Shown here one piece after another: positions 1 to 64,000 of a stretch of DNA of 64,000 bases; the first letter of the stretch is position 1; each line of letters begins with the position of its first letter. The translations under genes were made by a program, and so were the position numbers. The stretch comes from a virus, in the IMG/VR virus record IMGVR_UViG_3300035670_013167, positions 1-64,000 of that record; one strand, given 5' to 3'. The notes below the pieces were generated by a model, which saw nothing but the letters and a program-made list of their open reading frames with translations, searched no databases and was not told where the DNA came from.

Positions 1-1069
1 TCGGAGTTTGAGTAGAAGTTAAAGTTGAAGTTGGGGTCTGAGTTTCTTGTGCAGTAGGAGTTTGAGTATTTGTCGGAGTTTGAGTAGAAGTTAAAGTTGG
101 AGTTTGAGTATTGGTGGGAGTTTGTGTGTTTGTAGGCGTAGAAGTTGGAGTCTGAGTTTCTTGTGCAGTAGGAGTTTGAGTATTGGTGGGAGTTTGTGTG
201 TTTGTAGGCGTAGAAGTTGGAGTCTGAGTTTCTTGCGAAAATCCTTCTGTGGGCGTGGTTGTTCTAGTTAGAGTGGGCGTCTTTGTTAGTGTTGGAGTTG
301 GTGTTTGAGTTGCTATGCGAGATTGGGTAGAAGTTAAAGTATTAGAATTAGTTATGGATACAGTAGGAGTAGGTGTTCTAGTAACAGATCTACTAGGAGT
401 TTTTGTTAAGGTTATTGTTGGCGTAGATGTTAATGTTTTTGTTAAAGAAAGAGTTTGAGTTATTGTAGAAGTAGAAGTTGTAGTTTTGGTAAGCGTAGGA
501 GTTGGAGTTGGGCTGGCGGTTAAAGTTTGAGTTTTTGTTGTTGTTGGAGTTGGTGTAGGTGTTCTTTTCCTATCTGTTTTTGTTAGAGTTAGAGTATTTG
601 TAAGGGTTTGAGTAGATGTTAAAGTTGGCGTTACTGTTGGTGTTGGGAATAAGCTAAAAGTAGGAGTAGTAAATATTTCAGGCGTTCTAGTTGGAGTTGG
701 AGTTAGTGTTCTAGTTTTTGTAATTGTAGGAGTCGAAGTTAATGTAGGAGTTAGTGTGGGAGTAGAAGTATTAGTGCTTGTTGAAGTTAAGGTTTGAGTA
801 TTTGTTGGAGTATTAGTTGGAGTTGATGTTCTTGTTCTAGTGGCAGTATTGGTATTAGTCGGAGTAAGCGTTAATGTAGAAGTAATTGTAGAAGTTAGTG
901 TAAGAGTTTTAGTCTGGGTTGAGGTTTGAGTAAAGGTGGGAGTTAAAGTAGGAGTAGAAGTTAAGGTGGGAGTTGCAGTAGGAGTTAAAGTGGGTAGAGG
1001 GGTTTCCGGAGACAAAGAAATTGTCGGAGTCAAATTTGGAGTAGGTGTCTGATAATAATATTCTGTCAT
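1..1069 (-). CDS. Thr/Pro-repeat low-complexity protein (partial, runs off window)
   Basis: The minus frame opens with ATG at 1069 ([12 protein letters not shown]) and stays open to the window edge, so the C-terminus is missing. Almost the whole product is an alternating Thr-x-Thr-Pro pattern (TPTLTPT, TSTPT, TQTPT) with short breaks such as SPETPLP and EIFTTPTF. An AAGGACC Shine-Dalgarno lies 6 nt before the ATG, and the next gene upstream ends only 16 nt away. A similar Pro-Thr stretch links two parts of the LamG-like protein at 4861..5826, so a stalk or linker role in a virion fibre is inferred. No enzymatic domain is visible. Confidence 0.8.
99..235. repeat. 72-bp tandem repeat inside the Thr/Pro gene
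   Basis: The stretch from 111 to 182 is repeated from 183 to 235 with a period of 72 bp (24 codons), essentially without mismatch until the sequence diverges at 236. A related partial copy lies at 25..60. The near identity points to recent duplication or slippage in this low-complexity gene. Confidence 0.8.
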
Positions 1070-1085
1070 TTGGTCCTTGTTATTA

Positions 1086-1472
1086 TCAAGAAGCGGCCAG
1101 TTCGTTTTCTAACTTGTAAATTCTTTCCAAAGTAGCGCTAGCCGCACTTTGTTCATTTGACTTTTTAGAATTATTAATAATATAATTAGCTAATTCTTTT
1201 AAATTTGCCATTTCCTCATTAGATGCAAGAACTGTCTTCCAATCGACACTATCACCCCTTCTGTCTAATAATCGGTCGCAAATTTTAAATTTATTAATAT
1301 TTGAATATCTCTTGAAAACATTATATGTGTCATAGCCCAGCCTGATAGGAATAATATTGAATTTATTACTATCAGGACTGATTTTAGAATAACTTCTAGG
1401 CCCTAAATTACTGTGAATCTGAGGCATATTTACAGACGATATTTCGGCAATATATTTATAAAAACCAATCAT
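1086..1472 (-). CDS. hypothetical protein behind a late-type promoter
   Basis: A 128-residue protein of unknown function, mixed charge, with a C-terminal predicted helix rich in Glu, Lys and Leu. The frame is open 11 codons further upstream (to 1505), but the ATG at 1472 was chosen because TATAAATA ends 5 nt before it, as at several other genes here. It lies just upstream of the Thr/Pro-repeat gene, so the two may be co-transcribed structural genes. No family recognised. Confidence 0.6.
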
Positions 1473-1477
1473 AATTA

Positions 1478-1485
1478 TATTTATA
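1478..1485 (-). promoter_or_regulatory. T4-late-like TATAAATA element
   Basis: TATAAATA on the minus strand, 5 nt before the ATG at 1472. By analogy with T4 late promoters, transcription would start at or next to the ATG. Confidence 0.5.
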
Positions 1486-1530
1486 CGCCTGCGGCCAGAA
1501 AACACAGCAAAAGTAGCTTATTAAAAAGAA

Positions 1531-1556
1531 TAAAGCCACCTCGAAAGGTGGCTTTA
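1531..1556 (-). terminator. intrinsic terminator
   Basis: A perfect hairpin: AAAGCCACCT and AGGTGGCTTT around a CGAA loop, extended by a T-A pair. On the minus strand it is followed by a T-rich run. It sits 27 nt after the stop of 1583..1918 and separates it from the gene at 1086..1472. The plus-strand flank is also T-rich, so it could work in both directions. Confidence 0.85.
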
Positions 1557-1582
1557 TTTAATTTAATTTTAATAATAAAATC

Positions 1583-1918
1583 TTACATGTTGTTTTTGTA
1601 AGATTTATTGATTTTTATAGGCGGATCAGAAGAAAATTCTTTGTCGTCCCAATAATTTTCTTCTTGTTTTTCTAAGATTTTACCAGCAGATCTTATAATT
1701 TCTTTGTGTTGCTTATAAGCCTGCTGCTGTGGATATTTATTCCAATTTTTTCTATTAGGAATATCATCTTCACCATTGTCCATGTTGAACAAATTGTAGC
1801 CAAGAGCAGCAAGCTGCTTGTCTTCTGTTCCCTTGGACACAATAAATTCACCTAAACGAACAGCCAAATCATACTCTAAAGAAATGCTTATCTTAGAATC
1901 TATTTCAAAACTTGACAT
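1583..1918 (-). CDS. hypothetical protein
   Basis: A 111-residue acidic, hydrophilic protein with no signal peptide or membrane segment and no recognised family. The start at 1918 has a good GAAAGGT Shine-Dalgarno, and an intrinsic terminator follows the stop, which supports a real gene. Confidence 0.65.
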   Translation of the reverse strand: MSSFEIDSKISISLEYDLAVRLGEFIVSKGTEDKQLAALGYNLFNMDNGEDDIPNRKNWNKYPQQQAYKQHKEIIRSAGKILEKQEENYWDDKEFSSDPPIKINKSYKNNM

Positions 1919-1965
1919 TTTTACCTTTCAAAGTAAAGAAAAAACAAAAATCCTTTCGAAAACAA

Positions 1966-2532
1966 TCAGTCCCTTTTACCAAACGCAACGCACCAAAAAA
2001 CCTCTCCTCTAGAATTTGGAGTTATTGAAACTCCCATTTCCTGAAAAGAAGGCTTGAGAATTTGAGCTTTGTGACCTGGACTTCTCATCCAACCGCCTAC
2101 TGCTATGTCCGCTCTGTACGGATAAGATTTATCTGCTCCGGGCCTGCCGTGAGCTATAATTTCGCCCCAGTAATCATCAACATTTGAAACCGTGTTGACG
2201 CTAACGCCTGTAGGCGAGTACTTTATATTGTATATCTTGTCAATGGAATAATAGCCAGACTTAATGATTCTGTCTACGGGGTGGTTTTCGCTTTTTTTGA
2301 AATCTTCAAATGACTTCGGGCTTTGTCCTCTTGTATGTTCCATTCTACCAACTTTTGCCATCCAAATCGAATGATTTTTTGCCGCTTTCGCTAATTTTTC
2401 ATTCCACTTTAGGTAATTTAAATTATTTAATTTTCTTTGGTGATTGATCATGTCAAAAGTTTGCTTTTCGAGCGGAGTTTGAGCGAAACAATTACTTGAA
2501 AAAAGAAGAATAAACAAAAATAAAATTCTCAT
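1966..2532 (-). CDS. secreted CAP/SCP-domain protein
   Basis: A 188-residue CAP (CRISP/antigen 5/PR-1) family protein. The start at 2532 gives a clean Sec signal peptide (MRILFLFILLFSS, cleaved after CFAQ); a longer frame to 2592 would bury it. The CAP core is visible: HSIWMAKVGRMEH, then GWMRSPGHKAQIL and a final VFWCVAFG strand. Bacterial CAP proteins (YkwD-like) are exported and of poorly known biochemistry. In a phage it would act in the periplasm or outside the cell during infection; that is inferred. Confidence 0.85.
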   Translation of the reverse strand: MRILFLFILLFSSNCFAQTPLEKQTFDMINHQRKLNNLNYLKWNEKLAKAAKNHSIWMAKVGRMEHTRGQSPKSFEDFKKSENHPVDRIIKSGYYSIDKIYNIKYSPTGVSVNTVSNVDDYWGEIIAHGRPGADKSYPYRADIAVGGWMRSPGHKAQILKPSFQEMGVSITPNSRGEVFWCVAFGKRD

Positions 2533-2608
2533 AAATTTACTTTCAATTTTTAGTCTTGCTGATACAAAATCATTGTAGAACAAAAAAATCAAATGTAAAC
2601 ATAAAAAA

Positions 2609-2872
2609 TTAGCAAGTTTTAATTTTTAATTTATTACCAAATTTATAAGATAAATTTTTATTTATTTTGTATGTTGTAAAACATCCTTTTTTCACAACTA
2701 AATTTTCAGTAGATTCTTCTTTTTTTGAACAACAACAACTGCAACTACAATTATTTTCAGGCTTGTATTTGCCGTTTGAGTCGCCAGGTCCAGAGACCCC
2801 CGTTACAGAAGACGCTACCATGTTACCTCCAAAAAAAAGCGGGCATCCTTGCCCTAATTGACATCCTGTCAA
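2609..2872 (-). CDS. Cys-rich small protein, start ambiguous
   Basis: Up to 87 residues with a CSCSCCC cluster in the middle and a basic C-terminus. Two starts compete. TTG at 2872 lies 4 nt after a TATAAATA element and gives MTGCQLGQGCP, reminiscent of the NINLGIGCSN...GCP start of 28854..29552. ATG at 2821 has a perfect GGAGG Shine-Dalgarno and gives 70 residues (MVASSVTGVSG). Function unknown; the late-type promoter suggests a virion or late protein. Confidence 0.55.
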   Translation of the reverse strand: MTGCQLGQGCPLFFGGNMVASSVTGVSGPGDSNGKYKPENNCSCSCCCSKKEESTENLVVKKGCFTTYKINKNLSYKFGNKLKIKTC

Positions 2873-2876
2873 TAAT

Positions 2877-2884
2877 TATTTATA
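2877..2884 (-). promoter_or_regulatory. T4-late-like TATAAATA element
   Basis: TATAAATA on the minus strand, 4 nt before the TTG at 2872 and 55 nt before the ATG at 2821. Confidence 0.5.
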
Positions 2885-2920
2885 CATATTAAGTTTTAAG
2901 AAAAGAGAAATTTTCACCAA

Positions 2921-3355
2921 CTATGGGTTGTCTATTTTAAAGTTGTAAACTTGATTAGATAAATTTTTATGAATTTTTTGCAAGCCGATTAGTCTTTTTC
3001 TTACCAATGAAGATTCTTTGCTTCCAGCAAATGGACAAATAAATTCTCTTATGTCGCCAAGTAAATTTTTACCAGACAACCTTCTGTATTTTCTATCTTT
3101 TTTAATTATTATTTTTGTGTCTTGTGCAATTCCTTCAGAATAAACAGAAGCTCTTCTAACGCAAGAAACGTCTACTTCAAAACTTTTAAAATCATTTTGT
3201 TTTGGAATATTTTTTATAGTTATTTCTGGATCTGGTATTTGGTCTTGTCGAACTGGGGAGTTTCTGACCTTAGGATCAATTTCTATTCTGCTCTGAATAA
3301 AAATTCCATCAAATATTTGAAGAGTTCCTTTTGCTGAGAATCCAAATTCGCTCAT
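2921..3355 (-). CDS. hypothetical protein
   Basis: 144 residues, predicted mostly beta in the N-terminal half (SEFGFSAKGTLQIFDGIFIQSRIEID) with a basic C-terminal half. The start overlaps the stop of the upstream membrane protein by 4 nt (ATGA), so the two are translationally coupled. The N-terminus resembles beta-rich virion proteins, but no family is recognised. Confidence 0.6.
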   Translation of the reverse strand: MSEFGFSAKGTLQIFDGIFIQSRIEIDPKVRNSPVRQDQIPDPEITIKNIPKQNDFKSFEVDVSCVRRASVYSEGIAQDTKIIIKKDRKYRRLSGKNLLGDIREFICPFAGSKESSLVRKRLIGLQKIHKNLSNQVYNFKIDNP

Positions 3356-3660
3356 TTTTCTCCTTTTTTATATTTTTCTAAAATCCATTTTGAAAAAAAA
3401 CTGAATTTTTCAGGCGGGCATTTTATCTTAACATAAATAACATCATTTCTCTCTTCTATATTTACATCTTGAAATGTAATATTTTTTAATTTTTTTATCA
3501 ATTGTTGCTTTTGATTATTGTCTATTTTTTCATCTAAAACAATAACGCATTCAGCACTGCGATTAACAAAGCTATAAATTCTATATTGATAAACAGAAAA
3601 AGTACAAACAATAAAAAAAATCATCAAAATTGAAAAGTATTTACTGAATCTCTTAAACAT
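3352..3660 (-). CDS. hypothetical single-pass membrane protein
   Basis: 102 residues: a short basic N-terminus, one membrane segment (about residues 9-25), then a soluble domain with alternating strands and charged helices. This is a typical N-in, C-out signal anchor. The first gene of a two-gene unit with 2921..3355; a TCTAAATA element, a variant of the late motif, ends 5 nt before the ATG. Confidence 0.6.
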   Translation of the reverse strand: MFKRFSKYFSILMIFFIVCTFSVYQYRIYSFVNRSAECVIVLDEKIDNNQKQQLIKKLKNITFQDVNIEERNDVIYVKIKCPPEKFSFFSKWILEKYKKGEK

Positions 3661-3716
3661 ACTAATATTTAGATTTATCTCTAGACAAATTTTATACTAT
3701 AAAGTAAAATAAAAAC

Positions 3717-4142
3717 ATGGATTTTGGTAGAATAGTAGAAATGAGTTTTGCACTGGCTGGTCGTCACAAACACGCCCAAAGATGCAAACACTTTAGTTTT
3801 ATTTTTCAAAAAAATAAACTTTTATCTATAGGAATTAATAGTCCTAAAACTCATCCTTTAAATTTAAAATATAATTACGTTAATAAGCAAAAAGACAAAA
3901 TAAGCCACATAGTAGGCACCCATTCAGAAATGAGTGCTGTTATAAAATTGGGAACAATAGAAGGTTATGATGGACTAACTATCGTAAATACAAGAATAAA
4001 TAGAAAAAAAGAATTAGACTATAGTCATCCTTGTAATGGCTGCATGGAGATGTTGTTAGATTTAAAGTTTGAAAAAATTTATTTTACAACCAAAGAAAAA
4101 AAATTTAAGTTAATTAAATTAAACTATGAATATTCGCATTAA
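3717..4142 (+). CDS. cytidine deaminase-fold protein
   Basis: 141 residues with the zinc signature of the CDA fold: H69-S-E71 (the HxE motif) and the P-C106-x-x-C109 motif in SHPCNGCMEML. The scaffold is shorter and more divergent than dCMP deaminase, which is encoded separately at 29707..30225, so the substrate could be a free base, a nucleoside, or a base in RNA or DNA. It heads a plus-strand pair with the DUF3445 gene (17-nt overlap) and is divergent from 3352..3660. Confidence 0.75.
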   Translation: MDFGRIVEMSFALAGRHKHAQRCKHFSFIFQKNKLLSIGINSPKTHPLNLKYNYVNKQKDKISHIVGTHSEMSAVIKLGTIEGYDGLTIVNTRINRKKELDYSHPCNGCMEMLLDLKFEKIYFTTKEKKFKLIKLNYEYSH

Positions 4143-4878
4143 AGATTGTTACAAAAAAGGCTACAATACTCTTCCTAATCTCAATAAGATTGGAGAAGAA
4201 GAAGTGTTTGAAAAAGAAACACAAGATTGTTTTGCCATACAACTGGAGAAGAAAGAAGCTTTAGCCAATCAAAATGTTTTTTTTGAATACAATAATAATC
4301 CTAAGCACTATGAAATTAGCGAAAATTGGATTGTAAAAAACTATCCAAGAAAACTAAAAAGCACTAATTTTTTAGAAATAGCAAAAGAAACAGAAGAAGA
4401 CTTTTTAATTCATAAAATAGATAATGAAAAAGATTATCTGAGTAGTGCCCATGTTTGTTTTGCTAGTCACTGGAGACCAGAAGACAAGATAGGAAAATCT
4501 TTTGAAGAAATCCATCAGCCAGTTCCAATGAACTTAAAAAACAGCAAAAAGCTAGTTTATGCAATGATTCACGGAGGCATATTTGAAAGATTTGTTTGGA
4601 GCGTTGTTTATGAAAAAAAATACAATTTTCATCCAAGATTTGAATCTAAAAAATTCAATCCAGAAAATCCAGAAGTTTACATAAAGGTAGAACGACAAAT
4701 AACAGTAGGCTTTTCCGAACATAATTTTTGTTTGTTCATATTAAGACAATACTTAATAGAAGATATAGATAAAAGCATATTGGCAAATGTTATAGAAAAC
4801 ATGAGTCCAGAACAAAAAAAATACAAAGGTCTTAATAATTCAAAAGAACTATTATTTTTCCTAAGAAATAAAACGTGA
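4126..4878 (+). CDS. DUF3445, heme-dependent oxidative N-demethylase-like
   Basis: 250 residues matching the DUF3445 family pattern: an ASHWRPEDKIGKSFEEIHQP motif (W116, H130, PVP following), then VERQITVGF around residues 188-195 and a C-terminal IRQYLIED-like strand. Characterised members are heme proteins that oxidatively demethylate amines (dimethylamine monooxygenase-type). The start overlaps the deaminase gene by 17 nt, and the stop overlaps the convergent LamG-like gene by 18 nt. Such an enzyme is unexpected in a phage. Whether it acts on small methylamines or on something phage-specific cannot be told from sequence. Confidence 0.75.
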   Translation: MNIRIKDCYKKGYNTLPNLNKIGEEEVFEKETQDCFAIQLEKKEALANQNVFFEYNNNPKHYEISENWIVKNYPRKLKSTNFLEIAKETEEDFLIHKIDNEKDYLSSAHVCFASHWRPEDKIGKSFEEIHQPVPMNLKNSKKLVYAMIHGGIFERFVWSVVYEKKYNFHPRFESKKFNPENPEVYIKVERQITVGFSEHNFCLFILRQYLIEDIDKSILANVIENMSPEQKKYKGLNNSKELLFFLRNKT

Positions 4879-5826
4879 TTTTGTTGTATTGAAATTGTCT
4901 GAAATTTCTGTTGCACTCAAGCCTCTGTTATAAAAATAACAAGCTCCGATTTTACCATTCAAATAAGGAGAAGAAACGCCGTTTCCTATGTATCCTAAAT
5001 ATAAATCATTCGATTCGTTATAAGAATCATTGCCATGAGAAGTAGAAATGTATTCTACATCATTAATATAAACCTTGGTAGTATTAGATGTAGAGGTTAT
5101 CTGTGACATAAAGGTATAAAGATACCAAGTATTTGTTGCTAAAGTGAGAGTGGAGCTGGTAATTTTTTGAGCAGCAGTTCCATTTGTCACACATCTAGCG
5201 AAAGAATTATTAGAAAATAAACCGCCCCAATATCCATCAAAAGAAAAACTTGATGAAAGCTTGCCAAAAACAGGCTGGCCTTGAGTGTTGGCTGGAGGTA
5301 AGATATCAAATTTAACCCAAACCTGGATCGTTTTTTGAATTGTTGTTGATAATGAAAATTCAGATTTATGAAAAATTTGAATTGTATCGTTAGTGCCGTC
5401 TAAATCAAACACGCCTCCATTGTCCGAAAGCCAAGTCGCCCCATTAATAGTAGCGTTATTTCCATTTGTTGTTTCATCCAACCATAGACCGCTAGTATAA
5501 TTTGCTGCGTCCAGTTTCATAAACAGCCCATCTTCAACAGGTTGATTAGATTCTGTTATCAATCCTTGCGTGAGAGTTGGAGTGGGGGTTGGTGTAAGTG
5601 TGGGAGTGCTGGTGGGGGTTGGAGTGGGATAAAGGAACGCAGAACACGTTAAGTTATATTCTAAAACAGTTATTTCATAAGTTCCCCAAATATCGTCAGC
5701 AGAGTAAGTAAAAGGAGCCGTAAAGGCGCCTAAATTAATTCCAACTTCCGGATTGTTGAAAGAATAGAAGGTGACATTAACCACTTTTCCATCAAAATTT
5801 TGAGAACTTATATTTGCTATTGGCAT
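4861..5826 (-). CDS. virion-type protein: N-terminal beta domain, Pro-Thr linker, LamG-like domain
   Basis: 321 residues. Residues 1-65 form a small beta-rich domain, 66-90 a (Pro-Thr)n linker, and 100-320 a concanavalin/LamG-type lectin fold (GLFMKLDAAN, GGVFDLDGTNDTIQI, IQVWVKFDI, NGKIGACYFYNRGLSATEI). This architecture is common in phage fibre and decoration proteins that bind glycans. The start is directly behind a CATAAATA element. The Pro-Thr linker matches the repeat protein at the window start. Confidence 0.8.
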   Translation of the reverse strand: MPIANISSQNFDGKVVNVTFYSFNNPEVGINLGAFTAPFTYSADDIWGTYEITVLEYNLTCSAFLYPTPTPTSTPTLTPTPTPTLTQGLITESNQPVEDGLFMKLDAANYTSGLWLDETTNGNNATINGATWLSDNGGVFDLDGTNDTIQIFHKSEFSLSTTIQKTIQVWVKFDILPPANTQGQPVFGKLSSSFSFDGYWGGLFSNNSFARCVTNGTAAQKITSSTLTLATNTWYLYTFMSQITSTSNTTKVYINDVEYISTSHGNDSYNESNDLYLGYIGNGVSSPYLNGKIGACYFYNRGLSATEISDNFNTTKSRFIS

Positions 5827-5830
5827 ATAT

Positions 5831-5838
5831 TATTTATG
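5831..5838 (-). promoter_or_regulatory. late-like CATAAATA element
   Basis: CATAAATA on the minus strand, separated by ATAT from the ATG at 5826. Confidence 0.5.
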
Positions 5839-5852
5839 TAAAAATTTACGAA

Positions 5853-6566
5853 TTATCTAAATTGAGGATTGACTTTTTCACACTTTCCCCCACAAGAAGG
5901 AGGATATTTCTCAGGAAACATCCTGACCATCACCATCGGATCAACCCACATTGGACCATTTTCATCAGGTTTTCCCTGTGCATTATTGAACATAGGAACC
6001 CAAACTTGCCTATCCTCTTTCTCTTCTTCATTGTTGAAATTGGGCAAAATATTGTTATTTACCAAGGGACAATTCCCATCAGGGCAATTAGCATTTGGAT
6101 TTTGACCAAAAGGACCAAATTCAAAATCGTTTTGCGGAGTTGCTCTCCTGTTGGCGGCAACTTTAGAAACTATCTCTTCATCTGATATAACCAAGTTGTT
6201 GTCTATTTTTTTCGCAACTATAGAAGAAATAATCGTATTAATATTTCCGCCTATATCTACGGAATATCTAGCAGTAAACTCTATTGTATCTTTGGTAGTG
6301 TCGGTAATTGAAAACTTTTCAAGCTCCATTTCCATGTCGTGCTGAAGGAATAAGGCTGCCATTTTTTTCTTGTTCTTAGAAGACAGCTCTTTTGTAAAAC
6401 AAGAAACATAAGCTTTATAATCTTCATTATTAATAGAATTTTGTAGTTTTTCCATTAAGTTTTGCACTTCGTTTTCTTCATTAGAAGGAATTACCATGCC
6501 GACTCTATCTTCTGCCAGCACGACAGAAGTAAAAAAAACACAAAAAACAAAAACTAAAATTCTCAT
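5853..6566 (-). CDS. secreted hypothetical protein
   Basis: 237 residues. The ATG at 6566 has a strong AAGGAG Shine-Dalgarno and gives a clear Sec signal peptide (MRILVFVFCVFFTSVVLAE); 12 further upstream codons are open but would displace it. The mature part has an NTF2/SnoaL-like look around residues 30-130 (NSINNEDYKAYVSCF, then alternating strands), followed by an Asn/Pro-rich tail containing CPDGNCPL and PPSCGGKCE, which could form disulfides outside the cytoplasm. Function unknown. Confidence 0.7.
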   Translation of the reverse strand: MRILVFVFCVFFTSVVLAEDRVGMVIPSNEENEVQNLMEKLQNSINNEDYKAYVSCFTKELSSKNKKKMAALFLQHDMEMELEKFSITDTTKDTIEFTARYSVDIGGNINTIISSIVAKKIDNNLVISDEEIVSKVAANRRATPQNDFEFGPFGQNPNANCPDGNCPLVNNNILPNFNNEEEKEDRQVWVPMFNNAQGKPDENGPMWVDPMVMVRMFPEKYPPSCGGKCEKVNPQFR

Positions 6567-6576
6567 AAAAAACTCC

Positions 6577-7086
6577 TTAGAAATAGATAGACTCATACTC
6601 ATCCAAAATCAACCTGTACTTTTTTCTTATTTTGTGAATTGCGTCTGAACCTTTTTGTCTGACGCGCTCTCTGGTGATGTTCATCTTTCTGCCGATTTCG
6701 GCCCATGAAATGTTATTTATAAAATGATCAATTAATATTTTCTTATTTTCTTTTTCTATTTTTGTTTCGTCTTTGTCTTCTTGAAGAAGAACAGACAAAA
6801 ATTCAATTGGAAATTCTTTTTTTTTATTTTCTGAAAGTTCCGCCTCAATGTCTACGATAAAGTCTTTTTCTTTTTTGCTTTTCCTAAAATTATCGAAAAT
6901 AGATTGTTTAATTAATTTTGTGGCCCAAGTCGAAAAAGAACCCTTTGCAGCATCGTAAGAATTGAAAGCCTCTACAAGAGCAACGCAACCAATACCATAA
7001 AAATCATCATAGTCGCAGCTTCTGCGAGCAAATTTGGAAACAATTGATCTTACTAAACCCAAGTGGTCTTCAATTTTGTTTGTCAT
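6577..7086 (-). CDS. sigma-70 family RNA polymerase sigma factor
   Basis: 169 residues from ATG 7086 (MTNKIEDHLG); an extension to 7128 is possible but less likely. Region 2 is at about residues 5-70 (DYDDFYGIGCVALVEAFNSY, then FSTWATKLIKQSI). Region 4, with a helix-turn-helix, is at about 115-158 (ISWAEIGRKMNITRERVRQ). Region 3 is essentially absent, as in compact alternative sigmas. It probably redirects host RNA polymerase to a class of phage promoters. It ends 10 nt before the secreted-protein gene, which follows it on the same strand. Confidence 0.85.
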   Translation of the reverse strand: MTNKIEDHLGLVRSIVSKFARRSCDYDDFYGIGCVALVEAFNSYDAAKGSFSTWATKLIKQSIFDNFRKSKKEKDFIVDIEAELSENKKKEFPIEFLSVLLQEDKDETKIEKENKKILIDHFINNISWAEIGRKMNITRERVRQKGSDAIHKIRKKYRLILDEYESIYF

Positions 7087-7139
7087 GCAAGAATTATAGG
7101 CAAACAAATTCCAAAAGTAAAGTATCAATTTAAATTAAA

Positions 7140-7814
7140 TTAAAAACAATTTTTGCTATTATCAATGCTCAAACCTTCTCTTTTTAAAAATATTTGTTCA
7201 ATTTCTTCAAAAGAAATTGGTCTGTATTCTCCTAGTATTTTATAGACATTATCAACACCAACATCCATGCTTAGTCTTTGAGGCATAAATTTATCCAGCC
7301 AATCTTCTGCCGTGGAGTGACAATGACCATAAAGCATCCAAGAACCTTGGTGAGATTTGTTCCAAACAGCTTGAGCATAGTGACTTAATATTATTAATTT
7401 ATTATTTATTTTAATTTCATTTCTTTCATGACACTCTTTAAAAAATCTAGCTATTTTTTTATTGTCGTGATTGCCCCAACAAAGAAAAATATTTTTACAA
7501 TTTATTCTTTTAAGATGCTTCTCAACAAATTCTTCAAGTCTATTTTTAGGAGCGTAACAAAAGTCACCTAAGTGCCAAAGAAAATCATTTTCTTTAACCA
7601 CTTCATTTATTTTATTAATTAAATAATCATTCATTCTTGCAATGGACTGCCAACTTGGAGTCCATGTTGACCAGATGGGGCAAGAAGGACCACCAGAACT
7701 CCAAATAAAATCTACTTTTTTTCTTTCTTCTTTAGAAAGACAGAAGTATCTTTTTGTATAAAGAGGTATTCTTCTGTGTCCGAAATGTGTATCAGCAGTG
7801 AACCAAATTTTCAT
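7140..7814 (-). CDS. calcineurin-like metallophosphoesterase
   Basis: 224 residues from ATG 7814 (MKIWFTADTHFGH); this start overlaps the rmlB stop by 4 nt. Motifs of the two-metal phosphoesterase fold are in order: DTHFGH, LWHLGDF, CWGNHD, and YGHCHS near the end. Substrate unknown; related phage proteins act on small phosphoesters or nucleic-acid ends. A segment rich in Trp and Pro between residues 35 and 60 is unusual and may be a lid. Confidence 0.85.
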   Translation of the reverse strand: MKIWFTADTHFGHRRIPLYTKRYFCLSKEERKKVDFIWSSGGPSCPIWSTWTPSWQSIARMNDYLINKINEVVKENDFLWHLGDFCYAPKNRLEEFVEKHLKRINCKNIFLCWGNHDNKKIARFFKECHERNEIKINNKLIILSHYAQAVWNKSHQGSWMLYGHCHSTAEDWLDKFMPQRLSMDVGVDNVYKILGEYRPISFEEIEQIFLKREGLSIDNSKNCF

Positions 7815-8857
7815 GAACCATAACCATGTATCCATTCAGGATTATTTACAGACCAATGGACTACCCTTTCTAGCGTCTGTTGAAAGGTGTAAGGTTGCTT
7901 CCAACCAGCTTGACGCAATTTAGATCCATCTAAAGCATATCTTCTATCATATCCCGGCCTAGCTGATTCGCTAGGAATTAATTTATATTTGAGTTCTTTA
8001 TTCATAATTTTAGCAACCATCTCTGCTAATTCGAGATTATTCAGTTCCGTGTCGCCACAAATGTTCCATCTATCTGGTCGTTTTGCTCCATCTTTATACA
8101 TAGCAACGGGCTGCTTGAGTATATAAATCAAGGCGTCCGCTTTATTTTTTGCATCTAAATAAACTCTTTTTCCTATGCTGTCTAGAGAATCGCCATAAAT
8201 AGGCATTTCTTGATTCAAGGATATTTTTTGAATTATTTTGGGCAAAAACTTTTCAGGGTCTTGATATTCTCCTATTATATTCATGGTGTTGGTAATTATA
8301 ACGGGAACCCCAAAAGATCTCCAGTAACTTATTGCTACCGCTTCTTGTGCGGCTTTACTTGCAGCATAAGGATTTGAAGGCAAAATCACATCCCATTCAT
8401 GATGTCCAGGAGAACCCTCAGAAGCTTCTCCATAAACTTCATCTGTGGATATTTGAACAAATTTCTCTGGCTTTGTTTTTCTAGCAAACTCTAGCATGTT
8501 GATGCCGAGTTCATAATTATTTCTTAAACACGAAACAGGATCTTGCGTAGATCTCTCCACAGCAGAGTCTGCCGCCATGTTTATGATGTAATTTATTTTC
8601 TTTCTATTTAAATTGCCTCGCTCATCCACTCTTAAATCGGTAATTTGATTGTATAAAGAATCATTTATAGGCAAAGAAAGATCATGATACAAAATCTTAA
8701 CTCTATTTTTAAAATCAATATCTACTAATCTTCCCAAATCTCCTTTGTGTCGAAAAGAGTCGATGCCTATTATTTCCCAATCGGTATTTTCTATAAAATA
8801 ACTCAGACAATGAGAACCAATAAATCCACCAACTCCAGTCAATAAAACTCTTTTCAT
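7811..8857 (-). CDS. rmlB: dTDP-glucose 4,6-dehydratase-like SDR
   Basis: 348 residues, an extended short-chain dehydrogenase. The NAD-binding GxxGxxG (TGVGGFIGSH) is at the N-terminus, STDEVYGEA in the middle, and the catalytic YxxxK in NPYAASKAAQE. These together are typical of RmlB, which converts dTDP-glucose to the 4-keto-6-deoxy sugar. With the RmlC-like gene at 20572..21039 and several glycosyltransferases, it suggests remodelling of surface or virion glycans. A related UDP-sugar dehydratase or epimerase is possible. Confidence 0.85.
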   Translation of the reverse strand: MKRVLLTGVGGFIGSHCLSYFIENTDWEIIGIDSFRHKGDLGRLVDIDFKNRVKILYHDLSLPINDSLYNQITDLRVDERGNLNRKKINYIINMAADSAVERSTQDPVSCLRNNYELGINMLEFARKTKPEKFVQISTDEVYGEASEGSPGHHEWDVILPSNPYAASKAAQEAVAISYWRSFGVPVIITNTMNIIGEYQDPEKFLPKIIQKISLNQEMPIYGDSLDSIGKRVYLDAKNKADALIYILKQPVAMYKDGAKRPDRWNICGDTELNNLELAEMVAKIMNKELKYKLIPSESARPGYDRRYALDGSKLRQAGWKQPYTFQQTLERVVHWSVNNPEWIHGYGS

Positions 8858-9231
8858 TTTGCGTTCCTTGTAAAAATATAAAAGTCAGAATCTTGAATTT
8901 TTTTTATTTCTTTTGCAATGAAATTATTTTGTTTTAATATAAGTTGAAATCTTAAATCGTATTCAGAAACAGCAACTTCTATTTTTTTATTAGGATTTTT
9001 ATTAATTAAATAATCTATTATTTCGTTTGCTATTTCTTCATTCGTGAAACTCATTTTGGCTATTCTAACTTTTTTTTCTAATGATTTGTAAACAATCCAT
9101 CCTAAAACTTCTTCGTTCGATTCAACAACATTTGCTATTATCTTATTATTTTTCAATAAAAATAATAAGTCTTCTTTATTGCTTATTTTATCTAAATCTT
9201 TTTTTTGCATCCAGCGATACTTTAGGCCCAT
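8854..9231 (-). CDS. GNAT-like acetyltransferase
   Basis: 125 residues with the beta-alpha pattern of a compact GNAT domain: a central strand with VLGWIVYKSLEKKVRIAKMSF, a helix (NEEIANEIIDYLI) and a late QNNFIAKEIKKI segment. The acetyl-CoA loop is poorly conserved, so activity is uncertain. It overlaps both neighbours by 4 and 10 nt and belongs to the rmlB-phosphoesterase operon. Confidence 0.55.
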   Translation of the reverse strand: MGLKYRWMQKKDLDKISNKEDLLFLLKNNKIIANVVESNEEVLGWIVYKSLEKKVRIAKMSFTNEEIANEIIDYLINKNPNKKIEVAVSEYDLRFQLILKQNNFIAKEIKKIQDSDFYIFTRNAK

Positions 9232-9875
9232 AGAATTTCTTCTCCAAAAGGAAATTTGTTATCGGAAAGATAGTCAGGAAGTAATAGTTTTTCGCAAATT
9301 ATTTGAGAGTTTTTATTGGCAAAATAACTAGTCCATCCTTTACCAATGCCTTCAAAAGACTCTTCGTTTTTGCTGTCTGCTTTTGTAAAGCCATAAAAAA
9401 ATCTTTGCAAAGCTTGTTTTGTAACACTAGAATATTGATTTTGAAACAAAGTTTTTTCATAATTTACAAAATCATATGAAAGTCCACACCTAAGAAGCAG
9501 AGTGAACAAAGACCTTTTTAAAGAACATTCCATCCAGAATTCTGCTGGCTCTACCCAGAGTGCAAAATTCAGGTTAGTCTTATAAAAATTAGAAAAAACT
9601 ATATTTTGCAAAGCGGCTTTTAAAAGTATTTCTTCTGTTTTTTCTATAAAGGCTATAACATTTTTTTCTTGTTCGTGCCCGCAAGAAAAATAAAGACCTT
9701 TTTGCTTTCTATTGAATTTCTTTGCGAAATTTTCTCTACAAGGCTCCCATTCCAATTCCTCTTTTTCAAGAGCATATTGTCCCGGCGTAGGTTTTTTTCT
9801 AACTTGTTTTGCGTATTTTTTCTCTTCGCTCAACATGAACAATATTATAATTATAAAAAAAAGAAACGTCAACAT
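9222..9875 (-). CDS. paralogue of 37959..38588, unknown function
   Basis: 217 residues. The segment SLKRSLFTLLLRCGLSYDF, then LFQNQYSSVTKQALQRFFYGFT and GKGW, aligns with SMKRSLFTILLRCGVSF, YAVRRFIDGFT and KKGW in the protein at 37959..38588, so this is a two-member family within the window. The first 13 residues are hydrophobic; ATG 9836 (MLSEEKK) is an alternative start that removes them. No known domain is recognised. Confidence 0.7.
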   Translation of the reverse strand: MLTFLFFIIIILFMLSEEKKYAKQVRKKPTPGQYALEKEELEWEPCRENFAKKFNRKQKGLYFSCGHEQEKNVIAFIEKTEEILLKAALQNIVFSNFYKTNLNFALWVEPAEFWMECSLKRSLFTLLLRCGLSYDFVNYEKTLFQNQYSSVTKQALQRFFYGFTKADSKNEESFEGIGKGWTSYFANKNSQIICEKLLLPDYLSDNKFPFGEEILWA

Positions 9876-9881
9876 TAAGAT

Positions 9882-10472
9882 CTAAAGTTTTCTACTTATA
9901 ACTATTTTTTTAATATAATGCGATGTTTCTTGGATTTTCTTTGTGGCTACTAAATTAAAAGAATAGCTATCTTTGTCATTTGAAAATCTAAAAGAATAAA
10001 CTCCCGATTTGTTTGGCATAATCCAAACATAATGCAAGAAAAAATCTTTTGTTTTTTCTATTAATGAAATGTTTGTATCAAGAAAAACGTTGTAATCTTT
10101 ATAGAAATTAAAACTACAAAAATCGAACTTTTGATTCGATCTAGATAAAAGAACAACCTCTAAAATCTTATTGTAATTTATTTTAATTTTACAAGCATTA
10201 GGATTAATTATCGTTGTAACTTTAGATCCAACATCTAAATAAAAAGACAAAGTCTTTTTATTAATTTCTAAGTTGCCCAAATACATATTAGAAAAATTCC
10301 ACTTTTCTAATATGTCATCTCTAATTGTGAGCGTGTTGTCTTTTAATTTGAGATATTTGCTATAATTTTTTATTGATAAACTTTCATTAAATAAAACTTT
10401 TTGATATGGCCTTAGATTATAAGAACACAAAGAAGAAGAAACATGATTTATTATTATATTTTTATAACTCAT
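9882..10472 (-). CDS. hypothetical beta-rich protein
   Basis: 196 residues, predicted mostly beta-strand, with the C-terminal half (SGVYSFRFSNDKDSYSFNLV) resembling an immunoglobulin-like or jelly-roll strand pattern. The start overlaps the upstream gene stop by 4 nt. No family recognised; a structural role is a guess. Confidence 0.55.
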   Translation of the reverse strand: MSYKNIIINHVSSSLCSYNLRPYQKVLFNESLSIKNYSKYLKLKDNTLTIRDDILEKWNFSNMYLGNLEINKKTLSFYLDVGSKVTTIINPNACKIKINYNKILEVVLLSRSNQKFDFCSFNFYKDYNVFLDTNISLIEKTKDFFLHYVWIMPNKSGVYSFRFSNDKDSYSFNLVATKKIQETSHYIKKIVISRKL

Positions 10473-11008
10473 GAGTTAATAATTTTTGCAAGCCAATACG
10501 AATAATTTTTTATGTTGTCTTCTATTGTTTTCCAAGAATAATAAACAGAACAAAATTCTTTTTTTAGCAGTTCAGAAAATTTATTAATATTTTTTATTTT
10601 TTTTGAATTAGAAATAGATTCATCTAAAGTTGGATAAATTAAATTAGGACTTATATTTTCTCCTAAAACAAAATCATTATAAATAAGAAAAGTTTTCCAA
10701 CCAATTATAAACACTAGATCCGGGTCGCATATAGAATTTTTTTTAGATTTTAAATTTTCAATAATATAATTTTCATATTCTTCAAACTCTAAATCTAAAA
10801 TATATTTTACATTTAACTTTCTACTAATAGAGCTAGGCTCACTTTCTTGAATAAAAAATCTACAGGGTTGATTATTTGAACAAATTTTAGATATACTTAA
10901 CAAATTATAATGATCTTTTTTTAAAAAAACAAAAGATCTAGAGTTGTACCTAACTAAGTGATCAATATTGTAATTTGTTCTTTTTGCGTATTCTTCGTAA
11001 ATATACAT
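10469..11008 (-). CDS. hypothetical protein
   Basis: 179 residues from ATG 11008, chosen because it overlaps the upstream stop as TAATG; an earlier start at 11041 would overlap by 34 nt. Hydrophilic alpha/beta protein with no recognised motif. Co-transcribed with its neighbours. Confidence 0.55.
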   Translation of the reverse strand: MYIYEEYAKRTNYNIDHLVRYNSRSFVFLKKDHYNLLSISKICSNNQPCRFFIQESEPSSISRKLNVKYILDLEFEEYENYIIENLKSKKNSICDPDLVFIIGWKTFLIYNDFVLGENISPNLIYPTLDESISNSKKIKNINKFSELLKKEFCSVYYSWKTIEDNIKNYSYWLAKIINS

Positions 11009-11229
11009 TATTTCAATATTGATTCTGCTTTTTTCAAACAAATAAAATCATTAGTTTTTGTCCATTTTTTATTAGAATCGTCCCAATAAAAAGGACAAGA
11101 AGGCACGGCCTCAAGAATTTCAAATAGCTCTACGGCGGTTTCGGATTTTTCCAAAGAACGATGAAAAACCAATGGATTTAAATTTTTATGTCTTTCTTTC
11201 AATCCGCTAATAATATTTTCTTCAATCAT
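11008..11229 (-). CDS. hypothetical small protein
   Basis: 73 residues, containing PSCPFYWDDSNKKWTKTNDF. It overlaps the upstream membrane-protein gene by 8 nt and the downstream gene by 1 nt (TAATG), so it is part of a tightly coupled operon. No family recognised. Confidence 0.55.
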   Translation of the reverse strand: MIEENIISGLKERHKNLNPLVFHRSLEKSETAVELFEILEAVPSCPFYWDDSNKKWTKTNDFICLKKAESILK

Positions 11230-11476
11230 TTGCTTTGCTATAAATGAAACAAGCTAAAACTCCGCCCAATATGCCCAAAACAATTCCAGATGGTTGAAAA
11301 GGGTTTCCGTTACCTGTTAGAAAGAACTTGATAAAGCCTCCTATAAAAGAACCAAAAACACCAACTAATAACGTTGGTAAAAATCCTGTTGGCACTCTGC
11401 CTTTGTATATGGATTTTGATACCAATCCAACTAAAACACCATAAATCAACCACCCAAGCAAAATAAACAAGTCCAT
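11222..11476 (-). CDS. GlsB/YeaQ/YmgE-type small membrane protein
   Basis: 84 residues with three hydrophobic segments and the Gly-rich pattern of the 'transglycosylase-associated' YeaQ family (LLVGVFGSFIGGFI, then GIVLGILGGVLACFIY). Members are small inner-membrane stress proteins of unknown biochemistry. The start lies just after the stop of the next gene downstream in the list (11479). Confidence 0.8.
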   Translation of the reverse strand: MDLFILLGWLIYGVLVGLVSKSIYKGRVPTGFLPTLLVGVFGSFIGGFIKFFLTGNGNPFQPSGIVLGILGGVLACFIYSKAND

Positions 11477-11478
11477 TT

Positions 11479-12276
11479 TTATCTCCTATTAATTTTAATA
11501 TAATCTTTCGGAGTTTTATTATTTTTTAAATCTTCCAAAAGATTAACACAATATCTACTCAAAGTATTTTGAAATTTTTCTTCATTATCAAAACCATAAC
11601 AAGAAAGATTTTTTTTCTTCAAATATTCAATGAAATTTTCTTGTCCATATTCTTTTCTCATAAGAAGACAAACAACACCAGCCTGCACGTCTGTCATGCT
11701 TTTTGAAAATTCAATATCTAATATTGAATCTTTATTTTGTAAAATATTATTTTTAATAAATTCAAAATCTCGACTTAGAAAACACATGCCCTGATTGCAG
11801 AAATCAGGGATTTCATTAGCCAATCCATACTCAGCAAGACAAATTTTCATAATCTCAGCCGTAGGCATATTTTTATCTTCTAAAGAAAACCAAATTGCAC
11901 TAAGTTGGATTTTACCATCTTTATTTTTTCTAATTTCAAATTTAGAATTTTCTAATTTAAATATTCTTTTTAATAATTCTTTATTAGAAACACAAACAAT
12001 TTTACAGTCTCCAGTAAAATCAAAATCATCTAATCCCCATCTTGTAATCAACCATGTTTTAGTTTTTTCTATATTGTTTTTTAAATACAATCCTTGATCT
12101 TTATCAATACTTATGATTATAAAATTTTTTGTATTCCACTTATTCCAAACCAAACCTCGCAAATCTTCAGGTATTTCTGGAGCGCTTGCTTTAGTTTGAT
12201 TTGGAAACGGAACAGCTTCTTGAGCACAAGCAAACGAAGAAAGTAAAACAAAAAACAAAAAATAAAACAATTTCAT
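11479..12276 (-). CDS. secreted protein, possibly inactive gluzincin-like
   Basis: 265 residues from ATG 12276, which has an AAGGA Shine-Dalgarno and gives a Sec signal peptide ending FACAQE. The segment IMKICLAEYGLANEIPDFCNQGMCFL has the spacing of the peptidase-MA consensus (HExxH followed by P-x-W-x-x-E-G), but the zinc-binding His and Glu are absent, so if related it is catalytically dead. That relationship is only inferred from pattern. Three cysteines may form disulfides. Confidence 0.6.
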   Translation of the reverse strand: MKLFYFLFFVLLSSFACAQEAVPFPNQTKASAPEIPEDLRGLVWNKWNTKNFIIISIDKDQGLYLKNNIEKTKTWLITRWGLDDFDFTGDCKIVCVSNKELLKRIFKLENSKFEIRKNKDGKIQLSAIWFSLEDKNMPTAEIMKICLAEYGLANEIPDFCNQGMCFLSRDFEFIKNNILQNKDSILDIEFSKSMTDVQAGVVCLLMRKEYGQENFIEYLKKKNLSCYGFDNEEKFQNTLSRYCVNLLEDLKNNKTPKDYIKINRR

Positions 12277-12289
12277 AAATTTTTCCTTC

Positions 12290-12571
12290 TTAGTAATTAT
12301 ATGCATATGTGTCTTCTAAGTAAATACAAGTTTTATTTTTTCTAATAAAATCACAAATTTCACCTGAAATTCTTATTTTTGCATAAGAAAAAAAAGAACA
12401 ATTGCGTTTATTATCAAATCTAATTGCAGCATCTACTAAGCCCATATAGGCCGCAGATTTTAGTTCTTCAAAAGTAATATTTTTTGAAACAAATTTGTTT
12501 TTTTGAAATGCCAATTTGTTTGCAAGAGGTATATAATTAGTTATTAATTCGTTTCTTTCTTTTATAGTCAT
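12290..12571 (-). CDS. minimal sigma-factor region 2 protein
   Basis: 93 residues consisting essentially of a sigma-70 region 2 domain: NYIPLANKLAFQ (2.1-like), then ITFEELKSAAYMGLVDAAIR, FDNKRNCSFFSYAKIRISG and EICDFIRK (2.3-2.4). Regions 3 and 4 are absent. T4 gp55 likewise recognises a -10-only promoter (TATAAATA) mainly through a region-2-like domain. This is the best candidate in the window for the reader of the TATAAATA elements, though it is much shorter than gp55 and could be an anti- or decoy sigma. Confidence 0.75.
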   Translation of the reverse strand: MTIKERNELITNYIPLANKLAFQKNKFVSKNITFEELKSAAYMGLVDAAIRFDNKRNCSFFSYAKIRISGEICDFIRKNKTCIYLEDTYAYNY

Positions 12572-12607
12572 TTTTCTCCGTTATTGTTAGTTGTTAGAAA
12601 GTTAATA

Positions 12608-13468
12608 TTATATATGATTTTTAGCTATTTTTTTCCATTTTTTAGTCGTATTGTAATTCAACAATCTATTAAAAAACCATTTTTTGTTATTGTTATCAGA
12701 TACTCCCAATATATCAACCAAAGAATTAACATTCGAAACGCAATAAAGATTATCAGGCATTTTTCTAAACTTAATATTTTCGACAAAATTAACAAACAAT
12801 AAAACCCAATTCTTTATGTCAATATAATTAAAAGTCCCTTCTGGGAATCTAAATTCTACTGTAGGCCTGCTGCATCGTAGATATGGCATTTGCAAGTAAG
12901 CGGCATAATTAACCAAATTCATGGTAACTCTTTTGTCTTTATTATTATGAATAGATAAGTTTTTCGGACCGTAACAATCCCAAAAATCTAGCGGATGCCA
13001 AGATTGTTTTTTAGTTAATATTTTTTTTTCAATTACTTTGCAATATTTGTTTTTTAATCTAAAAAAAGGAACAGTTCTTAGGACTATTTTTTCTACCTTT
13101 ATCCAATAAGCCAATAAAACGGCTGCTTGTTCTAGGTTGTAGTCAGAAATATCAACGTGAACATGAAGGCCACAATCCTCGCCGCAAACTAGTCCTGACA
13201 AAGAAAGAGCTTTAGAAACAGAACATATCTCTAAAAGATCTTTTTTGCCACTAGCCTTAAAGGAAGCAATTTCCCATCCTTTTGGAAATCCTCCTCCACA
13301 AGTCGAATCGGTTTTTACATGCCAAAAATCATTCCCAATAGATTGCTTCCATTTGGTCTTTAAGATTCTTCTAGAAGAATTCTTATTAATTATTTCTACA
13401 ATTTCGTCAATAGAAATTGAAGGATGAGACTCTAATTCAACACCAAAAAATCTAGAAGAAAGATTCAT
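12608..13468 (-). CDS. putative amidoligase (COOH-NH2 ligase)
   Basis: 286 residues with the hallmarks of the amidoligase family, a glutamine-synthetase-like fold: FGVELE at residues 8-13, GWEIAS at 64-69, CGLHVHVDIS at 99-108 and TVEFRFPEGT near residue 220. These enzymes form amide bonds using ATP, with roles in peptide, cell-wall or protein modification. Several phages carry them. The target here is unknown; an ATP-grasp ligase at 45658..46614 could be functionally related but is not adjacent. Confidence 0.85.
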   Translation of the reverse strand: MNLSSRFFGVELESHPSISIDEIVEIINKNSSRRILKTKWKQSIGNDFWHVKTDSTCGGGFPKGWEIASFKASGKKDLLEICSVSKALSLSGLVCGEDCGLHVHVDISDYNLEQAAVLLAYWIKVEKIVLRTVPFFRLKNKYCKVIEKKILTKKQSWHPLDFWDCYGPKNLSIHNNKDKRVTMNLVNYAAYLQMPYLRCSRPTVEFRFPEGTFNYIDIKNWVLLFVNFVENIKFRKMPDNLYCVSNVNSLVDILGVSDNNNKKWFFNRLLNYNTTKKWKKIAKNHI

Positions 13469-13474
13469 GCTGTA

Positions 13475-13675
13475 TTAATTTAAATCCACCAGTCCGCTGT
13501 CTTCTTTTTGAGGAGAATTACTTCTATTATCTTTGATATAATAAAAATCCTCCAAATCTTTAGATAATTTTTTAATGGAATCGGCCAACTTGACGACAAA
13601 ATTAGATAGTGTCAATAAAAAAACTAAATTTAAAAAACTAAAAAACAAAATTGTATAAACAAAATAATCCAACAT
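13475..13675 (-). CDS. small membrane protein
   Basis: 66 residues: one membrane segment (about residues 5-30), then a charged helix (LADSIKKLSKDLEDFY) and a polar tail. The AGAGGA Shine-Dalgarno and a TATAAT-like box upstream support expression. Function unknown. Confidence 0.6.
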   Translation of the reverse strand: MLDYFVYTILFFSFLNLVFLLTLSNFVVKLADSIKKLSKDLEDFYYIKDNRSNSPQKEDSGLVDLN

Positions 13676-13718
13676 TTCAATCCTCTAAAAAATTAGATTT
13701 TTATTATAATCTATTTGA

Positions 13719-16067
13719 CTATGGATTTTCAATAGTAACAGAACAGCCATCAAATATTGCTTGGTCAATATTTGTGATGGGAGCATTGAAATTTATTTTA
13801 AATTCAGGGAAAGTTCCTCTAACAAATGGTCTAGAAACAGAACTAGACGCAGGACTGCTTGTGTTGTTAGAACAATACCTTGGTCTAGCGGGCGAATAAT
13901 CTATTCTATTTCCCCAGAAATTATTTGAAAATAATCCAATATCGTCTACGAGTTTGTAGAAATCTGTCTGCTCGTTGTCTATAAAAACTAAATTTTCGAT
14001 ATTGTTATAAGTTATTATTGTAGAAACTTGATCTTGTTCGTTTTGACAAATTTTATTTGAGTTTATATTAACAATAAAATTAGTAAATAAAACTTTGTTA
14101 GATTTGTAATATTTTACTAATAAATTAAATTTTAAATAAGAATCATCGAATTGTTGATTTTCTATGATATTTGTACAAGACAGTTCAGATATAAATTGCC
14201 AAGTAACAGGCTGACCCTCTTCGGATAGCCCTTGTATCGAGGTAGAATTACTCCAAGAACTTCTACTACTTTTATATCTTAACAAGAAGTTATTTTCAAA
14301 ATTCACAAGAGGATTTCTTACTAAGAATTTTGAAAAAACACCTGTAAATTGTAAATTATGATCCAATGCCAAATTCAAAGAAGAACTACACCCGCAAACA
14401 GTGACAACACCAGAGTTTATGCTTAGGTTACTTTGATTTTGCTGATTCGCAGTAATCTCTGAGTCTATTTGTAAATTTAAATAAGAAAAACGCAAGTTCG
14501 CATTGGCAACAAGCAAGCCAAAATTAGTAAAATTCAAATCCGCTATGCCTTCTAAATCAATAGAATCTCCAATTGAATTATAAATTCGATTTGGAGAAAC
14601 AATTTCGGCAGAACCGTGCAGCTCTATAGAACCAGAAAAATTAAACGCCGAATTGCTATTTGCACTTGCTGATCCGCCAGTGTTTAAAAAGGCAATTGAA
14701 TTATAACACCTTCCTATCTTAAAACTATTATTGAATATATAAATAGATCCTGAGCCTGTATACCCCCAAGCTGAACTCAATAGTTCCGCATTTCCCGCTG
14801 TAGAGAAAGATCCAGAAGATTGATAATTGTAATAAGTCGATTCTAAATTTTCTAAAGAACTATCAATAACAATAAAGCCTTCGGGATCATAAATAAAGTT
14901 TTGATCAGTGTTGAGTTCGGCAGAACCATCAACTTCTAATACCGCGATGGATTCTTGATTTACTATAAATAAAATATTTGTGTTAGAGTCAATTTGCAAA
15001 ATAACACTTGGTTCATAAAAATACTTGGGAGAAATAAAGTCCTGTATCGCTCCGGAAATCTGGATAGAGCCATCAAAATTTCTTATAAAAGGATTTATAT
15101 AAAATTCAATTTGAGATTGTAAAGATAGCTCAACATCAGAATTTATTGAAAATATAGGAGAAGAAAAATTGGCCGAGCCAGATAAAGAAATAAATCCAGA
15201 TCCTAATTGATCGAGATATAAGGTTTGAGCACCTCCTGATAAAGACAAGCCTCCAATAAATTCATGATAAAAAATATCAAATACAACAGACATCTCAAAT
15301 TGAATATTGGTCGTATTTTCTTTTGTAAAATCAAAATCAAGACAAAAATCCAAACAAGAAGGCGAGTTGCAAAATTCTTCTTCTACAAGTAAAGACCTAA
15401 CGCCCGATCCTATTATTGGATCGACATATCTCTTAATTGATATTAATTTAAAATCAACACTTGGGCCTAATTTTGGATTTTTTAATATAGAACAAACTTC
15501 GTCCACACTTCTAGCAGCTATTGCCGTTAGCATAGAAACTTTGCCATACCCACACTTGGGATCTTTAAATTTTTCATCAAAAACTTCATTAGAGTATATT
15601 GCATCTTCATTTTCGTATTCTGAGGAATGTCTTGAACAAGCAAAAACCCTATACCAATAATAATTATTAGAATTTATATTCCATTGAGAATCAAAGGATA
15701 AATTAAAATCAGGATCTCCAGTTCCGTATGCTATAAATTGCGACTGCAAATCAAAATTCAAACTGGCATTGTAACTTCTTAAATTCGTAGAAGATAATTT
15801 TATTCCACCACGGGCAATATAGTCAGAAATATAATATGTAGAAGAGCCAAAAGAACCAATAGATCCAGAACCAATATGATAAAATTGAACTTTCGCCGGG
15901 ATGTTTGAAGACAAATTAATATTTACAATTGAATCAAATATCCAATATACACTGTAATACTGATAACTTGTTACATTAATATAAGATCTACTTTCGAATA
16001 CGTTATTGTATAAAACATATTCGGAGTTACCAGTTATGTGTATAAAACCTTGTGATTCAAATTGCAT
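13719..16067 (-). CDS. long beta-repeat virion-type protein
   Basis: 782 residues built from degenerate repeats of roughly 30-45 residues with the core Gly-Ser-I/F-x-I/L-x-Gly-x-A-x-x (for example GSIELHGSAEIVSP, GFISLSGSANFSSP, GSIQISGAIQDFISP, GFIHITGNSEYVL). Such Ser/Gly beta-repeats suggest an elongated fibre or sheath-like structure. The C-terminus ends in a Cys-containing strand. The ATG follows the phoH stop by one base, so the two are co-transcribed. A tail or baseplate role is inferred, not shown. Confidence 0.75.
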   Translation of the reverse strand: MQFESQGFIHITGNSEYVLYNNVFESRSYINVTSYQYYSVYWIFDSIVNINLSSNIPAKVQFYHIGSGSIGSFGSSTYYISDYIARGGIKLSSTNLRSYNASLNFDLQSQFIAYGTGDPDFNLSFDSQWNINSNNYYWYRVFACSRHSSEYENEDAIYSNEVFDEKFKDPKCGYGKVSMLTAIAARSVDEVCSILKNPKLGPSVDFKLISIKRYVDPIIGSGVRSLLVEEEFCNSPSCLDFCLDFDFTKENTTNIQFEMSVVFDIFYHEFIGGLSLSGGAQTLYLDQLGSGFISLSGSANFSSPIFSINSDVELSLQSQIEFYINPFIRNFDGSIQISGAIQDFISPKYFYEPSVILQIDSNTNILFIVNQESIAVLEVDGSAELNTDQNFIYDPEGFIVIDSSLENLESTYYNYQSSGSFSTAGNAELLSSAWGYTGSGSIYIFNNSFKIGRCYNSIAFLNTGGSASANSNSAFNFSGSIELHGSAEIVSPNRIYNSIGDSIDLEGIADLNFTNFGLLVANANLRFSYLNLQIDSEITANQQNQSNLSINSGVVTVCGCSSSLNLALDHNLQFTGVFSKFLVRNPLVNFENNFLLRYKSSRSSWSNSTSIQGLSEEGQPVTWQFISELSCTNIIENQQFDDSYLKFNLLVKYYKSNKVLFTNFIVNINSNKICQNEQDQVSTIITYNNIENLVFIDNEQTDFYKLVDDIGLFSNNFWGNRIDYSPARPRYCSNNTSSPASSSVSRPFVRGTFPEFKINFNAPITNIDQAIFDGCSVTIENP

Positions 16068-16068
16068 A

Positions 16069-18006
16069 TTATTCGCCTATTTTCTCAAGTATTCTCGATA
16101 TTACAGGATTTCTTATTATGTCTGTTTTGTCTAATTGAAAAGTTCCGACATCTTTAATTCCTTTTAATTTATCAAGCCAATAATACAAACCAGATTTTCC
16201 ATTTGGCAAATCTGATTGCTTGTCATCACCCACAAGAACCGCCTTACTGTTAAATCCTACTCTGGTTATGAATAGCTTAATTTGCTCTTTTGTGCAGTTT
16301 TGACATTCATCAAGAATCATGTAAGAATCATGGTAATTCATGCCTCTCATATAAGCCAAAGGAGCAATGACTATTTCATTTTCACCTCGTCTATTAATTC
16401 CATTATTTATAAATGTTTCTAATTCTTGCTTGCTAAGATAGTGAGATAATTCATAATAAATTGGTTGCAAATAAGGATCTAATTTTTCAGAAAAAGTATT
16501 GTGTGTGACTATGAAATCGTCGGTTATATATAAGTGTTCTGGGTTTTCTACCATTATACATTGAACTTCATCAAATCTAGCTTTTTCTATTGATATTACT
16601 TCTAGTTTTGAAACATTTTTACCCTTAAATCTCTCTGCTTTTCTTTTAATATAAAAAGGATTGATATCTTTCGTCATGTAAATTGAGACCTCGTATGAAA
16701 TTCTTTTTGCTTTAATAAAATTATTTTTAGTCTCTTTTCTTCTATCTCTTATTCTTAATTTTGCTTTTCCTCCCAAAGATCTAACTATTTCAATAACATC
16801 TTCAGCAAGACTTATAGAAGTTGTATAAAAATTAACTTGATCAGCAGATCTTTTTCTACAAGACCCATCTGTGTCTAGTAGCCCTCGAAGGATATCTATT
16901 CTATCTTGAATGCTTGAGTATTTATAATCAAAAGGAATAAACTTATCCCAGGCTTTTTTTCCATACAAACCAGAATCTCTAAAAAATTTCAACACAGGAT
17001 TTTTCCATGATTCTCCATTTTTTTCATATTTAAACCCATTGACAGTAGCTCCATAAAAAACTCTTGTGCTTAATGTTTTATAACCGCAATCAACAAATTC
17101 TAAAGCTTTTTTATTAGTAGGAAAATAATAAGAATTTTTGGTTTTAATTTCAGTAATTTTTACGGGTTTTGCACTTTCAATATATCCATCTATACTTGAA
17201 ATTGTATAAATACAAGCTTTACTATATTGTTTTTTAGCTTTTTTACAGAATAGTCCAATCGCTTTTATTTCATCATTTACTCTGTCAACTATTTCTTGAT
17301 CCGCGCTTGCGAATCTAACATGGGTTCCTTCTACGCAACCATCTCCAAGCATCACTCCTAAAGTATAAGGAGGAACAGGCAAATGTTTTTTTTCAAAATG
17401 AACTGCTTCATTTCTCGGAATAAAATGTCTTATGCCATTTTTGATATCAAACATAATATCTCTTGTTAATCTAACTTTACCTTTTTGTTTTTTATTTTTT
17501 TCCTCTTTTGTTTGCGTGTACCAAAGATGATCCTCACAACAAGATGTAGAAGTGCCATCAGAAGTAAATAAATTATATACGTCTTTTTTGCCCTTAGGAT
17601 ATATTTCCAAAATTTTTGTTGGAAGGCCGTCTCTACCTATAATAAAATCTCCCACTTTAACTTCTCTCATGGTAGTCCAGCCATTTTGTGTTAACAATCT
17701 AGCATCTAGTGGTTGAGGACCTGGGAGATAGCCCATGCTTGGACCAGATTCTACGACAGGCCTTGTTATAATTAATTTTTTATAATATCCATTTAGTAGT
17801 TTTTCTATTCCATAAGCAACGGCCAACTTTGTTTTTCCACTGCCCGCTGGCCCTGTTGCTAAAGTGACGGTATTTTCCGCTAAAGTCACTATTAGGTCCT
17901 CTTGATTTTTTGTTTTAGGTTTTAGCAAAGATCTTGTTTTGCATTGTTGTACATTAGCTTGTTTGTTTTGCTGACTTTCTTTTTTATTTCTTTTAGGTCT
18001 AGGCAT
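16069..18006 (-). CDS. phoH: PhoH-like ATPase interrupted by an intein
   Basis: 645 residues. The extein (residues 1-96 plus 504-645) is a PhoH-type P-loop ATPase: Walker A GPAGSGKTKLA at 52-62, TRPVVESG, then after the intein TFSEKLDPYLQPIYYEL, Walker B SYMILDECQN and VLVGDDKQSDLP. PhoH proteins are common in T4-like and marine phages; RNA/nucleic-acid remodelling is the usual guess. The intein at 97-503 splits the GYLPG/TFSEK motif. TAGGA lies before the start. Confidence 0.9.
   Translation of the reverse strand: MPRPKRNKKESQQNKQANVQQCKTRSLLKPKTKNQEDLIVTLAENTVTLATGPAGSGKTKLAVAYGIEKLLNGYYKKLIITRPVVESGPSMGYLPGPQPLDARLLTQNGWTTMREVKVGDFIIGRDGLPTKILEIYPKGKKDVYNLFTSDGTSTSCCEDHLWYTQTKEEKNKKQKGKVRLTRDIMFDIKNGIRHFIPRNEAVHFEKKHLPVPPYTLGVMLGDGCVEGTHVRFASADQEIVDRVNDEIKAIGLFCKKAKKQYSKACIYTISSIDGYIESAKPVKITEIKTKNSYYFPTNKKALEFVDCGYKTLSTRVFYGATVNGFKYEKNGESWKNPVLKFFRDSGLYGKKAWDKFIPFDYKYSSIQDRIDILRGLLDTDGSCRKRSADQVNFYTTSISLAEDVIEIVRSLGGKAKLRIRDRRKETKNNFIKAKRISYEVSIYMTKDINPFYIKRKAERFKGKNVSKLEVISIEKARFDEVQCIMVENPEHLYITDDFIVTHNTFSEKLDPYLQPIYYELSHYLSKQELETFINNGINRRGENEIVIAPLAYMRGMNYHDSYMILDECQNCTKEQIKLFITRVGFNSKAVLVGDDKQSDLPNGKSGLYYWLDKLKGIKDVGTFQLDKTDIIRNPVISRILEKIGE
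16498..17718 (-). other. intein in PhoH, probable class 3, with LAGLIDADG endonuclease
   Basis: Residues 97-503 of the precursor. It begins with Pro (PQPLDARLLTQNGW), not Cys/Ser, and ends THN before an extein Thr. It carries the class 3 triad: a block B Trp in CCEDHLWYT, a block F Cys in EVQCIMVENP, and the Thr of DDFIVTHN. Two LAGLIDADG helices are visible (YTLGVMLGDG and DILRGLLDTDG), so a homing endonuclease is present. Removal restores an uninterrupted PhoH motif. Confidence 0.85.
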
Positions 18007-18053
18007 ATTTTTTTTCCTATAAAAAGGTGTATATTATTTATTCAAATAAAAAG

Positions 18054-18061
18054 CATAAATA
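18054..18061 (+). promoter_or_regulatory. late-like CATAAATA element
   Basis: CATAAATA, 6 nt before the ATG at 18068; no Shine-Dalgarno lies between them. Confidence 0.5.
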
Positions 18062-18067
18062 AAATAT

Positions 18068-19150
18068 ATGAATTTTAAAAAATGGTTTTTATTAAAAGAA
18101 AATAATATTGAAAAAATGCAAATAGACTCAAATGAAATTTTGTTTTTTCAATATGCTCCTCAAATACAAATACATTCCGGCTTAGGAAGTATAGATAAAG
18201 AATATTTCGTTAAGCTTTTTAATGAAGAAAAGTCTTTATCAAAAATAAAAGAATTCGTGCATTCTTATGTGAAAAACGACCCAAGTGGGGAAAGGCTTGG
18301 CTGTCGATTGGTTGTTTATAATAATGGCGACATAGTGCTTGGAAAAGCGATGAATCATGTTTATCTAATTTATCAACCAAACGGACAAGGAAGACCAAAC
18401 ACAGAAGGGTATTTTGATTTCAATAATCAAAAAATAACACTTTCAGAATCTAATGATAAAGAGTCTTTCCAAAAAATATCAGTTTGGAAAAAAATATTAA
18501 ATAATTTGATAAAATCTGGTCTGATTAATAAAAACTGGCGGGTTGTTGGTTGTCCGCCGAGTTGCGAAAAAGATTCGAACGCGAAAGTCCAAGACATATT
18601 GAATCAAAAAAATAACATACAAAATTCATCAGAAGATTCTTTAAAGAAAAAGGAAACAGATGCTTTGGTTCGATCTTTTATGACACAGCAAGCAATTCAA
18701 AATAAAAATTCAAACATGATGGGATACATGTACAGATACGGTGAAAGCAATGAAAACAAAGATGTTAATAAAACTCTTAGAAAATTGCCGAAAGATCATT
18801 TCGATCTAATAAAAAAATATAAAATACAATTCGAGCCAAATAACACCCTCAAAGGCGACTCGGATCACATAGGCTTCATAGATGAAGAAAAGAAAAAAAT
18901 AAAAGTTGCCGCTCCATGGCGTTATGGACGAGAATTTACGCTATTACACGAAATTGCCCATGCAGTTTGGAAATACAAAGTGTCCGAAGAGAAGAAAAAA
19001 GAATGGAGCAAAATAATCAAGAATACTAAAAACAAACAAAAACAAAATAACGAAGAGTTATTTTGCATGGCGTATGCAAACTACTATTCAAGACACAAAG
19101 TTGAAATTCACAACCATGAAAAATGGAATAATTTTATAAAATCGCTCTAA
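18068..19150 (+). CDS. tagged zincin-type metallopeptidase
   Basis: 360 residues. The N-terminus MNFKKWFLLKEN belongs to a tag shared by several small proteins here and ends in an L-x-E site. The C-terminal 90 residues hold a zinc metallopeptidase signature, LLHEIAHAVWKYK, followed by EELFCMAYANYYSRH as a likely third-ligand helix. Between them lies a domain with REFT and PPSC segments of unknown role. The TGA overlaps the convergent glycosyltransferase gene by 4 nt. A capsid-packaged, possibly injected protease is inferred from the tag. Confidence 0.75.
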   Translation: MNFKKWFLLKENNIEKMQIDSNEILFFQYAPQIQIHSGLGSIDKEYFVKLFNEEKSLSKIKEFVHSYVKNDPSGERLGCRLVVYNNGDIVLGKAMNHVYLIYQPNGQGRPNTEGYFDFNNQKITLSESNDKESFQKISVWKKILNNLIKSGLINKNWRVVGCPPSCEKDSNAKVQDILNQKNNIQNSSEDSLKKKETDALVRSFMTQQAIQNKNSNMMGYMYRYGESNENKDVNKTLRKLPKDHFDLIKKYKIQFEPNNTLKGDSDHIGFIDEEKKKIKVAAPWRYGREFTLLHEIAHAVWKYKVSEEKKKEWSKIIKNTKNKQKQNNEELFCMAYANYYSRHKVEIHNHEKWNNFIKSL

Positions 19151-19959
19151 ATTAGACGTAAATCATTCGAACAATTGTCTAAAAAACTTTTTGTAACTTT
19201 TTTAAAGTTTATAATATTTTTATTTTTATTAGGGATTGACAAAATACTCTTAAATGGCAAAGATTCTCCGAAAGAAAATTCTCTAAGATTGTTATGAATT
19301 CTTTTGTTAAAATAAGGAAGACAACCATTGCAATAATGGATAAAATTAGAACTTTTATCTTCCATTAAAGAAGATTCTAAATCAACACGCACATCACTTT
19401 CTAAATTTTTTGATAAAACATAGGCAAATGCAACCATTTCTATTTGCCAACGAGCAGCACCTTTCATCAGATAATAAAAAATGTCGAACATCTTGATTAA
19501 AATATTATGAATGTCTAGTAGCAAATTGTTATCGAAATTATTAAAATAATAAACTCCACCACAAGGTTTCCATTGACTTTCTTCTATATCAAAATTATAT
19601 CCGCATTTTTTTAAATTTTTATACTCTGAAAAAGACCAGTATTGTGAATATGAACAACTTGAATAATCGAGCGGACTGACCATGATCATATCTGGGTCGA
19701 TTACAGCAAATGGCTGCTTTATTATATTATTTTTAAGAGCAGTCCATAAAGAAAATGTTTTATTAAAAGGAAGATAATTTTTTTTTCTTCCATAATTTTC
19801 ATGATAAAAAACATTCCGAAATCTTAGTTTTTTCTTTTCGAAATTAGCACAACCTATAACCAAATTATTTTCTAATCCAAAAAGCCTCATGCTTTCATGC
19901 AAAAGTTCTATTTGCCATCTAAAAAATTGACAATTTTCTATACTAACGAAGTATTGCAT
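19147..19959 (-). CDS. GT-A-like glycosyltransferase
   Basis: 270 residues. QPFAVIDPDMIMVSPL (about residues 82-97) contains a DxD-type metal/nucleotide-sugar motif, and KPCGGVYYFNN resembles the acceptor-side loop of retaining GT-A enzymes (related to plant hydroxyproline arabinosyl/galactosyltransferases by pattern). Donor and acceptor are unknown. It sits in a cluster with an RmlC-like epimerase and a GT2 enzyme. Confidence 0.65.
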   Translation of the reverse strand: MQYFVSIENCQFFRWQIELLHESMRLFGLENNLVIGCANFEKKKLRFRNVFYHENYGRKKNYLPFNKTFSLWTALKNNIIKQPFAVIDPDMIMVSPLDYSSCSYSQYWSFSEYKNLKKCGYNFDIEESQWKPCGGVYYFNNFDNNLLLDIHNILIKMFDIFYYLMKGAARWQIEMVAFAYVLSKNLESDVRVDLESSLMEDKSSNFIHYCNGCLPYFNKRIHNNLREFSFGESLPFKSILSIPNKNKNIINFKKVTKSFLDNCSNDLRLI

Positions 19960-20579
19960 ACTTTATATTTTTTAAATACTTCTTTATATTTTTTATGGAG
20001 AGCTTTTTTGTTGGTCACATCTTTAGTTAAAAAATAACTAATCTCCGTTGCCATGTACGCCTGAATCTCGTCATTCAAAACAGAAGAGCAATAACCTTTT
20101 GATTTTAGGTTATTTTTTAATTTATTGTAATTTGCTTTTGATATGCTTTTGGTTATTAAATCCATTTCTTTTTTATATTTTTGATCGGAGTAGTACAATC
20201 CGTGACAAAGCTCATGGTAAAAAGTTGGAGTATTTAATTTAGTAACACCTATTATGTAAGATTTTTTTATTTTTATTTTTTTTAATATTTCAATAAAAAT
20301 ATCATCATAAGGAGTTTCTCTTTTATTTATTTTATAACAACTCTTAGCAACTTCGGTTGGCAAATTAAAACCAGACCAATCCTTTGCATAAGAAAAACAA
20401 CCAGAATTAGTTTCTGAGTACCACTTGTGATAATCCCAGATTGAAAATTTGCTTTTATTAAATTTTTTGTTTGGACTTTCGTAAAATTCTTGAACTCTAC
20501 AAAAAAGCATTCCCAAGTCATATTGGCTCGAAACAACAACCGTAAATATTTTTTCAGCAATTTGCTTTATGCTATACAT
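19938..20579 (-). CDS. zincin-like metallopeptidase
   Basis: 213 residues with TFYHELCHGLYYSD (HExxH, about residues 117-130) and, 40 residues on, VLNDEIQAYMATE, whose Glu could be the third zinc ligand. No signal peptide, so a cytoplasmic protease is likely. It overlaps the downstream glycosyltransferase by 22 nt and the upstream rmlC-like gene by 8 nt. The family name is not certain. Confidence 0.7.
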   Translation of the reverse strand: MYSIKQIAEKIFTVVVSSQYDLGMLFCRVQEFYESPNKKFNKSKFSIWDYHKWYSETNSGCFSYAKDWSGFNLPTEVAKSCYKINKRETPYDDIFIEILKKIKIKKSYIIGVTKLNTPTFYHELCHGLYYSDQKYKKEMDLITKSISKANYNKLKNNLKSKGYCSSVLNDEIQAYMATEISYFLTKDVTNKKALHKKYKEVFKKYKVCNTSLV

Positions 20580-21039
20580 ATGGACAATTTTTATCTAGTT
20601 CGTGTCTGATTTCATCAACTTCATAACATTTTCCAAATCCTCCATATAAAACATTAGGAGCATTGAAAACCAGACCAGGAAAATCAGATACGTTTTTATA
20701 AGCATGAATAACACCAGGAGGAACAATGACCGCGACCGGATTGTTTTTTCCTACCAAGTGAGTTTCTTTGTGAATATTGTCATTCGTATTTTTCCACAAA
20801 TATAATTCAAAATTAGCAGGTCCAACAAAACAAAAATAATCAGACTGAGTTCTGTGCTCGTGCGGGCCTCTCATCACGCCAGGCTTAGTTTCGCTAAAAT
20901 AGGCCATAACAGGTCTATGATCCGGCTCCAAGCAGTCGTTTCTAAATAGCTCTATTAAAGAACCTCGGTCATCGCTAAAAATTTCCAAATCAAAAAAAAC
21001 AACTCCCTCAATTGCCGTCTTTTGTTTTGACTTTTTCAT
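20572..21039 (-). CDS. rmlC: RmlC-like cupin epimerase
   Basis: 155 residues of the dTDP-4-dehydrorhamnose 3,5-epimerase cupin type: DDRGSLIELFRND near residue 23, GVMRGPHEHRTQSDYFCFVG, then VIVPPGVIHAYKN. The His of the PHEH motif corresponds to the catalytic region. It would work after RmlB (7811..8857) toward a rhamnose-like sugar. Ring-isomerase relatives (FdtA type) share this fold, so the exact product is uncertain. Confidence 0.8.
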   Translation of the reverse strand: MKKSKQKTAIEGVVFFDLEIFSDDRGSLIELFRNDCLEPDHRPVMAYFSETKPGVMRGPHEHRTQSDYFCFVGPANFELYLWKNTNDNIHKETHLVGKNNPVAVIVPPGVIHAYKNVSDFPGLVFNAPNVLYGGFGKCYEVDEIRHELDKNCPYV

Positions 21040-21767
21040 AATGATTGGCCCTGTTTTTCTCTAACAATCTGCGGTATTGTCACCATGGCTTTTTCTATGA
21101 TTCTCTCATAATCATTAATATCTAAAGAAAATATCCGGTAGTGGTGAGCGATTATATTTTTCATAATCTGAGGCTTGAATCCTTTAGATTGAGCCTCAAC
21201 AGTAAAAATAAAAGGAGCGCCCACTTGTGGCAATCTTTCTTCAAAAGGACCTACCTTATCCCAGCAATCGCGAGTAACAAGCATACACCATTCTTGAATA
21301 AAATCCACCTTTTGATTTTGAAGATAATAAGACTGAAGCTCCAAACCTACTAAACCTGAATTAGACGATTCAGAAACATTAATTAATAAATCTATCCAAG
21401 CTGGGTTGGTTATCACAACATCAGAATGTAAAAAAATTAAATATTTCGAATCTTTATCTGCTTTTTCTACGCCTTTGTTTGCAGCCCCGCTCCAATATAA
21501 ATTTTCTTTATTTTTTACAACAACAACTTCGTCTTTTATGTCTTCTAAAAAATCTTGAGTATCTTGACCAGAATTGTTGTCAGAAACAATAACTTCATAA
21601 TTATTATTTACACTAGTAACCGCTATTGATTGAAGACAAATATTTAAGTACTCAGGGCGGTCTTTGTGAACGACAATTATCGAAACTTGTTCTTCGCTAT
21701 TATTTTGAAGACTCAAATTTAATTCAGGTCTTTCACCTTCTAAGGGATTATGTGGAGGGGTTATCAT
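21036..21767 (-). CDS. GT2 family glycosyltransferase
   Basis: 243 residues, a GT-A fold family 2 enzyme: EEQVSIIVVHKDRPEYLN at 26-43, YEVIVSDNNSG, NLYWSGAANKGVEKA, and LIFLHSDVVI, where HSD replaces the classical DxD. The C-terminal region with AQSKGFKPQIMKNIIAHHY fits the acceptor end. Clustered with rmlC-like and another glycosyltransferase, likely for a surface polysaccharide or virion glycan. Confidence 0.85.
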   Translation of the reverse strand: MITPPHNPLEGERPELNLSLQNNSEEQVSIIVVHKDRPEYLNICLQSIAVTSVNNNYEVIVSDNNSGQDTQDFLEDIKDEVVVVKNKENLYWSGAANKGVEKADKDSKYLIFLHSDVVITNPAWIDLLINVSESSNSGLVGLELQSYYLQNQKVDFIQEWCMLVTRDCWDKVGPFEERLPQVGAPFIFTVEAQSKGFKPQIMKNIIAHHYRIFSLDINDYERIIEKAMVTIPQIVREKQGQSL

Positions 21768-21912
21768 TTTCTTTTTCTTCTTCCTTTATGGTAAAAACAA
21801 AATCCGGCACAGGAGGAGCCAAAGGCCCTAGTTCTATTGTAGCTCCATTTTCTAAATTTATAACTACATTATCACATTCTTTTTCATTATTGTCAATTTT
21901 ATCATTCATCAT
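21748..21912 (-). CDS. small acidic hypothetical protein
   Basis: 54 residues (MMNDKIDNNEKECD start) with a hydrophobic middle (GATIELGPLAPPVPDFVFTI) and a Glu-rich end. The start overlaps the upstream gene and has a GGAGG Shine-Dalgarno 3-6 nt before the ATG pair; the end overlaps the GT2 gene by 20 nt. The good ribosome site argues that it is real. Confidence 0.55.
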   Translation of the reverse strand: MMNDKIDNNEKECDNVVINLENGATIELGPLAPPVPDFVFTIKEEEKENDNPST

Positions 21913-22147
21913 TTTCCTCCAATTCTAATTCAAATACTCCAACTTCACATTGACAAGTTGCTTCGCCTTGAGCAGTAGAAATTAATTGAGGTTTCCACTT
22001 GCCTTCAGAAGTAACATAATTGTTTTTTAATGTTTTCAACAAGCTGTCTGCTTTTTGAGCAGATTCAAATGCTTTTTCAGTTTTGATAAAAACATACTCA
22101 CCATCAATCTGTCTTGCAACTGTTATTACTGCGTATAATTTTTTCAT
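21902..22147 (-). CDS. hypothetical protein
   Basis: 81 residues from ATG 22147 (MKKLYAVITVARQ), which forms a 4-nt ATGA overlap with the dUTPase-like gene. A compact alpha/beta pattern: strand, helix (TEKAFESAQKADSLLKTL), strands with CQCE. Function unknown. Confidence 0.6.
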   Translation of the reverse strand: MKKLYAVITVARQIDGEYVFIKTEKAFESAQKADSLLKTLKNNYVTSEGKWKPQLISTAQGEATCQCEVGVFELELEENDE

Positions 22148-22608
22148 ATTTCTGTCCATTCAAAATAATATACAGGATCTATCCAAATCAAGCCTATTTT
22201 TTGTTTGTGTTCAACTGTTACGGCATCGCCTAAATTAAGCACTCCTAAATTTATTCTAAATTGCTCATTATGAGTTTGATCAGGAGTACTAGTTAATATA
22301 AGTCCTTTGTTTGAAAAAACACTATCTAAAGAAAAAGAAACCTTATAACCAATTGGAGTTTTTATTGAAAATCCGCAATCAATCAAAACATAATCAGATT
22401 TACTTATTTTTAATAATTTATTAGGAATATTTGCGTAAATACTTGCTGAATTTGAATCAATATAAGCTGGAACAAAGTCATCTTCGTCCGAACTAATTTC
22501 AACGTTTATTTTTTCTATTTGAGGCTTATAATAATTATCCGCTGGGCAATTTGGCAATTTTGAATTTACAAAAATTTTTTTATTTTCTTTCCAATAATTA
22601 TTTTGCAT
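22144..22608 (-). CDS. dUTPase-fold protein, divergent
   Basis: 154 residues with the strand pattern of trimeric dUTPases: VPAYIDSNSASIYANI, then LIDCGFSIKTPIGYKVSFSLDS (motif 2-like, with Ser in place of the usual P-R-S-G), KGLILTST, and a late GDAVTVEHKQKIGLIWIDPV (motif 4-like). Motif 3, which carries the catalytic Asp and Tyr, is not recognisable (TPDQTHNEQF). It may be an inactive structural homologue. The other pyrimidine genes lie elsewhere in the window. Confidence 0.6.
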   Translation of the reverse strand: MQNNYWKENKKIFVNSKLPNCPADNYYKPQIEKINVEISSDEDDFVPAYIDSNSASIYANIPNKLLKISKSDYVLIDCGFSIKTPIGYKVSFSLDSVFSNKGLILTSTPDQTHNEQFRINLGVLNLGDAVTVEHKQKIGLIWIDPVYYFEWTEI

Positions 22609-22867
22609 TTTTAGTAACTTTATTCAAGTAAATATTGAAATTTTTTCTAAAATTTGGCAAAGATCCATGAGGAGTGTTTTTTGCCAAATTTATCATTTTC
22701 TTTTCTGATTCCTCTGTTAATTTTTTATTTTTAATAAAATTTATTATATCTTCTAAATTAGGAGAATCATGCCTATAAAATCCTGTTTTATCCGTTATTT
22801 TTTTAGATCCTGATTTTTCTTCTCCGTTAATGTTTACGGAGAAATTAAAACTTTCTGCTTCTCTCAT
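22598..22867 (-). CDS. hypothetical protein
   Basis: 89 residues, charged and helical in the second half (LEDIINFIKNKKLTEESEKKMINLA). It overlaps neighbours by 4 and 11 nt. No family recognised. Confidence 0.55.
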   Translation of the reverse strand: MREAESFNFSVNINGEEKSGSKKITDKTGFYRHDSPNLEDIINFIKNKKLTEESEKKMINLAKNTPHGSLPNFRKNFNIYLNKVTKNAK

Positions 22868-23148
22868 GTTTCTCTTCTAAATATATGTTTTGAATTTTGT
22901 TCAGAAAGATCTTTTTCAGTTCTCATAACTTCAAAAATTTCTTCTAAAGGCAACTCTGGGTTCATTGTTTTCTGCTGTTCTTGCACGTCCTCAAAACATT
23001 CTTCGGAAGTTTCGCTGTCTATTTGACTTAAGAATAATTTTGAGTCTTTAATTAGTATTTCATAAACTTTCATATCATTAAAATCCATAAATACTAATTG
23101 ATTTTTTTCTTTAATAATCATCGGAGTCAATAAATTCATTTTATTCAA
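22864..23148 (-). CDS. hypothetical protein
   Basis: 94 residues. TTG at 23148 was kept because GAGGT stands 5 nt before it; ATG 23139 is the alternative. Strand-rich first half, acidic second half (ETSEECFEDVQEQQ). First gene of the 19147-23148 minus-strand operon. Confidence 0.5.
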   Translation of the reverse strand: MNKMNLLTPMIIKEKNQLVFMDFNDMKVYEILIKDSKLFLSQIDSETSEECFEDVQEQQKTMNPELPLEEIFEVMRTEKDLSEQNSKHIFRRET

Positions 23149-23171
23149 ATTACCTCATACATAGTATAGTA

Positions 23172-23549
23172 ATGAATTTTAAACAATACATAAAAATACT
23201 AGAACAAAACACAGTCGGAAAACACAACGATTTTGCAACAAGTTCTTTTTTACAAAGTAGCTGGACGGGTTCTGAATCCGCCCCAGATTTACGCTTGCCT
23301 TTTTTACCCAGCCTTGATCTAGAAATACCTCAAGTGACCAGATCTTCTATTGTTTCTAATATTATATTAAATAAAAATCCAATAATAATAGAGCTACAAG
23401 ACGGAACAAGATTATTTCTTTCCTTAGATGAATATAATAGAATTCAAAACAAACCAGCAATAGGAAAAAATATTACAGTTGTTTTCCAAAGAAACGAAAC
23501 AGATAAATCAGAAAATTCTTCTAAAATTATTAAGATAGAGGTCAATTAG
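23172..23549 (+). CDS. tagged hypothetical protein
   Basis: 125 residues. It starts MNFKQYIKILEQN, the shared N-terminal tag with an I-x-E site. Residues 20-55 are low-complexity, then a compact beta domain (IIIELQDGTRLFLSLDEYNRI) reminiscent of small SH3/Sm-like barrels. A candidate capsid-internal protein by tag. Convergent with 23542..23766, overlapping 8 nt. Confidence 0.6.
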   Translation: MNFKQYIKILEQNTVGKHNDFATSSFLQSSWTGSESAPDLRLPFLPSLDLEIPQVTRSSIVSNIILNKNPIIIELQDGTRLFLSLDEYNRIQNKPAIGKNITVVFQRNETDKSENSSKIIKIEVN

Positions 23550-23766
23550 ATTCTATTTGAGTTTCTGAAACTTCAGGCCTGAATAGATTAGGGTTTATTT
23601 TATCCGGATCGTATGCTGGATCGTATGGTCCCGGAGTGTACTCTCTTTTGAGTTCTTGAATAACGTTTCTTGTTATTCTTGGAACAAAAAATAAATTTAA
23701 AAATAAAATCAAAAATAAAAACGCAGACAAACCAACAACTCCAATTAATAAACTTCTATTTTCCAT
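23542..23766 (-). CDS. small membrane protein
   Basis: 74 residues: N-terminal hydrophobic span (about residues 6-28) and a Pro/Tyr/Asp-rich tail (TPGPYDPAYDPDKINPN). GGGAG precedes the ATG. Function unknown. Confidence 0.6.
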   Translation of the reverse strand: MENRSLLIGVVGLSAFLFLILFLNLFFVPRITRNVIQELKREYTPGPYDPAYDPDKINPNLFRPEVSETQIESN

Positions 23767-23783
23767 TTAGTTTCTCCCATTTA

Positions 23784-24752
23784 TTATATATTATAGTCAA
23801 TTGAATTAAGTTTTTCTATTGTTTTTTTATATTCTTGTGTTATTTTATTTGGAAGCCTTAACTGAACTGTTAGTTCTAAATTACCTCGTATATCTTGATT
23901 TTCTAAAAATGGCATACCAAAATTTTTTATTATAATTTTAGAGCCTGTTTTTGTTCTCGGCTTTACCTTAACTTTTATTTTTTCTCCAAACAAATCTAAA
24001 TCCAACAATCCACCTAAAACAAGATAGTAAAAAGGAACTTCAAAATCACACAATAAGTCATTTCCTTTTCTTTCCCAAACAGAATGTTTATTTATATTAA
24101 TTGCAACATACAAATCTCCTCCGCCAGATCCTTGATTTGCCAATCTAATTTGAGTTCCGTCAGAAATTCCAGCAGGAACATCCACTTTTATCTTGCTTTT
24201 TTCCTTCACGACAAATCCATTTCCTTTACAAAATTCACATTTGTCGCGAATTATATTTCCCTTGCCTTCGCAAAAAGAACAAGAAGAATTATATAAAATA
24301 GAATCTGTTTTTTGAATGAATCCTTTGCCTTCGCATTTTTTACAAGAAACCCAAGAAGAACCGCCTGTTCCTTCGCAATTCTTACAAAATTCATGCTTAT
24401 CAATTTCTATTTCTTTTACACATCCTCTGTAAGATTCTTCTAGATTTATTCTTAGACGAACTCTTGAAGAATTATTATTCTTTTTTTGATCTCCAAAAAT
24501 ATCATTAAAAATATTATGAAAAACATCATCAACAGAATTTTTTTTACCAAAACTAAAAAAAGACTTTGAATTATTAATAATTATTTTATCGTAAGCTTCT
24601 TGTATCTTTTTAAATTTTTCTGTAGATTCTTTTTCTTGATTAATATTTTTATCTGGATGATATTTTAGAGCCAGAGACCTATAGGCTTTATCTATTTCCT
24701 CTTGAGAAGAATTTATACTTACGCCTAGTATCTCGTAATAATTTTGCATCAA
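23784..24752 (-). CDS. dnaJ: DnaJ co-chaperone
   Basis: 322 residues, complete type A DnaJ. The J domain (residues 2-65) has the HPD motif in LKYHPDKN. The zinc-finger domain has four CxxCxGxG repeats ([32 protein letters not shown]). The C-terminal substrate-binding domains follow; the G/F linker is very short. It would recruit the host DnaK. It is followed upstream by the GroES-like gene, forming a folding cassette. Confidence 0.95.
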
Positions 24753-24755
24753 GCA

Positions 24756-25118
24756 TCAATCTTCTTTAAGAATGGCCTTAATTTGATTTGGCTCAACTAA
24801 AATCCAAGGACGATGAGAATTTGGACGTTCTACATTTTCAGAAATGGGAGTATAACTGCCGTGAAGAGTTACTCTGTCTCCGACATTAAATCCCCAATCA
24901 TCCAATACTCTTGGCCCCTTTTTTCTAACATAGCCCTGTGGAGCACCTGTTATTGAGGCGTCCGATTCTATTTGGAGAATAGTTCCCAAAGCTTCTTGAG
25001 CAGTTAGAAGTTCAACTAAAACTTGCGAACCACAAGGAACTACATCTTTTATAGAGGGTACGTTTGCACAAGAAACCTTTTGACCATCAACACCTAAAAT
25101 TTCATTTTTCTTAGCCAT
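24756..25118 (-). CDS. groES: GroES-like co-chaperonin
   Basis: 120 residues. Strand pattern and motifs of GroES: SQVLVELLTAQEALGTILQI, GAPQGYVRKKGPRV, FNVGDRVTLHGSYTP, and a terminal ILVEPNQIKAIL. The mobile loop would be near TAQEALGT. Phage co-chaperonins (such as T4 gp31) replace host GroES so that GroEL can fold the capsid protein. An AAGGAG Shine-Dalgarno precedes the ATG. Confidence 0.85.
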   Translation of the reverse strand: MAKKNEILGVDGQKVSCANVPSIKDVVPCGSQVLVELLTAQEALGTILQIESDASITGAPQGYVRKKGPRVLDDWGFNVGDRVTLHGSYTPISENVERPNSHRPWILVEPNQIKAILKED

Positions 25119-25158
25119 TTATTCTCCTTTTCAGATAATATAGTATAGTTTTATTTTT

Positions 25159-25443
25159 TCAATAATTAAAAGAAAAAAATGTTTGTTGTTCTGTACTTAT
25201 AGTGTTCATAGAAACAATTTCGTTCGACGCTATAATTTCTGTCGTGCTATAACTTGCCGGACTAGTATTCAGTGAAATATCGCTAAATTCTAAAGATTGT
25301 TTTGAAGATAAATAATTATTAATTAAAGAATTAACATAATCATCTCTCAGCTCAAGATATCCATTATAACCTTCTTCATAAGACTTACAAAGAAGTTCAA
25401 ACAATTGATTTTTATTTATTATCAGGTTTTCCATTTTCATCAC
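25159..25443 (-). CDS. hypothetical protein
   Basis: 94 residues, acidic N-terminal helical part and a Ser/Thr-rich C-terminus. It overlaps the zinc-ribbon gene by 32 nt. No family recognised. Confidence 0.5.
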   Translation of the reverse strand: MMKMENLIINKNQLFELLCKSYEEGYNGYLELRDDYVNSLINNYLSSKQSLEFSDISLNTSPASYSTTEIIASNEIVSMNTISTEQQTFFSFNY

Positions 25444-25549
25444 TTTCTATTTTTTCTTCTTCTTTTTTTACACATCCACACCAAAAACATTTAGATTCGT
25501 ACTCATCAACAACTTTGCCACAATTATAACAAAAAACGTAGTAAACCAT
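25412..25549 (-). CDS. small zinc-ribbon protein
   Basis: 45 residues (MVYYVFCYNCGKVV start): CYNC and CFWCGC form a zinc ribbon, followed by a charged tail. The start overlaps the ALDH stop as TAATG with AAGGA upstream, so translational coupling is likely. Confidence 0.6.
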   Translation of the reverse strand: MVYYVFCYNCGKVVDEYESKCFWCGCVKKEEEKIESDENGKPDNK

Positions 25550-27021
25550 TACTTAAGTCCTTGTGGAAAATTCAAACTTTCTGCGTGGTTGATCGAAACA
25601 GAAACTTTGTGAACTATAGTATCGAACATTCCAGCAGCAGAGGGCCAGCCATTACCAGAAGCTTTAACACCTCCAAAAAAGAAGTGAGACTCCGCTCCTA
25701 TAGATCCTAAATTAAAGTACATCATTCCGGCATCACATTCATTTCTAATTTTTCTCATTTTTCTAAAATCATTAGTTATTGCCCCTAAAGACAATCCAAA
25801 TTTAGTATCGTTATAAATGTTTATTGCATCATCTATTGTATCAAAAGGAACAATTGCAACATGGGGGCCAAAAACCTCCTCTTTCAAAAAAGATTTATCA
25901 GACCATTCACATTCATAAACAAAAGGACCAACAAAATAACCCTTGTTTCCAAAATCAAAGAACAAAGAGTCAAATAATACTTTAGCAATAGAATCTTGTC
26001 TTACCAAGCTATTGTAGTTTTCTATTTTTTCTTTTTGTTCTTTGCTAATAACTGGTCCGAAAGAAACAGACGCACCAACCGGTATTGTTTCATCGGGAGA
26101 ACCAACATGAATTTTTCTAACCTGATCTAAAAAATTATCTTTAAATTTTTCTAAAATTGATCTTTGAACAAGCAACCTGCCTGAAGAAACACATCTTTGA
26201 CCACTCAACTTAAAGGCACTATTAATACACGCAGAAACAGCCAAATCTAAATCGCAATCATCAAAAACCATTACTGCCGACTTACTTCCCATTTCACAAT
26301 TGCAAGTTTTATGCCAACTATTAGCACAGGCAGCCCTAATTGATCTGCCGACTTCAGCACTTCCTGTAAAAGCGACGTGATCAACAATATCACTATTTAC
26401 TATCATTTCTCCAACTTGACCATCACCGTGAACAAGATTAAAAACTCCGGCAGGAAATCCTGCTTCGTGGTAAAGTTCCGCTGTTATTTGCCCCACCAAA
26501 GGAGATAACTCGGAGGGTTTTAAAACAACAGTGTTTCCCTCTAAAATAGAAGGGCCGGCATTCCAACAACCTCCAACAGCAAAAGGAAAATTCCAAGGAG
26601 CAATAACAGCAACAACCCCTTTGGGTTTGCGAATAATGTATCCATCTCTTTCAGGAATTTCTGAGGAGATGATGTCGCCATTATTTTCTCTACCCTTTCC
26701 AAAGCAATATTGAATCATGTGCAATGATTCTACCACTTCGGCCTTACTTTCATTCAAAGATTTTCCAGTTTCTATCGAAATTGCATTAGAAATATAATCT
26801 ATTTTAGATTCTATTATTTTTGATAATTTCCAAAAATATTCGGCTCTTTGAACTCTACTAAAATTTCTCCAAGTGTAAAAAGATTTTTTAGCAGCAGACA
26901 AAGCATTTTCTATCTCAATTTGAGTTGATTGCGGAAAAGATCCAACAACTTGTTCGTTAGATGGATTGTAGCTGTTGAAATCTGCTCTTTTGTTGACAAA
27001 TTCACCATTTATATAATTCAT
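25549..27021 (-). CDS. NAD(P)-dependent aldehyde dehydrogenase
   Basis: 490 residues, full length for the ALDH superfamily. Visible motifs: APWNFPFAVG, the cofactor loop VLKPSELSP, FTGSAEVGR, the catalytic Glu in CEMGSKSA, the catalytic Cys in GQRCVSSGR, and EEVFGPHVAIVPF. It oxidises an aldehyde to the acid; the substrate class (for example semialdehydes of amino-acid catabolism) cannot be fixed. An ALDH is unusual for a phage. The gene shares an operon with an IscA-like protein. Confidence 0.9.
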   Translation of the reverse strand: MNYINGEFVNKRADFNSYNPSNEQVVGSFPQSTQIEIENALSAAKKSFYTWRNFSRVQRAEYFWKLSKIIESKIDYISNAISIETGKSLNESKAEVVESLHMIQYCFGKGRENNGDIISSEIPERDGYIIRKPKGVVAVIAPWNFPFAVGGCWNAGPSILEGNTVVLKPSELSPLVGQITAELYHEAGFPAGVFNLVHGDGQVGEMIVNSDIVDHVAFTGSAEVGRSIRAACANSWHKTCNCEMGSKSAVMVFDDCDLDLAVSACINSAFKLSGQRCVSSGRLLVQRSILEKFKDNFLDQVRKIHVGSPDETIPVGASVSFGPVISKEQKEKIENYNSLVRQDSIAKVLFDSLFFDFGNKGYFVGPFVYECEWSDKSFLKEEVFGPHVAIVPFDTIDDAINIYNDTKFGLSLGAITNDFRKMRKIRNECDAGMMYFNLGSIGAESHFFFGGVKASGNGWPSAAGMFDTIVHKVSVSINHAESLNFPQGLK

Positions 27022-27030
27022 GCCGCTTCC

Positions 27031-27375
27031 TTATTGAAAACTTTTACCACAACCGCAACTTTTTGTAGCATTTGGATTATTAAACTTAAATCCTCTTTGA
27101 CTCAAGTCATCAACCCACTCTAATGTAACGCCATTTAGAAACAATAAACTTTTTTTATCTACAACAAGACTTATATCTCCGTATTGTTGAACAACATCTG
27201 CTTTTTCGTCCACTTCCTCTTGCTCAACAAAACCCAAACCATACATAAACCCAGAACAGCCTCCACCCTGTACTGAAACCCGAACTAAATGATTAGTAAG
27301 TTCTGACTCTTCCATAGCTCTTTTTATTTCTTTTTGAGCGGTTTCTGTTACCATAAAATCTATATCAACTTTCAT
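27031..27375 (-). CDS. IscA/HesB-type Fe-S protein
   Basis: 114 residues of the A-type carrier family with the three conserved cysteines: GGGCSGFMYGL and the C-terminal SCGCGKSF. These deliver Fe-S clusters. AAAGGTG precedes the ATG. Homologues occur in cyanophages and other large phages; what the cluster is for here is unknown. Confidence 0.9.
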   Translation of the reverse strand: MKVDIDFMVTETAQKEIKRAMEESELTNHLVRVSVQGGGCSGFMYGLGFVEQEEVDEKADVVQQYGDISLVVDKKSLLFLNGVTLEWVDDLSQRGFKFNNPNATKSCGCGKSFQ

Positions 27376-27390
27376 AATTCACCTTTCTTT

Positions 27391-28323
27391 TTATATCCAA
27401 TAAGAAATAAAGTAACACTTTCCATCTTTTTCTCCAAGCAATATTGGAATTGCATTTTTTTCTTTTATGTCAATCAAATCTTGATTTATTTGTCGTGAAT
27501 TGAAAGAAGGAACTAACACCATATAGTGATCAAATAAAGGAGTTGATTCTAAATCAATAAACAACGACTTAATATAGTCAGTTTTTATATCTTCTAAATA
27601 ATGAATTGGATATATTTTTGGATTATAAATTTCATTATTTAAACAAATTAAGTATTTTTTTTTGTGAAATGAATTTTCTAGGTTCTTAACTACCAATTCA
27701 AATCTATTAATTTTAGCTAAAATTACAGAAGCATTTTTTATAGAAATTCTACGATATCCACAATATGAATCTTTTATTATATCTTTAACAACATCTATAG
27801 AATCTCTAATGTTTTTTGAAAGCTCATAACACCCAACGCTATCGTACCTGTCAGCTTTGCTTTCGGCATCAGCAATTATTTTTTCAAAAGATGTATCATT
27901 TTTTGAAAAAATAGAAAAGTCTTCAGGAAGATTATTCCATATTAATCTGGCTTTTTCATAAAAGCCAGATAGACTAACTTCACTTATTTTTTTGTTTTTT
28001 CTAATTTCTTTTCTAGTTTTTTCATCTTTGATTAATCTAACATATTTTTTATCTAAATTAATTAAATTATAATCAATACATTTGGTATAAAATTTATTAA
28101 TTCCGTCAACAGATAAATTTAAATTATTTTTTAGAGCATAATCAACAAGATTAAGAATCTGACACAACTTCTCAGAAAGGTCATCGTTAATGGGTATTTC
28201 ATAAATACCAAAATGATTAATATTTATAACTTTAGAAAATCTTAATAAACTTAGTCCAAACTCTCCAAGAGCACATTCTATGATTTTTTCTTCAAACCTT
28301 AGAATTTCAGAAAATATTTTCAT
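27391..28323 (-). CDS. hypothetical protein
   Basis: 310 residues of unknown function, alpha/beta, without a recognised motif. It overlaps the infC stop by 4 nt (ATGA), so it is coupled to IF3 translation. A middle segment (ADAESKADRYDSVGCYELSK) looks like a helical hairpin. Confidence 0.6.
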   Translation of the reverse strand: MKIFSEILRFEEKIIECALGEFGLSLLRFSKVININHFGIYEIPINDDLSEKLCQILNLVDYALKNNLNLSVDGINKFYTKCIDYNLINLDKKYVRLIKDEKTRKEIRKNKKISEVSLSGFYEKARLIWNNLPEDFSIFSKNDTSFEKIIADAESKADRYDSVGCYELSKNIRDSIDVVKDIIKDSYCGYRRISIKNASVILAKINRFELVVKNLENSFHKKKYLICLNNEIYNPKIYPIHYLEDIKTDYIKSLFIDLESTPLFDHYMVLVPSFNSRQINQDLIDIKEKNAIPILLGEKDGKCYFISYWI

Positions 28324-28832
28324 TTTGTTGGTTCAACTAAACAAGACAAAAATTTACCGTCCATATTTGGCTTTTTTGAAACAGTTGCCTTTTCTTCTGG
28401 TATTTTGGACAAGAACTTATTTAAAACTGCGTAACCTAATTCTTTGTGATTGTTCTCTCTTCTTCTAAATTCTAGTCTAATTTGAACTTTATGTCCAGAA
28501 CTTAAAAACTTCAACATTTGATTGAACTTTGTTTCTAAATCGTGATCTTCAATTCCACAGGACAATCTTATCTCTTTAATTTGAAATTGTTTTTTTCGCT
28601 GTTTTTTTTCTCTTATTTCTTGCTCATACTTAAATTTACTAAAATCCATTATTTTACATACAGGAGGTCTAGAATTTGGAGAAACCTCAACTAAGTCCAA
28701 ATTTTTATTTAGTGCCATTTCCTTTGCCTTAAACAAAGGAATAGAACCTAAATTATCGCCTTTGTCATCTATCACAACAATAGGAGATATTCTTATTTTA
28801 TCATTTACTCTATAAAACTTTTCGCTTTTCAT
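28320..28832 (-). CDS. infC: translation initiation factor IF3
   Basis: 170 residues, complete IF3. The N-terminal domain (VNDKIRISPIVVIDDKGDNLG, then LDLVEVSPNSRPPVCKIMDF) and the linker KYEQEIREKKQRKK are followed by the C-terminal domain (KEIRLSCGIEDHDLETK, VQIRLEFRRRE). IF3 controls start-codon choice and subunit splitting. With bS21 and deformylase in the same window it points to phage control of host initiation. The many TTG starts and the probable ATT start nearby make this notable. Confidence 0.95.
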   Translation of the reverse strand: MKSEKFYRVNDKIRISPIVVIDDKGDNLGSIPLFKAKEMALNKNLDLVEVSPNSRPPVCKIMDFSKFKYEQEIREKKQRKKQFQIKEIRLSCGIEDHDLETKFNQMLKFLSSGHKVQIRLEFRRRENNHKELGYAVLNKFLSKIPEEKATVSKKPNMDGKFLSCLVEPTK

Positions 28833-28853
28833 TTAAGACTCTTTAAAATTCCA

Positions 28854-29552
28854 TCAAGTTGCAGAATCGTTTATTTTTATCAAAAAACCTTCGCCAGAGG
28901 AAGGAAATCTTCTTACAGACAATATTTGAGATAAATCTTCATTCAATTCTGACAACTTGTATTCGAGCCAGTAACACCCGGGCAAGCTTGTAGAATCTTC
29001 TGTCCAGTTGAAAGTGAGGTATGTTGCCGTCAATTGATTTTCCAGTATGGTTCCATCTTCTTTTTCAATATTTTCAAAAACAGATTCTATGTCTGCGTCT
29101 TCTTCGAACAATCTAAAGACTCTAAAACCAGAACCTTTGTTCCAAGATTGAGGAGTCGTATTATCATATCCTCTTGTAACAACAACTGTTTTTTCAGATT
29201 CATTAAAGCTAACTATTTGCATTTTTTCAGCATTTCTGGCCCTGTTCATAACTAGTATATCATTTTGCTTTATCTGCTCAAATCCTATATTGTCCGCAAA
29301 AGATATAGTTGTTTCTACACTATTAATAGACTTTTTTAATTTAGAAGAAATCCACATGCTGACTTGCAAAGCGTAATTTTCCGTTAAATCTACAACTCCA
29401 TCGCAATCTTCTAAATTAATTTTAAATGGAGGAGTTGTGTCGTTTCTTTTTAAACAAAAATCAGGAGCAACACCGTCTGGACATCCTGTCTGTGCATCTA
29501 GACAGTTGTTCGAATTACTGCAACCTATTCCTAAATTTATATTCATTGTCAT
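28854..29552 (-). CDS. probable late/virion protein, unknown
   Basis: 232 residues. The N-terminus is Cys-rich (MNINLGIGCSN, QTGCPDG), followed by beta-rich segments with MNRARNAEKMQIVSF and VVTRGYDNTTPQSW, a pattern reminiscent of tail/baseplate spike-associated domains. The gene stands alone behind TATAAATA (6 nt from the ATG) and downstream of a terminator, so it is an independent late unit. Confidence 0.65.
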   Translation of the reverse strand: MTMNINLGIGCSNSNNCLDAQTGCPDGVAPDFCLKRNDTTPPFKINLEDCDGVVDLTENYALQVSMWISSKLKKSINSVETTISFADNIGFEQIKQNDILVMNRARNAEKMQIVSFNESEKTVVVTRGYDNTTPQSWNKGSGFRVFRLFEEDADIESVFENIEKEDGTILENQLTATYLTFNWTEDSTSLPGCYWLEYKLSELNEDLSQILSVRRFPSSGEGFLIKINDSAT

Positions 29553-29558
29553 AAAGTA

Positions 29559-29566
29559 TATTTATA
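29559..29566 (-). promoter_or_regulatory. T4-late-like TATAAATA element
   Basis: TATAAATA on the minus strand, separated by TACTTT from the ATG at 29552. Confidence 0.55.
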
Positions 29567-29578
29567 GTTTCATAAATA

Positions 29579-29611
29579 AAAAACGGCAGAACAAAAAGCC
29601 CTGCCGTTTTT
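29579..29611 (-). terminator. intrinsic terminator
   Basis: AAAAACGGCAG pairs with CTGCCGTTTTT around an 11-nt loop. On the minus strand the hairpin ends in six T. It terminates the operon ending with dCMP deaminase, just before the late promoter at 29559. Confidence 0.85.
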
Positions 29612-29706
29612 CACCAAATGCAGAATAAAAATCACCCCCTTTATAGTCAGCATTTGTATCATTATTTTTATATTATACAAAGTAAAAAAATATCAGTCAA
29701 TTATAA

Positions 29707-30225
29707 TCAAGAAAAAATACCAAATTTTTCTAAAACACTGATTCTTTCTTTCATCCAACCAAGACTTCCAGAAAAAGAAATCAATTCAACACCAGCAAGT
29801 TTTGCAATCTTGTTCGTCACTTCTCTTTCATTATTGCTAGATAGCATTGAAGAGGGATCTACAATTTTACTCATATCAAAATAAATAACCTTTGATATTT
29901 CGGCATCTACTATTTCCAACATGCATTTTTGACAAGGAATTCCCGTTACATATAAAGTGCAATCTTTTGTAGAAACCAAAGAGTGGTCAATAGCATTTGC
30001 TTCTGCATGTTTGATATATGGGTATTTATGAGGTCTATCCCAATCAATTTCATTATCATTTATTTTCTTAGGAGGACCATTATATCCAATCCCAGTTATT
30101 TCATTATTTTTATTGACTATAACAGCGCCAACTTGAGTATTAGGATCTTTTGAAAAACTAGCATAAAAAAATGCTAATCCCATGTATTTCTCATCGCGAG
30201 AGGGAACTGATCTTGGACCTATCAC
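29707..30225 (-). CDS. dCMP deaminase
   Basis: 172 residues from GTG 30225. The zinc site is visible as KHAEANAI and IPCQKCMLEI, with the family pattern SKDPNTQVGAVIVN and GIGYNGPP near the N-terminus. It converts dCMP to dUMP, feeding ThyA (60884..61756). The GTG was chosen over a longer TTG start because it overlaps the upstream stop as GTGA and puts the N-terminus where the family begins; the longer frame adds only a Lys-rich stretch. Confidence 0.9.
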   Translation of the reverse strand: MIGPRSVPSRDEKYMGLAFFYASFSKDPNTQVGAVIVNKNNEITGIGYNGPPKKINDNEIDWDRPHKYPYIKHAEANAIDHSLVSTKDCTLYVTGIPCQKCMLEIVDAEISKVIYFDMSKIVDPSSMLSSNNEREVTNKIAKLAGVELISFSGSLGWMKERISVLEKFGIFS

Positions 30226-30407
30226 TTTTTTTTCTTTTTCTTTCTTCTTTTTTTCTTTTTCTTTATTTCTAACATCCAAGGAGATGCGGTCGAACGACTA
30301 TGCATCGAGGCATCAGGAATTGGTGGACCTAATCCTAATGCAGCGGCTTGTCTGGCTCGCGTAAAAGCACTTGATTCTTTTGATAAAATCCAATCATGAA
30401 AAGACAT
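30222..30407 (-). CDS. tagged small basic protein
   Basis: 61 residues. MSFHDWILSKE matches the shared N-terminal tag (F3, W6, L8, E11), though P3 before the Glu is Ser. It continues with an Ala/Gly/Pro segment (QAAALGLGPPIP) and ends in a run of Lys/Arg. The stop overlaps the GTG of dCMP deaminase by 4 nt. ATG 30416 is an alternative start. A DNA-binding capsid-internal peptide is inferred. Confidence 0.6.
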   Translation of the reverse strand: MSFHDWILSKESSAFTRARQAAALGLGPPIPDASMHSRSTASPWMLEIKKKKKRRKKKKKK

Positions 30408-30427
30408 AAATTTCATAAAATTATATA

Positions 30428-31180
30428 TTATGTCCACAAGCTTTTTCTTATTTTTATTAAATTAATAAGCATATTTTCGTCTTCCTTTTCATATTTTGCC
30501 TCTAATTTAGTCAGAAGCTTAAAGGCTTTATCTTTTGCTTTTTTATCTTTTGATTCAAAATTTATATCCCAACCGCTTTCTTTATGCGGATCTCTGGTCG
30601 GCCTTATATTCTTCCACCAATCATAAATTTCTCGTATTTTTTTTGCAACTTCTGCTTGATGCGTTGGCTCTCCATAACCCTTTTCCCCTTTCTTAATTCC
30701 ATATTCTTCATCTTTCACAAGATTAGAAGCCCAATTTAAATAATCAATTCCGGCTTCCGGACATCTTCCTTTTTTAAATTTGAATTTTTTTTCCTTAGAA
30801 CAAATGTGATTCATCCACGCCTGCTCTACTTCTACAAAATCTACCAACTCATTAAATAATCCGTGAATAATTCGATAATCTAAATCATGATAATAACCAG
30901 GAGTTAGTCCAGTTTTTAAGTAATGAGTTTTTGTTATAAATCTATTATTAATATAATAATAAATAGATCTATAAACATCTTTTGGGAAATAAATTATATT
31001 TTGAAGCTTGCACAAAAGTTTATCAGAAATCCAGTATCGCCATTTATTATTATTTTTTTGATTATCTTTCCAAACGTCCCACTCATCTAAAGTGAGCGCC
31101 ATTGGCTTCTTTTCTCCTCTAATCCAATCTGCAAACTTAGAACAAGACCAATAGTTAAATCTGTGCCTGTGGATTTTCAT
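30428..31180 (-). CDS. hypothetical protein
   Basis: 250 residues rich in Trp, Tyr, Lys and His (CSKFADWIRGE, YYHDLDYRIIHGLFNELVDF, EVEQAW, PEAGIDYLNWA). It looks like a soluble alpha-helical protein; similar Trp/His-rich proteins of unknown role occur in large phages, but no family name can be given. The start overlaps 31177..31479 by 4 nt. Confidence 0.6.
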   Translation of the reverse strand: MKIHRHRFNYWSCSKFADWIRGEKKPMALTLDEWDVWKDNQKNNNKWRYWISDKLLCKLQNIIYFPKDVYRSIYYYINNRFITKTHYLKTGLTPGYYHDLDYRIIHGLFNELVDFVEVEQAWMNHICSKEKKFKFKKGRCPEAGIDYLNWASNLVKDEEYGIKKGEKGYGEPTHQAEVAKKIREIYDWWKNIRPTRDPHKESGWDINFESKDKKAKDKAFKLLTKLEAKYEKEDENMLINLIKIRKSLWT

Positions 31181-31479
31181 GCTTTGTAGTTTCCCATTTC
31201 TATTTCAGATAGCTTTTCAAGATCAAAGTTTTTTTTAGCATCTTCATGAGCTTTTTGCAACTTGTAAAAAAACTTTTTCATTTTTTTTAAGTATCTGGTT
31301 GTGCAGTAAATTCCTGTGTGCCTAACAAAGTAAAAACAACTTCCAAAAATTAAAAAATAAATTAAAAATCTTTTTTGAATAGAAGTTGTAAAATATTTTG
31401 TCATCCATAATTTATCTGGCGGGATGTAATCTTCTAAAAAAAAGCCAGAAACTAAATTTCTATCTCTATTTTCTACCAA
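31177..31479 (-). CDS. hypothetical membrane protein
   Basis: 100 residues with one membrane segment (about 37-52, FLIYFLIFGSCFYFV) and a basic coiled C-terminal tail. The given start is TTG with GGAGG very close upstream; a later ATG (MTKYFTT) is an alternative. Overlaps the upstream gene by 7 nt. Confidence 0.5.
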   Translation of the reverse strand: MVENRDRNLVSGFFLEDYIPPDKLWMTKYFTTSIQKRFLIYFLIFGSCFYFVRHTGIYCTTRYLKKMKKFFYKLQKAHEDAKKNFDLEKLSEIEMGNYKA

Positions 31480-31913
31480 ACCTCCATCCCCTCAACAAGC
31501 TCAATGTGCATTAGTATCATCCCTCCTACAAATTCTTGAGGAACCCATTTCGAAATGTTTTCTATAAGCTTAACCATATACTTAATTTCATCTTCTACTA
31601 TTAAATTATTTTGATTCGAAAATTGAAAATTATTGTCTTCCATAATCTCATAAGCTTTATTTACACCATCTGATACAGTTGTTTTTATTACCATATCTAA
31701 ATAATGAGGCAAATCTAAAATAGTTTTAGATATTTTTCTTCCATCATGCAGCTTTTTGTCAGCAAAATAATTATTTATGCATTTTTTAATTATAGGTTCA
31801 ATTTCTTTATAAAAAGAACTTATAAATCTAGAATCATTAGATTCAATATCAAAATTTTCAAATTCAAAATCAATATCGATTTCGTCTGAGACTTCTAACA
31901 TGCAGGAATTCAT
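31473..31913 (-). CDS. hypothetical acidic protein
   Basis: 146 residues, acidic N-terminus, then helical. TTGGAGAA is a good Shine-Dalgarno before ATG 31913. First gene of the 29707-31913 operon. No family recognised. Confidence 0.55.
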   Translation of the reverse strand: MNSCMLEVSDEIDIDFEFENFDIESNDSRFISSFYKEIEPIIKKCINNYFADKKLHDGRKISKTILDLPHYLDMVIKTTVSDGVNKAYEIMEDNNFQFSNQNNLIVEDEIKYMVKLIENISKWVPQEFVGGMILMHIELVEGMEVW

Positions 31914-32021
31914 AAATTCTCCAATTGTATATTTTCAGAAATAACAAAATCGGATTTTATCATAAAAAATCAGCAAGTCAATATATACCATTAGAAAAAA
32001 CTATAAAATTTAAGGATTAAA

Positions 32022-32492
32022 ATGAATAAAATAATCATTGTAATGTTAACATTAATATTAAGTGGATGTAATGTTAGTCCACTAAGCCCTAGCAACAGAC
32101 CTAAAATAAACAATCAAAATGGAACAATAGAAGACATAAAAAATAATCAAAACGGACTAATGGCTGATCTAGCAAATATCAGAAGCAGGCTAGAAATAAT
32201 GGCAAGAGACGTAGAAAATCTCCAAAACGGATTTATTAATTCAAATAATAGAAATTATGGAGTGCAAATTTTCCAAGGAGAAGGAGGACTGATTGCGGGA
32301 GTCTTATTGATTTCTTTCCTAGGATTTTTAGTTTTTAACTACAGATCAAAAGCAATAAAATACGAAAAAGTAGCAAATATTATGGGCAAAGAAATAAAAT
32401 CACTAAAAAACAAAAATATAGAGAATGAAATTTTTATAACAGCTTTGGGCGCAAAAGTTGAGGAAGATGTTTATAAAATATTAAAAAATTAA
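32022..32492 (+). CDS. lipoprotein with internal membrane segment
   Basis: 156 residues. A type II signal with lipobox LILSGC (Cys at residue 16), an Asn-rich linker, a coiled segment (DLANIRSRLEIMARDVENLQNG), a second hydrophobic span (about residues 88-103) and a coiled C-terminus. A lipoprotein plus a transmembrane segment recalls spanin-like proteins that join inner and outer membranes, but this is only a structural analogy. AAGGA precedes the ATG. Overlaps the convergent gene by 4 nt. Confidence 0.7.
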   Translation: MNKIIIVMLTLILSGCNVSPLSPSNRPKINNQNGTIEDIKNNQNGLMADLANIRSRLEIMARDVENLQNGFINSNNRNYGVQIFQGEGGLIAGVLLISFLGFLVFNYRSKAIKYEKVANIMGKEIKSLKNKNIENEIFITALGAKVEEDVYKILKN

Positions 32493-32764
32493 ACATCATA
32501 TCCTTGTTTTATATTTCTCAATAACAAAAAGCCTTCACAATTGTTTCCAATCGGCTTATCTATAAGTTTAGGATTGATTTTTTTCATTTTACAATTTGCT
32601 ATAAAGTTTTCAGTAGCTTCATCTATTTTATTTTTTTCTATTGGCCTTAATTTCAAGCAATGAAATTTAGAAGAATCAAATTCATCATTGTGCAAATAGC
32701 GACAAGTTTTACTTCCGCAATTTAATAAACAAACATTCTTAACATGATTTTTCGATAAAGTCAT
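32489..32764 (-). CDS. Cys-rich hypothetical protein
   Basis: 91 residues with six cysteines (VCLLNCGSKTCRYLH, FHCLKLRP, ANCKMKK, NNCEGF), spacing suggestive of a zinc or Fe-S site. It overlaps def by 4 nt. No family recognised. Confidence 0.55.
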   Translation of the reverse strand: MTLSKNHVKNVCLLNCGSKTCRYLHNDEFDSSKFHCLKLRPIEKNKIDEATENFIANCKMKKINPKLIDKPIGNNCEGFLLLRNIKQGYDV

Positions 32765-33273
32765 TTTGATATCTTTTCTTGAATTTGAATTTCTTGACCT
32801 ATATTACTTATCAATATATTATTATGATGATCTATTTCATGCTGAAATATGCAACACTCTAAATCTTGCTTAAAAACTTTTTCAAAATCTAAAACTTCTA
32901 ATTTATCTTTATCACTTAATATTTTACCAACAACTTTTATTTCCTTGAATCTCATAACTTTAAAATGTCTAATTTTTCCACTATGAGATTTTATAGACAA
33001 GCATCCCTCTATAGACAAGTGCTTGTCTTCATTTACAGGAAAGTATTCACAATCAATCATATAATTAAATTTATTATTTTTTTGATCTTGATATACAAAA
33101 AATTTCCAAGGAATTCCAACTTGGACAGCGGATAACCCAACCCCGTTATTTTTTAAACAAACGTTTTCCATTTTTTGACCAATTGAATACAATTCACTTA
33201 ATTTATCACAAGGAGTATTTTCTACAATACTAGGAATTTGTTCAATTGGAACTATTTCTATTTGCTTGTTCAT
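32761..33273 (-). CDS. def: peptide deformylase
   Basis: 170 residues from ATG 33273, which overlaps the upstream stop (ATGA). All three deformylase motifs are present: NNGVGLSAVQVGIPW, EGCLSI (metal Cys) and FQHEIDHHNN (metal His pair with catalytic Glu). It removes the N-formyl group from new proteins. The rest is more divergent than bacterial PDF, typical of phage enzymes. Confidence 0.95.
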   Translation of the reverse strand: MNKQIEIVPIEQIPSIVENTPCDKLSELYSIGQKMENVCLKNNGVGLSAVQVGIPWKFFVYQDQKNNKFNYMIDCEYFPVNEDKHLSIEGCLSIKSHSGKIRHFKVMRFKEIKVVGKILSDKDKLEVLDFEKVFKQDLECCIFQHEIDHHNNILISNIGQEIQIQEKISK

Positions 33274-33539
33274 TCGCACAAAGCCTTAACAACAGCATCT
33301 GTTCTAACCTTAAGCCAAGCTTCAAGTTCTTGAGGATTGTTTTTCAAGTTAGATGGAATTTTTAATATGATAGGAATTTCATCATTATCATTGACTAAAA
33401 GATCAAGATATTTACTTATTAAATCTCTTATCATTTGAGAAACATTTTTATGGCCAAGTTTTTTTGATGAAGTTTTAACCAAATCATACATTTCAGAATC
33501 TAACGAGAGACTCATTATTTTTAATTTATTATCAGACAT
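33270..33539 (-). CDS. ribbon-helix-helix-type protein
   Basis: 89 residues. KIMSLSLDSEMYDLVKTSS (strand plus helix) then HKNVSQMIRDLISKYLD fit a CopG/MetJ-type RHH DNA-binding domain, followed by an extension of about 40 residues. A repressor of nearby genes is plausible. AGAGGT precedes the start. Confidence 0.65.
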   Translation of the reverse strand: MSDNKLKIMSLSLDSEMYDLVKTSSKKLGHKNVSQMIRDLISKYLDLLVNDNDEIPIILKIPSNLKNNPQELEAWLKVRTDAVVKALCE

Positions 33540-33551
33540 AATTTTTACCTC

Positions 33552-33797
33552 TTAATTTGAAAACCTACCTCTGATTTTTTCTTTTTGAATCTCTGCTTCG
33601 GATTCTTTTGCTTTTCTTTTTCTTTTTTCACTTGGACTTTCGTAATACTGTCTTTGTTTGTACTCAGATAAAATTCCCGCCTCATTTACCTGTCTTTTGA
33701 AAGCTGCGAGCATGTTTTTGAATGCTCTTTCTCTTTCTTCTCTTGATGGATTAGGAGGCAAATCTTTCATTTCTACTCTAACAATACCTTTTTTCAT
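33552..33797 (-). CDS. rpsU: ribosomal protein bS21
   Basis: 81 residues: PNPSREERERAFKNMLAAFK and GILSEYKQRQYYESPSEKRKRK match bS21, with a basic C-terminal tail. bS21 is the small-subunit protein closest to the mRNA-16S pairing site and is the ribosomal protein most often carried by phages. It likely replaces the host copy to favour phage mRNA. Just upstream of the RHH gene and def. Confidence 0.93.
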   Translation of the reverse strand: MKKGIVRVEMKDLPPNPSREERERAFKNMLAAFKRQVNEAGILSEYKQRQYYESPSEKRKRKAKESEAEIQKEKIRGRFSN

Positions 33798-33804
33798 ATA
33801 AAAC

Positions 33805-34947
33805 CTACATTTCCTCTCTATTAATTTTTATAAATCTAGAACCAAATTTTTTAATTTTATTTTTTCTAACATAATCATAAGGAACAATCTTATTAGAAGC
33901 GGCCGTAGAAGGCCATAAATCCCTATTTAATAAAGGAATTATTTTCCCCAACTTAGAAACAACAGCGTCTAATAAATTGTTTTTCCAACTATTTTTATCT
34001 TCTCCACTTATTATAGTAGGAAAACTAAAAATATAATCTTTTGGTAAATCTTTCGCACACAAATCATCAATTTCGTATTCTTTTAATGCATTAAAACGAT
34101 TTCTTTCGTCAAACATTAAAAATGGAGTTCTTGAACATATTGCTAGTCGAGAAATTCCCGTAAAAAAGTCTAAAACAAATCCAGTGGCCCGCATGGCAGA
34201 CATAATCTTGGAAAGATCTTTATCCCACAAATGCAAACAATTTTCATGCGTGTCTGCTGATATGTCGTGACAGAATAAGTCTCTATATATTACAGGGTAA
34301 TGTCCTTCACTTATGAGTCTTTTTACAAGTGTAATCCAAAATTCTCTATCGCTTCTTACTTTTTCGCATCGACCCATTTTCCATATATTTATTTCTATTG
34401 AAGGATATATGAAAACTTTCAAATCTTTAGCAGCAATATGTCTTGCAAAATCAATTCCTAAAGAAGAGCTAGAATTAATTGTAGGCAAACTAACTTTTAC
34501 ATGTTTGAACTTATCAAAAAATTCTTTTGTTATTCCTTTATCATAATATTCAATTAAATCTTTATCGGTCATTATTTCATAAAAATATTCATTAAGAGAT
34601 CTAATCAACAAGGTATAGTAAGAAGAATTATTAGAAAAATTATTAATTTGAAAACGAAGTTTCTCTAAAGCAACATCCTCTTCTATAGTCCAATATTCGT
34701 CAACATAAGGATACAGAGACTCATGTCCGGGCCAAGACAATAATATAAAATATTTTGATGCCTTGGCTTCTTCTTTTATTCTTCGCAACAACAAAGAAGA
34801 AAGAATAAAAGAAGATCTCATGTCCCCAAAAAAAGGAAAAATAACAACATTTTCTATAGAAGTAGGGACTTTATTATTATTAAAAACAATTCTCTTAAGG
34901 CCTAATTTGTCGCAAGATTTTTTTAAAATTTCATTAACATTAAACAC
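33805..34947 (-). CDS. GT-B-like glycosyltransferase, unknown specificity
   Basis: 380 residues. Rossmann-like N-terminal part (VVIFPFFGDMRSSFILSSLL) and a second half (KVFIYPSIEINIWKMGRCE, TLVKRLISEGHYPVIYRD, then a TGFVLDFFTGISRLAICSRTPFLMF segment) that fit a GT-B fold of the heptosyltransferase (GT9) kind. It overlaps the paralogous-looking neighbour at 34947 by 1 nt. The donor is unknown; HldE in the same genome could supply ADP-heptose. Confidence 0.6.
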   Translation of the reverse strand: MFNVNEILKKSCDKLGLKRIVFNNNKVPTSIENVVIFPFFGDMRSSFILSSLLLRRIKEEAKASKYFILLSWPGHESLYPYVDEYWTIEEDVALEKLRFQINNFSNNSSYYTLLIRSLNEYFYEIMTDKDLIEYYDKGITKEFFDKFKHVKVSLPTINSSSSLGIDFARHIAAKDLKVFIYPSIEINIWKMGRCEKVRSDREFWITLVKRLISEGHYPVIYRDLFCHDISADTHENCLHLWDKDLSKIMSAMRATGFVLDFFTGISRLAICSRTPFLMFDERNRFNALKEYEIDDLCAKDLPKDYIFSFPTIISGEDKNSWKNNLLDAVVSKLGKIIPLLNRDLWPSTAASNKIVPYDYVRKNKIKKFGSRFIKINREEM

Positions 34948-36140
34948 TATAAAGCCCCTATTCTTTTATCATTATTTTTTTTTGTTTGTAAAACTAAATC
35001 TTTATTTTCAACCATGCCAATCATATCAGAAAAATTATTCATTTTAATTTCTTCAATACATCTTCTAACAACATTTATTCCTTCATCATTATTATCATAA
35101 ATATTTAAAAAATGATTAACAGATAATTTTCTTTTTCCTAAATCGCAAAGATTTCTTCTAATTCCTTCCTGTCCGCGTTTGCCCCAAATCTGGTCTGGGC
35201 TTTCAAATAATATATAAGGAACACCCATCATGCCAGACAATCTAGTTGAGGCCGTCCAAAATTGAATCGTAAATTCGCAGCTTTTTATTATAGAAAAAGT
35301 AATCTCTAAATCCTTAGAATCTTCCATTCTAGAAAAATCAACCACATCATCTACTGGGCACTTTTGAGTACTAACTTTTTCTCCTAACCAAATTACATCA
35401 TAATTAAGATCTCTAAGCAATTTAATTAATTTAATATAGAATTCAGGTTGCAAATTTCTTCCATAACATTTTCTTCCTCTCGCAAAAACTCCAACTGTCG
35501 GTTTTTTTATAAATTTTTGCACCTTAATTAATTTTTCTTCACTAGGAATCGGAATACTAATTGCTCTTTTTTTCCAATAACTAATTTCGCTTCCTATTAT
35601 TGGCGGAATTGTATTTTTACTTTTACATTTTGGACAGAAATCATGAGGAAATAAATCTCCGCTCTGACGAACTGTGTTCCAAAAATTATCGCAATCTTTA
35701 CAACGTGCCGATATAGAAAAATTGCCTAAATCAGAAGACTTAATAACATGACCAAATTGACCCATCTTTTTTTCTATAATAGATAAATTATCAGAATCAT
35801 GATGAAAAGCTCTAGCAAATTCTCTTAGACTCATAAATTCTTCATTGATTTCCCAAAACTCATCAACAAGATGCTGATATAAATATTTTCTTCCATGCCA
35901 ACCGATAACAATTTTATATTTATTAGGATTTCTAATTATTATCTGTGGAACTGTATACATTACTCCTACAGTCTCACAACCAAATTCAGAAAAACAACAA
36001 AATATTATCGTCTTGTTTTTATCATTTGGATTTGGCCTATTGCTTAATTTGTGAATTTTAAATTTAATATTTTCTATTTTTTCTTCAATAATATTATCAT
36101 GAGAATATGGATTTCTTCTATATGTTTTAAATAATTTCAT
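34947..36140 (-). CDS. GT-B-like glycosyltransferase with zinc-ribbon insertion
   Basis: 397 residues. Like its neighbour, a GT9-type outline: KPTVGVFARGRKCYGRNL, YIKLIKLLRDLNYDVIWLGE, and CEFTIQFWTASTRLSGMMGVPYILFESP near the donor site. Unusually, a CKDC...CPKC zinc-ribbon insertion sits between the two halves (about residues 147-176). Confidence 0.6.
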   Translation of the reverse strand: MKLFKTYRRNPYSHDNIIEEKIENIKFKIHKLSNRPNPNDKNKTIIFCCFSEFGCETVGVMYTVPQIIIRNPNKYKIVIGWHGRKYLYQHLVDEFWEINEEFMSLREFARAFHHDSDNLSIIEKKMGQFGHVIKSSDLGNFSISARCKDCDNFWNTVRQSGDLFPHDFCPKCKSKNTIPPIIGSEISYWKKRAISIPIPSEEKLIKVQKFIKKPTVGVFARGRKCYGRNLQPEFYIKLIKLLRDLNYDVIWLGEKVSTQKCPVDDVVDFSRMEDSKDLEITFSIIKSCEFTIQFWTASTRLSGMMGVPYILFESPDQIWGKRGQEGIRRNLCDLGKRKLSVNHFLNIYDNNDEGINVVRRCIEEIKMNNFSDMIGMVENKDLVLQTKKNNDKRIGAL

Positions 36141-36151
36141 GTAATCACGAA

Positions 36152-36334
36152 CTAAGATAACCTAAACATTTTAGCAGATTGTCCACATTTTTGACACTTA
36201 AATCTTCTAGGCTTTCCGCAAGAAGAACAAGATCTAACTATTTCTACAAGATTTAAGTTAGAAATATCTTTTTTAGAACCGTTTGTTTTTATATTCCAAT
36301 TGCAGTTTGAACACTTAATTAAAAATTCAGCCAT
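36152..36334 (-). CDS. small multi-zinc-ribbon protein
   Basis: 60 residues with three CxxC pairs (CSNC, CSSC, CQKC), enough for one or two zinc ribbons. Its stop is 11 nt before the glycosyltransferase start. Nucleic-acid or protein binding is likely; partner unknown. Confidence 0.65.
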   Translation of the reverse strand: MAEFLIKCSNCNWNIKTNGSKKDISNLNLVEIVRSCSSCGKPRRFKCQKCGQSAKMFRLS

Positions 36335-37371
36335 TATTTATTTCTTATTATCTTGAAGACTCTTTTTATTTCTTTTTTTTCAAAAAGTTGCCACGAATAT
36401 TGTTTTATTTCTTCATCATCGTCTTCATCGAGAGAAGCCCCAGCAAGTTCGTACCTGTAGGCTCCTTTGCCTAATTTACCGCCGCCCTTGCCGTATTTGC
36501 CGCCTAATTCTTGGCACAAAGCAGGCACCGATAAAGAAGAGGCTTTGGTTCTAACACATCCTTCGATTCTATTGCCTTCTACAAGAGCAAAAACAACAGC
36601 AGTATTAATATCTTCCCAAGTAACCATCTCATCAGCCATATCTGCGATCATGTCTCTGTGTTTTGCAGGTATACTTCCCATCCCAACAACTCCGACACTC
36701 TCTTCTACAACGGCATTTGAACATGCATTTGCTTTTGAATCTATCCAAAATTTTGGTCTTTCAAAATTAACTATTTGCTTCAATAAAACAGAATCTCTAA
36801 AAGGAAATAATTTGCTCCAAGCGTCAAATTCAAAATCGCTACAATCATCGCTCATTAAATTTTCAGTGTCTGTTGTTATGCCTACCATCATGGCAGTTGC
36901 CACTTTTGTGTCAAATTGATTGTCTTCGTCAAAACAAAGTCCTAACTTATCTATCAGTTCATAAACAGTGGCACAAGCACTACCAGCTTTTAAGTTTATA
37001 AACATGCCTTCAAAATTAGAAGGAGATTCTTTATGATGATCAATTATCAGATCAAAAACAATCTCAGAATCACAAGACACCCCTGCATTATTGGGGACGG
37101 AATCAACTAAAACTCTTAAAGCAATTTCATCATTACACCTGTAAGAATCAACAGGTTGCAATTCAGGGTCTAACAAATTTACCATAGATCTATTTTGAGG
37201 GTGAGATATGGCCCCTGAATAGTACAACTCTGAAGAAACTCCAAATTTGGAAAGAATCCAATTCATACCCATCATAGATCCAATTGCATCAGGATCTGGA
37301 AATGGGTGAGTAAAGATTACCGCTTTATTAAATCTGCTAATTAGAGACTTAAATTTTTCTATATCAATCAT
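36334..37371 (-). CDS. DHH-family phosphoesterase
   Basis: 345 residues with DHH domain motifs FTHPFPDPDAIGS, DSVPNN, LIIDHHKES and GITTDTENL, and a DHHA1 tail containing GKYGKGGGKLGKG. The closest families are nanoRNase/pAp phosphatase (NrnA) and cyclic-dinucleotide phosphodiesterases. It could recycle short RNA or destroy defence second messengers. It overlaps both neighbours by 1 nt. Confidence 0.85.
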   Translation of the reverse strand: MIDIEKFKSLISRFNKAVIFTHPFPDPDAIGSMMGMNWILSKFGVSSELYYSGAISHPQNRSMVNLLDPELQPVDSYRCNDEIALRVLVDSVPNNAGVSCDSEIVFDLIIDHHKESPSNFEGMFINLKAGSACATVYELIDKLGLCFDEDNQFDTKVATAMMVGITTDTENLMSDDCSDFEFDAWSKLFPFRDSVLLKQIVNFERPKFWIDSKANACSNAVVEESVGVVGMGSIPAKHRDMIADMADEMVTWEDINTAVVFALVEGNRIEGCVRTKASSLSVPALCQELGGKYGKGGGKLGKGAYRYELAGASLDEDDDEEIKQYSWQLFEKKEIKRVFKIIRNK

Positions 37372-37937
37372 TATATATTTTCTAACTGCTTGGGCTGGTC
37401 TTCATTTTTGTATGCTCTGCCCATACTGTCGCTTAACTTATGAATTTTTTCTTTAACAGATTCAATTTTAGATTCAAGTTTTTTTTGATTTTTATCATCA
37501 CCAAAACCCATAGATGTCATCAATTTTGATTCTAAATCATAAAGTTCTTTTTTTAATTCAGTGAGTTCTTCAAGCTCTTCTTCTGAATATGTTGCTCCTA
37601 ACGATTGAGGAGTCATTTTTTGATCGCAACCAATAGAGTCGCGAGAAACGGGGTTGCTTGGAGACGATTTGTGCTCGGATTCATTAATAATTTCACTAAT
37701 TATTTCACTTCCATGATCGTCGGCTGCCGAATTAATTGCTTTCCAATATTCGTTGTCTGTTAAGCTTGGAGAGTCCGAAGGATTGGTATTTGTAAAGCCA
37801 AAAAAACTATTACTTGATGTTTGTGGGTTTACCTCTGGGATTTTTGGGGCATCAAACAGTCCCTTCTTAATTGCGTCTTCCCATTTATTTACGAAATCAT
37901 CAAGTTCGTTTTTTTGTTTTTCCATAAAATCACTCAT
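37371..37937 (-). CDS. acidic coiled-coil protein
   Basis: 188 residues, Ser/Asn-rich middle and a C-terminal coiled coil (YSEEELEELTELKKELYDLES, then KKLESKIESVKEKIHKL). Good TTGGAG Shine-Dalgarno. A scaffold or adaptor role would fit, but none is shown. Confidence 0.6.
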   Translation of the reverse strand: MSDFMEKQKNELDDFVNKWEDAIKKGLFDAPKIPEVNPQTSSNSFFGFTNTNPSDSPSLTDNEYWKAINSAADDHGSEIISEIINESEHKSSPSNPVSRDSIGCDQKMTPQSLGATYSEEELEELTELKKELYDLESKLMTSMGFGDDKNQKKLESKIESVKEKIHKLSDSMGRAYKNEDQPKQLENI

Positions 37938-37958
37938 AATATCTCCAATTGTTAGTTA

Positions 37959-38588
37959 TTAATTATTTATTATAGTTTTTATTTTTTTAAAAGGTTTAAT
38001 TAATAATTTATCAACCTCATCAGAATTGGGCCTTTTGTGGCTCCATCTATTTCCGCCACCCCAATAAAATTGATTATACCATCCTTTTTTCTTGCCGGTG
38101 TATACAGTAAACCCATCAATAAATCTTCTAACAGCGTATTCTGTATGTCTGGTGTAAACCGAATTAAAGAGAGCCTCTTCAAAATTATTTTCTTTTGGCC
38201 TAAAACTAACTCCGCATCTTAATAAAATTGTAAATAAACTTCTTTTCATGGAACTTTTAGTCCACCAAGGAGAAACATTTATCCAACTTATATTATATCT
38301 CTGAGTTGGACCCATTAGAGTTTTTTCTGTTAGATTCAACTTATCTTCTAATGTAGCAATAAAAGCTGCTATGTTTTTACAACGATGAGCCGTGTGACAA
38401 AAAAGCATTCGCCTTATGCCACTAGATTCATCTTGAAAATATTCTCTACAATACAGCCATTCTTTTGCGACCAAAGTGCCATCAAATTTTGTATAAAGTA
38501 TTTTAGAAAACGACCCTCTGTAAAGCCTTTGGTGTCTAGAGGCATCTGGCATTTCTACAGACTTAATTTTACCTATTCTATAAGTCAT
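37959..38588 (-). CDS. paralogue of 9222..9875, unknown function
   Basis: 209 residues. Shares the core SMKRSLFTILLRCGVSF, an LF-N-x-Y segment, RRFIDGFT and KKGW with the protein at 9222..9875. The N-terminal part differs, with conserved-looking CREYF and CHTAHRCKNIAAF segments (compare CRENF and CGHEQEKNVIAF there). Conserved Cys/His could bind metal. No known family. Confidence 0.7.
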   Translation of the reverse strand: MTYRIGKIKSVEMPDASRHQRLYRGSFSKILYTKFDGTLVAKEWLYCREYFQDESSGIRRMLFCHTAHRCKNIAAFIATLEDKLNLTEKTLMGPTQRYNISWINVSPWWTKSSMKRSLFTILLRCGVSFRPKENNFEEALFNSVYTRHTEYAVRRFIDGFTVYTGKKKGWYNQFYWGGGNRWSHKRPNSDEVDKLLIKPFKKIKTIINN

Positions 38589-38590
38589 AT

Positions 38591-39121
38591 TTATTCTTCC
38601 TGAATTTTTTGATTTAATTCTTTATTTTCTTCATCAGAAAGCAAATGAGACTTTATCCTTTCTTTTATTTTGATATTTATTTTTTCATTTTCTTCAGGAG
38701 AATATTCTTTTGTTTTTAATTCATCTAAGTTTAGAACAGAAATAGAACACCAGTGAGGATCATCTTTAGGAACATGTCCTGGCTTGGTGTAGAAAAACAT
38801 TTCCAATGTGTACTTATAAGATTTCTTAGCAACCTCATCGGCAGTCATGCCAGCCAAAAGATCTTCCGCCATTAGTCTTGGAACTTTATGAGCGTCTATT
38901 TCTGAAGCAAACAGTAACTTTCTCATTATTTGAACTGTTGCTTCCATCTTGTTTTCCGTATCTGTCAGAAGCGATATTATTTGTCTTTTTTCGCCTCCAT
39001 CAACAAATTCAGCAATCGCAGAATATTTAGCTATAATTTCGCCCTTTTCGGGCTTTGACCTTCTGATATCTTTAAAATATTCACTAAAATTAGATTCATT
39101 TATTTCTACTTCTTCAATCAT
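38591..39121 (-). CDS. hypothetical protein
   Basis: 176 residues, acidic, helical, overlapping the polymerase gene by 8 nt. No motif recognised. Position next to dnaE suggests but does not show a replication role. Confidence 0.55.
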   Translation of the reverse strand: MIEEVEINESNFSEYFKDIRRSKPEKGEIIAKYSAIAEFVDGGEKRQIISLLTDTENKMEATVQIMRKLLFASEIDAHKVPRLMAEDLLAGMTADEVAKKSYKYTLEMFFYTKPGHVPKDDPHWCSISVLNLDELKTKEYSPEENEKINIKIKERIKSHLLSDEENKELNQKIQEE

Positions 39122-41687
39122 TTTCGCCTCTTTTTGCAGGTGCTTCCATTACTTGTAGTCTGTGGTCTTTTGATTTATCTTGCGGAAGCTTGTATCTTTC
39201 TTGTTTTCTAGGAGACTCAAAGGTATAAGACTTAAACCCTTTTCCGGGTTTTGTGACTCTCATTTGAATTAAATTACCTCTATTTTCTTCACAATTCCAA
39301 TAATTCAATTCTTCTTTGAACCTATTATAATCTTCTTCCCAAAAAGTTACAACTTCAACATTCCAATCCTCATCTTCAACAAGAACATAATAATATTTGT
39401 TGCCATTTTTTGAAATTTTTTCTTCCGGCTTTTTAGTAATCATACACTCAACACCAGCATTGTATATCATTTCGTCTTCTTTGAATCTTGTAAAAGACAA
39501 GTCTCCTTTATAATCAGGACTTTTTTCTAGAGGGTGCTGCCAACTAAAGCCGTAATATTTTTTTTCTATGTCAAATTGATTTGGTATTTCATCTGCTGGG
39601 TGTGTGTTTTTGCATTCCCAATTTTCAAGAGAAATAAAATTTTGCTCTAGCAATTCGGCTTTTTGCTCATAGGAGGTCACAGATTTCCAATACTTTCTTA
39701 ATATTTGATAAAAATCTTCTTTAGTAAATTCTTCTAGCAAATAAGATTGTTCAAAATTATCAAAATTTTCATAAAGATTCATTAAGTTTTCATGAATCAA
39801 TATATCATGATTTTTTAATAGGCCTTTCATTTCCTCTATTAGTAAAGATCTTCTTTTTTCTTGAGCTTTAATTTTAGAAACATTGCTTTTATCCCATTTC
39901 TTAAATTCTTCATAAAACTCAAGAAGAATATGAATTGGCCTTTCTTTAAAAACTTCTAAGTAAATCAAAGGCTCTACAATTCTCTTGTCTGTTCCGAACC
40001 TTTTTAAGAAATCTTCAATTCCAGAAAAAGGTTGTTTACTAACTATTTCTTCTGCGACTTCTTTGCCTATTCCTTTTATGTTTGAAAAACCAATATAAAT
40101 TTCATTATCAACTATTTCAAAATTAGCTTTAGATTTATTTAAGTCGCATCTATTTATTTTTATATTTAATCTTTCCGCTTCTCGTTTATATGACTTGAGC
40201 TTGTCCTCATCAGACTCTAAACTTAAAGTCGAAACAAAAAACTCAAGAGGATAATGAGCCTTAAGATAAAGTAGTCTCGAAGAAAGGTGAGTATAAGCAC
40301 AAGCATGACTTTTATTAAAACCATAGCCAGAGAAAGCTTCAATCTGATTGAATAAAAAGTTCATGTTTCTATTATCATCGGATTCTATAGGCCAGCCAGT
40401 TTTCCTACTGCCGTTCTCTAAAAACATCTGTTTGTATTTTGCAAATTCTGATATTTTCTTTTTACTAATTGCTTTTCTAATTTTTTCACAATGTATTAAG
40501 GGAATATCTCCGACCACATTCAACACTTGCATACATTGTTCTTGATAACAGAGAATTCCATGGGTTTTTTTCAAAACTTCTCTAACACATTCAGGAACCT
40601 GATCCTCCCATTTTTCTCTGCCCTTTTTTCTTTCGATATATCTTTCGTGCATCTGCATCTTTAATGCAGATGGTCTAAATAAAGCAGTATACGCAACCAA
40701 ATCATCAAAAGAATCGACGCCTCCTGACTTGATCAAATTTCTCATTCCTTCACTATCAAATTGAAAAACGCCTCTAGTTTTTGCTTCATTGGCCAAAAAT
40801 AAAGATTTTGGATCATTCAAATAAGAAGTGTCAGACCAATCAGAACAACCTTCTATAGCAGAAATGGACTTTATTTTATGCCTATCTTTAATTAATTTGC
40901 AACAATTAGCGATTCTCAACAAGTCCTTAATTGCAAGAACGTCAAATTTTATGAGACCTACAGGTTGCAAATCTTGATCATGTAAACCTTCTGTCCAGCC
41001 CGATACAGGATTGCCATCAGTATCAATCATTACTGGAACAAAGTCATCTATTTTTACACTAGAAATTACAGTACCGCCCGCGTGTTTGCCTCTGCTCCTG
41101 TTCCTGTCAATCAATCTTCTTGCAGCGTCGGTAACTTCTGGGTATTTTTTAGAATACTCACTTAATTCAGGAGATAACTCTAACGCCTTTTCCCAAGTAA
41201 GAGGATTGCCTTCTTCATCTCGGTCTTGAAGATTTTTTGTAATAGATTGAATTTCATTTCTATCGACCCCATGAACTCTCGCCATATCTAACAAAGCAGA
41301 CTTCATGCCGAAAGTGCCATAATTTCCTATATTAACAACATTGTCTCTTCCAAAAGCTCTTGGACAATAATCATTTCTCAAGTAATCTTGAATAATGGGC
41401 AAATAATCCACATCAATATCTGGAAACTCTCCTTGGACATATTTTGGTTCTTTGCTAATGTCAAAGTCATCGCATAAATCTAAAAGATAAGCTATAAATA
41501 AATTATTTTCATTATTAGAAAATTTAGCTTTCTTTTCATGTAAATTTATAAAATACTCATGATCTGCTTGGTTGTCCGTTTCTTGCAATTCCTTTTTCAA
41601 TCTGTTTTTGTAAATTTCAGAATTGCAATTCTTAGACTGCATACTCTTGATGCAAATCTTTATTAATTTTTCTCTTAAATCTATCAT
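39114..41687 (-). CDS. dnaE: DNA polymerase III alpha, C-terminal fragment
   Basis: 857 residues. The frame starts just before the catalytic palm motif PDIDVD (residues 89-94) and covers the rest of the alpha subunit: palm (GKHAGGTVIS), thumb/fingers (GVFQFDSEGMRNLI, LFRPSALKM, FNKSHACAYT), helix-hairpin-helix (NIKGIGKEVAEEIV) and an OB-fold near the C-terminus (KISKNGNKYYYVLVED). The first 80 residues are unlike the usual sequence. The N-terminal half is at 47753..50268, 6 kb upstream, so the enzyme must assemble from two chains. Confidence 0.9.
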   Translation of the reverse strand: MIDLREKLIKICIKSMQSKNCNSEIYKNRLKKELQETDNQADHEYFINLHEKKAKFSNNENNLFIAYLLDLCDDFDISKEPKYVQGEFPDIDVDYLPIIQDYLRNDYCPRAFGRDNVVNIGNYGTFGMKSALLDMARVHGVDRNEIQSITKNLQDRDEEGNPLTWEKALELSPELSEYSKKYPEVTDAARRLIDRNRSRGKHAGGTVISSVKIDDFVPVMIDTDGNPVSGWTEGLHDQDLQPVGLIKFDVLAIKDLLRIANCCKLIKDRHKIKSISAIEGCSDWSDTSYLNDPKSLFLANEAKTRGVFQFDSEGMRNLIKSGGVDSFDDLVAYTALFRPSALKMQMHERYIERKKGREKWEDQVPECVREVLKKTHGILCYQEQCMQVLNVVGDIPLIHCEKIRKAISKKKISEFAKYKQMFLENGSRKTGWPIESDDNRNMNFLFNQIEAFSGYGFNKSHACAYTHLSSRLLYLKAHYPLEFFVSTLSLESDEDKLKSYKREAERLNIKINRCDLNKSKANFEIVDNEIYIGFSNIKGIGKEVAEEIVSKQPFSGIEDFLKRFGTDKRIVEPLIYLEVFKERPIHILLEFYEEFKKWDKSNVSKIKAQEKRRSLLIEEMKGLLKNHDILIHENLMNLYENFDNFEQSYLLEEFTKEDFYQILRKYWKSVTSYEQKAELLEQNFISLENWECKNTHPADEIPNQFDIEKKYYGFSWQHPLEKSPDYKGDLSFTRFKEDEMIYNAGVECMITKKPEEKISKNGNKYYYVLVEDEDWNVEVVTFWEEDYNRFKEELNYWNCEENRGNLIQMRVTKPGKGFKSYTFESPRKQERYKLPQDKSKDHRLQVMEAPAKRGEND

Positions 41688-41690
41688 GCA

Positions 41691-42641
41691 CTAAAATCCA
41701 ATTTTATTATGATCATCTTCATCAGATCTAGGCGTATAATCCATCATGCTTCTTAGTGTTTCGATGGACTCTTGATAAGAATTACCAAGTATACAAACAG
41801 CAATAAATAATTCTTTTAAGTGAGCTATTGACATATTTTCAGTATCTTCGACCCATTTTTCAATATTGATTTTGTATTCTTTTTTTGTTTCGTCATCTAT
41901 TAGGTGATTAAAATAATTTCTTCTTGAATTTTTCTTGGGATGACCCATCTTAAATCTTTTATCAAACCTGCTTGGTCTATTCAACAATCTTTGACCAAGA
42001 CGTTCGGGATAATTGCTCGTTGCCAAATAAACAACCTTACTTATCTGATCTACCCCGTCCAATATATTTAAGACCTCAGATTCATTAAAACTATCAATTA
42101 TCGAATCTATATCTTCCATCAAAACAACTATTGGGGTTTCAGGTTGTATTTCTCTAAAAATTCTAACTCCATCAGAAAAAATTCCTGGGCTAACAAATTT
42201 AAAAACAACTCCATGTCTCTTAATCACATCCTCGCAAATTAGCTGAATGGTGCTGCTCTTGCCCGATCCCGGAGGGCCGTATAAAAACAAGCCCCTACGA
42301 TAATTTAAGTTGTACTTTTTGAAAGCTTCTTCTCTTTCCCAGAATTTAGCAATTTCAGCTATGACTGCTTCTGAATTTGTTTCTGGAAATCTTAGAAGGC
42401 CGTCTGTTTTAACATTTATTTTTTGAAAAAATATACCTTTGGCATGACAAACTTGAATGTCATAAATTCCAGGAATGATCTTGCCAACTGTTGCTCCTGC
42501 CGGGTAGAATTTAGACCCATCACTTGTTGTGAATTGTTTATAGCCAGCCAAATCTAATGAAGTTTTATCATAAAATTCGGCTATATAATCATCTACAATA
42601 GAAGAAGAAGAACGAATTTTTAATTTATTTTTAGGTGTCAT
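41691..42641 (-). CDS. BCS1-like AAA ATPase
   Basis: 316 residues. Walker A GPPGSGKSST, Walker B VVLMEDIDS, sensor ATSNYPERL and the arginine-finger region RPSRFDKRF form a classic AAA module, preceded by about 115 residues of a beta-rich domain, as in BCS1-type ATPases of bacteria and phages. It abuts the dnaE fragment. Likely a remodelling or unfolding machine; substrate unknown. Confidence 0.85.
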   Translation of the reverse strand: MTPKNKLKIRSSSSIVDDYIAEFYDKTSLDLAGYKQFTTSDGSKFYPAGATVGKIIPGIYDIQVCHAKGIFFQKINVKTDGLLRFPETNSEAVIAEIAKFWEREEAFKKYNLNYRRGLFLYGPPGSGKSSTIQLICEDVIKRHGVVFKFVSPGIFSDGVRIFREIQPETPIVVLMEDIDSIIDSFNESEVLNILDGVDQISKVVYLATSNYPERLGQRLLNRPSRFDKRFKMGHPKKNSRRNYFNHLIDDETKKEYKINIEKWVEDTENMSIAHLKELFIAVCILGNSYQESIETLRSMMDYTPRSDEDDHNKIGF

Positions 42642-42697
42642 AAATACAAATTATAATCAGACAAACCAATAAAAACAATACATATTAGGTGTAAAAC

Positions 42698-42853
42698 ATG
42701 GAAAAAAAAGAAAATCCAAACAAAGATTTGGAAAAAAAAGATGAAAAATTAATAAATAATAATCTTAATAAATATGATGTTTATATGTGCGATAATGACA
42801 GCGTGTATGTGCCAATAGATTTAGAAAACTTAAAAGTAAAAAATAAAGCATAA
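42698..42853 (+). CDS. small hydrophilic hypothetical protein
   Basis: 51 residues, starting MEKKENPNKDLEKK and ending VPIDLENLKVKNKA. AGGTG precedes the ATG by 7 nt. The stop codon lies inside the late promoter of the next gene. No family recognised. Confidence 0.55.
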   Translation: MEKKENPNKDLEKKDEKLINNNLNKYDVYMCDNDSVYVPIDLENLKVKNKA

Positions 42854-42856
42854 ATA
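42849..42856 (+). promoter_or_regulatory. late-like CATAAATA element
   Basis: CATAAATA about 30 nt before the ATG at 42887, leaving room for a short leader with a TTGGAG Shine-Dalgarno. Confidence 0.5.
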
Positions 42857-42886
42857 TATGAGTATTATTTTTTTGGAGAAAAACAA

Positions 42887-44044
42887 ATGAAATCTTTTCT
42901 TGATTATTTAAACGAAGAAAAACTAAAAGGAAGTCAACATAAATTAGACATTAATAAAAATGGAAAATTAGACAAGTTTGATTTCAAAGCATTACAAAAT
43001 AAAAATAAAATTAAAAAAGAATATGTTAATGATCAAGGAAAATTAATAGAAAAACCAGAAGTAAAAAAAATAGCAGATTATGACGGACCAAATCCTAAAA
43101 GCCCACCAGAAAAAAATGCTGCATCCTACAAACCGGCAAATGACAACACAAAATCTCCCACTGTAGATGTAGAAAAAAATGGACTAGGAGAAATGGGAGA
43201 TCAAAAATTAAAATACGAACCAAACACAGAATACAAACAAGAAATAGTAAAAGCTTCTTGGGCAAAAACTGAAAACTTCTTAAATAAAACAAAAGGAATG
43301 TCTTTATCAGAGTTTACCAAATATATGCTTGATGAATGCGGTTGCGGAGCCGTTCAGGATGAAGAGCTTCCTTATGTAACAGCTTACACAACAGGAAAAT
43401 TTCAACCACATCCTCCAGAAGCGGTCAAATACGTTGTTGTTCTAGCAAATAAAAATAATAATATATTAGACAACATGATAAGAGAAATGAAATCAACCGG
43501 GATGTTGGGAAAGCTTATGCAGGCTTTGCTGGAGAATCCAGAAGCTTACGATGAATTAACAAACTTATTAGGCGATTCTCAACAAGGACCTAGCAGATGT
43601 AAATTGTTGGCAAAATCAATGAGCAATTCCTATCAAAACTTCTTAAAAGATCAAAGCTCAATGTACGAATCAGTAAGCTCTCCAATCGGATTTGACGTGG
43701 AAGACGATGATATGGACATGGAAGACGATGATATGGACGATGATATGGACATGGAAGACGATGATATGGACATGGAAGACGATGATATGGACATGGAAGA
43801 CGATGATATGGACATGGAAGACGACGATATGGACATGGAAGACGACGATATAGACATGGAAGACGACGATATGGACATGGAAGACGACGATATGGACATG
43901 GAAGACGACGATATGGACATGGAAGACGACGATATGGAAGAAAAAGAATTAGATGCAACAAAATTTGCACCAAGAATTAAGAAAAAATTCGCCCATAATC
44001 ATTTATTAGATGCCATGAAAGAATTTGATCATTTTAGAAAGTGA
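42887..44044 (+). CDS. tagged EF-hand and acidic-repeat protein
   Basis: 385 residues. MKSFLDYLNEEK is a form of the shared N-terminal tag. HKLDINKNGKLDKFDF (about residues 18-33) matches a single EF-hand or dockerin calcium loop. A lysine-rich linker and a helical domain with DECGCGAV follow, then about 80 residues of Asp/Glu/Met repeats (unit MEDDDMD) and a basic tail. A calcium- or DNA-mimicking capsid-internal protein is inferred. The stop codon lies at the edge of the IS605-type element. Confidence 0.75.
   Translation: MKSFLDYLNEEKLKGSQHKLDINKNGKLDKFDFKALQNKNKIKKEYVNDQGKLIEKPEVKKIADYDGPNPKSPPEKNAASYKPANDNTKSPTVDVEKNGLGEMGDQKLKYEPNTEYKQEIVKASWAKTENFLNKTKGMSLSEFTKYMLDECGCGAVQDEELPYVTAYTTGKFQPHPPEAVKYVVVLANKNNNILDNMIREMKSTGMLGKLMQALLENPEAYDELTNLLGDSQQGPSRCKLLAKSMSNSYQNFLKDQSSMYESVSSPIGFDVEDDDMDMEDDDMDDDMDMEDDDMDMEDDDMDMEDDDMDMEDDDMDMEDDDIDMEDDDMDMEDDDMDMEDDDMDMEDDDMEEKELDATKFAPRIKKKFAHNHLLDAMKEFDHFRK
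43699..43938. repeat. 21-bp tandem repeat encoding Asp/Glu/Met heptads
   Basis: About eleven copies of a 21-bp unit of the type GATATGGACATGGAAGACGA, one copy shortened and the later copies differing at a GAT/GAC position. The near identity implies recent expansion by slippage or unequal exchange. Confidence 0.9.
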
Positions 44045-44048
44045 ACTA

Positions 44049-44070
44049 CCCACCCGCTAAAGCGAGTGGG
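44049..44070 (-). repeat. IS605 right-end hairpin
   Basis: CCCAC and GTGGG, then CGC and GCG, pair around a TAAA loop with a C-A mismatch in the stem. Such a subterminal hairpin with an unpaired base is the structure used by IS200/IS605 ends and forms the core of the omega-RNA. Confidence 0.75.
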
Positions 44071-45223
44071 CTTCAAGTTTCATAGCCTTGTCTAACGACA
44101 ACGACTCCACTTGTTTTTGTTTATTGAGCGACTTGGTTCCCAAGCCACTCATATTCAAACCTTGTTTTAGTATGTTGAGACTAGCGTTATAGTCTCGGTC
44201 AATGTTCTTTCCGCAAACGCATTTCCATTCACGGTCTTTCAGCGTCAACTCTTGATTGATGTGTCCACAATCATAGCAAGTTTTACTGCTCGGAAAGAAT
44301 CTGTCTATTTTCACAATTGTTCGCCCGTACCATTCTGCCTTGTAGGATAGTTGACGAACAAACTCTCCCCAACCGCAATTCATCACTGATTTTGCCAACT
44401 TATGATTACGCATAATGCCTTTAACATTAAGGTCTTCTACGCATATGACTTGGTTTTCGTCAATCAACTTTTTGGAAAGTTTATGCAAGAAGTCCGTTCT
44501 ATTGTTGGTGATTTTTTCATATATCTTGGCTAGTTTTATTCTTTGTTTATTTCTAGTTGATCCTCCTTTATTCTTTTTGCTTAACTGTTTTTGGTTGTAT
44601 TTCAAATTCTTTTCTAGTTTGTGGTAGTGTTTGGGGTTGTCAAAAACTTCGCCGTTGGAACAAACAACAAAATTTTTGATGCCCAAATCAATGCCTATTT
44701 TGTTCTTGTTTTTCTTGAGTTTATTTTGCCCAACCTCACAAGTCAACGAAACGAAGTATTTGTTGGTGGAAGTCTTGGATATGGTAATGAACCTTATCTC
44801 TCCAAATTCACGATGGATGTTTAGTTTGATTCCTTCCTTGAATTTGGGGAAATATATCTTGTCTTTTTTGATTGAAATGTGTTGCGGAACTCTAAATGAC
44901 TGTTTCTTGTGCTTTGACTTGAAAATTGGAAACTTGGTTTCTTTCCTGAAGAACTTGTTGTATGCTGTATCTAAATCTCGTAATGTATGTTGCAATGTTT
45001 GGCTGTTCACTTCCTTGAGCCAGTTGTATTCAGTCTTCTTTTTAACTTTGGTTAGTTCATTGGCACAATCGTAATAGTTCAATGTCTTTTTGTTGTCCAA
45101 ATATTCTTCTTTTCGTCTGTTCAAGAAGTAGTTCCACACAAACCTTCTGCAACCAAAGTGCTGGCTCAGTTTTTCTTTTTGGTCTTTTGTGGGTAGTAGT
45201 TGAAACTTGAACGACTTTAGCAT
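44057..45223 (-). CDS. tnpB: TnpB RNA-guided nuclease
   Basis: 388 residues, apparently intact. The RuvC acidic residues are visible: D179 in GIDLGIKNF, E263 in CVEDLNVKG and D344 in IDRDYNASLN. The four-Cys zinc finger (CYDCG at 316-320, CVCG at 335-338) sits between the last two. The N-terminal RNA-binding region starts MLKSFKFQLLPTKDQ. TnpB cuts DNA guided by the omega-RNA next to the target motif. No frameshift is seen, so activity is possible. Confidence 0.93.
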   Translation of the reverse strand: MLKSFKFQLLPTKDQKEKLSQHFGCRRFVWNYFLNRRKEEYLDNKKTLNYYDCANELTKVKKKTEYNWLKEVNSQTLQHTLRDLDTAYNKFFRKETKFPIFKSKHKKQSFRVPQHISIKKDKIYFPKFKEGIKLNIHREFGEIRFITISKTSTNKYFVSLTCEVGQNKLKKNKNKIGIDLGIKNFVVCSNGEVFDNPKHYHKLEKNLKYNQKQLSKKNKGGSTRNKQRIKLAKIYEKITNNRTDFLHKLSKKLIDENQVICVEDLNVKGIMRNHKLAKSVMNCGWGEFVRQLSYKAEWYGRTIVKIDRFFPSSKTCYDCGHINQELTLKDREWKCVCGKNIDRDYNASLNILKQGLNMSGLGTKSLNKQKQVESLSLDKAMKLEAHSL

Positions 45224-45289
45224 ACAATGGTATGTACGCAGACCGATTCAAATTTATACGATAATTATGGTTTTTGTAAACGGCAAATA

Positions 45290-45526
45290 TTAAAGTCTTT
45301 CCGAAGTCTGCACCCAGTGGTAGTACTCGCTGCTCGCACCAAGACTTTTGATCGCTTCTGAAATATAACCATAAGTAGAACGATGTGATGCCGCCTCTGG
45401 AGGAAAATCTGTATTTTCGTCCGTGTCTGCTCGGTTACAAGCCTCTAGAACCGAAAATAGCATATCAACAGCTTGTTTCTTTGTTATTTTATTGTTTTGT
45501 CCCATCCACTCATTAAAACTTTTCAT
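45290..45526 (-). CDS. tagged small protein next to tnpB
   Basis: 78 residues from ATG 45526, chosen for its AAAGGTG Shine-Dalgarno; a longer frame would read through a GT repeat as His-Thr. MKSFNEWMGQNN follows the shared tag outline but lacks the (L/I)-x-E ending. The rest is a helical domain (QAVDMLFSVLEACNRAD) with no known family. It lies between tnpB and a second IS605-like hairpin. Confidence 0.6.
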   Translation of the reverse strand: MKSFNEWMGQNNKITKKQAVDMLFSVLEACNRADTDENTDFPPEAASHRSTYGYISEAIKSLGASSEYYHWVQTSERL

Positions 45527-45560
45527 AATTTCACCTTTCTTGAACGACAGCATATATATA

Positions 45561-45586
45561 GTGTGTGTGTGTGTGTGTGTGTGTGT
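45561..45586. repeat. (GT)13 microsatellite
   Basis: Thirteen uninterrupted GT units, preceded by an AT-alternating stretch. Unlike anything else in this window; lies in the leader of 45290..45526. Confidence 0.9.
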
Positions 45587-45604
45587 AATTTTACCGCCAT
45601 TCAT

Positions 45605-45627
45605 CCCAGCCCCTAAAGGGGACTGGG
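45605..45627. repeat. second IS605-like hairpin
   Basis: CCCAG and CTGGG, then CCCC and GGGG, pair around a TAAA loop with one bulged A. Loop, stem length and position of the unpaired A match the tnpB right-end hairpin at 44049..44070, in the same orientation. It may be the solo end of another element. A run of eight G follows at 45637..45644. Confidence 0.6.
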
Positions 45628-45646
45628 TTTTCTGACGGGGGGGGCG

Positions 45647-45654
45647 TATAAATA
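45647..45654 (+). promoter_or_regulatory. T4-late-like TATAAATA element
   Basis: TATAAATA only 3 nt before the ATG at 45658. Confidence 0.5.
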
Positions 45655-45657
45655 AAA

Positions 45658-46614
45658 ATGAAAATATGCGTTCTTAATGATCCTTCTTGGGACGAGCCAT
45701 TTAATCCAGAATTTTATTTAAAAAATCACATTTGTGAAAAACACGATGTTTTTTATAAATCTTCATGTGATTACTTAAAAAGCATATCAAAAAAGTACGA
45801 TCTGTTCTTGAATTTTTGTGATGCTCCTTTTGTAGAAAAAAGGCCAGGAATAGACATTGTATTGTGTCTTGAAAAATTAAGAGTGCCATTTACAGGTGCT
45901 TACTCGTTTTGTTACGAACCATCAAGAAACAAAATGAAAAATATTTGCAATGGCATTTCAATACTTATGCCAAAATCAGCAACAGTTGCAAACTTAGATA
46001 GATTATCAGAAAAATTAGTTAGCCATATTGATTATCCAATGATAGTCAAACAGTCAAATAGCTACGGAAGCGTAGGTCTTACAAAAAAATCAAAAGTAAA
46101 TAATTTTGAAGAATTGAGAAATCAAGTTCAAGAAATGCTGTGTCATTTCCAAGCAGTTAGAATAGAAGAATTCATAGAAGGAAAAGAATTTAGTTGTCTG
46201 ATTTCTCAAAATCCACTAGATATAAAAAATCCAATAGCATACGAACCAGTAGAAATTAATTTCCCAAAAGAAGAATCTTTTAAACATTCCGATCTAAAAT
46301 GGGTTGATTATGAAAAAATGAATTGCTCGCCTGTTGAGATTTCAGAATTGTCCGAAGAAATAAAAAATATATGCAAAAAATTATTTATTCATACAAATGG
46401 AAGAGGCTATGCGAGATGCGACTTAAGAATGAATAATAAAAAAGAACTATACATGCTTGAAATAAACTACCAAGCAGGAATACTTTACTCAAAAGAAAAT
46501 CCAGGAACGGCAGATATAATTCTATTGAACGAAAAAAATGGACATGAAAAATTCATGGAATATTTAATAAAGTCCGCGTTCGTAAATGTTTCGTTGAATA
46601 ATCACATAATCTAG
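45658..46614 (+). CDS. ATP-grasp ligase (D-Ala-D-Ala ligase-like)
   Basis: 318 residues with ATP-grasp features: YPMIVKQSNSYGSVGLTK (lysine and Gly/Ser loop), VRIEEFIEGKEFSCLI, and the metal-binding ARCDLRMNNKKELYMLEINY, followed by an AGILY segment. These enzymes join a carboxylate to an amine or thiol via an acyl phosphate. The substrate may be an amino acid or peptide. The gene is a single late-type unit convergent with the methyltransferase gene. Confidence 0.85.
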   Translation: MKICVLNDPSWDEPFNPEFYLKNHICEKHDVFYKSSCDYLKSISKKYDLFLNFCDAPFVEKRPGIDIVLCLEKLRVPFTGAYSFCYEPSRNKMKNICNGISILMPKSATVANLDRLSEKLVSHIDYPMIVKQSNSYGSVGLTKKSKVNNFEELRNQVQEMLCHFQAVRIEEFIEGKEFSCLISQNPLDIKNPIAYEPVEINFPKEESFKHSDLKWVDYEKMNCSPVEISELSEEIKNICKKLFIHTNGRGYARCDLRMNNKKELYMLEINYQAGILYSKENPGTADIILLNEKNGHEKFMEYLIKSAFVNVSLNNHII

Positions 46615-46615
46615 A

Positions 46616-47299
46616 TTATTTTTTAATTATAATAGAAGTTATACTTGTTGGGCCAACTCTAAAAACTTTTACGGACTTAATATTTTCTTCTAAATATTTT
46701 AATTCGCCATCTGAGAGACTATGTGGCTTTGAAGTTTCTACATTAAAATTATTGTGTTTTTCAAATTGATCTAATAATTCAAGCGGAGTCACATAACCAG
46801 GAATTCCCCATCCCCAAGTTTGTGCTTTTTCAGGAACTTCAACTTCAATACTACTGTGCAAGTCTTCTAATATGTAAACTCCTCCAGATTTCAAAGATCT
46901 AAAAAAATAAGCAAATGTTATTTGTTGGTCATAAACATTATGCGATCCATCATCTATTATAACATCATAATTTTGTAGCTTTTTAGAATATTCAATAACT
47001 AAATCTCTTCTAGATTGATCAAACCATTCAGTAGTTATTCTTTCTGAATCTTTTATTTCATGTAAATTTATATCAAGACCTAGTATTTTTGCATTTGGAA
47101 AATAATCTCTCCACACTTTTAGGGAATTTCCAGGCACCCAACCAACTTCCTCCCAAAACCCCCCTATTCCGATTTCACAAAGCAAACTTACTTGGTCCCT
47201 AATCGAGCCAAGTGCTTCTTCATATGCGGTATTATAATAATTGTGAGTAAAATCTTTATCAGTCGGATATTTTTTAGAAATTTCACTTAAAGTTTTCAT
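46616..47299 (-). CDS. SAM-dependent methyltransferase
   Basis: 227 residues from ATG 47299, which overlaps the upstream stop (ATGA). LLCEIGIGGFWEEVGW (motif I), AKILGLDINLHE (acidic strand-2 end), YDVIIDDGSHNVYDQQ and SGGVYILEDLHSS fit a class I methyltransferase of the macrocin O-methyltransferase/cephalosporin hydroxylase group, often acting on sugars. It could decorate a glycan. Confidence 0.8.
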   Translation of the reverse strand: MKTLSEISKKYPTDKDFTHNYYNTAYEEALGSIRDQVSLLCEIGIGGFWEEVGWVPGNSLKVWRDYFPNAKILGLDINLHEIKDSERITTEWFDQSRRDLVIEYSKKLQNYDVIIDDGSHNVYDQQITFAYFFRSLKSGGVYILEDLHSSIEVEVPEKAQTWGWGIPGYVTPLELLDQFEKHNNFNVETSKPHSLSDGELKYLEENIKSVKVFRVGPTSITSIIIKK

Positions 47300-47472
47300 T
47301 TTTGATTCCACATCTCCCAGTTTTGTTCTGATTTTTTTTTATTACCTTCTTTATAGCCTTCTAAATAAGCTTTTTTTAGTAAGCTTAAATTTTTGTCATC
47401 TTCAAAATGCTGATTTTTCAACCACATTTCAAATAAATAATTAGGATCTATATAAAAATCATCAGTGCTCAT
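47296..47472 (-). CDS. small hypothetical protein
   Basis: 58 residues (start MSTDDFYIDPNYLFEMWLK, end WEMWNQK), highly charged and helical. It overlaps both neighbours by 4 nt (ATGA type), so it belongs to the operon. Confidence 0.55.
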   Translation of the reverse strand: MSTDDFYIDPNYLFEMWLKNQHFEDDKNLSLLKKAYLEGYKEGNKKKSEQNWEMWNQK

Positions 47473-47750
47473 TCTGTTATCACCATGTTGTTTTTAGGAA
47501 TTACAATTCCATTTCCAAATTGACCATTATATCCATTTCTTAAATCATCTTCTGGTTCTGACATGAGAACAACATGAATTAAAGAAATTTTATACTCTTC
47601 ATCCTTAGAAAAAGGCATAAGAGGCATGGTGGCGATACCTTCAGGAGTCATTATAAATTTTTGTGGTTTTTTTAATAAAACAAAATTTTCCTGAACTTCG
47701 GCTTCTGAAATTATATCTTCACCCGATACTAATTTTATAACTTTTATCAT
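47469..47750 (-). CDS. small Sm-like hypothetical protein
   Basis: 93 residues: MIKVIKLVSGEDIISEAE, VLLKKPQKFIMTPEG and LIHVVLMSEPEDD. The KLxxGEDII...VLLKNP pattern is shared by many small T4-like cyanophage proteins with an Sm-like barrel outline. Role unknown. It lies 2 nt after the dnaE N-fragment stop. Confidence 0.6.
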   Translation of the reverse strand: MIKVIKLVSGEDIISEAEVQENFVLLKKPQKFIMTPEGIATMPLMPFSKDEEYKISLIHVVLMSEPEDDLRNGYNGQFGNGIVIPKNNMVITE

Positions 47751-47752
47751 TT

Positions 47753-50268
47753 TTAATCCTCTGTTTTTGGTACATCAAAAGGGCAATCATCTTCATCCAT
47801 TATAACAGGATCTATAGAAAATCTCAACTTCATTTGTTTGCCTCCTCTAGATGGACTTAGAAATCTAGAAAAAAGCAAATCATGTTCAATTGGATTAACA
47901 TCTGTGATACCTAGACAATAACAGACCAAAGAACCAACTACGCTACCGCGACCTGGACCTACAGCCTCTGACCCGTCTCCATAACCTAGTAATTTTGGAC
48001 AGATTCTTCTAGCCTCGTCAGTCATCATTTTTTGAATCAAAAAGTAGCTAGCGAATCCTTTTTGACATATCAATTGATATTCTTCTTTTATTCTGTCTAA
48101 ATATTTTTTATTTTTAGGCAATCTTCTGAGCTTAAAGCCAATTTGTATGGCTTCTAATAATTTTTCTTCAGATTCAGGAATATAGGGTAATTTTATAGAC
48201 CTGTCTAACTCTACACCCTTCGATCTTTGGGCGATTTTAGTTGTATTTATTTTGGCTTGCTCAAAAATTTCATAAGGAATATCTTCACTATAGTCACTTA
48301 GCCATTTTGCATTTAATTCTTCTTCGCTTTTCATCCAAAGATTTTGATCTTGAAGCTCAAACAAATCTGCCGTTTCGTTTTCTGCTTTTTTTTCTTCTAT
48401 TTCCTTTAAGGTCTTCTTTGTTTGAACCATTAACATAAGACGCTGCATTTTGCTATCTTCTTGCAAGCAGTAATGACAATCATTACTTAATATTATTGGC
48501 AAATTGTATTTTTCATGAGCTTTAATTATAAACTTGTTATAAGGCTTTTGCTTGTTAAAATCCAAAAGCATTATTTCAAGATAAAAATTATCTTTGCCAA
48601 AAAATTCGATATATCTCTCGACCATTCTAAAGCCTTCTTCTTCGCCGCCACGGTCAAAGGCCTGTCCTATTTCAGAATTATAACAACAAGATGTAAAAAT
48701 TAATCCTTCTTTATGATCTTGCAATAATTCGTAATTTATTCTTGGTCTGTAATAGAAGCCTCTAGTCCATGCGGCAGAAGACAAGTTAACTAAATTACTG
48801 TAGCCTTTTTGGCTATAAGCTATGGCTAATAAATGAAAAGATTTTTTAAAGTCTTTTCTTTCTTCTGGACTCATATGTTCGGTAATTTCCGAAGCTTTTT
48901 GTCCGATATTTAAAGTGGGTTGAAGAGGATTGATGTAAAGTTCACAGTTATGAACTATAAAATCACTAACATAACTATTATCTTCTTCAACCTCAAAATT
49001 AAAAACTTCTATATTTTTTTCTTCTACTGATATACTAGAGATAGGCTTGATTATGTAATTATTTTTAATAAAGTTTCTTCTATATTTTACATTTTCGGTT
49101 ATAGGGACAGTATAACAAGTTCTTCCATCTAAAGTTTTATTAGAATACACATTTGACCAAAAACCTAAATTAGAAATTATTATTCGAACCTGATACGCGA
49201 GGTGGGAGGAGGATGTGCGTAAAGTTTTTTGTTTATTTTTTTTATTTATTTTTTTGCCATCTCCATCTAACAAGCCATCTAAAAATGCTTTTTGTACTTT
49301 TCGTGGCGAATCAAAAATTTGATGAGGGATTTTTTTATTTTTTGATCCCATTCCAATCAAATCAGACACAACATAACACAAAGGAAGGCAACAAAAACAA
49401 CAATCCATTTTACTATTTTCTTTATCTTCATAGCACGAAAGATTGATTCCAAATTTATTCAAAAAATTTGCTGCTCTTTTTGCCAAATCAAGTTCAAAAT
49501 AATTAAGAGAAAACCTCATGCCGCCTGTAAGCCTGCCATCTTTTTTAGAAAAACTTCCTTCTGCTGCGAACAGTCCTAAAAAATATGCAAATTCCTCATC
49601 TAATTCTATGAACAAAGGAATTTTTTCCCACTTTTTTTGTCCTTTCGAAAAAAATAAATTATCTATTTTGATTTCATCAGGTTGATATTCTTCTAATTTT
49701 ATTTTAATATTTTCATGTACATCTTGCATTTGTGGAAATGCAACATAACTAAAATGATTATCTAGACCCAAACCTGATCTGTGTCTTTTAACAATAATAT
49801 TCTCTGTTTTTGTCCAAGAATAATTGCCATGTTTGTCAAAAATCATAACTGGGTGGTCTCCAGTTAGTTGAGTTGTCTTCTTCGATCTTCCTACGCCAGA
49901 TAATTTGATACTGTAAATTTTACCATTATAATTTTTTTTCATTATTCTCAAAACCGATTTAAATCTACCTTTGTGCGTGAGAACTTTATCTCCGACATCT
50001 ATTTCCGATATGTCCTTAAAACCATCAATTGTATGAATTGGAGTCCCAGCAGGCATACAAGCAAATATAGGATTTATTCCATACTTTTCACATGCTTGAA
50101 TTTGCCTTGGAATTCCACCTAGAGAACCATGGTCACTTATACAGAGAAATTGTTGATTGATCTCTTTGGCTCTTTTAGCATATTCGTGCGCTGTGCCGTA
50201 TCCGTCAAGAACAGAAAAATCAGAGTTAACTAGTGCAGGTGAAGATGTTCAAAACCAACAATCTTCAC
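47753..50268 (-). CDS. dnaE: DNA polymerase III alpha, N-terminal fragment (PHP, intein; frame broken near 5' end)
   Basis: From a probable GTG start at 50268 (AAAGGAG upstream; ATG 50292 is the alternative) the frame reads KIVGFEHLHLH and hits TAG at 50232..50230. Exactly eight bases later, in the -1 frame, homology resumes with SDFSVLDGYG and runs through ISDHGSLGG and CEKYGINPIFA. The intein then follows, and the extein continues (CELYINP, ILSNDCHYCLQEDSKM, GPGRGSVVGSLVCYCLGI, NPIEHDLLFSRFL) to 47753. The break lies inside the metal-binding HxH motif of the PHP domain. It may be recoding, a real mutation or a sequence error. The catalytic palm aspartates are in the separate gene 39114..41687. 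Confidence 0.8.
48947..50059 (-). other. intein in the DnaE N-fragment, LAGLIDADG type
   Basis: 371 residues, from Cys (CMPAGTPIHTIDG) to HN before extein Cys-Glu-Leu-Tyr. Standard class 1 blocks: TGDHPV (block B), VFNFEVEEDNSYVS (block F), DFIVHN (block G). LAGLIDADG helices FLGLFAAEG and FLDGLLDGDG are present. Inserted after PIFA in the PHP domain, at the usual PIxGCE motif. Confidence 0.9.
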
Positions 50269-50272
50269 CTGC
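50235..50272 (-). repeat. 12-bp perfect inverted repeat over the dnaE start
   Basis: GCAGGTGAAGAT and ATCTTCACCTGC flank a 14-nt loop. In the minus-strand mRNA the hairpin holds the GTG start codon in its 5' arm and the HLHLH codons in its 3' arm, and ends two bases before the TAG. It could hide the start or assist recoding. Confidence 0.75.
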
Positions 50273-50323
50273 TTGTCTCCTTTCTGCGTCATTTTTTTTC
50301 TCTGCTGCGTGGTGTTGCTTAAA

Positions 50324-50533
50324 CTAATCCTTCTTCAATTGCTTTTTTTTCCAATCTTCCCATTTAGAATTAGCTAATGAGACTTTATTTTCTAAAGCAG
50401 TTTTTTTATTTTTATAGTCTTCAAAGTATTTTTTAAATTCTTCTTCCAGCAACTTTTTTTCTTCATGTATTGCGGCAACAGCCTTGCTAAAAACAGCAAA
50501 TTCTTCAGTTAATAACAATTCAATTTCATTCAT
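50324..50533 (-). CDS. small coiled-coil protein
   Basis: 69 residues, almost entirely a charged helix (HEEKKLLEEEFKKYFEDYK, KKQLKKD at the end). AAAGG precedes the ATG. Located between clpP and dnaE on the same strand. No known family. Confidence 0.6.
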   Translation of the reverse strand: MNEIELLLTEEFAVFSKAVAAIHEEKKLLEEEFKKYFEDYKNKKTALENKVSLANSKWEDWKKKQLKKD

Positions 50534-50543
50534 AAAAACCTTT

Positions 50544-51269
50544 CTAATTAATATCTTTTTTCTTACGGCCTGTTCTTGTTTTGGCTAATGTTTCAAAACC
50601 TTTTTCGCCCAAAATACCATCGGCAAATCCGTAATAAACAGCTTCATCAGCAGAAAGATACCAATCCGAATTATGTCTTATTTTGGAATCAATAAAATTC
50701 ATAGTCTTTTTAATTCCATAACTTCTGTCTGTGAAGTATTTTCCCATTATAGCTCTTTGAGCAAATATTTGCAACATCCTTTTGTTGTATTTTTCATTCT
50801 GATCAATAGCAGATTTTACAGCAATCGCATTATCGCTTACAGAAACAGATCCATGATGAATCATAACTTCGCAATCTGGCAGTAAGACTCTTTTATCCGC
50901 TGCTTGAAGTATAATACCACTCATGGACGAAGCTTGAGCGTACGATAATATAGTCACAGGAGAAGATATTAATCTAATTATATTAAACATCGCCATTCCA
51001 TCAGACCAACATCCACCTATTGTGTGCATATGAATTAATATATTTTTATGATTTTGAGCCTCTAGGATATGCATGTTTTTTATAAACTTGGTGGCCATTC
51101 GATAATCTACGCCAGGCTCTTCCTCATCAACACCATCCATATGACCATGCAAATAAATCTCTCTAGAATGATGATTTACATTATTATTATGAATGTCACT
51201 AATCAACTGCTCTATGGCAGTAACTTTTTTGGGCGTATAAATTTGACTCATAAGTGTATCTGTGGGCAT
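50544..51269 (-). CDS. clpP: ClpP-like serine protease
   Basis: 241 residues. The ClpP fold is recognisable: HTIGGCWSDGMAMFNII, the catalytic Ser115 in AQASSMSGIIL, His138 in CEVMIHHGS and Asp202 in the NSDWYLSADEAVYYGFAD segment. The triad is intact. Without a ClpX in the window, it may work with the host unfoldase or act as a stand-alone protease (some phages use ClpP-type prohead proteases). AGGTG precedes ATG 51269. Confidence 0.88.
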   Translation of the reverse strand: MPTDTLMSQIYTPKKVTAIEQLISDIHNNNVNHHSREIYLHGHMDGVDEEEPGVDYRMATKFIKNMHILEAQNHKNILIHMHTIGGCWSDGMAMFNIIRLISSPVTILSYAQASSMSGIILQAADKRVLLPDCEVMIHHGSVSVSDNAIAVKSAIDQNEKYNKRMLQIFAQRAIMGKYFTDRSYGIKKTMNFIDSKIRHNSDWYLSADEAVYYGFADGILGEKGFETLAKTRTGRKKKDIN

Positions 51270-51312
51270 TTGAGTTACACCTATATTTAGACATAATAAA
51301 ATCCATAATGCA

Positions 51313-51348
51313 TTTTTTTAATAAATTATTAATAATTTATTAAAAAAA
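51313..51348 (-). terminator. 36-bp perfect AT-only palindrome after spoVR
   Basis: Two 18-nt arms (TTTTTTTAATAAATTATT and its complement) with no loop gap, placed immediately after the spoVR stop. The T-run at its far end on the minus strand suggests an intrinsic terminator, though AT-only stems are weak. It separates the PrkA-YeaH-SpoVR operon from clpP. Confidence 0.6.
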
Positions 51349-52968
51349 TTAATAAGAGTCATAATTTGGAGATCCTATTCCCAAATATTGGTCTCTTTCT
51401 ACAACGTCAATTACATCCTCTCCTAAACACCTATAAATAAGCTCTGTGCCGTCTGCGGTCTTGGTCGATAGGCAGACATCATTTTTCCATAAATACCTCA
51501 GAGATTGAATTACAGGCCTTATATAGGGGTCGTAAAGCGGTCTGCCGTCCGATTTGTGCTCTAAAAATAAAATTCCTTTTCCTTTGTGATTACAATCAGT
51601 TAGATAAATTTCGGGCAATCCGCCATTTGTGTATCTTTGAATTAATTTTTTTTTAATTTTTTTATGATCTCTACTTTCTATTTTATATTCGCCATTCGGA
51701 TATTTTTTCCATTCAAAAAATTGATACTTTTCACAAAATTCAGGAGTAAAAAACTCCATAATAAAAGTCAAATCATTATAGAACTTTCTAACTTCAAAAA
51801 CCTTATCATGACCCAAATTTAATTTTTTATCCCAATTTTCTTTCTCTCTAATATCTTCGCAGTCTTCCCACTCAGTGCCAAATTGTCCTTTATTCCATCT
51901 TTCTTCAATATCCAAAAATAAACAAAAACCTAATTTATAAGGATTCATAGAATATTTTCCACCAAGAACCCCCATTTTATGATGAGAGTATTCTATAATT
52001 CCAGAACTTTCATGACTCTGGCCTAAAGCACTGAATCCTTGTTTTGCCATTATATTATAGTCACAGAAAGAAGCCCAACCCTCATTTATAGTTTTGGTCA
52101 ACCTCTGGGGGGCGAAGTACATACTCTCATCATAAAGCATAGCGACTATGTCTGCTTCCCAAGGCTTGAGGGGAGCATAATCCCTAATAAACCTCATTAT
52201 GTCCTTCGTAGAATTATTAAATATATCTAAATATTCCGCAGCTTCTATTTTTTGAATTTTTTCTTGTTGCTTGTTTATCCAATCTTGTGGATTTAAATAG
52301 TCATCCATATAGTCATGGTCTTCTTTTGACTTTAATCTACTCGGATGTCTATAAATTCTTTCATCCTTTATTATCGGATTTTTAATTTTTTTTCTTTCCC
52401 AAGATTTTGAAAAATCTATTAAAGTTTCAATTCTCAAGACATGATCTATAAATTCTGTTACTCTTTCTTTGCCCCAACGACTCATGTACTCTCTAATTCT
52501 GGTGCCGTGGTTAGCCAATTGATTCATCATGTTTTGGCTTGTTTGAGAAAAATAAATATTATTCTTAAAAAAATCAGCGTGGCCTAAAGCGTGAGCAACC
52601 ACAGTAACATTATCGACCAAAGTATTAGAATCTAAACAATAAAGGTATACTGGGTTTGTGTTAACTACCATTTCGTATATCTTATGCATTCCATAAACAT
52701 ATCCTCTTTGTAGCTCTTCATATTCCATTCCCCATCTCCAATGAGGAAAGCGAACAGGAAACCCTCCATATGCTGCTATCTCACTAATTTCATCATAAGT
52801 CAGCATTTCAACAACAGTTGGATAAAAATCACAACCAAAATCACTTACTTTTTTATAAATTTCAGGCAATAATTTTTTAAGTTCAGGAGGAAGAGAAACT
52901 CCTGGAATTGTGTTGTCTCCCATTAAGACAGGAGACCCATGCATAAATTTTTCAGATTTTTTATTCAA
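51349..52968 (-). CDS. spoVR: SpoVR family protein
   Basis: 539 residues, full length. SpoVR features: PHWRWGMEYEELQRGYVYG, VAHALGHADFFKNNIYFSQT and a long C-terminal domain with INEGWASFCDYNIM and KYSMNPYKLGFCLF. The family co-occurs with PrkA and YeaH in bacteria, where they act in stress response and sporulation with unclear biochemistry. It starts at TTG 52968, overlapping the yeaH stop as TTGA, with AAAGG upstream. Confidence 0.93.
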   Translation of the reverse strand: MNKKSEKFMHGSPVLMGDNTIPGVSLPPELKKLLPEIYKKVSDFGCDFYPTVVEMLTYDEISEIAAYGGFPVRFPHWRWGMEYEELQRGYVYGMHKIYEMVVNTNPVYLYCLDSNTLVDNVTVVAHALGHADFFKNNIYFSQTSQNMMNQLANHGTRIREYMSRWGKERVTEFIDHVLRIETLIDFSKSWERKKIKNPIIKDERIYRHPSRLKSKEDHDYMDDYLNPQDWINKQQEKIQKIEAAEYLDIFNNSTKDIMRFIRDYAPLKPWEADIVAMLYDESMYFAPQRLTKTINEGWASFCDYNIMAKQGFSALGQSHESSGIIEYSHHKMGVLGGKYSMNPYKLGFCLFLDIEERWNKGQFGTEWEDCEDIREKENWDKKLNLGHDKVFEVRKFYNDLTFIMEFFTPEFCEKYQFFEWKKYPNGEYKIESRDHKKIKKKLIQRYTNGGLPEIYLTDCNHKGKGILFLEHKSDGRPLYDPYIRPVIQSLRYLWKNDVCLSTKTADGTELIYRCLGEDVIDVVERDQYLGIGSPNYDSY

Positions 52969-54146
52969 GATTTTACCTTTCCTAAAAGATCAACTATTGA
53001 TTTCTTAATTTGAGAATCTCTATCGTCCTCTGACAATTGCATGTTTGGCAAACTATGTGCTGGATGTGCTATTTGAGTTGTAACCAAATTTGAAAAATTA
53101 CTTTGATCTATAGCTTGCTTTAAGCTTCCATCGTAGTTCCAAGCTAATACTTGTGTTATTCCCACCATGTTGACAATTTTAGAATTAAAATCATCTTGTA
53201 AAATTTTTATAAATTGCTGATTGTCCCCGTCCCAATTTTCACCATCTGTAAAATAAAATAAATAAATATTCCACTTTAAGGGATTGTATCTGTTTTCAAA
53301 CATTTTTTGAATTAATTTTAGTGCTGACGAACAAGTTGTGCCTCCGCCATATCTGTACTTGTAGAATCTGCTTTCATCGACTTCTTTGGCAACGGTATCA
53401 TGCCAAACATACACTCGCTCTACTTTTTCATAAAATCTTCTAATCCATACATCAATCCACCAACTCATATCACTAACAATATCGCATTTATATTGATCCA
53501 TTGAGGCAGATCCATCTCTAGCAAAAAATATAACTGCATTGCTTGAAGGTATTTTTATCTCATTGAATTGACGGTATCTCTTATCGCTATTAATAGGAGT
53601 TATAAGTTTTACTGGATGAGCAAATCCTGGTATGTCGTGGAGATTATTTATGGAACCATCAGAACATTGTCTTTTTAAGGCTTGCCTAAGAGTTCTTGCA
53701 TTGTGCCTTAAGGACTCAGGGCCAGTCAGCGATATATTATTATATTTCTTAATAATTTCTTCATAAGTGTCACTAGGCTTTGGCTTCATGTCGGGAAGTT
53801 GCAATTCTTCTTGAAGAAATTTCAAAACCTCTTCAAGATCAACAGCAATCTCTATGCCTTCGCCTTCTTCTTGTCCGGCTTTATTGCCTTTTCCGTCTCC
53901 TTGATCTTTATCTTTTCCTATGACCTTACCATTTTCTCCTTCTCCTCTTCCTATTCCTCCGCTTCCATTATCACCAAAAACAATATGCGGAATATCTATT
54001 TTTGGAATAGTTAATATAACTTTACCATCTTTACCGCGATTCCTAAAAATACTTCCATTTTTAATGTATTTTTTTAATTCTTTTCTTTTTCTGCCGGCAT
54101 ATACGTCATGGAACTCTTTATGGTCTTCATGTATTCGGCGGGGCAT
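52965..54146 (-). CDS. yeaH: YeaH/DUF444 family protein (UPF0229)
   Basis: 393 residues. The N-terminal RIHEDHKEFHDVYAGRKRKE matches the DUF444 start. A Gly/Glu-rich linker and a von Willebrand-like domain follow (AVIFFARDGSASMDQYKC with a DxSxS metal site, then RYGGGTTCSSALKLI and YLFYFTDGENW). YeaH is a partner of the PrkA (YeaG) kinase. It lies between prkA and spoVR in the conserved order. Confidence 0.92.
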   Translation of the reverse strand: MPRRIHEDHKEFHDVYAGRKRKELKKYIKNGSIFRNRGKDGKVILTIPKIDIPHIVFGDNGSGGIGRGEGENGKVIGKDKDQGDGKGNKAGQEEGEGIEIAVDLEEVLKFLQEELQLPDMKPKPSDTYEEIIKKYNNISLTGPESLRHNARTLRQALKRQCSDGSINNLHDIPGFAHPVKLITPINSDKRYRQFNEIKIPSSNAVIFFARDGSASMDQYKCDIVSDMSWWIDVWIRRFYEKVERVYVWHDTVAKEVDESRFYKYRYGGGTTCSSALKLIQKMFENRYNPLKWNIYLFYFTDGENWDGDNQQFIKILQDDFNSKIVNMVGITQVLAWNYDGSLKQAIDQSNFSNLVTTQIAHPAHSLPNMQLSEDDRDSQIKKSIVDLLGKVKS

Positions 54147-54160
54147 TTTTCATCCTTTGA

Positions 54161-57100
54161 TTAGTCGTTATCAGCAACATCGCCGCGAGCGAAAATTGAA
54201 CCCACGTAGTCCAAAACATCAGTAGCAGATTGTTCGTTATATCCGTATTGAGATATAAGTCTTTGCTTTACTGCGTCTATCTTTTCTTGAACATCCTTAT
54301 CAACAACAGCAGCTCCCTTAATATTTAGAGCCGAAAGCTTGATGTGATCCTTTGTGTCTTCAAAAAGCTTAGCTTCTAAAGCTTTCTTGAGTTGAGGATT
54401 GCTATCCCATCTAAATTGCTTTCCACTATGGGCCAAGTGCCCAATAAATCCTGCTAAAGATCTTCTAAAATCATCTGCTCCGACTTCGGGAATATCTATC
54501 TTCTCTTCTATAGATCTCATTAATCTTTCGTCTGGCTCTTGGTCTTGTTCTGTGAATGGATTTTTAATCTTAGTGCCATCAATATAAGCCATCACATTAT
54601 CAATATAATTGCCACATAGCCTTTCGATAGCAGTTTCATCTCCTACAAGAGCCTTTTGAACTTCTGTTTTCAATATTTGATCCAGTTCTTTTCTAGCCAA
54701 GTCTACACACGTAATATATTTAGACTTTTCTTCTTCACTAGTAAATAAAGATTGATGATCTATTCCATTTTTCAATTCATTTAGAACCATAAAGAAATTT
54801 ATATAATCATAATGAGAACTAAGACAATTAGAAATTTTGTCTTGAGTATATCTACAACTTACTCCCACAAACATGCCTTCATCGGGATATTTATCCTTGA
54901 GTTCTTTTATAGAGTCTTCAGTCCAACCAGGAAGAGATCTTCCATCATATAATTTAGCTTTCTCAACTAGAGTTATTTTGCCATCTTTATCATCTTGAAG
55001 TCTGGTTAAGACTGTCCAGAGAGCAGCAATTTCCAAGGTATGGGGAGCAATGTGCTGCTTTACTCTTCCTCTACCGTAGTAGTACTCTAGTATCTTAAGT
55101 TCTTCGCTCCATCTTAATAAGTACGGAACATCAATCTTCACAGTACGATCTCTCAAAGCTTCCATAGTCTGATCGCTTTTTAACTTTTCATACTCTGGAT
55201 TATTGGTGTGAGAAATTAAAACAGTGTCTATGCTAATTTGTGGAAATTTTTTAGGCTTGATTTGACGTTCCTGAGATGCTCCAAGCAAATCATATAAAAA
55301 TTCTTTAGCCAACTTTAGAACTTCGATAAATTCAACAACGCCTCTATTTCCAACACAGTTGTGAACAACTATATCATTTGCCAAAAACGAATGATCTTCT
55401 TCTACCTCAAAATCAAAAACCTGTAGGTCAGAAACATTGTTGAAAGAAATAGATTTAATTTTTCTTGCATATCCAAAAACAGTTCTGTTGACATCTGTCT
55501 CGTATAATTCAATTCCATTTTGCCTAACTTCTTCGGCAAAGTCTTCAAAAATGTCTAAGGACTTTTTGCCTGACGCTCCTACAACATATGCTTTTTTATG
55601 GTTTTCAAAAGCAGGCCTGGCATAGGACGATGATCCCATGCCGCTGGACAGCATAAGAACAGAAATATCTCTGGCTAATTTTTCTGATATTGTTACGCCC
55701 GTTATTGACATTGCGGGCTTACCTTTAATTTTTTTAATTTTTCTGTGGCCGTCTCCATCAAGCCACCCAGATATCAATCCCATCTTAACTGACTCGTTTG
55801 AGGTCATAAATACAGGAGGTATTCTTTTTGTTCCGGCCAAACCCGCACAAAACTTAGAGAAAAATTTGGCTAAATTAACATTGTTGACCTCGACTATTCT
55901 TCCTGTTTTATTTTTATTAACTAACCTATGAGTGGCATTTACTCCGAAAATACTATTGACCAATAGTATTATTTCATTAGCTAAATTTTCTTCTTTAGCG
56001 CTCAGATTAAAAATAACCTTTTTACTAGTGCAATTTCCTTCTGCTAAATATAGGCCAAATAACCTGGCAAAGGAGTGTGTTACGTGCAAATATCTATTGA
56101 CTACATTTTTCTTTTCTCCAGTTGGGATTCTAACTTTTTCCACGCCATTTTCAAATGTAGAAACAAAATTATCCAAATAAATAGATAAATCAACAACTTG
56201 ATCAATACAATTTCTATTCCAGCCTATTAACACCCTGTCGTTTTCGTTCAAATCAGAAGCTTTTTTCCAAACTAAATTGCCGGGCTTCCATCTCCAATTT
56301 TGACTACTTTCCATAACCGCAACAGGATGATCTGCGGTCATTGTAATTGGAAAAGGAAAATGAGAAACATTCAAAGTAACCATTTCCCCAGTATACTTTC
56401 TATTCATCGTATCGATAACAGACCTTACATTGCCAAGATGAGTAACAACTTCATCTCCAATTTTTACATCTTCTATGTTTTTTTCAGACCCATCTCCCAT
56501 GCGAACCAAAGTTCCAGCAGGAAAACAAAACTCGCCGTCAAAGTTAAATGCTCTTGAATCAGAATCGGTGCCAAAGTGGGTCAACTTGCCCCAATTAACA
56601 TCTCCAGTTAATTCTGTGCTGTCTTGATTTTTTTCATCCTTTGGCTGGAAGGTGGCTATTCCCATTCTATCTGATTCCGAATGGTTTTTTCTTATTACTC
56701 TTATGTGATTCTCTATAACTTTTTCCCAATCGCCTTCGTACTTAACCAATAGTTCTTTCATGAACTTTTTAGATCTCGGATCAAGGTCTCCCTCAACATT
56801 TAATTTATACAAATTTATTTTTTCTTTTTCATCCGTTTGATCTGCCAATATTTCATTAAGTTCTTTTAGAACTTCTTTTCTAATTTCAGAAGGTATTAGC
56901 TTTAGTGGATCTTCGTGCATTGGAGATTCGTCTTCTGGCTGCGTGTATAGGCCATCGTCTTTGCCAGTTGGCAAATTAACCCATTTAAATGTGTACCAAG
57001 CTCCATCATCAGTTAGAGAATACTTTTCCAAGCCTCTCTTGATACACCTTAATATTGTTGATTTAGAAGATCCAACAGGACCGTGCAAAAGAAGCACTCG

Positions 57101-57412
57101 ACGTTCAGGACCATATCCTCCTGCTGCTCCTTTGAAGAATTGAACGAGTTGATGCAACGTTTCTTCTAGACCAAAGATGGGAACTTCAGGATCATCAAAA
57201 AAACTATAGTGAACGTATGTTTTTCTATACTTCTCTACTTTTTTCGTACCTTTTGACATGATCATGTCATAAAGATATTGATAAGCAGTTCTTGCTAATT
57301 TAGGATTTTTATAAACTAATGACAAATAATCAGAAAAACTCATTTCCTCGTTTAGTTTTTGAAAATTATCTTTATTAAATTTATTAGCAATTTTTGATAA
57401 GACGTTTTCCAT
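54161..57412 (-). CDS. prkA: PrkA (YeaG) serine kinase/AAA ATPase with intein
   Basis: 1083 residues; 693 after removing the intein (residues 296-685). The N-extein has SFSDYLSLVYKNPKLARTAY, the FGLEETLHQLVQFFKGAA segment and Walker A GPVGSSKST at 111-119. After the intein, NRGVVEFIEVLK, TVLISHTNNPEYEKLK and the C-terminal PrkA domain (VDLARKELDQILKTEVQKAL) follow. PrkA is an AAA-like protein kinase/protease of bacteria. AAGGAAG and a sigma-70-like promoter precede the ATG. Confidence 0.93.
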   Translation of the reverse strand: MENVLSKIANKFNKDNFQKLNEEMSFSDYLSLVYKNPKLARTAYQYLYDMIMSKGTKKVEKYRKTYVHYSFFDDPEVPIFGLEETLHQLVQFFKGAAGGYGPERRVLLLHGPVGSSKSTILRCIKRGLEKYSLTDDGAWYTFKWVNLPTGKDDGLYTQPEDESPMHEDPLKLIPSEIRKEVLKELNEILADQTDEKEKINLYKLNVEGDLDPRSKKFMKELLVKYEGDWEKVIENHIRVIRKNHSESDRMGIATFQPKDEKNQDSTELTGDVNWGKLTHFGTDSDSRAFNFDGEFCFPAGTLVRMGDGSEKNIEDVKIGDEVVTHLGNVRSVIDTMNRKYTGEMVTLNVSHFPFPITMTADHPVAVMESSQNWRWKPGNLVWKKASDLNENDRVLIGWNRNCIDQVVDLSIYLDNFVSTFENGVEKVRIPTGEKKNVVNRYLHVTHSFARLFGLYLAEGNCTSKKVIFNLSAKEENLANEIILLVNSIFGVNATHRLVNKNKTGRIVEVNNVNLAKFFSKFCAGLAGTKRIPPVFMTSNESVKMGLISGWLDGDGHRKIKKIKGKPAMSITGVTISEKLARDISVLMLSSGMGSSSYARPAFENHKKAYVVGASGKKSLDIFEDFAEEVRQNGIELYETDVNRTVFGYARKIKSISFNNVSDLQVFDFEVEEDHSFLANDIVVHNCVGNRGVVEFIEVLKLAKEFLYDLLGASQERQIKPKKFPQISIDTVLISHTNNPEYEKLKSDQTMEALRDRTVKIDVPYLLRWSEELKILEYYYGRGRVKQHIAPHTLEIAALWTVLTRLQDDKDGKITLVEKAKLYDGRSLPGWTEDSIKELKDKYPDEGMFVGVSCRYTQDKISNCLSSHYDYINFFMVLNELKNGIDHQSLFTSEEEKSKYITCVDLARKELDQILKTEVQKALVGDETAIERLCGNYIDNVMAYIDGTKIKNPFTEQDQEPDERLMRSIEEKIDIPEVGADDFRRSLAGFIGHLAHSGKQFRWDSNPQLKKALEAKLFEDTKDHIKLSALNIKGAAVVDKDVQEKIDAVKQRLISQYGYNEQSATDVLDYVGSIFARGDVADND
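55358..56527 (-). other. intein in PrkA, LAGLIDADG type
   Basis: 390 residues between NFDGEF and CVGNRG of PrkA. Begins CFPAGTLVRMGDGS, block B TADHPVAV, ends FLANDIVVHN with Cys at +1 (class 1). LAGLIDADG helices FGLYLAEG and ISGWLDGDG are present, so a homing endonuclease domain is intact by sequence. Confidence 0.9.
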
Positions 57413-57449
57413 AAAAGCTTCCTTTTAATATTTAAATTAACCTGTGTTT

Positions 57450-57478
57450 ATTATAATAGAAAATCAAAACCATAGCAA
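57450..57478 (-). promoter_or_regulatory. sigma-70-like promoter for prkA operon
   Basis: TTGCTA (57478..57473), 17-nt spacer, TATAAT (57455..57450) on the minus strand, 38 nt before the prkA ATG. Of host early-type, unlike the TATAAATA elements. Confidence 0.55.
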
Positions 57479-57480
57479 TA

Positions 57481-57831
57481 TCATTTTACTTCGCCAAAAT
57501 ACTTTCCGCTAGAAATATCATCAATTTGCCTATAGGGAGTTTTGCCCATATGAGATTTTTTTTCAGCGTTTTTTCTTTGATCTCTAACTCCACCAGGCCT
57601 ATCCATATTCCATTTATGTCTATAATCATGACCTTTAGAGTCACTATGCCAACGATCTGTCCCAACTGGATTCGTAAATTTGACAGAAGGGCATCCTATT
57701 AATTCACATATTTTTTTTGACTTGCATTTTGGACACTTGCTCTTTTTTACAACAATTTCTTTTTCGGACATCGAAGCCCAAATGTCGAAATTTTCTTTGC
57801 ATTTTTCGCATTCAAATTCATATCTTGGAAT
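57481..57831 (-). CDS. FmdB-like zinc-ribbon protein with probable ATT start
   Basis: 116 residues. From ATT 57831 it reads I(M)PRYEFECEKCKENFDIWAS, the exact outline of FmdB-type regulators (MPxYxxxC-x2-C...F-x-SM), followed by CPKCKSKK as the second zinc pair and a HDYRHKWN segment. The first ATG (57771) would cut away half of the zinc ribbon. AGAGG lies 5 nt before the ATT, and TATAAATA 19 nt before it. No ATG, GTG or TTG occurs in frame between the promoter and ATT. Function: presumed regulatory/structural zinc ribbon. Confidence 0.7.
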   Translation of the reverse strand: MPRYEFECEKCKENFDIWASMSEKEIVVKKSKCPKCKSKKICELIGCPSVKFTNPVGTDRWHSDSKGHDYRHKWNMDRPGGVRDQRKNAEKKSHMGKTPYRQIDDISSGKYFGEVK

Positions 57832-57850
57832 AACGCACCTCTTTCTTTTG

Positions 57851-57858
57851 TATTTATA
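57851..57858 (-). promoter_or_regulatory. T4-late-like TATAAATA element
   Basis: TATAAATA on the minus strand; the ATT start at 57831 and its AGAGG site follow within 20 nt. Confidence 0.55.
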
Positions 57859-57863
57859 ATAGT

Positions 57864-58115
57864 TTATTCTTCGTCTATTCCATCAACTAATTTTTCAAGA
57901 AAAGAATAAGTTTTTTTAATTAATTTTATTTTTTTTTCTATGCTATAAAACTTCCAAAAAAAAGAATTTTCACAAATTTTAATTGCAGAACCAATTAGGT
58001 TTTCATTTTCAAGCGGAAACTGTGCCATAGAAAAAAAATCAGGCCCTTGAATGAACTTTTCTTCATCTTCGTAATCTTCGTTCTCTTCGTCTTCTCCAAA
58101 ATTAAATCTTTTCAA
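57864..58115 (-). CDS. hypothetical acidic protein
   Basis: 83 residues from TTG 58115 (KRFNFGEDEENEDYEDEEK start), which overlaps the upstream stop as TTGA with GGAGG 6 nt before it; a longer frame from 58163 lacks this site. Acidic N-terminus, then helical (FYSIEKKIKLIKKTYSFLEK). No known family. Confidence 0.6.
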   Translation of the reverse strand: MKRFNFGEDEENEDYEDEEKFIQGPDFFSMAQFPLENENLIGSAIKICENSFFWKFYSIEKKIKLIKKTYSFLEKLVDGIDEE

Positions 58116-58600
58116 AAGGACCCTCCTACTAGTTGTTTGTATAAAGGACAAGCTTGCTCCCATATATTTAATACAGCATATTCATTAATTGTTAAATCAT
58201 ATGTAGAAAATCTTTTTAAGGCGTTTTCAAAAGGCGGCTTCTTAATGTTTGCCCATTTATATAGTTCAAAAGAGCCACATCCGTATCTATAATCCACAAA
58301 AACAGAAGAAATATTTGTTTTTGAGGAAACGACATCTAATAAATTTCCATTAAATTCACGAACAGCCACTACTGATGGCTTTATTTTTTTTATAAAATTG
58401 TTCTTAACTTTAGTTTTCTTTCTAAGAAATCTTACTCGTGCTTTATTCGCCCAATCAAACAAAAAAGAATTGCCAACAGATATAAAAATATCTGCATTGG
58501 GGAGTTGTTTTTGCAAAGAGTACCAAGAAGCAAAACACATCCAAGAATCACAAAAATTAGAATCGCATTCTATAATTATAGACAGATCTTTGTCTTCCAT
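58112..58600 (-). CDS. hypothetical protein, possibly glycosyltransferase-like
   Basis: 162 residues. DLSIIIECDSNFCDSWMCFASWYSLQKQLPNADIFISVG resembles the first beta-alpha-beta unit of GT-A-like proteins, and ISSVFVDYRYGCGSFELYKWANIKKPPF resembles a substrate loop. Catalytic residues are not obvious. Coupled to 57864..58115. Confidence 0.5.
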   Translation of the reverse strand: MEDKDLSIIIECDSNFCDSWMCFASWYSLQKQLPNADIFISVGNSFLFDWANKARVRFLRKKTKVKNNFIKKIKPSVVAVREFNGNLLDVVSSKTNISSVFVDYRYGCGSFELYKWANIKKPPFENALKRFSTYDLTINEYAVLNIWEQACPLYKQLVGGSF

Positions 58601-58612
58601 AACATAAAATAG

Positions 58613-58744
58613 TCAAACTGTTCTTTTAATTAATTTGATTTGAGGTTTTGCTGGCTTAAACATTCCTCTGGGGTGAATAATATTAGGTTTTGCACCAGAT
58701 CCTTTTCCACCTTCTCTTATTAATAACCATTCACTAAATTTCAT
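58613..58744 (-). CDS. tagged small basic protein
   Basis: 43 residues: MKFSEWLLIREGG (the shared tag with I-R-E), then a Gly/Pro-rich stretch (GKGSGAKPNIIHPRG) and a basic tail ending KRTV. The ATG overlaps the stop of the next tagged gene (ATGA). Likely a late, capsid-internal peptide by tag. Confidence 0.65.
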   Translation of the reverse strand: MKFSEWLLIREGGKGSGAKPNIIHPRGMFKPAKPQIKLIKRTV

Positions 58745-59031
58745 ATTTTTTTATTATTCATTAATTTTTCTTTATTTTTTTGATCTACTTTATCTGCCAC
58801 GTCTTTTATTTTTAGTATGTCGTCCGGCGAAGAATTTGGATCCATAACGGCTTGCTGAGCTACGTTTTGAAGAGCTTTAGCAGGATCTTGTTTTTGCTTC
58901 ATAGCTCCAACCAAAGCATTTTTAACATTCATTTGAATTTTTTTCTCATCATCCTTCTTTTTTACATTATTCAAATTATTAGAAGGTTGAATTTCTTCTT
59001 TTATTTTAAGCCATTCTGTAAATTTAATCAT
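58741..59031 (-). CDS. tagged helical protein
   Basis: 96 residues from ATG 59031, chosen because CATAAATA ends 4 nt before it and the product then starts with the tag MIKFTEWLKIKEE; an earlier start at 59055 exists. The C-terminal region (QKQDPAKALQNVAQQAV, then DILKIKDVADKVDQKNKE) is helical. Co-transcribed with 58613..58744. Confidence 0.7.
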   Translation of the reverse strand: MIKFTEWLKIKEEIQPSNNLNNVKKKDDEKKIQMNVKNALVGAMKQKQDPAKALQNVAQQAVMDPNSSPDDILKIKDVADKVDQKNKEKLMNNKKI

Positions 59032-59035
59032 ATAA

Positions 59036-59043
59036 TATTTATG
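59036..59043 (-). promoter_or_regulatory. late-like CATAAATA element
   Basis: CATAAATA on the minus strand, 4 nt before ATG 59031; the hldE stop codon TAA lies inside it. Confidence 0.55.
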
Positions 59044-60361
59044 CTTTATCTTCATTTTTTATTTTAGATATAATTGAAGAAGTAGAATAACCAGGCTCAT
59101 TTGGAATAATTACTACTTCTGCCAAATCTTTTCCAACCACATCGTTCACAGAGTAATCAGAACCCTTTACAATAATATCCGGTTTTATTTTATTAATTAA
59201 TTCATAAGGAGTATCTTCTTCAAAGATAATCACTTCGTCAACAAACCTTAAAGATTCAAGCATTTTTTTTCTTATATCTTGATTATTTACAGGCCTGTCT
59301 TTACCCTTTAATTTTCTTGTAGATTCATCTGAATTTATGCCAACTATTAATTTATTGCCTAATTCTTTAGATTTACTCAAACTTTCCAAATGCCCAGAAT
59401 GCAATAAATCAAACACGCCTGACGTGAAAATAACCTTGTTAAACAAATTATTTGGTTCTATTGGTTTATTAAATTTATTCTTAACATAAATTGAAGCTCC
59501 ATCAAAAGCAATTTCTATTGATTTGTTTATAGAAAAGTCACTAAGTAATCCAGAGCACAATAAAGAAATAAAACAATCACCGGCTCCTATAACAGAAACA
59601 GCCTTTGTAGAGCTTTTTGGAAAAAATTCAAAATAATTATTTTCTACACAACCAACAACTCCTTTTCCTTCTATAGTTATCACTATAATTTCACAATCAG
59701 TATCTTTCTTTATAACTTCTATCTGGTCTTTCCAGTGTTCTTTACCAGTTAGTTCAAAAGCTTCTTTGTAATTAGGCTTTATTAAATCACACCCTCGCCA
59801 TTTAGAAATTGGACCCTTTTTTGGATCCACTATCTTGAATGCATTTTGCAGAGAATCAAACATTTTTTTTATTTCAAAATCATTAAAAATTCCCTTATTG
59901 TAATCCGAAAAAATTACAGCGTCGAATTTGTAAACTTCTAAATTCTTAGAAATCTTATTTTGAAAAAAATTCAATTGACTTTTTGTCAAATTATAATTTT
60001 TAGATTCGACATCAATTCTACACAAAGGAAAATCATTTTGATAAAATCTTTTTTTTCTAGGAACTTTAGAAAAATAAGGAAGCAAAACACTAAATTCTGT
60101 GTTTATGAAACTAAATTCAGACAACAAATCATAAATTTCTAAATCTAAAAATCCAAAATAAAATATTTCTTTGTTAAAATTTAAAAATTGATAACAAACA
60201 TTTGTAGCGCCACCTAATAATCTTTTATCAGGAAAGTAATTTTCGCAATTTAGAATTGGTATAGGAAATTCAGGACTAATTTTTTCTGCATTTACAAAAT
60301 GATAATCATCTATTATTGCATCGCCAACAACTGCTATTTTCTTATTTTGTAAATTAAACAT
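59039..60361 (-). CDS. hldE: bifunctional HldE: heptose kinase and adenylyltransferase
   Basis: 440 residues, both domains. The N-terminal PfkB-type kinase (KIAVVGDAIIDDY, LGGATNVCYQFLNF, VSVIGAGDCFISLLCSGLL) is followed by a nucleotidyltransferase (VIFTSGVFDLLHSGHLESL, KLIVGINSDESTRKLKG, DIIVKGSDYS). HldE makes ADP-heptose for LPS core. The TNGCFD motif reads TSGVFD, a small change from bacterial enzymes. ADP-heptose is also an innate-immune signal in animals, and phages use heptose nucleotides in modification. The operon continues to folA and thyA. Confidence 0.92.
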   Translation of the reverse strand: MFNLQNKKIAVVGDAIIDDYHFVNAEKISPEFPIPILNCENYFPDKRLLGGATNVCYQFLNFNKEIFYFGFLDLEIYDLLSEFSFINTEFSVLLPYFSKVPRKKRFYQNDFPLCRIDVESKNYNLTKSQLNFFQNKISKNLEVYKFDAVIFSDYNKGIFNDFEIKKMFDSLQNAFKIVDPKKGPISKWRGCDLIKPNYKEAFELTGKEHWKDQIEVIKKDTDCEIIVITIEGKGVVGCVENNYFEFFPKSSTKAVSVIGAGDCFISLLCSGLLSDFSINKSIEIAFDGASIYVKNKFNKPIEPNNLFNKVIFTSGVFDLLHSGHLESLSKSKELGNKLIVGINSDESTRKLKGKDRPVNNQDIRKKMLESLRFVDEVIIFEEDTPYELINKIKPDIIVKGSDYSVNDVVGKDLAEVVIIPNEPGYSTSSIISKIKNEDKA

Positions 60362-60887
60362 GAATATATTTTATAATTCTAAATTTAGACGAATCAATCA
60401 ATACAGAATCAACTTTCCAATCAGACCAATTTGCATTTGGAAACTTAACATCGCCCTCGTATTCTCCTTGGACATGAGTGACAATCATTGTTTTTACAAA
60501 TTTAGAATCTAAGCTTTCTTTAAATAATCTATATCCGCCTATTATAAATATTTGTTTATCGGCAAATAAATTTAAACAAATATTCATTGCTCCATCAAAA
60601 TCAGGAACCACAAAAAAATCCAAAGAATTAGAATGACCATCTACTAAAGTCTTCATAAAAAGATCAGGATCGGCCCAATACTTTGAAGAAATTATTATAT
60701 TTTTTCTATTTGGAAGAGGCCTAAATTTATTTGGCAAACTTTCCCAAGTATTTCTGCCCATAACACAGATGTTATTGGTAGTTAGTTTCTTAAAATTAGC
60801 CAAATCATCTGGTATGTGCCAAGGTATAGAATTTTTATATCCTATATTATAATTTTTATCGAATGCTACAATTATGTTTGCTATCAT
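60354..60887 (-). CDS. folA: dihydrofolate reductase
   Basis: 177 residues. IIVAFDKNYNIGYKNSIPWHIPDDLANFKKLT, GRNTWESLP, NIIISS and FIIGGYRLFKESLD follow the DHFR fold; the usual Asp/Glu of the active site is D27 in PDD. It regenerates tetrahydrofolate used by ThyA. Overlaps thyA and hldE by 4-8 nt. Confidence 0.95.
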   Translation of the reverse strand: MIANIIVAFDKNYNIGYKNSIPWHIPDDLANFKKLTTNNICVMGRNTWESLPNKFRPLPNRKNIIISSKYWADPDLFMKTLVDGHSNSLDFFVVPDFDGAMNICLNLFADKQIFIIGGYRLFKESLDSKFVKTMIVTHVQGEYEGDVKFPNANWSDWKVDSVLIDSSKFRIIKYIHV

Positions 60888-61756
60888 ACAGCTACGGGTA
60901 TATTTATTTTTTCTAATGGATTGTATTCTGATAAAATAAAATCATCAATATTATAAGAAAAAATATCTTTTGATTTTTTTATCAATAGTTTGGGAGAATC
61001 GGGTGGATTTTCTCTAGAGAGGTACTCTTCAACAGACTTGATTTGATTTTCATAAATATGGCAATCCCCCATAAAATGAATAAATTCAAAAGGAGTGCAA
61101 TTAGTTTGTTGAGCGAGCATAATGATTAAAGAACTATAAAACTGTATATTGGCCGGACATCCTATAGGAGCGTCTACAGATCTCTGGTAAAGAATTCCAG
61201 AAAGATTCCTATTGTCATCAACAAGAACTTGAAAAAGCATATGACAAGGAGGCAAACGCATTTTCTCTAAATCTTTTGGATTCCATAAAGTCCAAAGAGT
61301 TCTCCGGCAAGAATGATCTTGTTTTATTCTTTCTACTACGAATCTTAACTGATCAAAACCGCCGTGGCCATAATAAGGACTTTGATGAATTCCCTTGTTA
61401 TAATTTCCGCCAAAATGTCTCAGTTGAAAACCATAAACGGGACCGAAAACCTCTTCTTCAAAACCATGATTTTTTTCAAATTCTTTATCAACCCAAGGAG
61501 TCCAAAAATTACAGCCTATTTTTTTCAAGTCTTTATTAGAAGTTGATCCAGACAAAAACCAAATCAATTCTGCGAAGACTGACTTGGGCCAAACTTTTCT
61601 TTTAGTTATTATTGGAAAATAACCTGTATTCAGCTTATATCTAGCTGACATTCCAAATACAGATAATGTTTTTATATTCGTTCTCTTGTTTGTCCTAGAA
61701 ACTCCATGATCCAATATTTCTTGAAGACAATTATCGTAAGGATGACAAATATACAT
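60884..61756 (-). CDS. thyA: thymidylate synthase ThyA
   Basis: 290 residues. The catalytic Cys171 in LPPCHMLFQ, the RR of SCRRTLW, and DAPIGCPANIQFYSSL are clearly visible. It converts dUMP to dTMP, fed by dCMP deaminase (29707..30225). First gene of the thyA-folA-hldE operon, behind a structured leader of about 170 nt. Confidence 0.96.
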   Translation of the reverse strand: MYICHPYDNCLQEILDHGVSRTNKRTNIKTLSVFGMSARYKLNTGYFPIITKRKVWPKSVFAELIWFLSGSTSNKDLKKIGCNFWTPWVDKEFEKNHGFEEEVFGPVYGFQLRHFGGNYNKGIHQSPYYGHGGFDQLRFVVERIKQDHSCRRTLWTLWNPKDLEKMRLPPCHMLFQVLVDDNRNLSGILYQRSVDAPIGCPANIQFYSSLIIMLAQQTNCTPFEFIHFMGDCHIYENQIKSVEEYLSRENPPDSPKLLIKKSKDIFSYNIDDFILSEYNPLEKINIPVAV

Positions 61757-61930
61757 CTAAATGGGCCTTTCCTAAAGCGATCCTTTGGGCTTCGAACCCA
61801 TCAGTCCCAAAAGACAGGATCAATAATGAGGTAGTTCATCGAATTTATCAACTCAGTCGGCACCACCTCAAACCGCTATGGTTTTATCCATAAGTAGGGC
61901 TTTAATGTGTCACATTTGCCTGATCAGGTC
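61757..61930 (-). ncRNA. structured leader RNA upstream of thyA
   Basis: The minus-strand leader contains, 5' to 3': palindrome CCTGATCAGG (61919..61928), AATGTGACACATT (61904..61916), overlapping hairpins TATGG/CCATA and AAACC/GGTTT that exclude each other, a 9-bp stem (61862..61870 with 61827..61835), and a tRNA-like end: GATCCT/AGGATC (61816..61821 with 61779..61784) enclosing a T-arm-like hairpin TGGGTTCGAAGCCCA. It may be a riboswitch or attenuator for the operon. It is not a complete tRNA. Confidence 0.5.
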
Positions 61931-61934
61931 ATCT

Positions 61935-61962
61935 ATTATATTGTTTTTATATAATTAATCAA
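61935..61962 (-). promoter_or_regulatory. sigma-70-like promoter for thyA operon
   Basis: TTGATT (61962..61957), 16-nt spacer, TATAAT (61940..61935) on the minus strand. Transcription would start near 61928, so the whole structured leader would be transcribed. Confidence 0.55.
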
Positions 61963-62073
61963 TCCAAGTATTATTTCAAAAAACTTCCACAATCCCAAAG
62001 GAAGTAATATTAACCAAGTATAAAAAACAAACAACATAAAATTAATTACTATATTTGCTCTATCATTTTTCAA
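61936..62073 (-). CDS. small membrane protein
   Basis: 45 residues from TTG 62073 (KNDRANIVINFMLFVFYTW), one long membrane segment, basic end. The TTG overlaps the end of the LpxH-like gene. Its last codons overlap the thyA promoter. Plausible but unproven gene. Confidence 0.4.
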   Translation of the reverse strand: MKNDRANIVINFMLFVFYTWLILLPLGLWKFFEIILGLINYIKTI

Positions 62074-62755
62074 TTTCTTGAACATAATTAATTTCTACAA
62101 TTCCATTTTTTATCAACAAATAAGAACAAGGATTTTCAGTCCAACATCCGCTATTATAATAATGAACTTTTTCAGAATTATCACAAGTTGCAAAATGACT
62201 GTGTCCGCAACAAATAATATCGCACTTTTTAGCAAAACAATACTCTTTCGCTCTTTTGCAAATTTGCTCAGAACACCTTAGAAAAGTCTTGCTGTTTCTT
62301 TTGGCCAATCTAGACCAATAGAAATCTTTATCAATTTTTTGTAAAAATCTGTAGATGTTGTCTGCTATTTTTGTTAGTCTTGGATATTTCGATATAAAAT
62401 TATCAAATATATCGCCATGAATAATTAGTATTTTTTTATCTCCGCTTGTAAAGCAATATTCGCTTACAAAGTCAACTCCTATTAAATGAGAAATAATTTC
62501 AGAAGGGCCGTCATGATTACCGTTTATCCATATAACTTTTAATATTTTAGATAATTTTCTTATATCAGATAATATCTTCCATTGATTTTTTCTTAGTTTT
62601 CTAAAATCCCAACTATCAAATAAATCTCCGTTGATAACTAATTTTTTAGAAGGTATTTCTTGAGATTGTATTTTCTGTAGAAAATCAATAAGATTTTTAG
62701 ATTGACATACGTTACTGCCCAAATGAATATCACTAATTATTATTGCGTCGTTCAT
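62063..62755 (-). CDS. LpxH-like metallophosphoesterase
   Basis: 230 residues. ISDIHLGSN, LVINGDLFDSWD, WINGNHDGPSE, ILIIHGDIFD and CCGHSHFA are the five metal-binding blocks in order, as in UDP-2,3-diacylglucosamine hydrolases and relatives (YbbF/LpxH group). The HGDIFD and WSRLAKR spacing supports this subgroup. Its target in infection is unknown; lipid A synthesis would be one possibility. Confidence 0.8.
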   Translation of the reverse strand: MNDAIIISDIHLGSNVCQSKNLIDFLQKIQSQEIPSKKLVINGDLFDSWDFRKLRKNQWKILSDIRKLSKILKVIWINGNHDGPSEIISHLIGVDFVSEYCFTSGDKKILIIHGDIFDNFISKYPRLTKIADNIYRFLQKIDKDFYWSRLAKRNSKTFLRCSEQICKRAKEYCFAKKCDIICCGHSHFATCDNSEKVHYYNSGCWTENPCSYLLIKNGIVEINYVQEIEK

Positions 62756-62900
62756 TTTTCTTTTCTTTGGGCCATTTTCTTCTAACTAGTCCAATTCCAA
62801 CGGGCATTTTATAAGGAGCAATATCTCCAACTCCTCCTGTGGGTACAGAAGACATTGTTCCAGATTCTAATAATTTTAGCCATTCTTTAAAAGATTTCAA
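62733..62900 (-). CDS. tagged small basic protein (TTG start)
   Basis: 55 residues: M(TTG)KSFKEWLKLLES, the shared tag with L-L-E, then a Gly/Pro/Ser stretch (SSVPTGGVGDIAPY) and a basic end. The TTG overlaps the upstream stop as TTGA with GGAGG upstream. The end overlaps the LpxH-like gene by 23 nt. Confidence 0.6.
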   Translation of the reverse strand: MKSFKEWLKLLESGTMSSVPTGGVGDIAPYKMPVGIGLVRRKWPKEKKNERRNNN

Positions 62901-63280
62901 ACTATTCCTCCCATACTAGGATCAGCTTGTGGTTGGTCTTGCCCTTGCATTATTAATTTTTGAAGATCATCCATAGAAATCAAAAACTTTTCATCTGATC
63001 TTGGTTTAACTTTTTTATCATCTACATAATTAATATTTTTAATTTTCGGATCATTTATTTGTTTCACCAAAACATGAGTAATTTTTCCATTATCATTTTT
63101 TTTAAAATCTAAAATTGAATAAGGGCCTATATTAGTAATATTAGAGCCAAACGAAAAAAAAGAGGCTACTTTAGGGTCTTTTTTAAAATCATCCGGGTGT
63201 ATGCCGAGTTGGTCTCTTAGAGCAGAAAAATAATCTTCTTCTTCGTTTTTCAAAAAATTACTAAAAGATAAATTGTTCAT
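62897..63280 (-). CDS. hypothetical protein, weak tag
   Basis: 127 residues, starting MNNLSFSNFLKNEEEDYF, which resembles the shared tag more loosely. Contains GIHPDDFKKDPKVASFFSF and a Gln/Pro-rich end (GQDQPQADPSMGG). Coupled to 62733..62900. Confidence 0.55.
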   Translation of the reverse strand: MNNLSFSNFLKNEEEDYFSALRDQLGIHPDDFKKDPKVASFFSFGSNITNIGPYSILDFKKNDNGKITHVLVKQINDPKIKNINYVDDKKVKPRSDEKFLISMDDLQKLIMQGQDQPQADPSMGGIV

Positions 63281-63309
63281 AATTAATATATATGATCGGA
63301 GGCTTTTTT

Positions 63310-63699
63310 ATGAATTCACCAAATTTTTCTAATTTTAGACAATTATTAGACTTATGGGATAATAAAAAAACTGATTTCAATAAAAAATGTTTTATGGAAG
63401 ATAATAATTTAGTTTTTTTCTTCAAGAAAGACAAAACTTTATACGGAGCCTCAGAAAACAGCAGATTAGTCTTCGCAAGAATGAAAAATCCAGAACCAGA
63501 AGATAAAAAATGGAGCAAAGATGCAACGTTTTCGGCATATAATTTAGAAGAAGAAAAGCCAAATGAAATAGTTTTTGGAGAAAAAGATTTAGATAAAATC
63601 AAAGTAATGGACCAAGAAAAAGCAGAAAAAGAATTAGATAAAAAAGGCAAAAAAATGCCTTCAATGAGCGATTCAAATGACTCTGTAGAAGAAAAGTGA
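63310..63699 (+). CDS. hypothetical acidic protein, weak tag
   Basis: 129 residues from ATG 63310, which has CGGAGG 7 nt upstream (an earlier ATG at 63292 exists). Starts MNSPNFSNFRQLLDLWDNKK. Highly charged, with a Lys/Glu-rich C-terminal half. Divergent from 62897..63280. No known family. Confidence 0.55.
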   Translation: MNSPNFSNFRQLLDLWDNKKTDFNKKCFMEDNNLVFFFKKDKTLYGASENSRLVFARMKNPEPEDKKWSKDATFSAYNLEEEKPNEIVFGEKDLDKIKVMDQEKAEKELDKKGKKMPSMSDSNDSVEEK

Positions 63700-63700
63700 A

Positions 63701-64000
63701 TTAACTTTTATATAATTCAATATCTTTTTTACTTAATTTTATAAATTTTTCTTCTTTTATTCTTTCGTAAAATTCATAATCTAATCTATAGAAATCATTT
63801 AGTTCACGAAGCTTTTCTTGATTTGAAGGAAAATAATCTATTTTTATTTTTTTACCTTCTATAATTTGTGTCAGATGTCCAGAATTGTCCTGTTTAAGTT
63901 CAAAATTTTCTAATTTAGTGACTTTATTCAAATCTTCAATCAAGCTATTCCACTCTCCAAACAAATAAACATTAGTATTTTCAGTAAAAAAATCAGTTTG
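63701..64000 (-). CDS. partial protein, C-terminus only (sulfotransferase-like?)
   Basis: The frame is open to the window edge (at least 99 residues, beginning QTDFFTENTN at the edge). The end contains ELNDFYRLDYEFYERIKEE, reminiscent of the terminal helix of sulfotransferases. Too short to assign. Confidence 0.5.
   Translation of the reverse strand, partial: QTDFFTENTNVYLFGEWNSLIEDLNKVTKLENFELKQDNSGHLTQIIEGKKIKIDYFPSNQEKLRELNDFYRLDYEFYERIKEEKFIKLSKKDIELYKS

Follow-up and report, generated by a model that had tools for sequence, protein, structure and literature searches.

The window, a 64-kb stretch of an IMG/VR virus record of 106,763 bp (106.8 kb), carries three linked phage genes related to translation initiation, for IF3, the ribosomal protein bS21 and peptide deformylase (PDF), which are kept as a cluster and probably function together. 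We favor, at a probability of roughly 0.55, an initiation-support role for this huge-phage cluster, in which a feedback-free IF3, a replacement bS21 and an extra PDF would raise initiation capacity. The intact genes, the conserved cluster and the switch of infC to an AUG start are the firm ground of this model. The locus comprises the following features.

28320-28832, minus strand: phage infC, encoding IF3 (170 aa; Pfam IF3_N E=9e-27, IF3_C E=7.5e-26)
28830-28835, minus strand: ATG start of infC right behind an in-frame TAA, as read from the sequence
29707-30279, minus strand: dCMP/cytidine deaminase-like gene within the cluster, non-ATG start likely
32489-32764, minus strand: conserved 91-aa protein with no function assigned, in the same operon as PDF and overlapping it by 4 bp
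32761-33273, minus strand: PDF (Pep_deformylase E=3.7e-19), catalytic motifs intact
33270-33539, minus strand: ribbon-helix-helix (RHH) protein (Pfam RHH_1), between bS21 and PDF
33552-33797, minus strand: bS21 (81 aa; Ribosomal_S21 E=3.7e-13)
33805-34947 (GTG start) and 34947-36140, minus strand: two conserved paralogous genes directly upstream of bS21

The genes for IF3, PDF and bS21 are all full-length, lie on the minus strand within a 5.5-kb span and are apparently intact; the first-pass annotation, which had reported them within 6 kb, located each of them correctly. The two-domain N+C architecture of IF3 is confirmed by scores of 93.5 bits for IF3_N (curated cut-off 26.9) and 90.3 bits for IF3_C (34.8), and the best PDB matches are bacterial IF3 chains (E=1.5e-37). 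The PDF motifs GxGxxAxQ, EGCLS and HExxH are present as GVGLSAVQ, EGCLS and QHEIDH, and the catalytic Gln, Cys, His, Glu and His show no variation across six aligned sequences. Conserved catalytic motifs are likewise described for cyanophage PDF (Frank et al. 2013, as cited in PMC7162821). In the PDB, the window PDF best matches 3uwa/3uwb (~32% identity), an entry titled 'RIIA-RIIB membrane-associated protein', a name that the PDF gene of S-SSM7 also carries. For the window gene, the ATG at 33273, which overlaps the RHH stop (ATGA), is a more convincing start than the GTG at 33279.

bS21 is a small peripheral protein of the 30S subunit, located at the mRNA exit and Shine–Dalgarno (SD) site. 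The window protein scores 49.4 bits against the Ribosomal_S21 profile (cut-off 27), and its N-terminus is ~15 residues longer than that of E. coli bS21. Together with RHH, PDF and the 91-aa protein, bS21 forms a tight run of reading frames that overlap or nearly touch. Pfam searches gave no match for the 91-aa protein or for either paralogous gene.

LR756511.1, a 595-kb huge phage whose deposit is labeled an uncultured phage, is collinear with nearly all of the center of the window, as are IMG/VR records G004-G010 and G025. The record itself is a 106.8-kb fragment, and the huge-phage size of >200 kb is reached by its relatives LR756511 (595 kb) and G005 (436 kb). The order bS21-RHH-PDF-...-IF3 recurs in nine further relatives, namely LR756511 and eight IMG/VR records (G004-G007, G009, G010, G025 and G039); in a tenth, G008, bS21-RHH and IF3 are present and PDF was not found. 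In this clade, supported at 99/92 in the IF3 tree, bS21-RHH-PDF is followed after 4-9 kb by IF3, and the RHH gene keeps its place flanked by bS21 and PDF in the relatives examined.

The wider comparison is based on 54 phage records gathered on IF3 alone, in each of which bS21, PDF and IF3 were then located over the entire record. Single-sequence scans with IF3 and bS21 had yielded few relatives, an alignment-based scan succeeded, and tblastn with bS21 against named phages gave no match. In G001-G003, bS21 comes first, with IF3 and PDF adjacent after it. bS21 and PDF are 4-5 kb apart in G014-G018, G023 and G041, where IF3 is 17-22 kb off, and IF3 and bS21 are separated by 0.3-7 kb in G012, G043, Phosso and Atu_ph07. 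Counter-cases exist, with PDF or bS21 distant from IF3 (W02, W03, G031, W05, G043, G021 and G042), and the three genes are widely spaced in LR756504, LR756501 and G031.

Clustering was tested with one record per lineage, as defined by the IF3 tree, against a null of uniform placement; the mixed IF3-bS21 group was represented by its least favorable member, which makes the p values conservative. The combined values, drawn from few lineages, are 0.0026 for IF3-bS21, 0.0007 for bS21-PDF and 0.010 for IF3-PDF. A PhoH control in the same genomes shows no clustering with the three genes (p = 0.44, 0.20 and 0.086). IF3, bS21 and PDF lie closer together than expected by chance in several lineages, on evidence that is good but not overwhelming, given the small number of lineages and the simplicity of a uniform-placement null. 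The synteny in nine further relatives, combined with significant clustering in other lineages, rules out chance proximity. Clustering can stem from common expression timing or common ancestry rather than from joint function.

The neighborhood of the cluster is of a replication and housekeeping type, containing DnaE, a clamp-loader-like AAA protein, a DHH phosphoesterase, the deaminase, ClpP and DnaJ, and no structural block. Further cell-like genes nearby encode an ALDH and a HesB-type Fe-S protein. DnaE is in two pieces, and inspection of the junction by eye for a split intein found none. The whole 106.8-kb record contains no tRNA genes, a search for an IF1 gene found none, and no Rfam RNAs are present within the 64-kb window. 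A sigma-70 promoter scan over the cluster gave scores no better than those of shuffles. As a host indicator, the IF3 tree places the window's clade with no single bacterial phylum.

So many unrelated cell-like genes would suit a reading of the three translation genes as passengers, brought together by chance and inertia in a host-gene-rich region of a huge genome, where synteny over tens of kb lets neighbors persist together. However, the same families cluster despite other gene orders (G001-G003, G014-G018, G023 and G041), and the 20-kb IF3 loci L006-L008 have no other detectable genes in common with the window. The lack of clustering of PhoH and the preservation of catalytic and binding motifs also speak against passengers, an explanation that we consider very unlikely.

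Bacterial infC usually has an AUU-type start, and it is established that IF3 represses its own synthesis through this codon (PMC9410913). The phage gene belongs to the same protein family and differs by its AUG start. Because the ATG immediately follows an in-frame TAA, neither AUU, AUA, AUC nor any other start is possible for infC in the window, which thus lacks the non-AUG codon (AUU/AUA/AUC) that marks an autoregulated infC. Taking as plausible an in-frame ATG 4-35 codons ahead of the conserved Asn (E. coli N16), we find such a start in 40 of 45 phage infC genes and in 20 of 90 bacterial ones, with 70 of the latter lacking it (p ~1e-13, a value that is too small because the sequences compared are related). 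In phage infC, the ATG density per codon is 0.038-0.045 in frame versus 0.002-0.011 out of frame; in bacterial infC, the in-frame density is close to background. As phage IF3s fall into several separate tree groups, the switch to AUG probably happened more than once in phages. The switch could be a by-product of infC sitting in an AT-rich phage operon. With AUG as the start, the known AUU feedback should not apply to phage infC.

An intact two-domain IF3 that has lost its feedback would also be expected if subunit splitting were the purpose of the locus. The AUG-started IF3 would then accumulate and act in anti-association and recycling, splitting idle 70S ribosomes of the host to release 30S subunits. 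The location of the genes beside DnaE, the clamp-loader-like AAA gene and DHH, a replication neighborhood rather than a structural one, is compatible with such a role and suggests early or middle expression. The same proposal makes bS21 and PDF accompanying supply genes without start-site selectivity, and it leaves their persistent linkage to IF3 without explanation. No recycling factor (RRF, EF-G) came up among the scanned genes. We regard the proposal as a whole as unlikely.

Start-codon usage bears on the proposal of the first-pass annotation that the set favors TTG, ATT and leaderless starts. The longest-ORF starts of the 79 genes are 65 ATG, 9 TTG and 5 GTG, and 11 of the 15 non-ATG cases inspected have an ATG within 20 codons. 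The many TTG starts reported earlier are therefore mostly a longest-ORF artifact, most of the nine having a downstream ATG. Non-ATG starts supported by relatives are the GTG at 34947, the TTG at 31479 and a TTG/GTG in the deaminase gene. SD-like motifs are found ahead of 35% of starts versus 9% of control positions; their use sets the window apart from Bacteroidetes (cf. the phages in PMC9723584). Predominant ATG amounts to host-like start-codon usage, one of the two results that the first-pass annotation had named as refuting its proposal; the use of SD motifs argues against the proposal too. This SD and ATG usage fits IF3-compatible starts.

A probable ATT start, claimed earlier as well, is backed in one gene.

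57481-57831, minus strand: Zn-ribbon protein with an ATT start (57831-57829) and AAAGAGGTG upstream

Its Zn_ribbon_8 match (E=3e-8, 34.0 bits) lies below the cut-off of 34.4. Relative L065 has ATG at the position homologous to the ATT, and the start at 57831 is probably real. The leaderless-looking late genes are at most suggested, by ATAAATA located 3-6 nt ahead of five starts; at AT-rich control positions, the overall number of matches is almost as high.

According to a review, AUG, GUG and UUG escape IF3 discrimination, and AUU, AUC and AUA are subject to it (PMC4611024); leaderless initiation is antagonized by IF3 (PMC4611024; also PMC5037330). IF3 thus spares UUG and opposes the other two kinds of start that the set was supposed to favor. 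Because IF3 acts against AUU-type and leaderless initiation, more of a fidelity-competent IF3 would hinder the ATT gene and leaderless mRNAs.

The outcome would be different with a weakened phage IF3 that displaces host IF3 and, with bS21, permits ATT, TTG and leaderless phage starts. IF3 residues were compared, in E. coli numbering, with those of 90 IF3s from three bacterial phyla; this set was chosen over the window's 80 closest bacterial IF3s, which gave a biased comparison. The comparison of IF3 residues, suggested by the first-pass annotation, gives a divided picture: Y75, K110, R131, R133, H137 and G167 are all retained in the window IF3, and changes are found at R129E, R112N and R168K, in addition to R99S and R147K. 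Like Y75, the residues K110, R131, R133, H137 and G167 are taken to be important for 30S binding and fidelity in E. coli. S99 is also present in 6 of 30 Bacillota, and E129 in none of the 90 bacteria. The C-domain substitutions R129E, R112N and R168K might weaken function. Within the window's IF3 clade, R131 is replaced by E, S or T in 4/9 sequences and R168 by N or S in 5/9. Position 131 is non-basic in 5/90 bacterial IF3s (L each time, and confined to the Bacteroidota set) and position 168 in 1/90. Since both are non-basic more often than in bacteria, the basic face of the C-domain is somewhat relaxed in this clade.

This variability, E129 in the window, the probable ATT start and the five ATAAATA motifs point toward relaxed fidelity. 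Against it, R131, R133, H137 and K110 are still in place, starts are mostly ATG with SD and the well-supported ATT starts number one. Moreover, IF3 does not target UUG and GUG, and it antagonizes leaderless starts (PMC4611024). We find this explanation unlikely, slightly more so than subunit splitting.

In the initiation-support model that we prefer, the phage would produce its own IF3, bS21 and PDF during infection. Started from AUG, infC should escape the feedback through AUU/AUA/AUC that keeps IF3 in check in cells, so that phage IF3 could rise. Phage bS21 would join or replace host bS21 on 30S subunits, and phage PDF would match N-terminal deformylation to the added initiation. On balance, phage mRNAs with ordinary AUG/SD starts would have more initiation-competent 30S subunits at their disposal, and phage IF3 might also repress the host's AUU-started infC. 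In Streptomyces, IF3 is described as repressing one particular gene that starts non-canonically, sigR, with its GTC codon (PMC5472188). We infer that the phage genes are expressed, that their products enter ribosomes and that a physiological effect follows.

A bolder joint reading can be built from the same elements, which as a whole seems to us improbable. Phages capturing infC would repeatedly have swapped its AUU-type start for AUG, with a feedback-free IF3 as the consequence. Phage IF3 would silence host infC through its AUU start, along with further host genes that start non-canonically. Host IF3 would be displaced on 30S subunits, and the phage AUU-start gene at 57831 would sense the IF3 level. 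The bS21-PDF-IF3 cluster would then be a dedicated initiation-takeover module.

The gene types themselves are already known from huge phages, as the first-pass annotation had noted for bS21 and IF3 (PMC7162821 and, for IF3, also PMC7824862). IF1/IF3, rpS21 and PDF are reported by Al-Shayeb et al. 2020 and proposed to redirect host translation; the available portion of that study (PMC7162821) describes N-terminal extensions of rpS21, as in the window, and neither the three-gene linkage nor the infC start switch. For phages of freshwater Bacteroidetes, Chen et al. 2022 (PMC9723584) propose that phage bS21 takes the place of the host protein in ribosomes. There it lies in a late, structural/terminase module, whereas the window bS21 is found with RHH, PDF and IF3 near replication genes. 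Jumbo phages also encode IF3 (Iyer et al. 2021, PMC7824862; RaK2, K64-1, Atu_ph07 and Phosso records), with bS21 at 1.6 kb in Atu_ph07 and 7.1 kb in Phosso. These loci belong to other lineages and have other neighbors (ClpX, topoisomerase II), with PDF distant or absent. Our searches of open-access literature gave no description of the infC start-codon switch in phages, and, as far as that literature was searched, the linked cluster across lineages is likewise undescribed.

Reports so far have listed phage IF3, bS21 and PDF as single genes and say little on their mode of action. The conserved cluster and the consistent loss of the self-limiting infC start lead to a concrete and easily tested prediction, namely that phage IF3 is produced free of feedback and might act in trans to repress the infC of the host.

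DNA polymerase III alpha (DnaE) is encoded by two genes in the window, with the break just N-terminal of the catalytic PDIDVD motif:

47753–50056 (−), DnaE N-half
39114–41687 (−), DnaE C-half

The C-half has a new, conserved N-terminus of ~86 amino acids, and a C-half with an N-terminal extension is also found in three related IMG/VR phage records (G005, G008, and G009). Three further related records (G004, G006, and G010) have a two-gene DnaE; among the stretches compared, the two parts are located in L061 (2015–3169 and 13842–16505) and in L065, a relative of the window (10292–11440 and 17038–19431). The DnaE locus of stretch L010 is a single interval (7099–10650), and in the related 595-kb huge phage LR756511 DnaE is a single uninterrupted gene. 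Inspection by eye revealed no intein motif at the split junction. The beginning of the N-half (50057–50290, −) reads MTQKGDKQVKIVGFEHLHLH-stop and then continues in a different frame, reflecting a frameshift, a sequencing error, or recoding.

Three genes of this record are interrupted by LAGLIDADG-bearing inserts:

54161–57412 (−), PrkA
47753–50056 (−), PHP domain of DnaE
16069–18006 (−), PhoH

Intein splicing-domain matches are observed in two of the three inserts, those of PrkA and the DnaE PHP domain. A helicase in another stretch, L003 (4034–7396, −), has a similar insert match and is perhaps a fourth case.

Two genes lie immediately downstream of IF3, and a phage-encoded sigma factor is located elsewhere in the window:

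25549–27021 (−), full aldehyde dehydrogenase, retained in LR756511 and G005
27031–27375 (−), Fe-S cluster carrier protein, HesB/IscA type
6577–7128 (−), factor of the sigma-70 family with regions 2 and 4

The ATT at 57829–57831 (−), a codon type discriminated against by IF3, is the probable start of a Zn-ribbon gene. G103, one of the bacterial genomes in the Bacillota-side sample, has a normal infC and, in addition, a diverged second copy of the IF3 C-domain (C1:443644–443889, E=1.2e-12).

The PrkA, DUF444 (YeaH-type), and SpoVR genes adjoin one another (51349–57412, −). DUF444 and SpoVR genes are seen in LR756511. In LR756504, another IF3-bearing phage record, distantly related versions of PrkA, DUF444, and SpoVR lie close to IF3. 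This neighbourhood in the window resembles the bacterial yeaG-yeaH/ycgB stress set.
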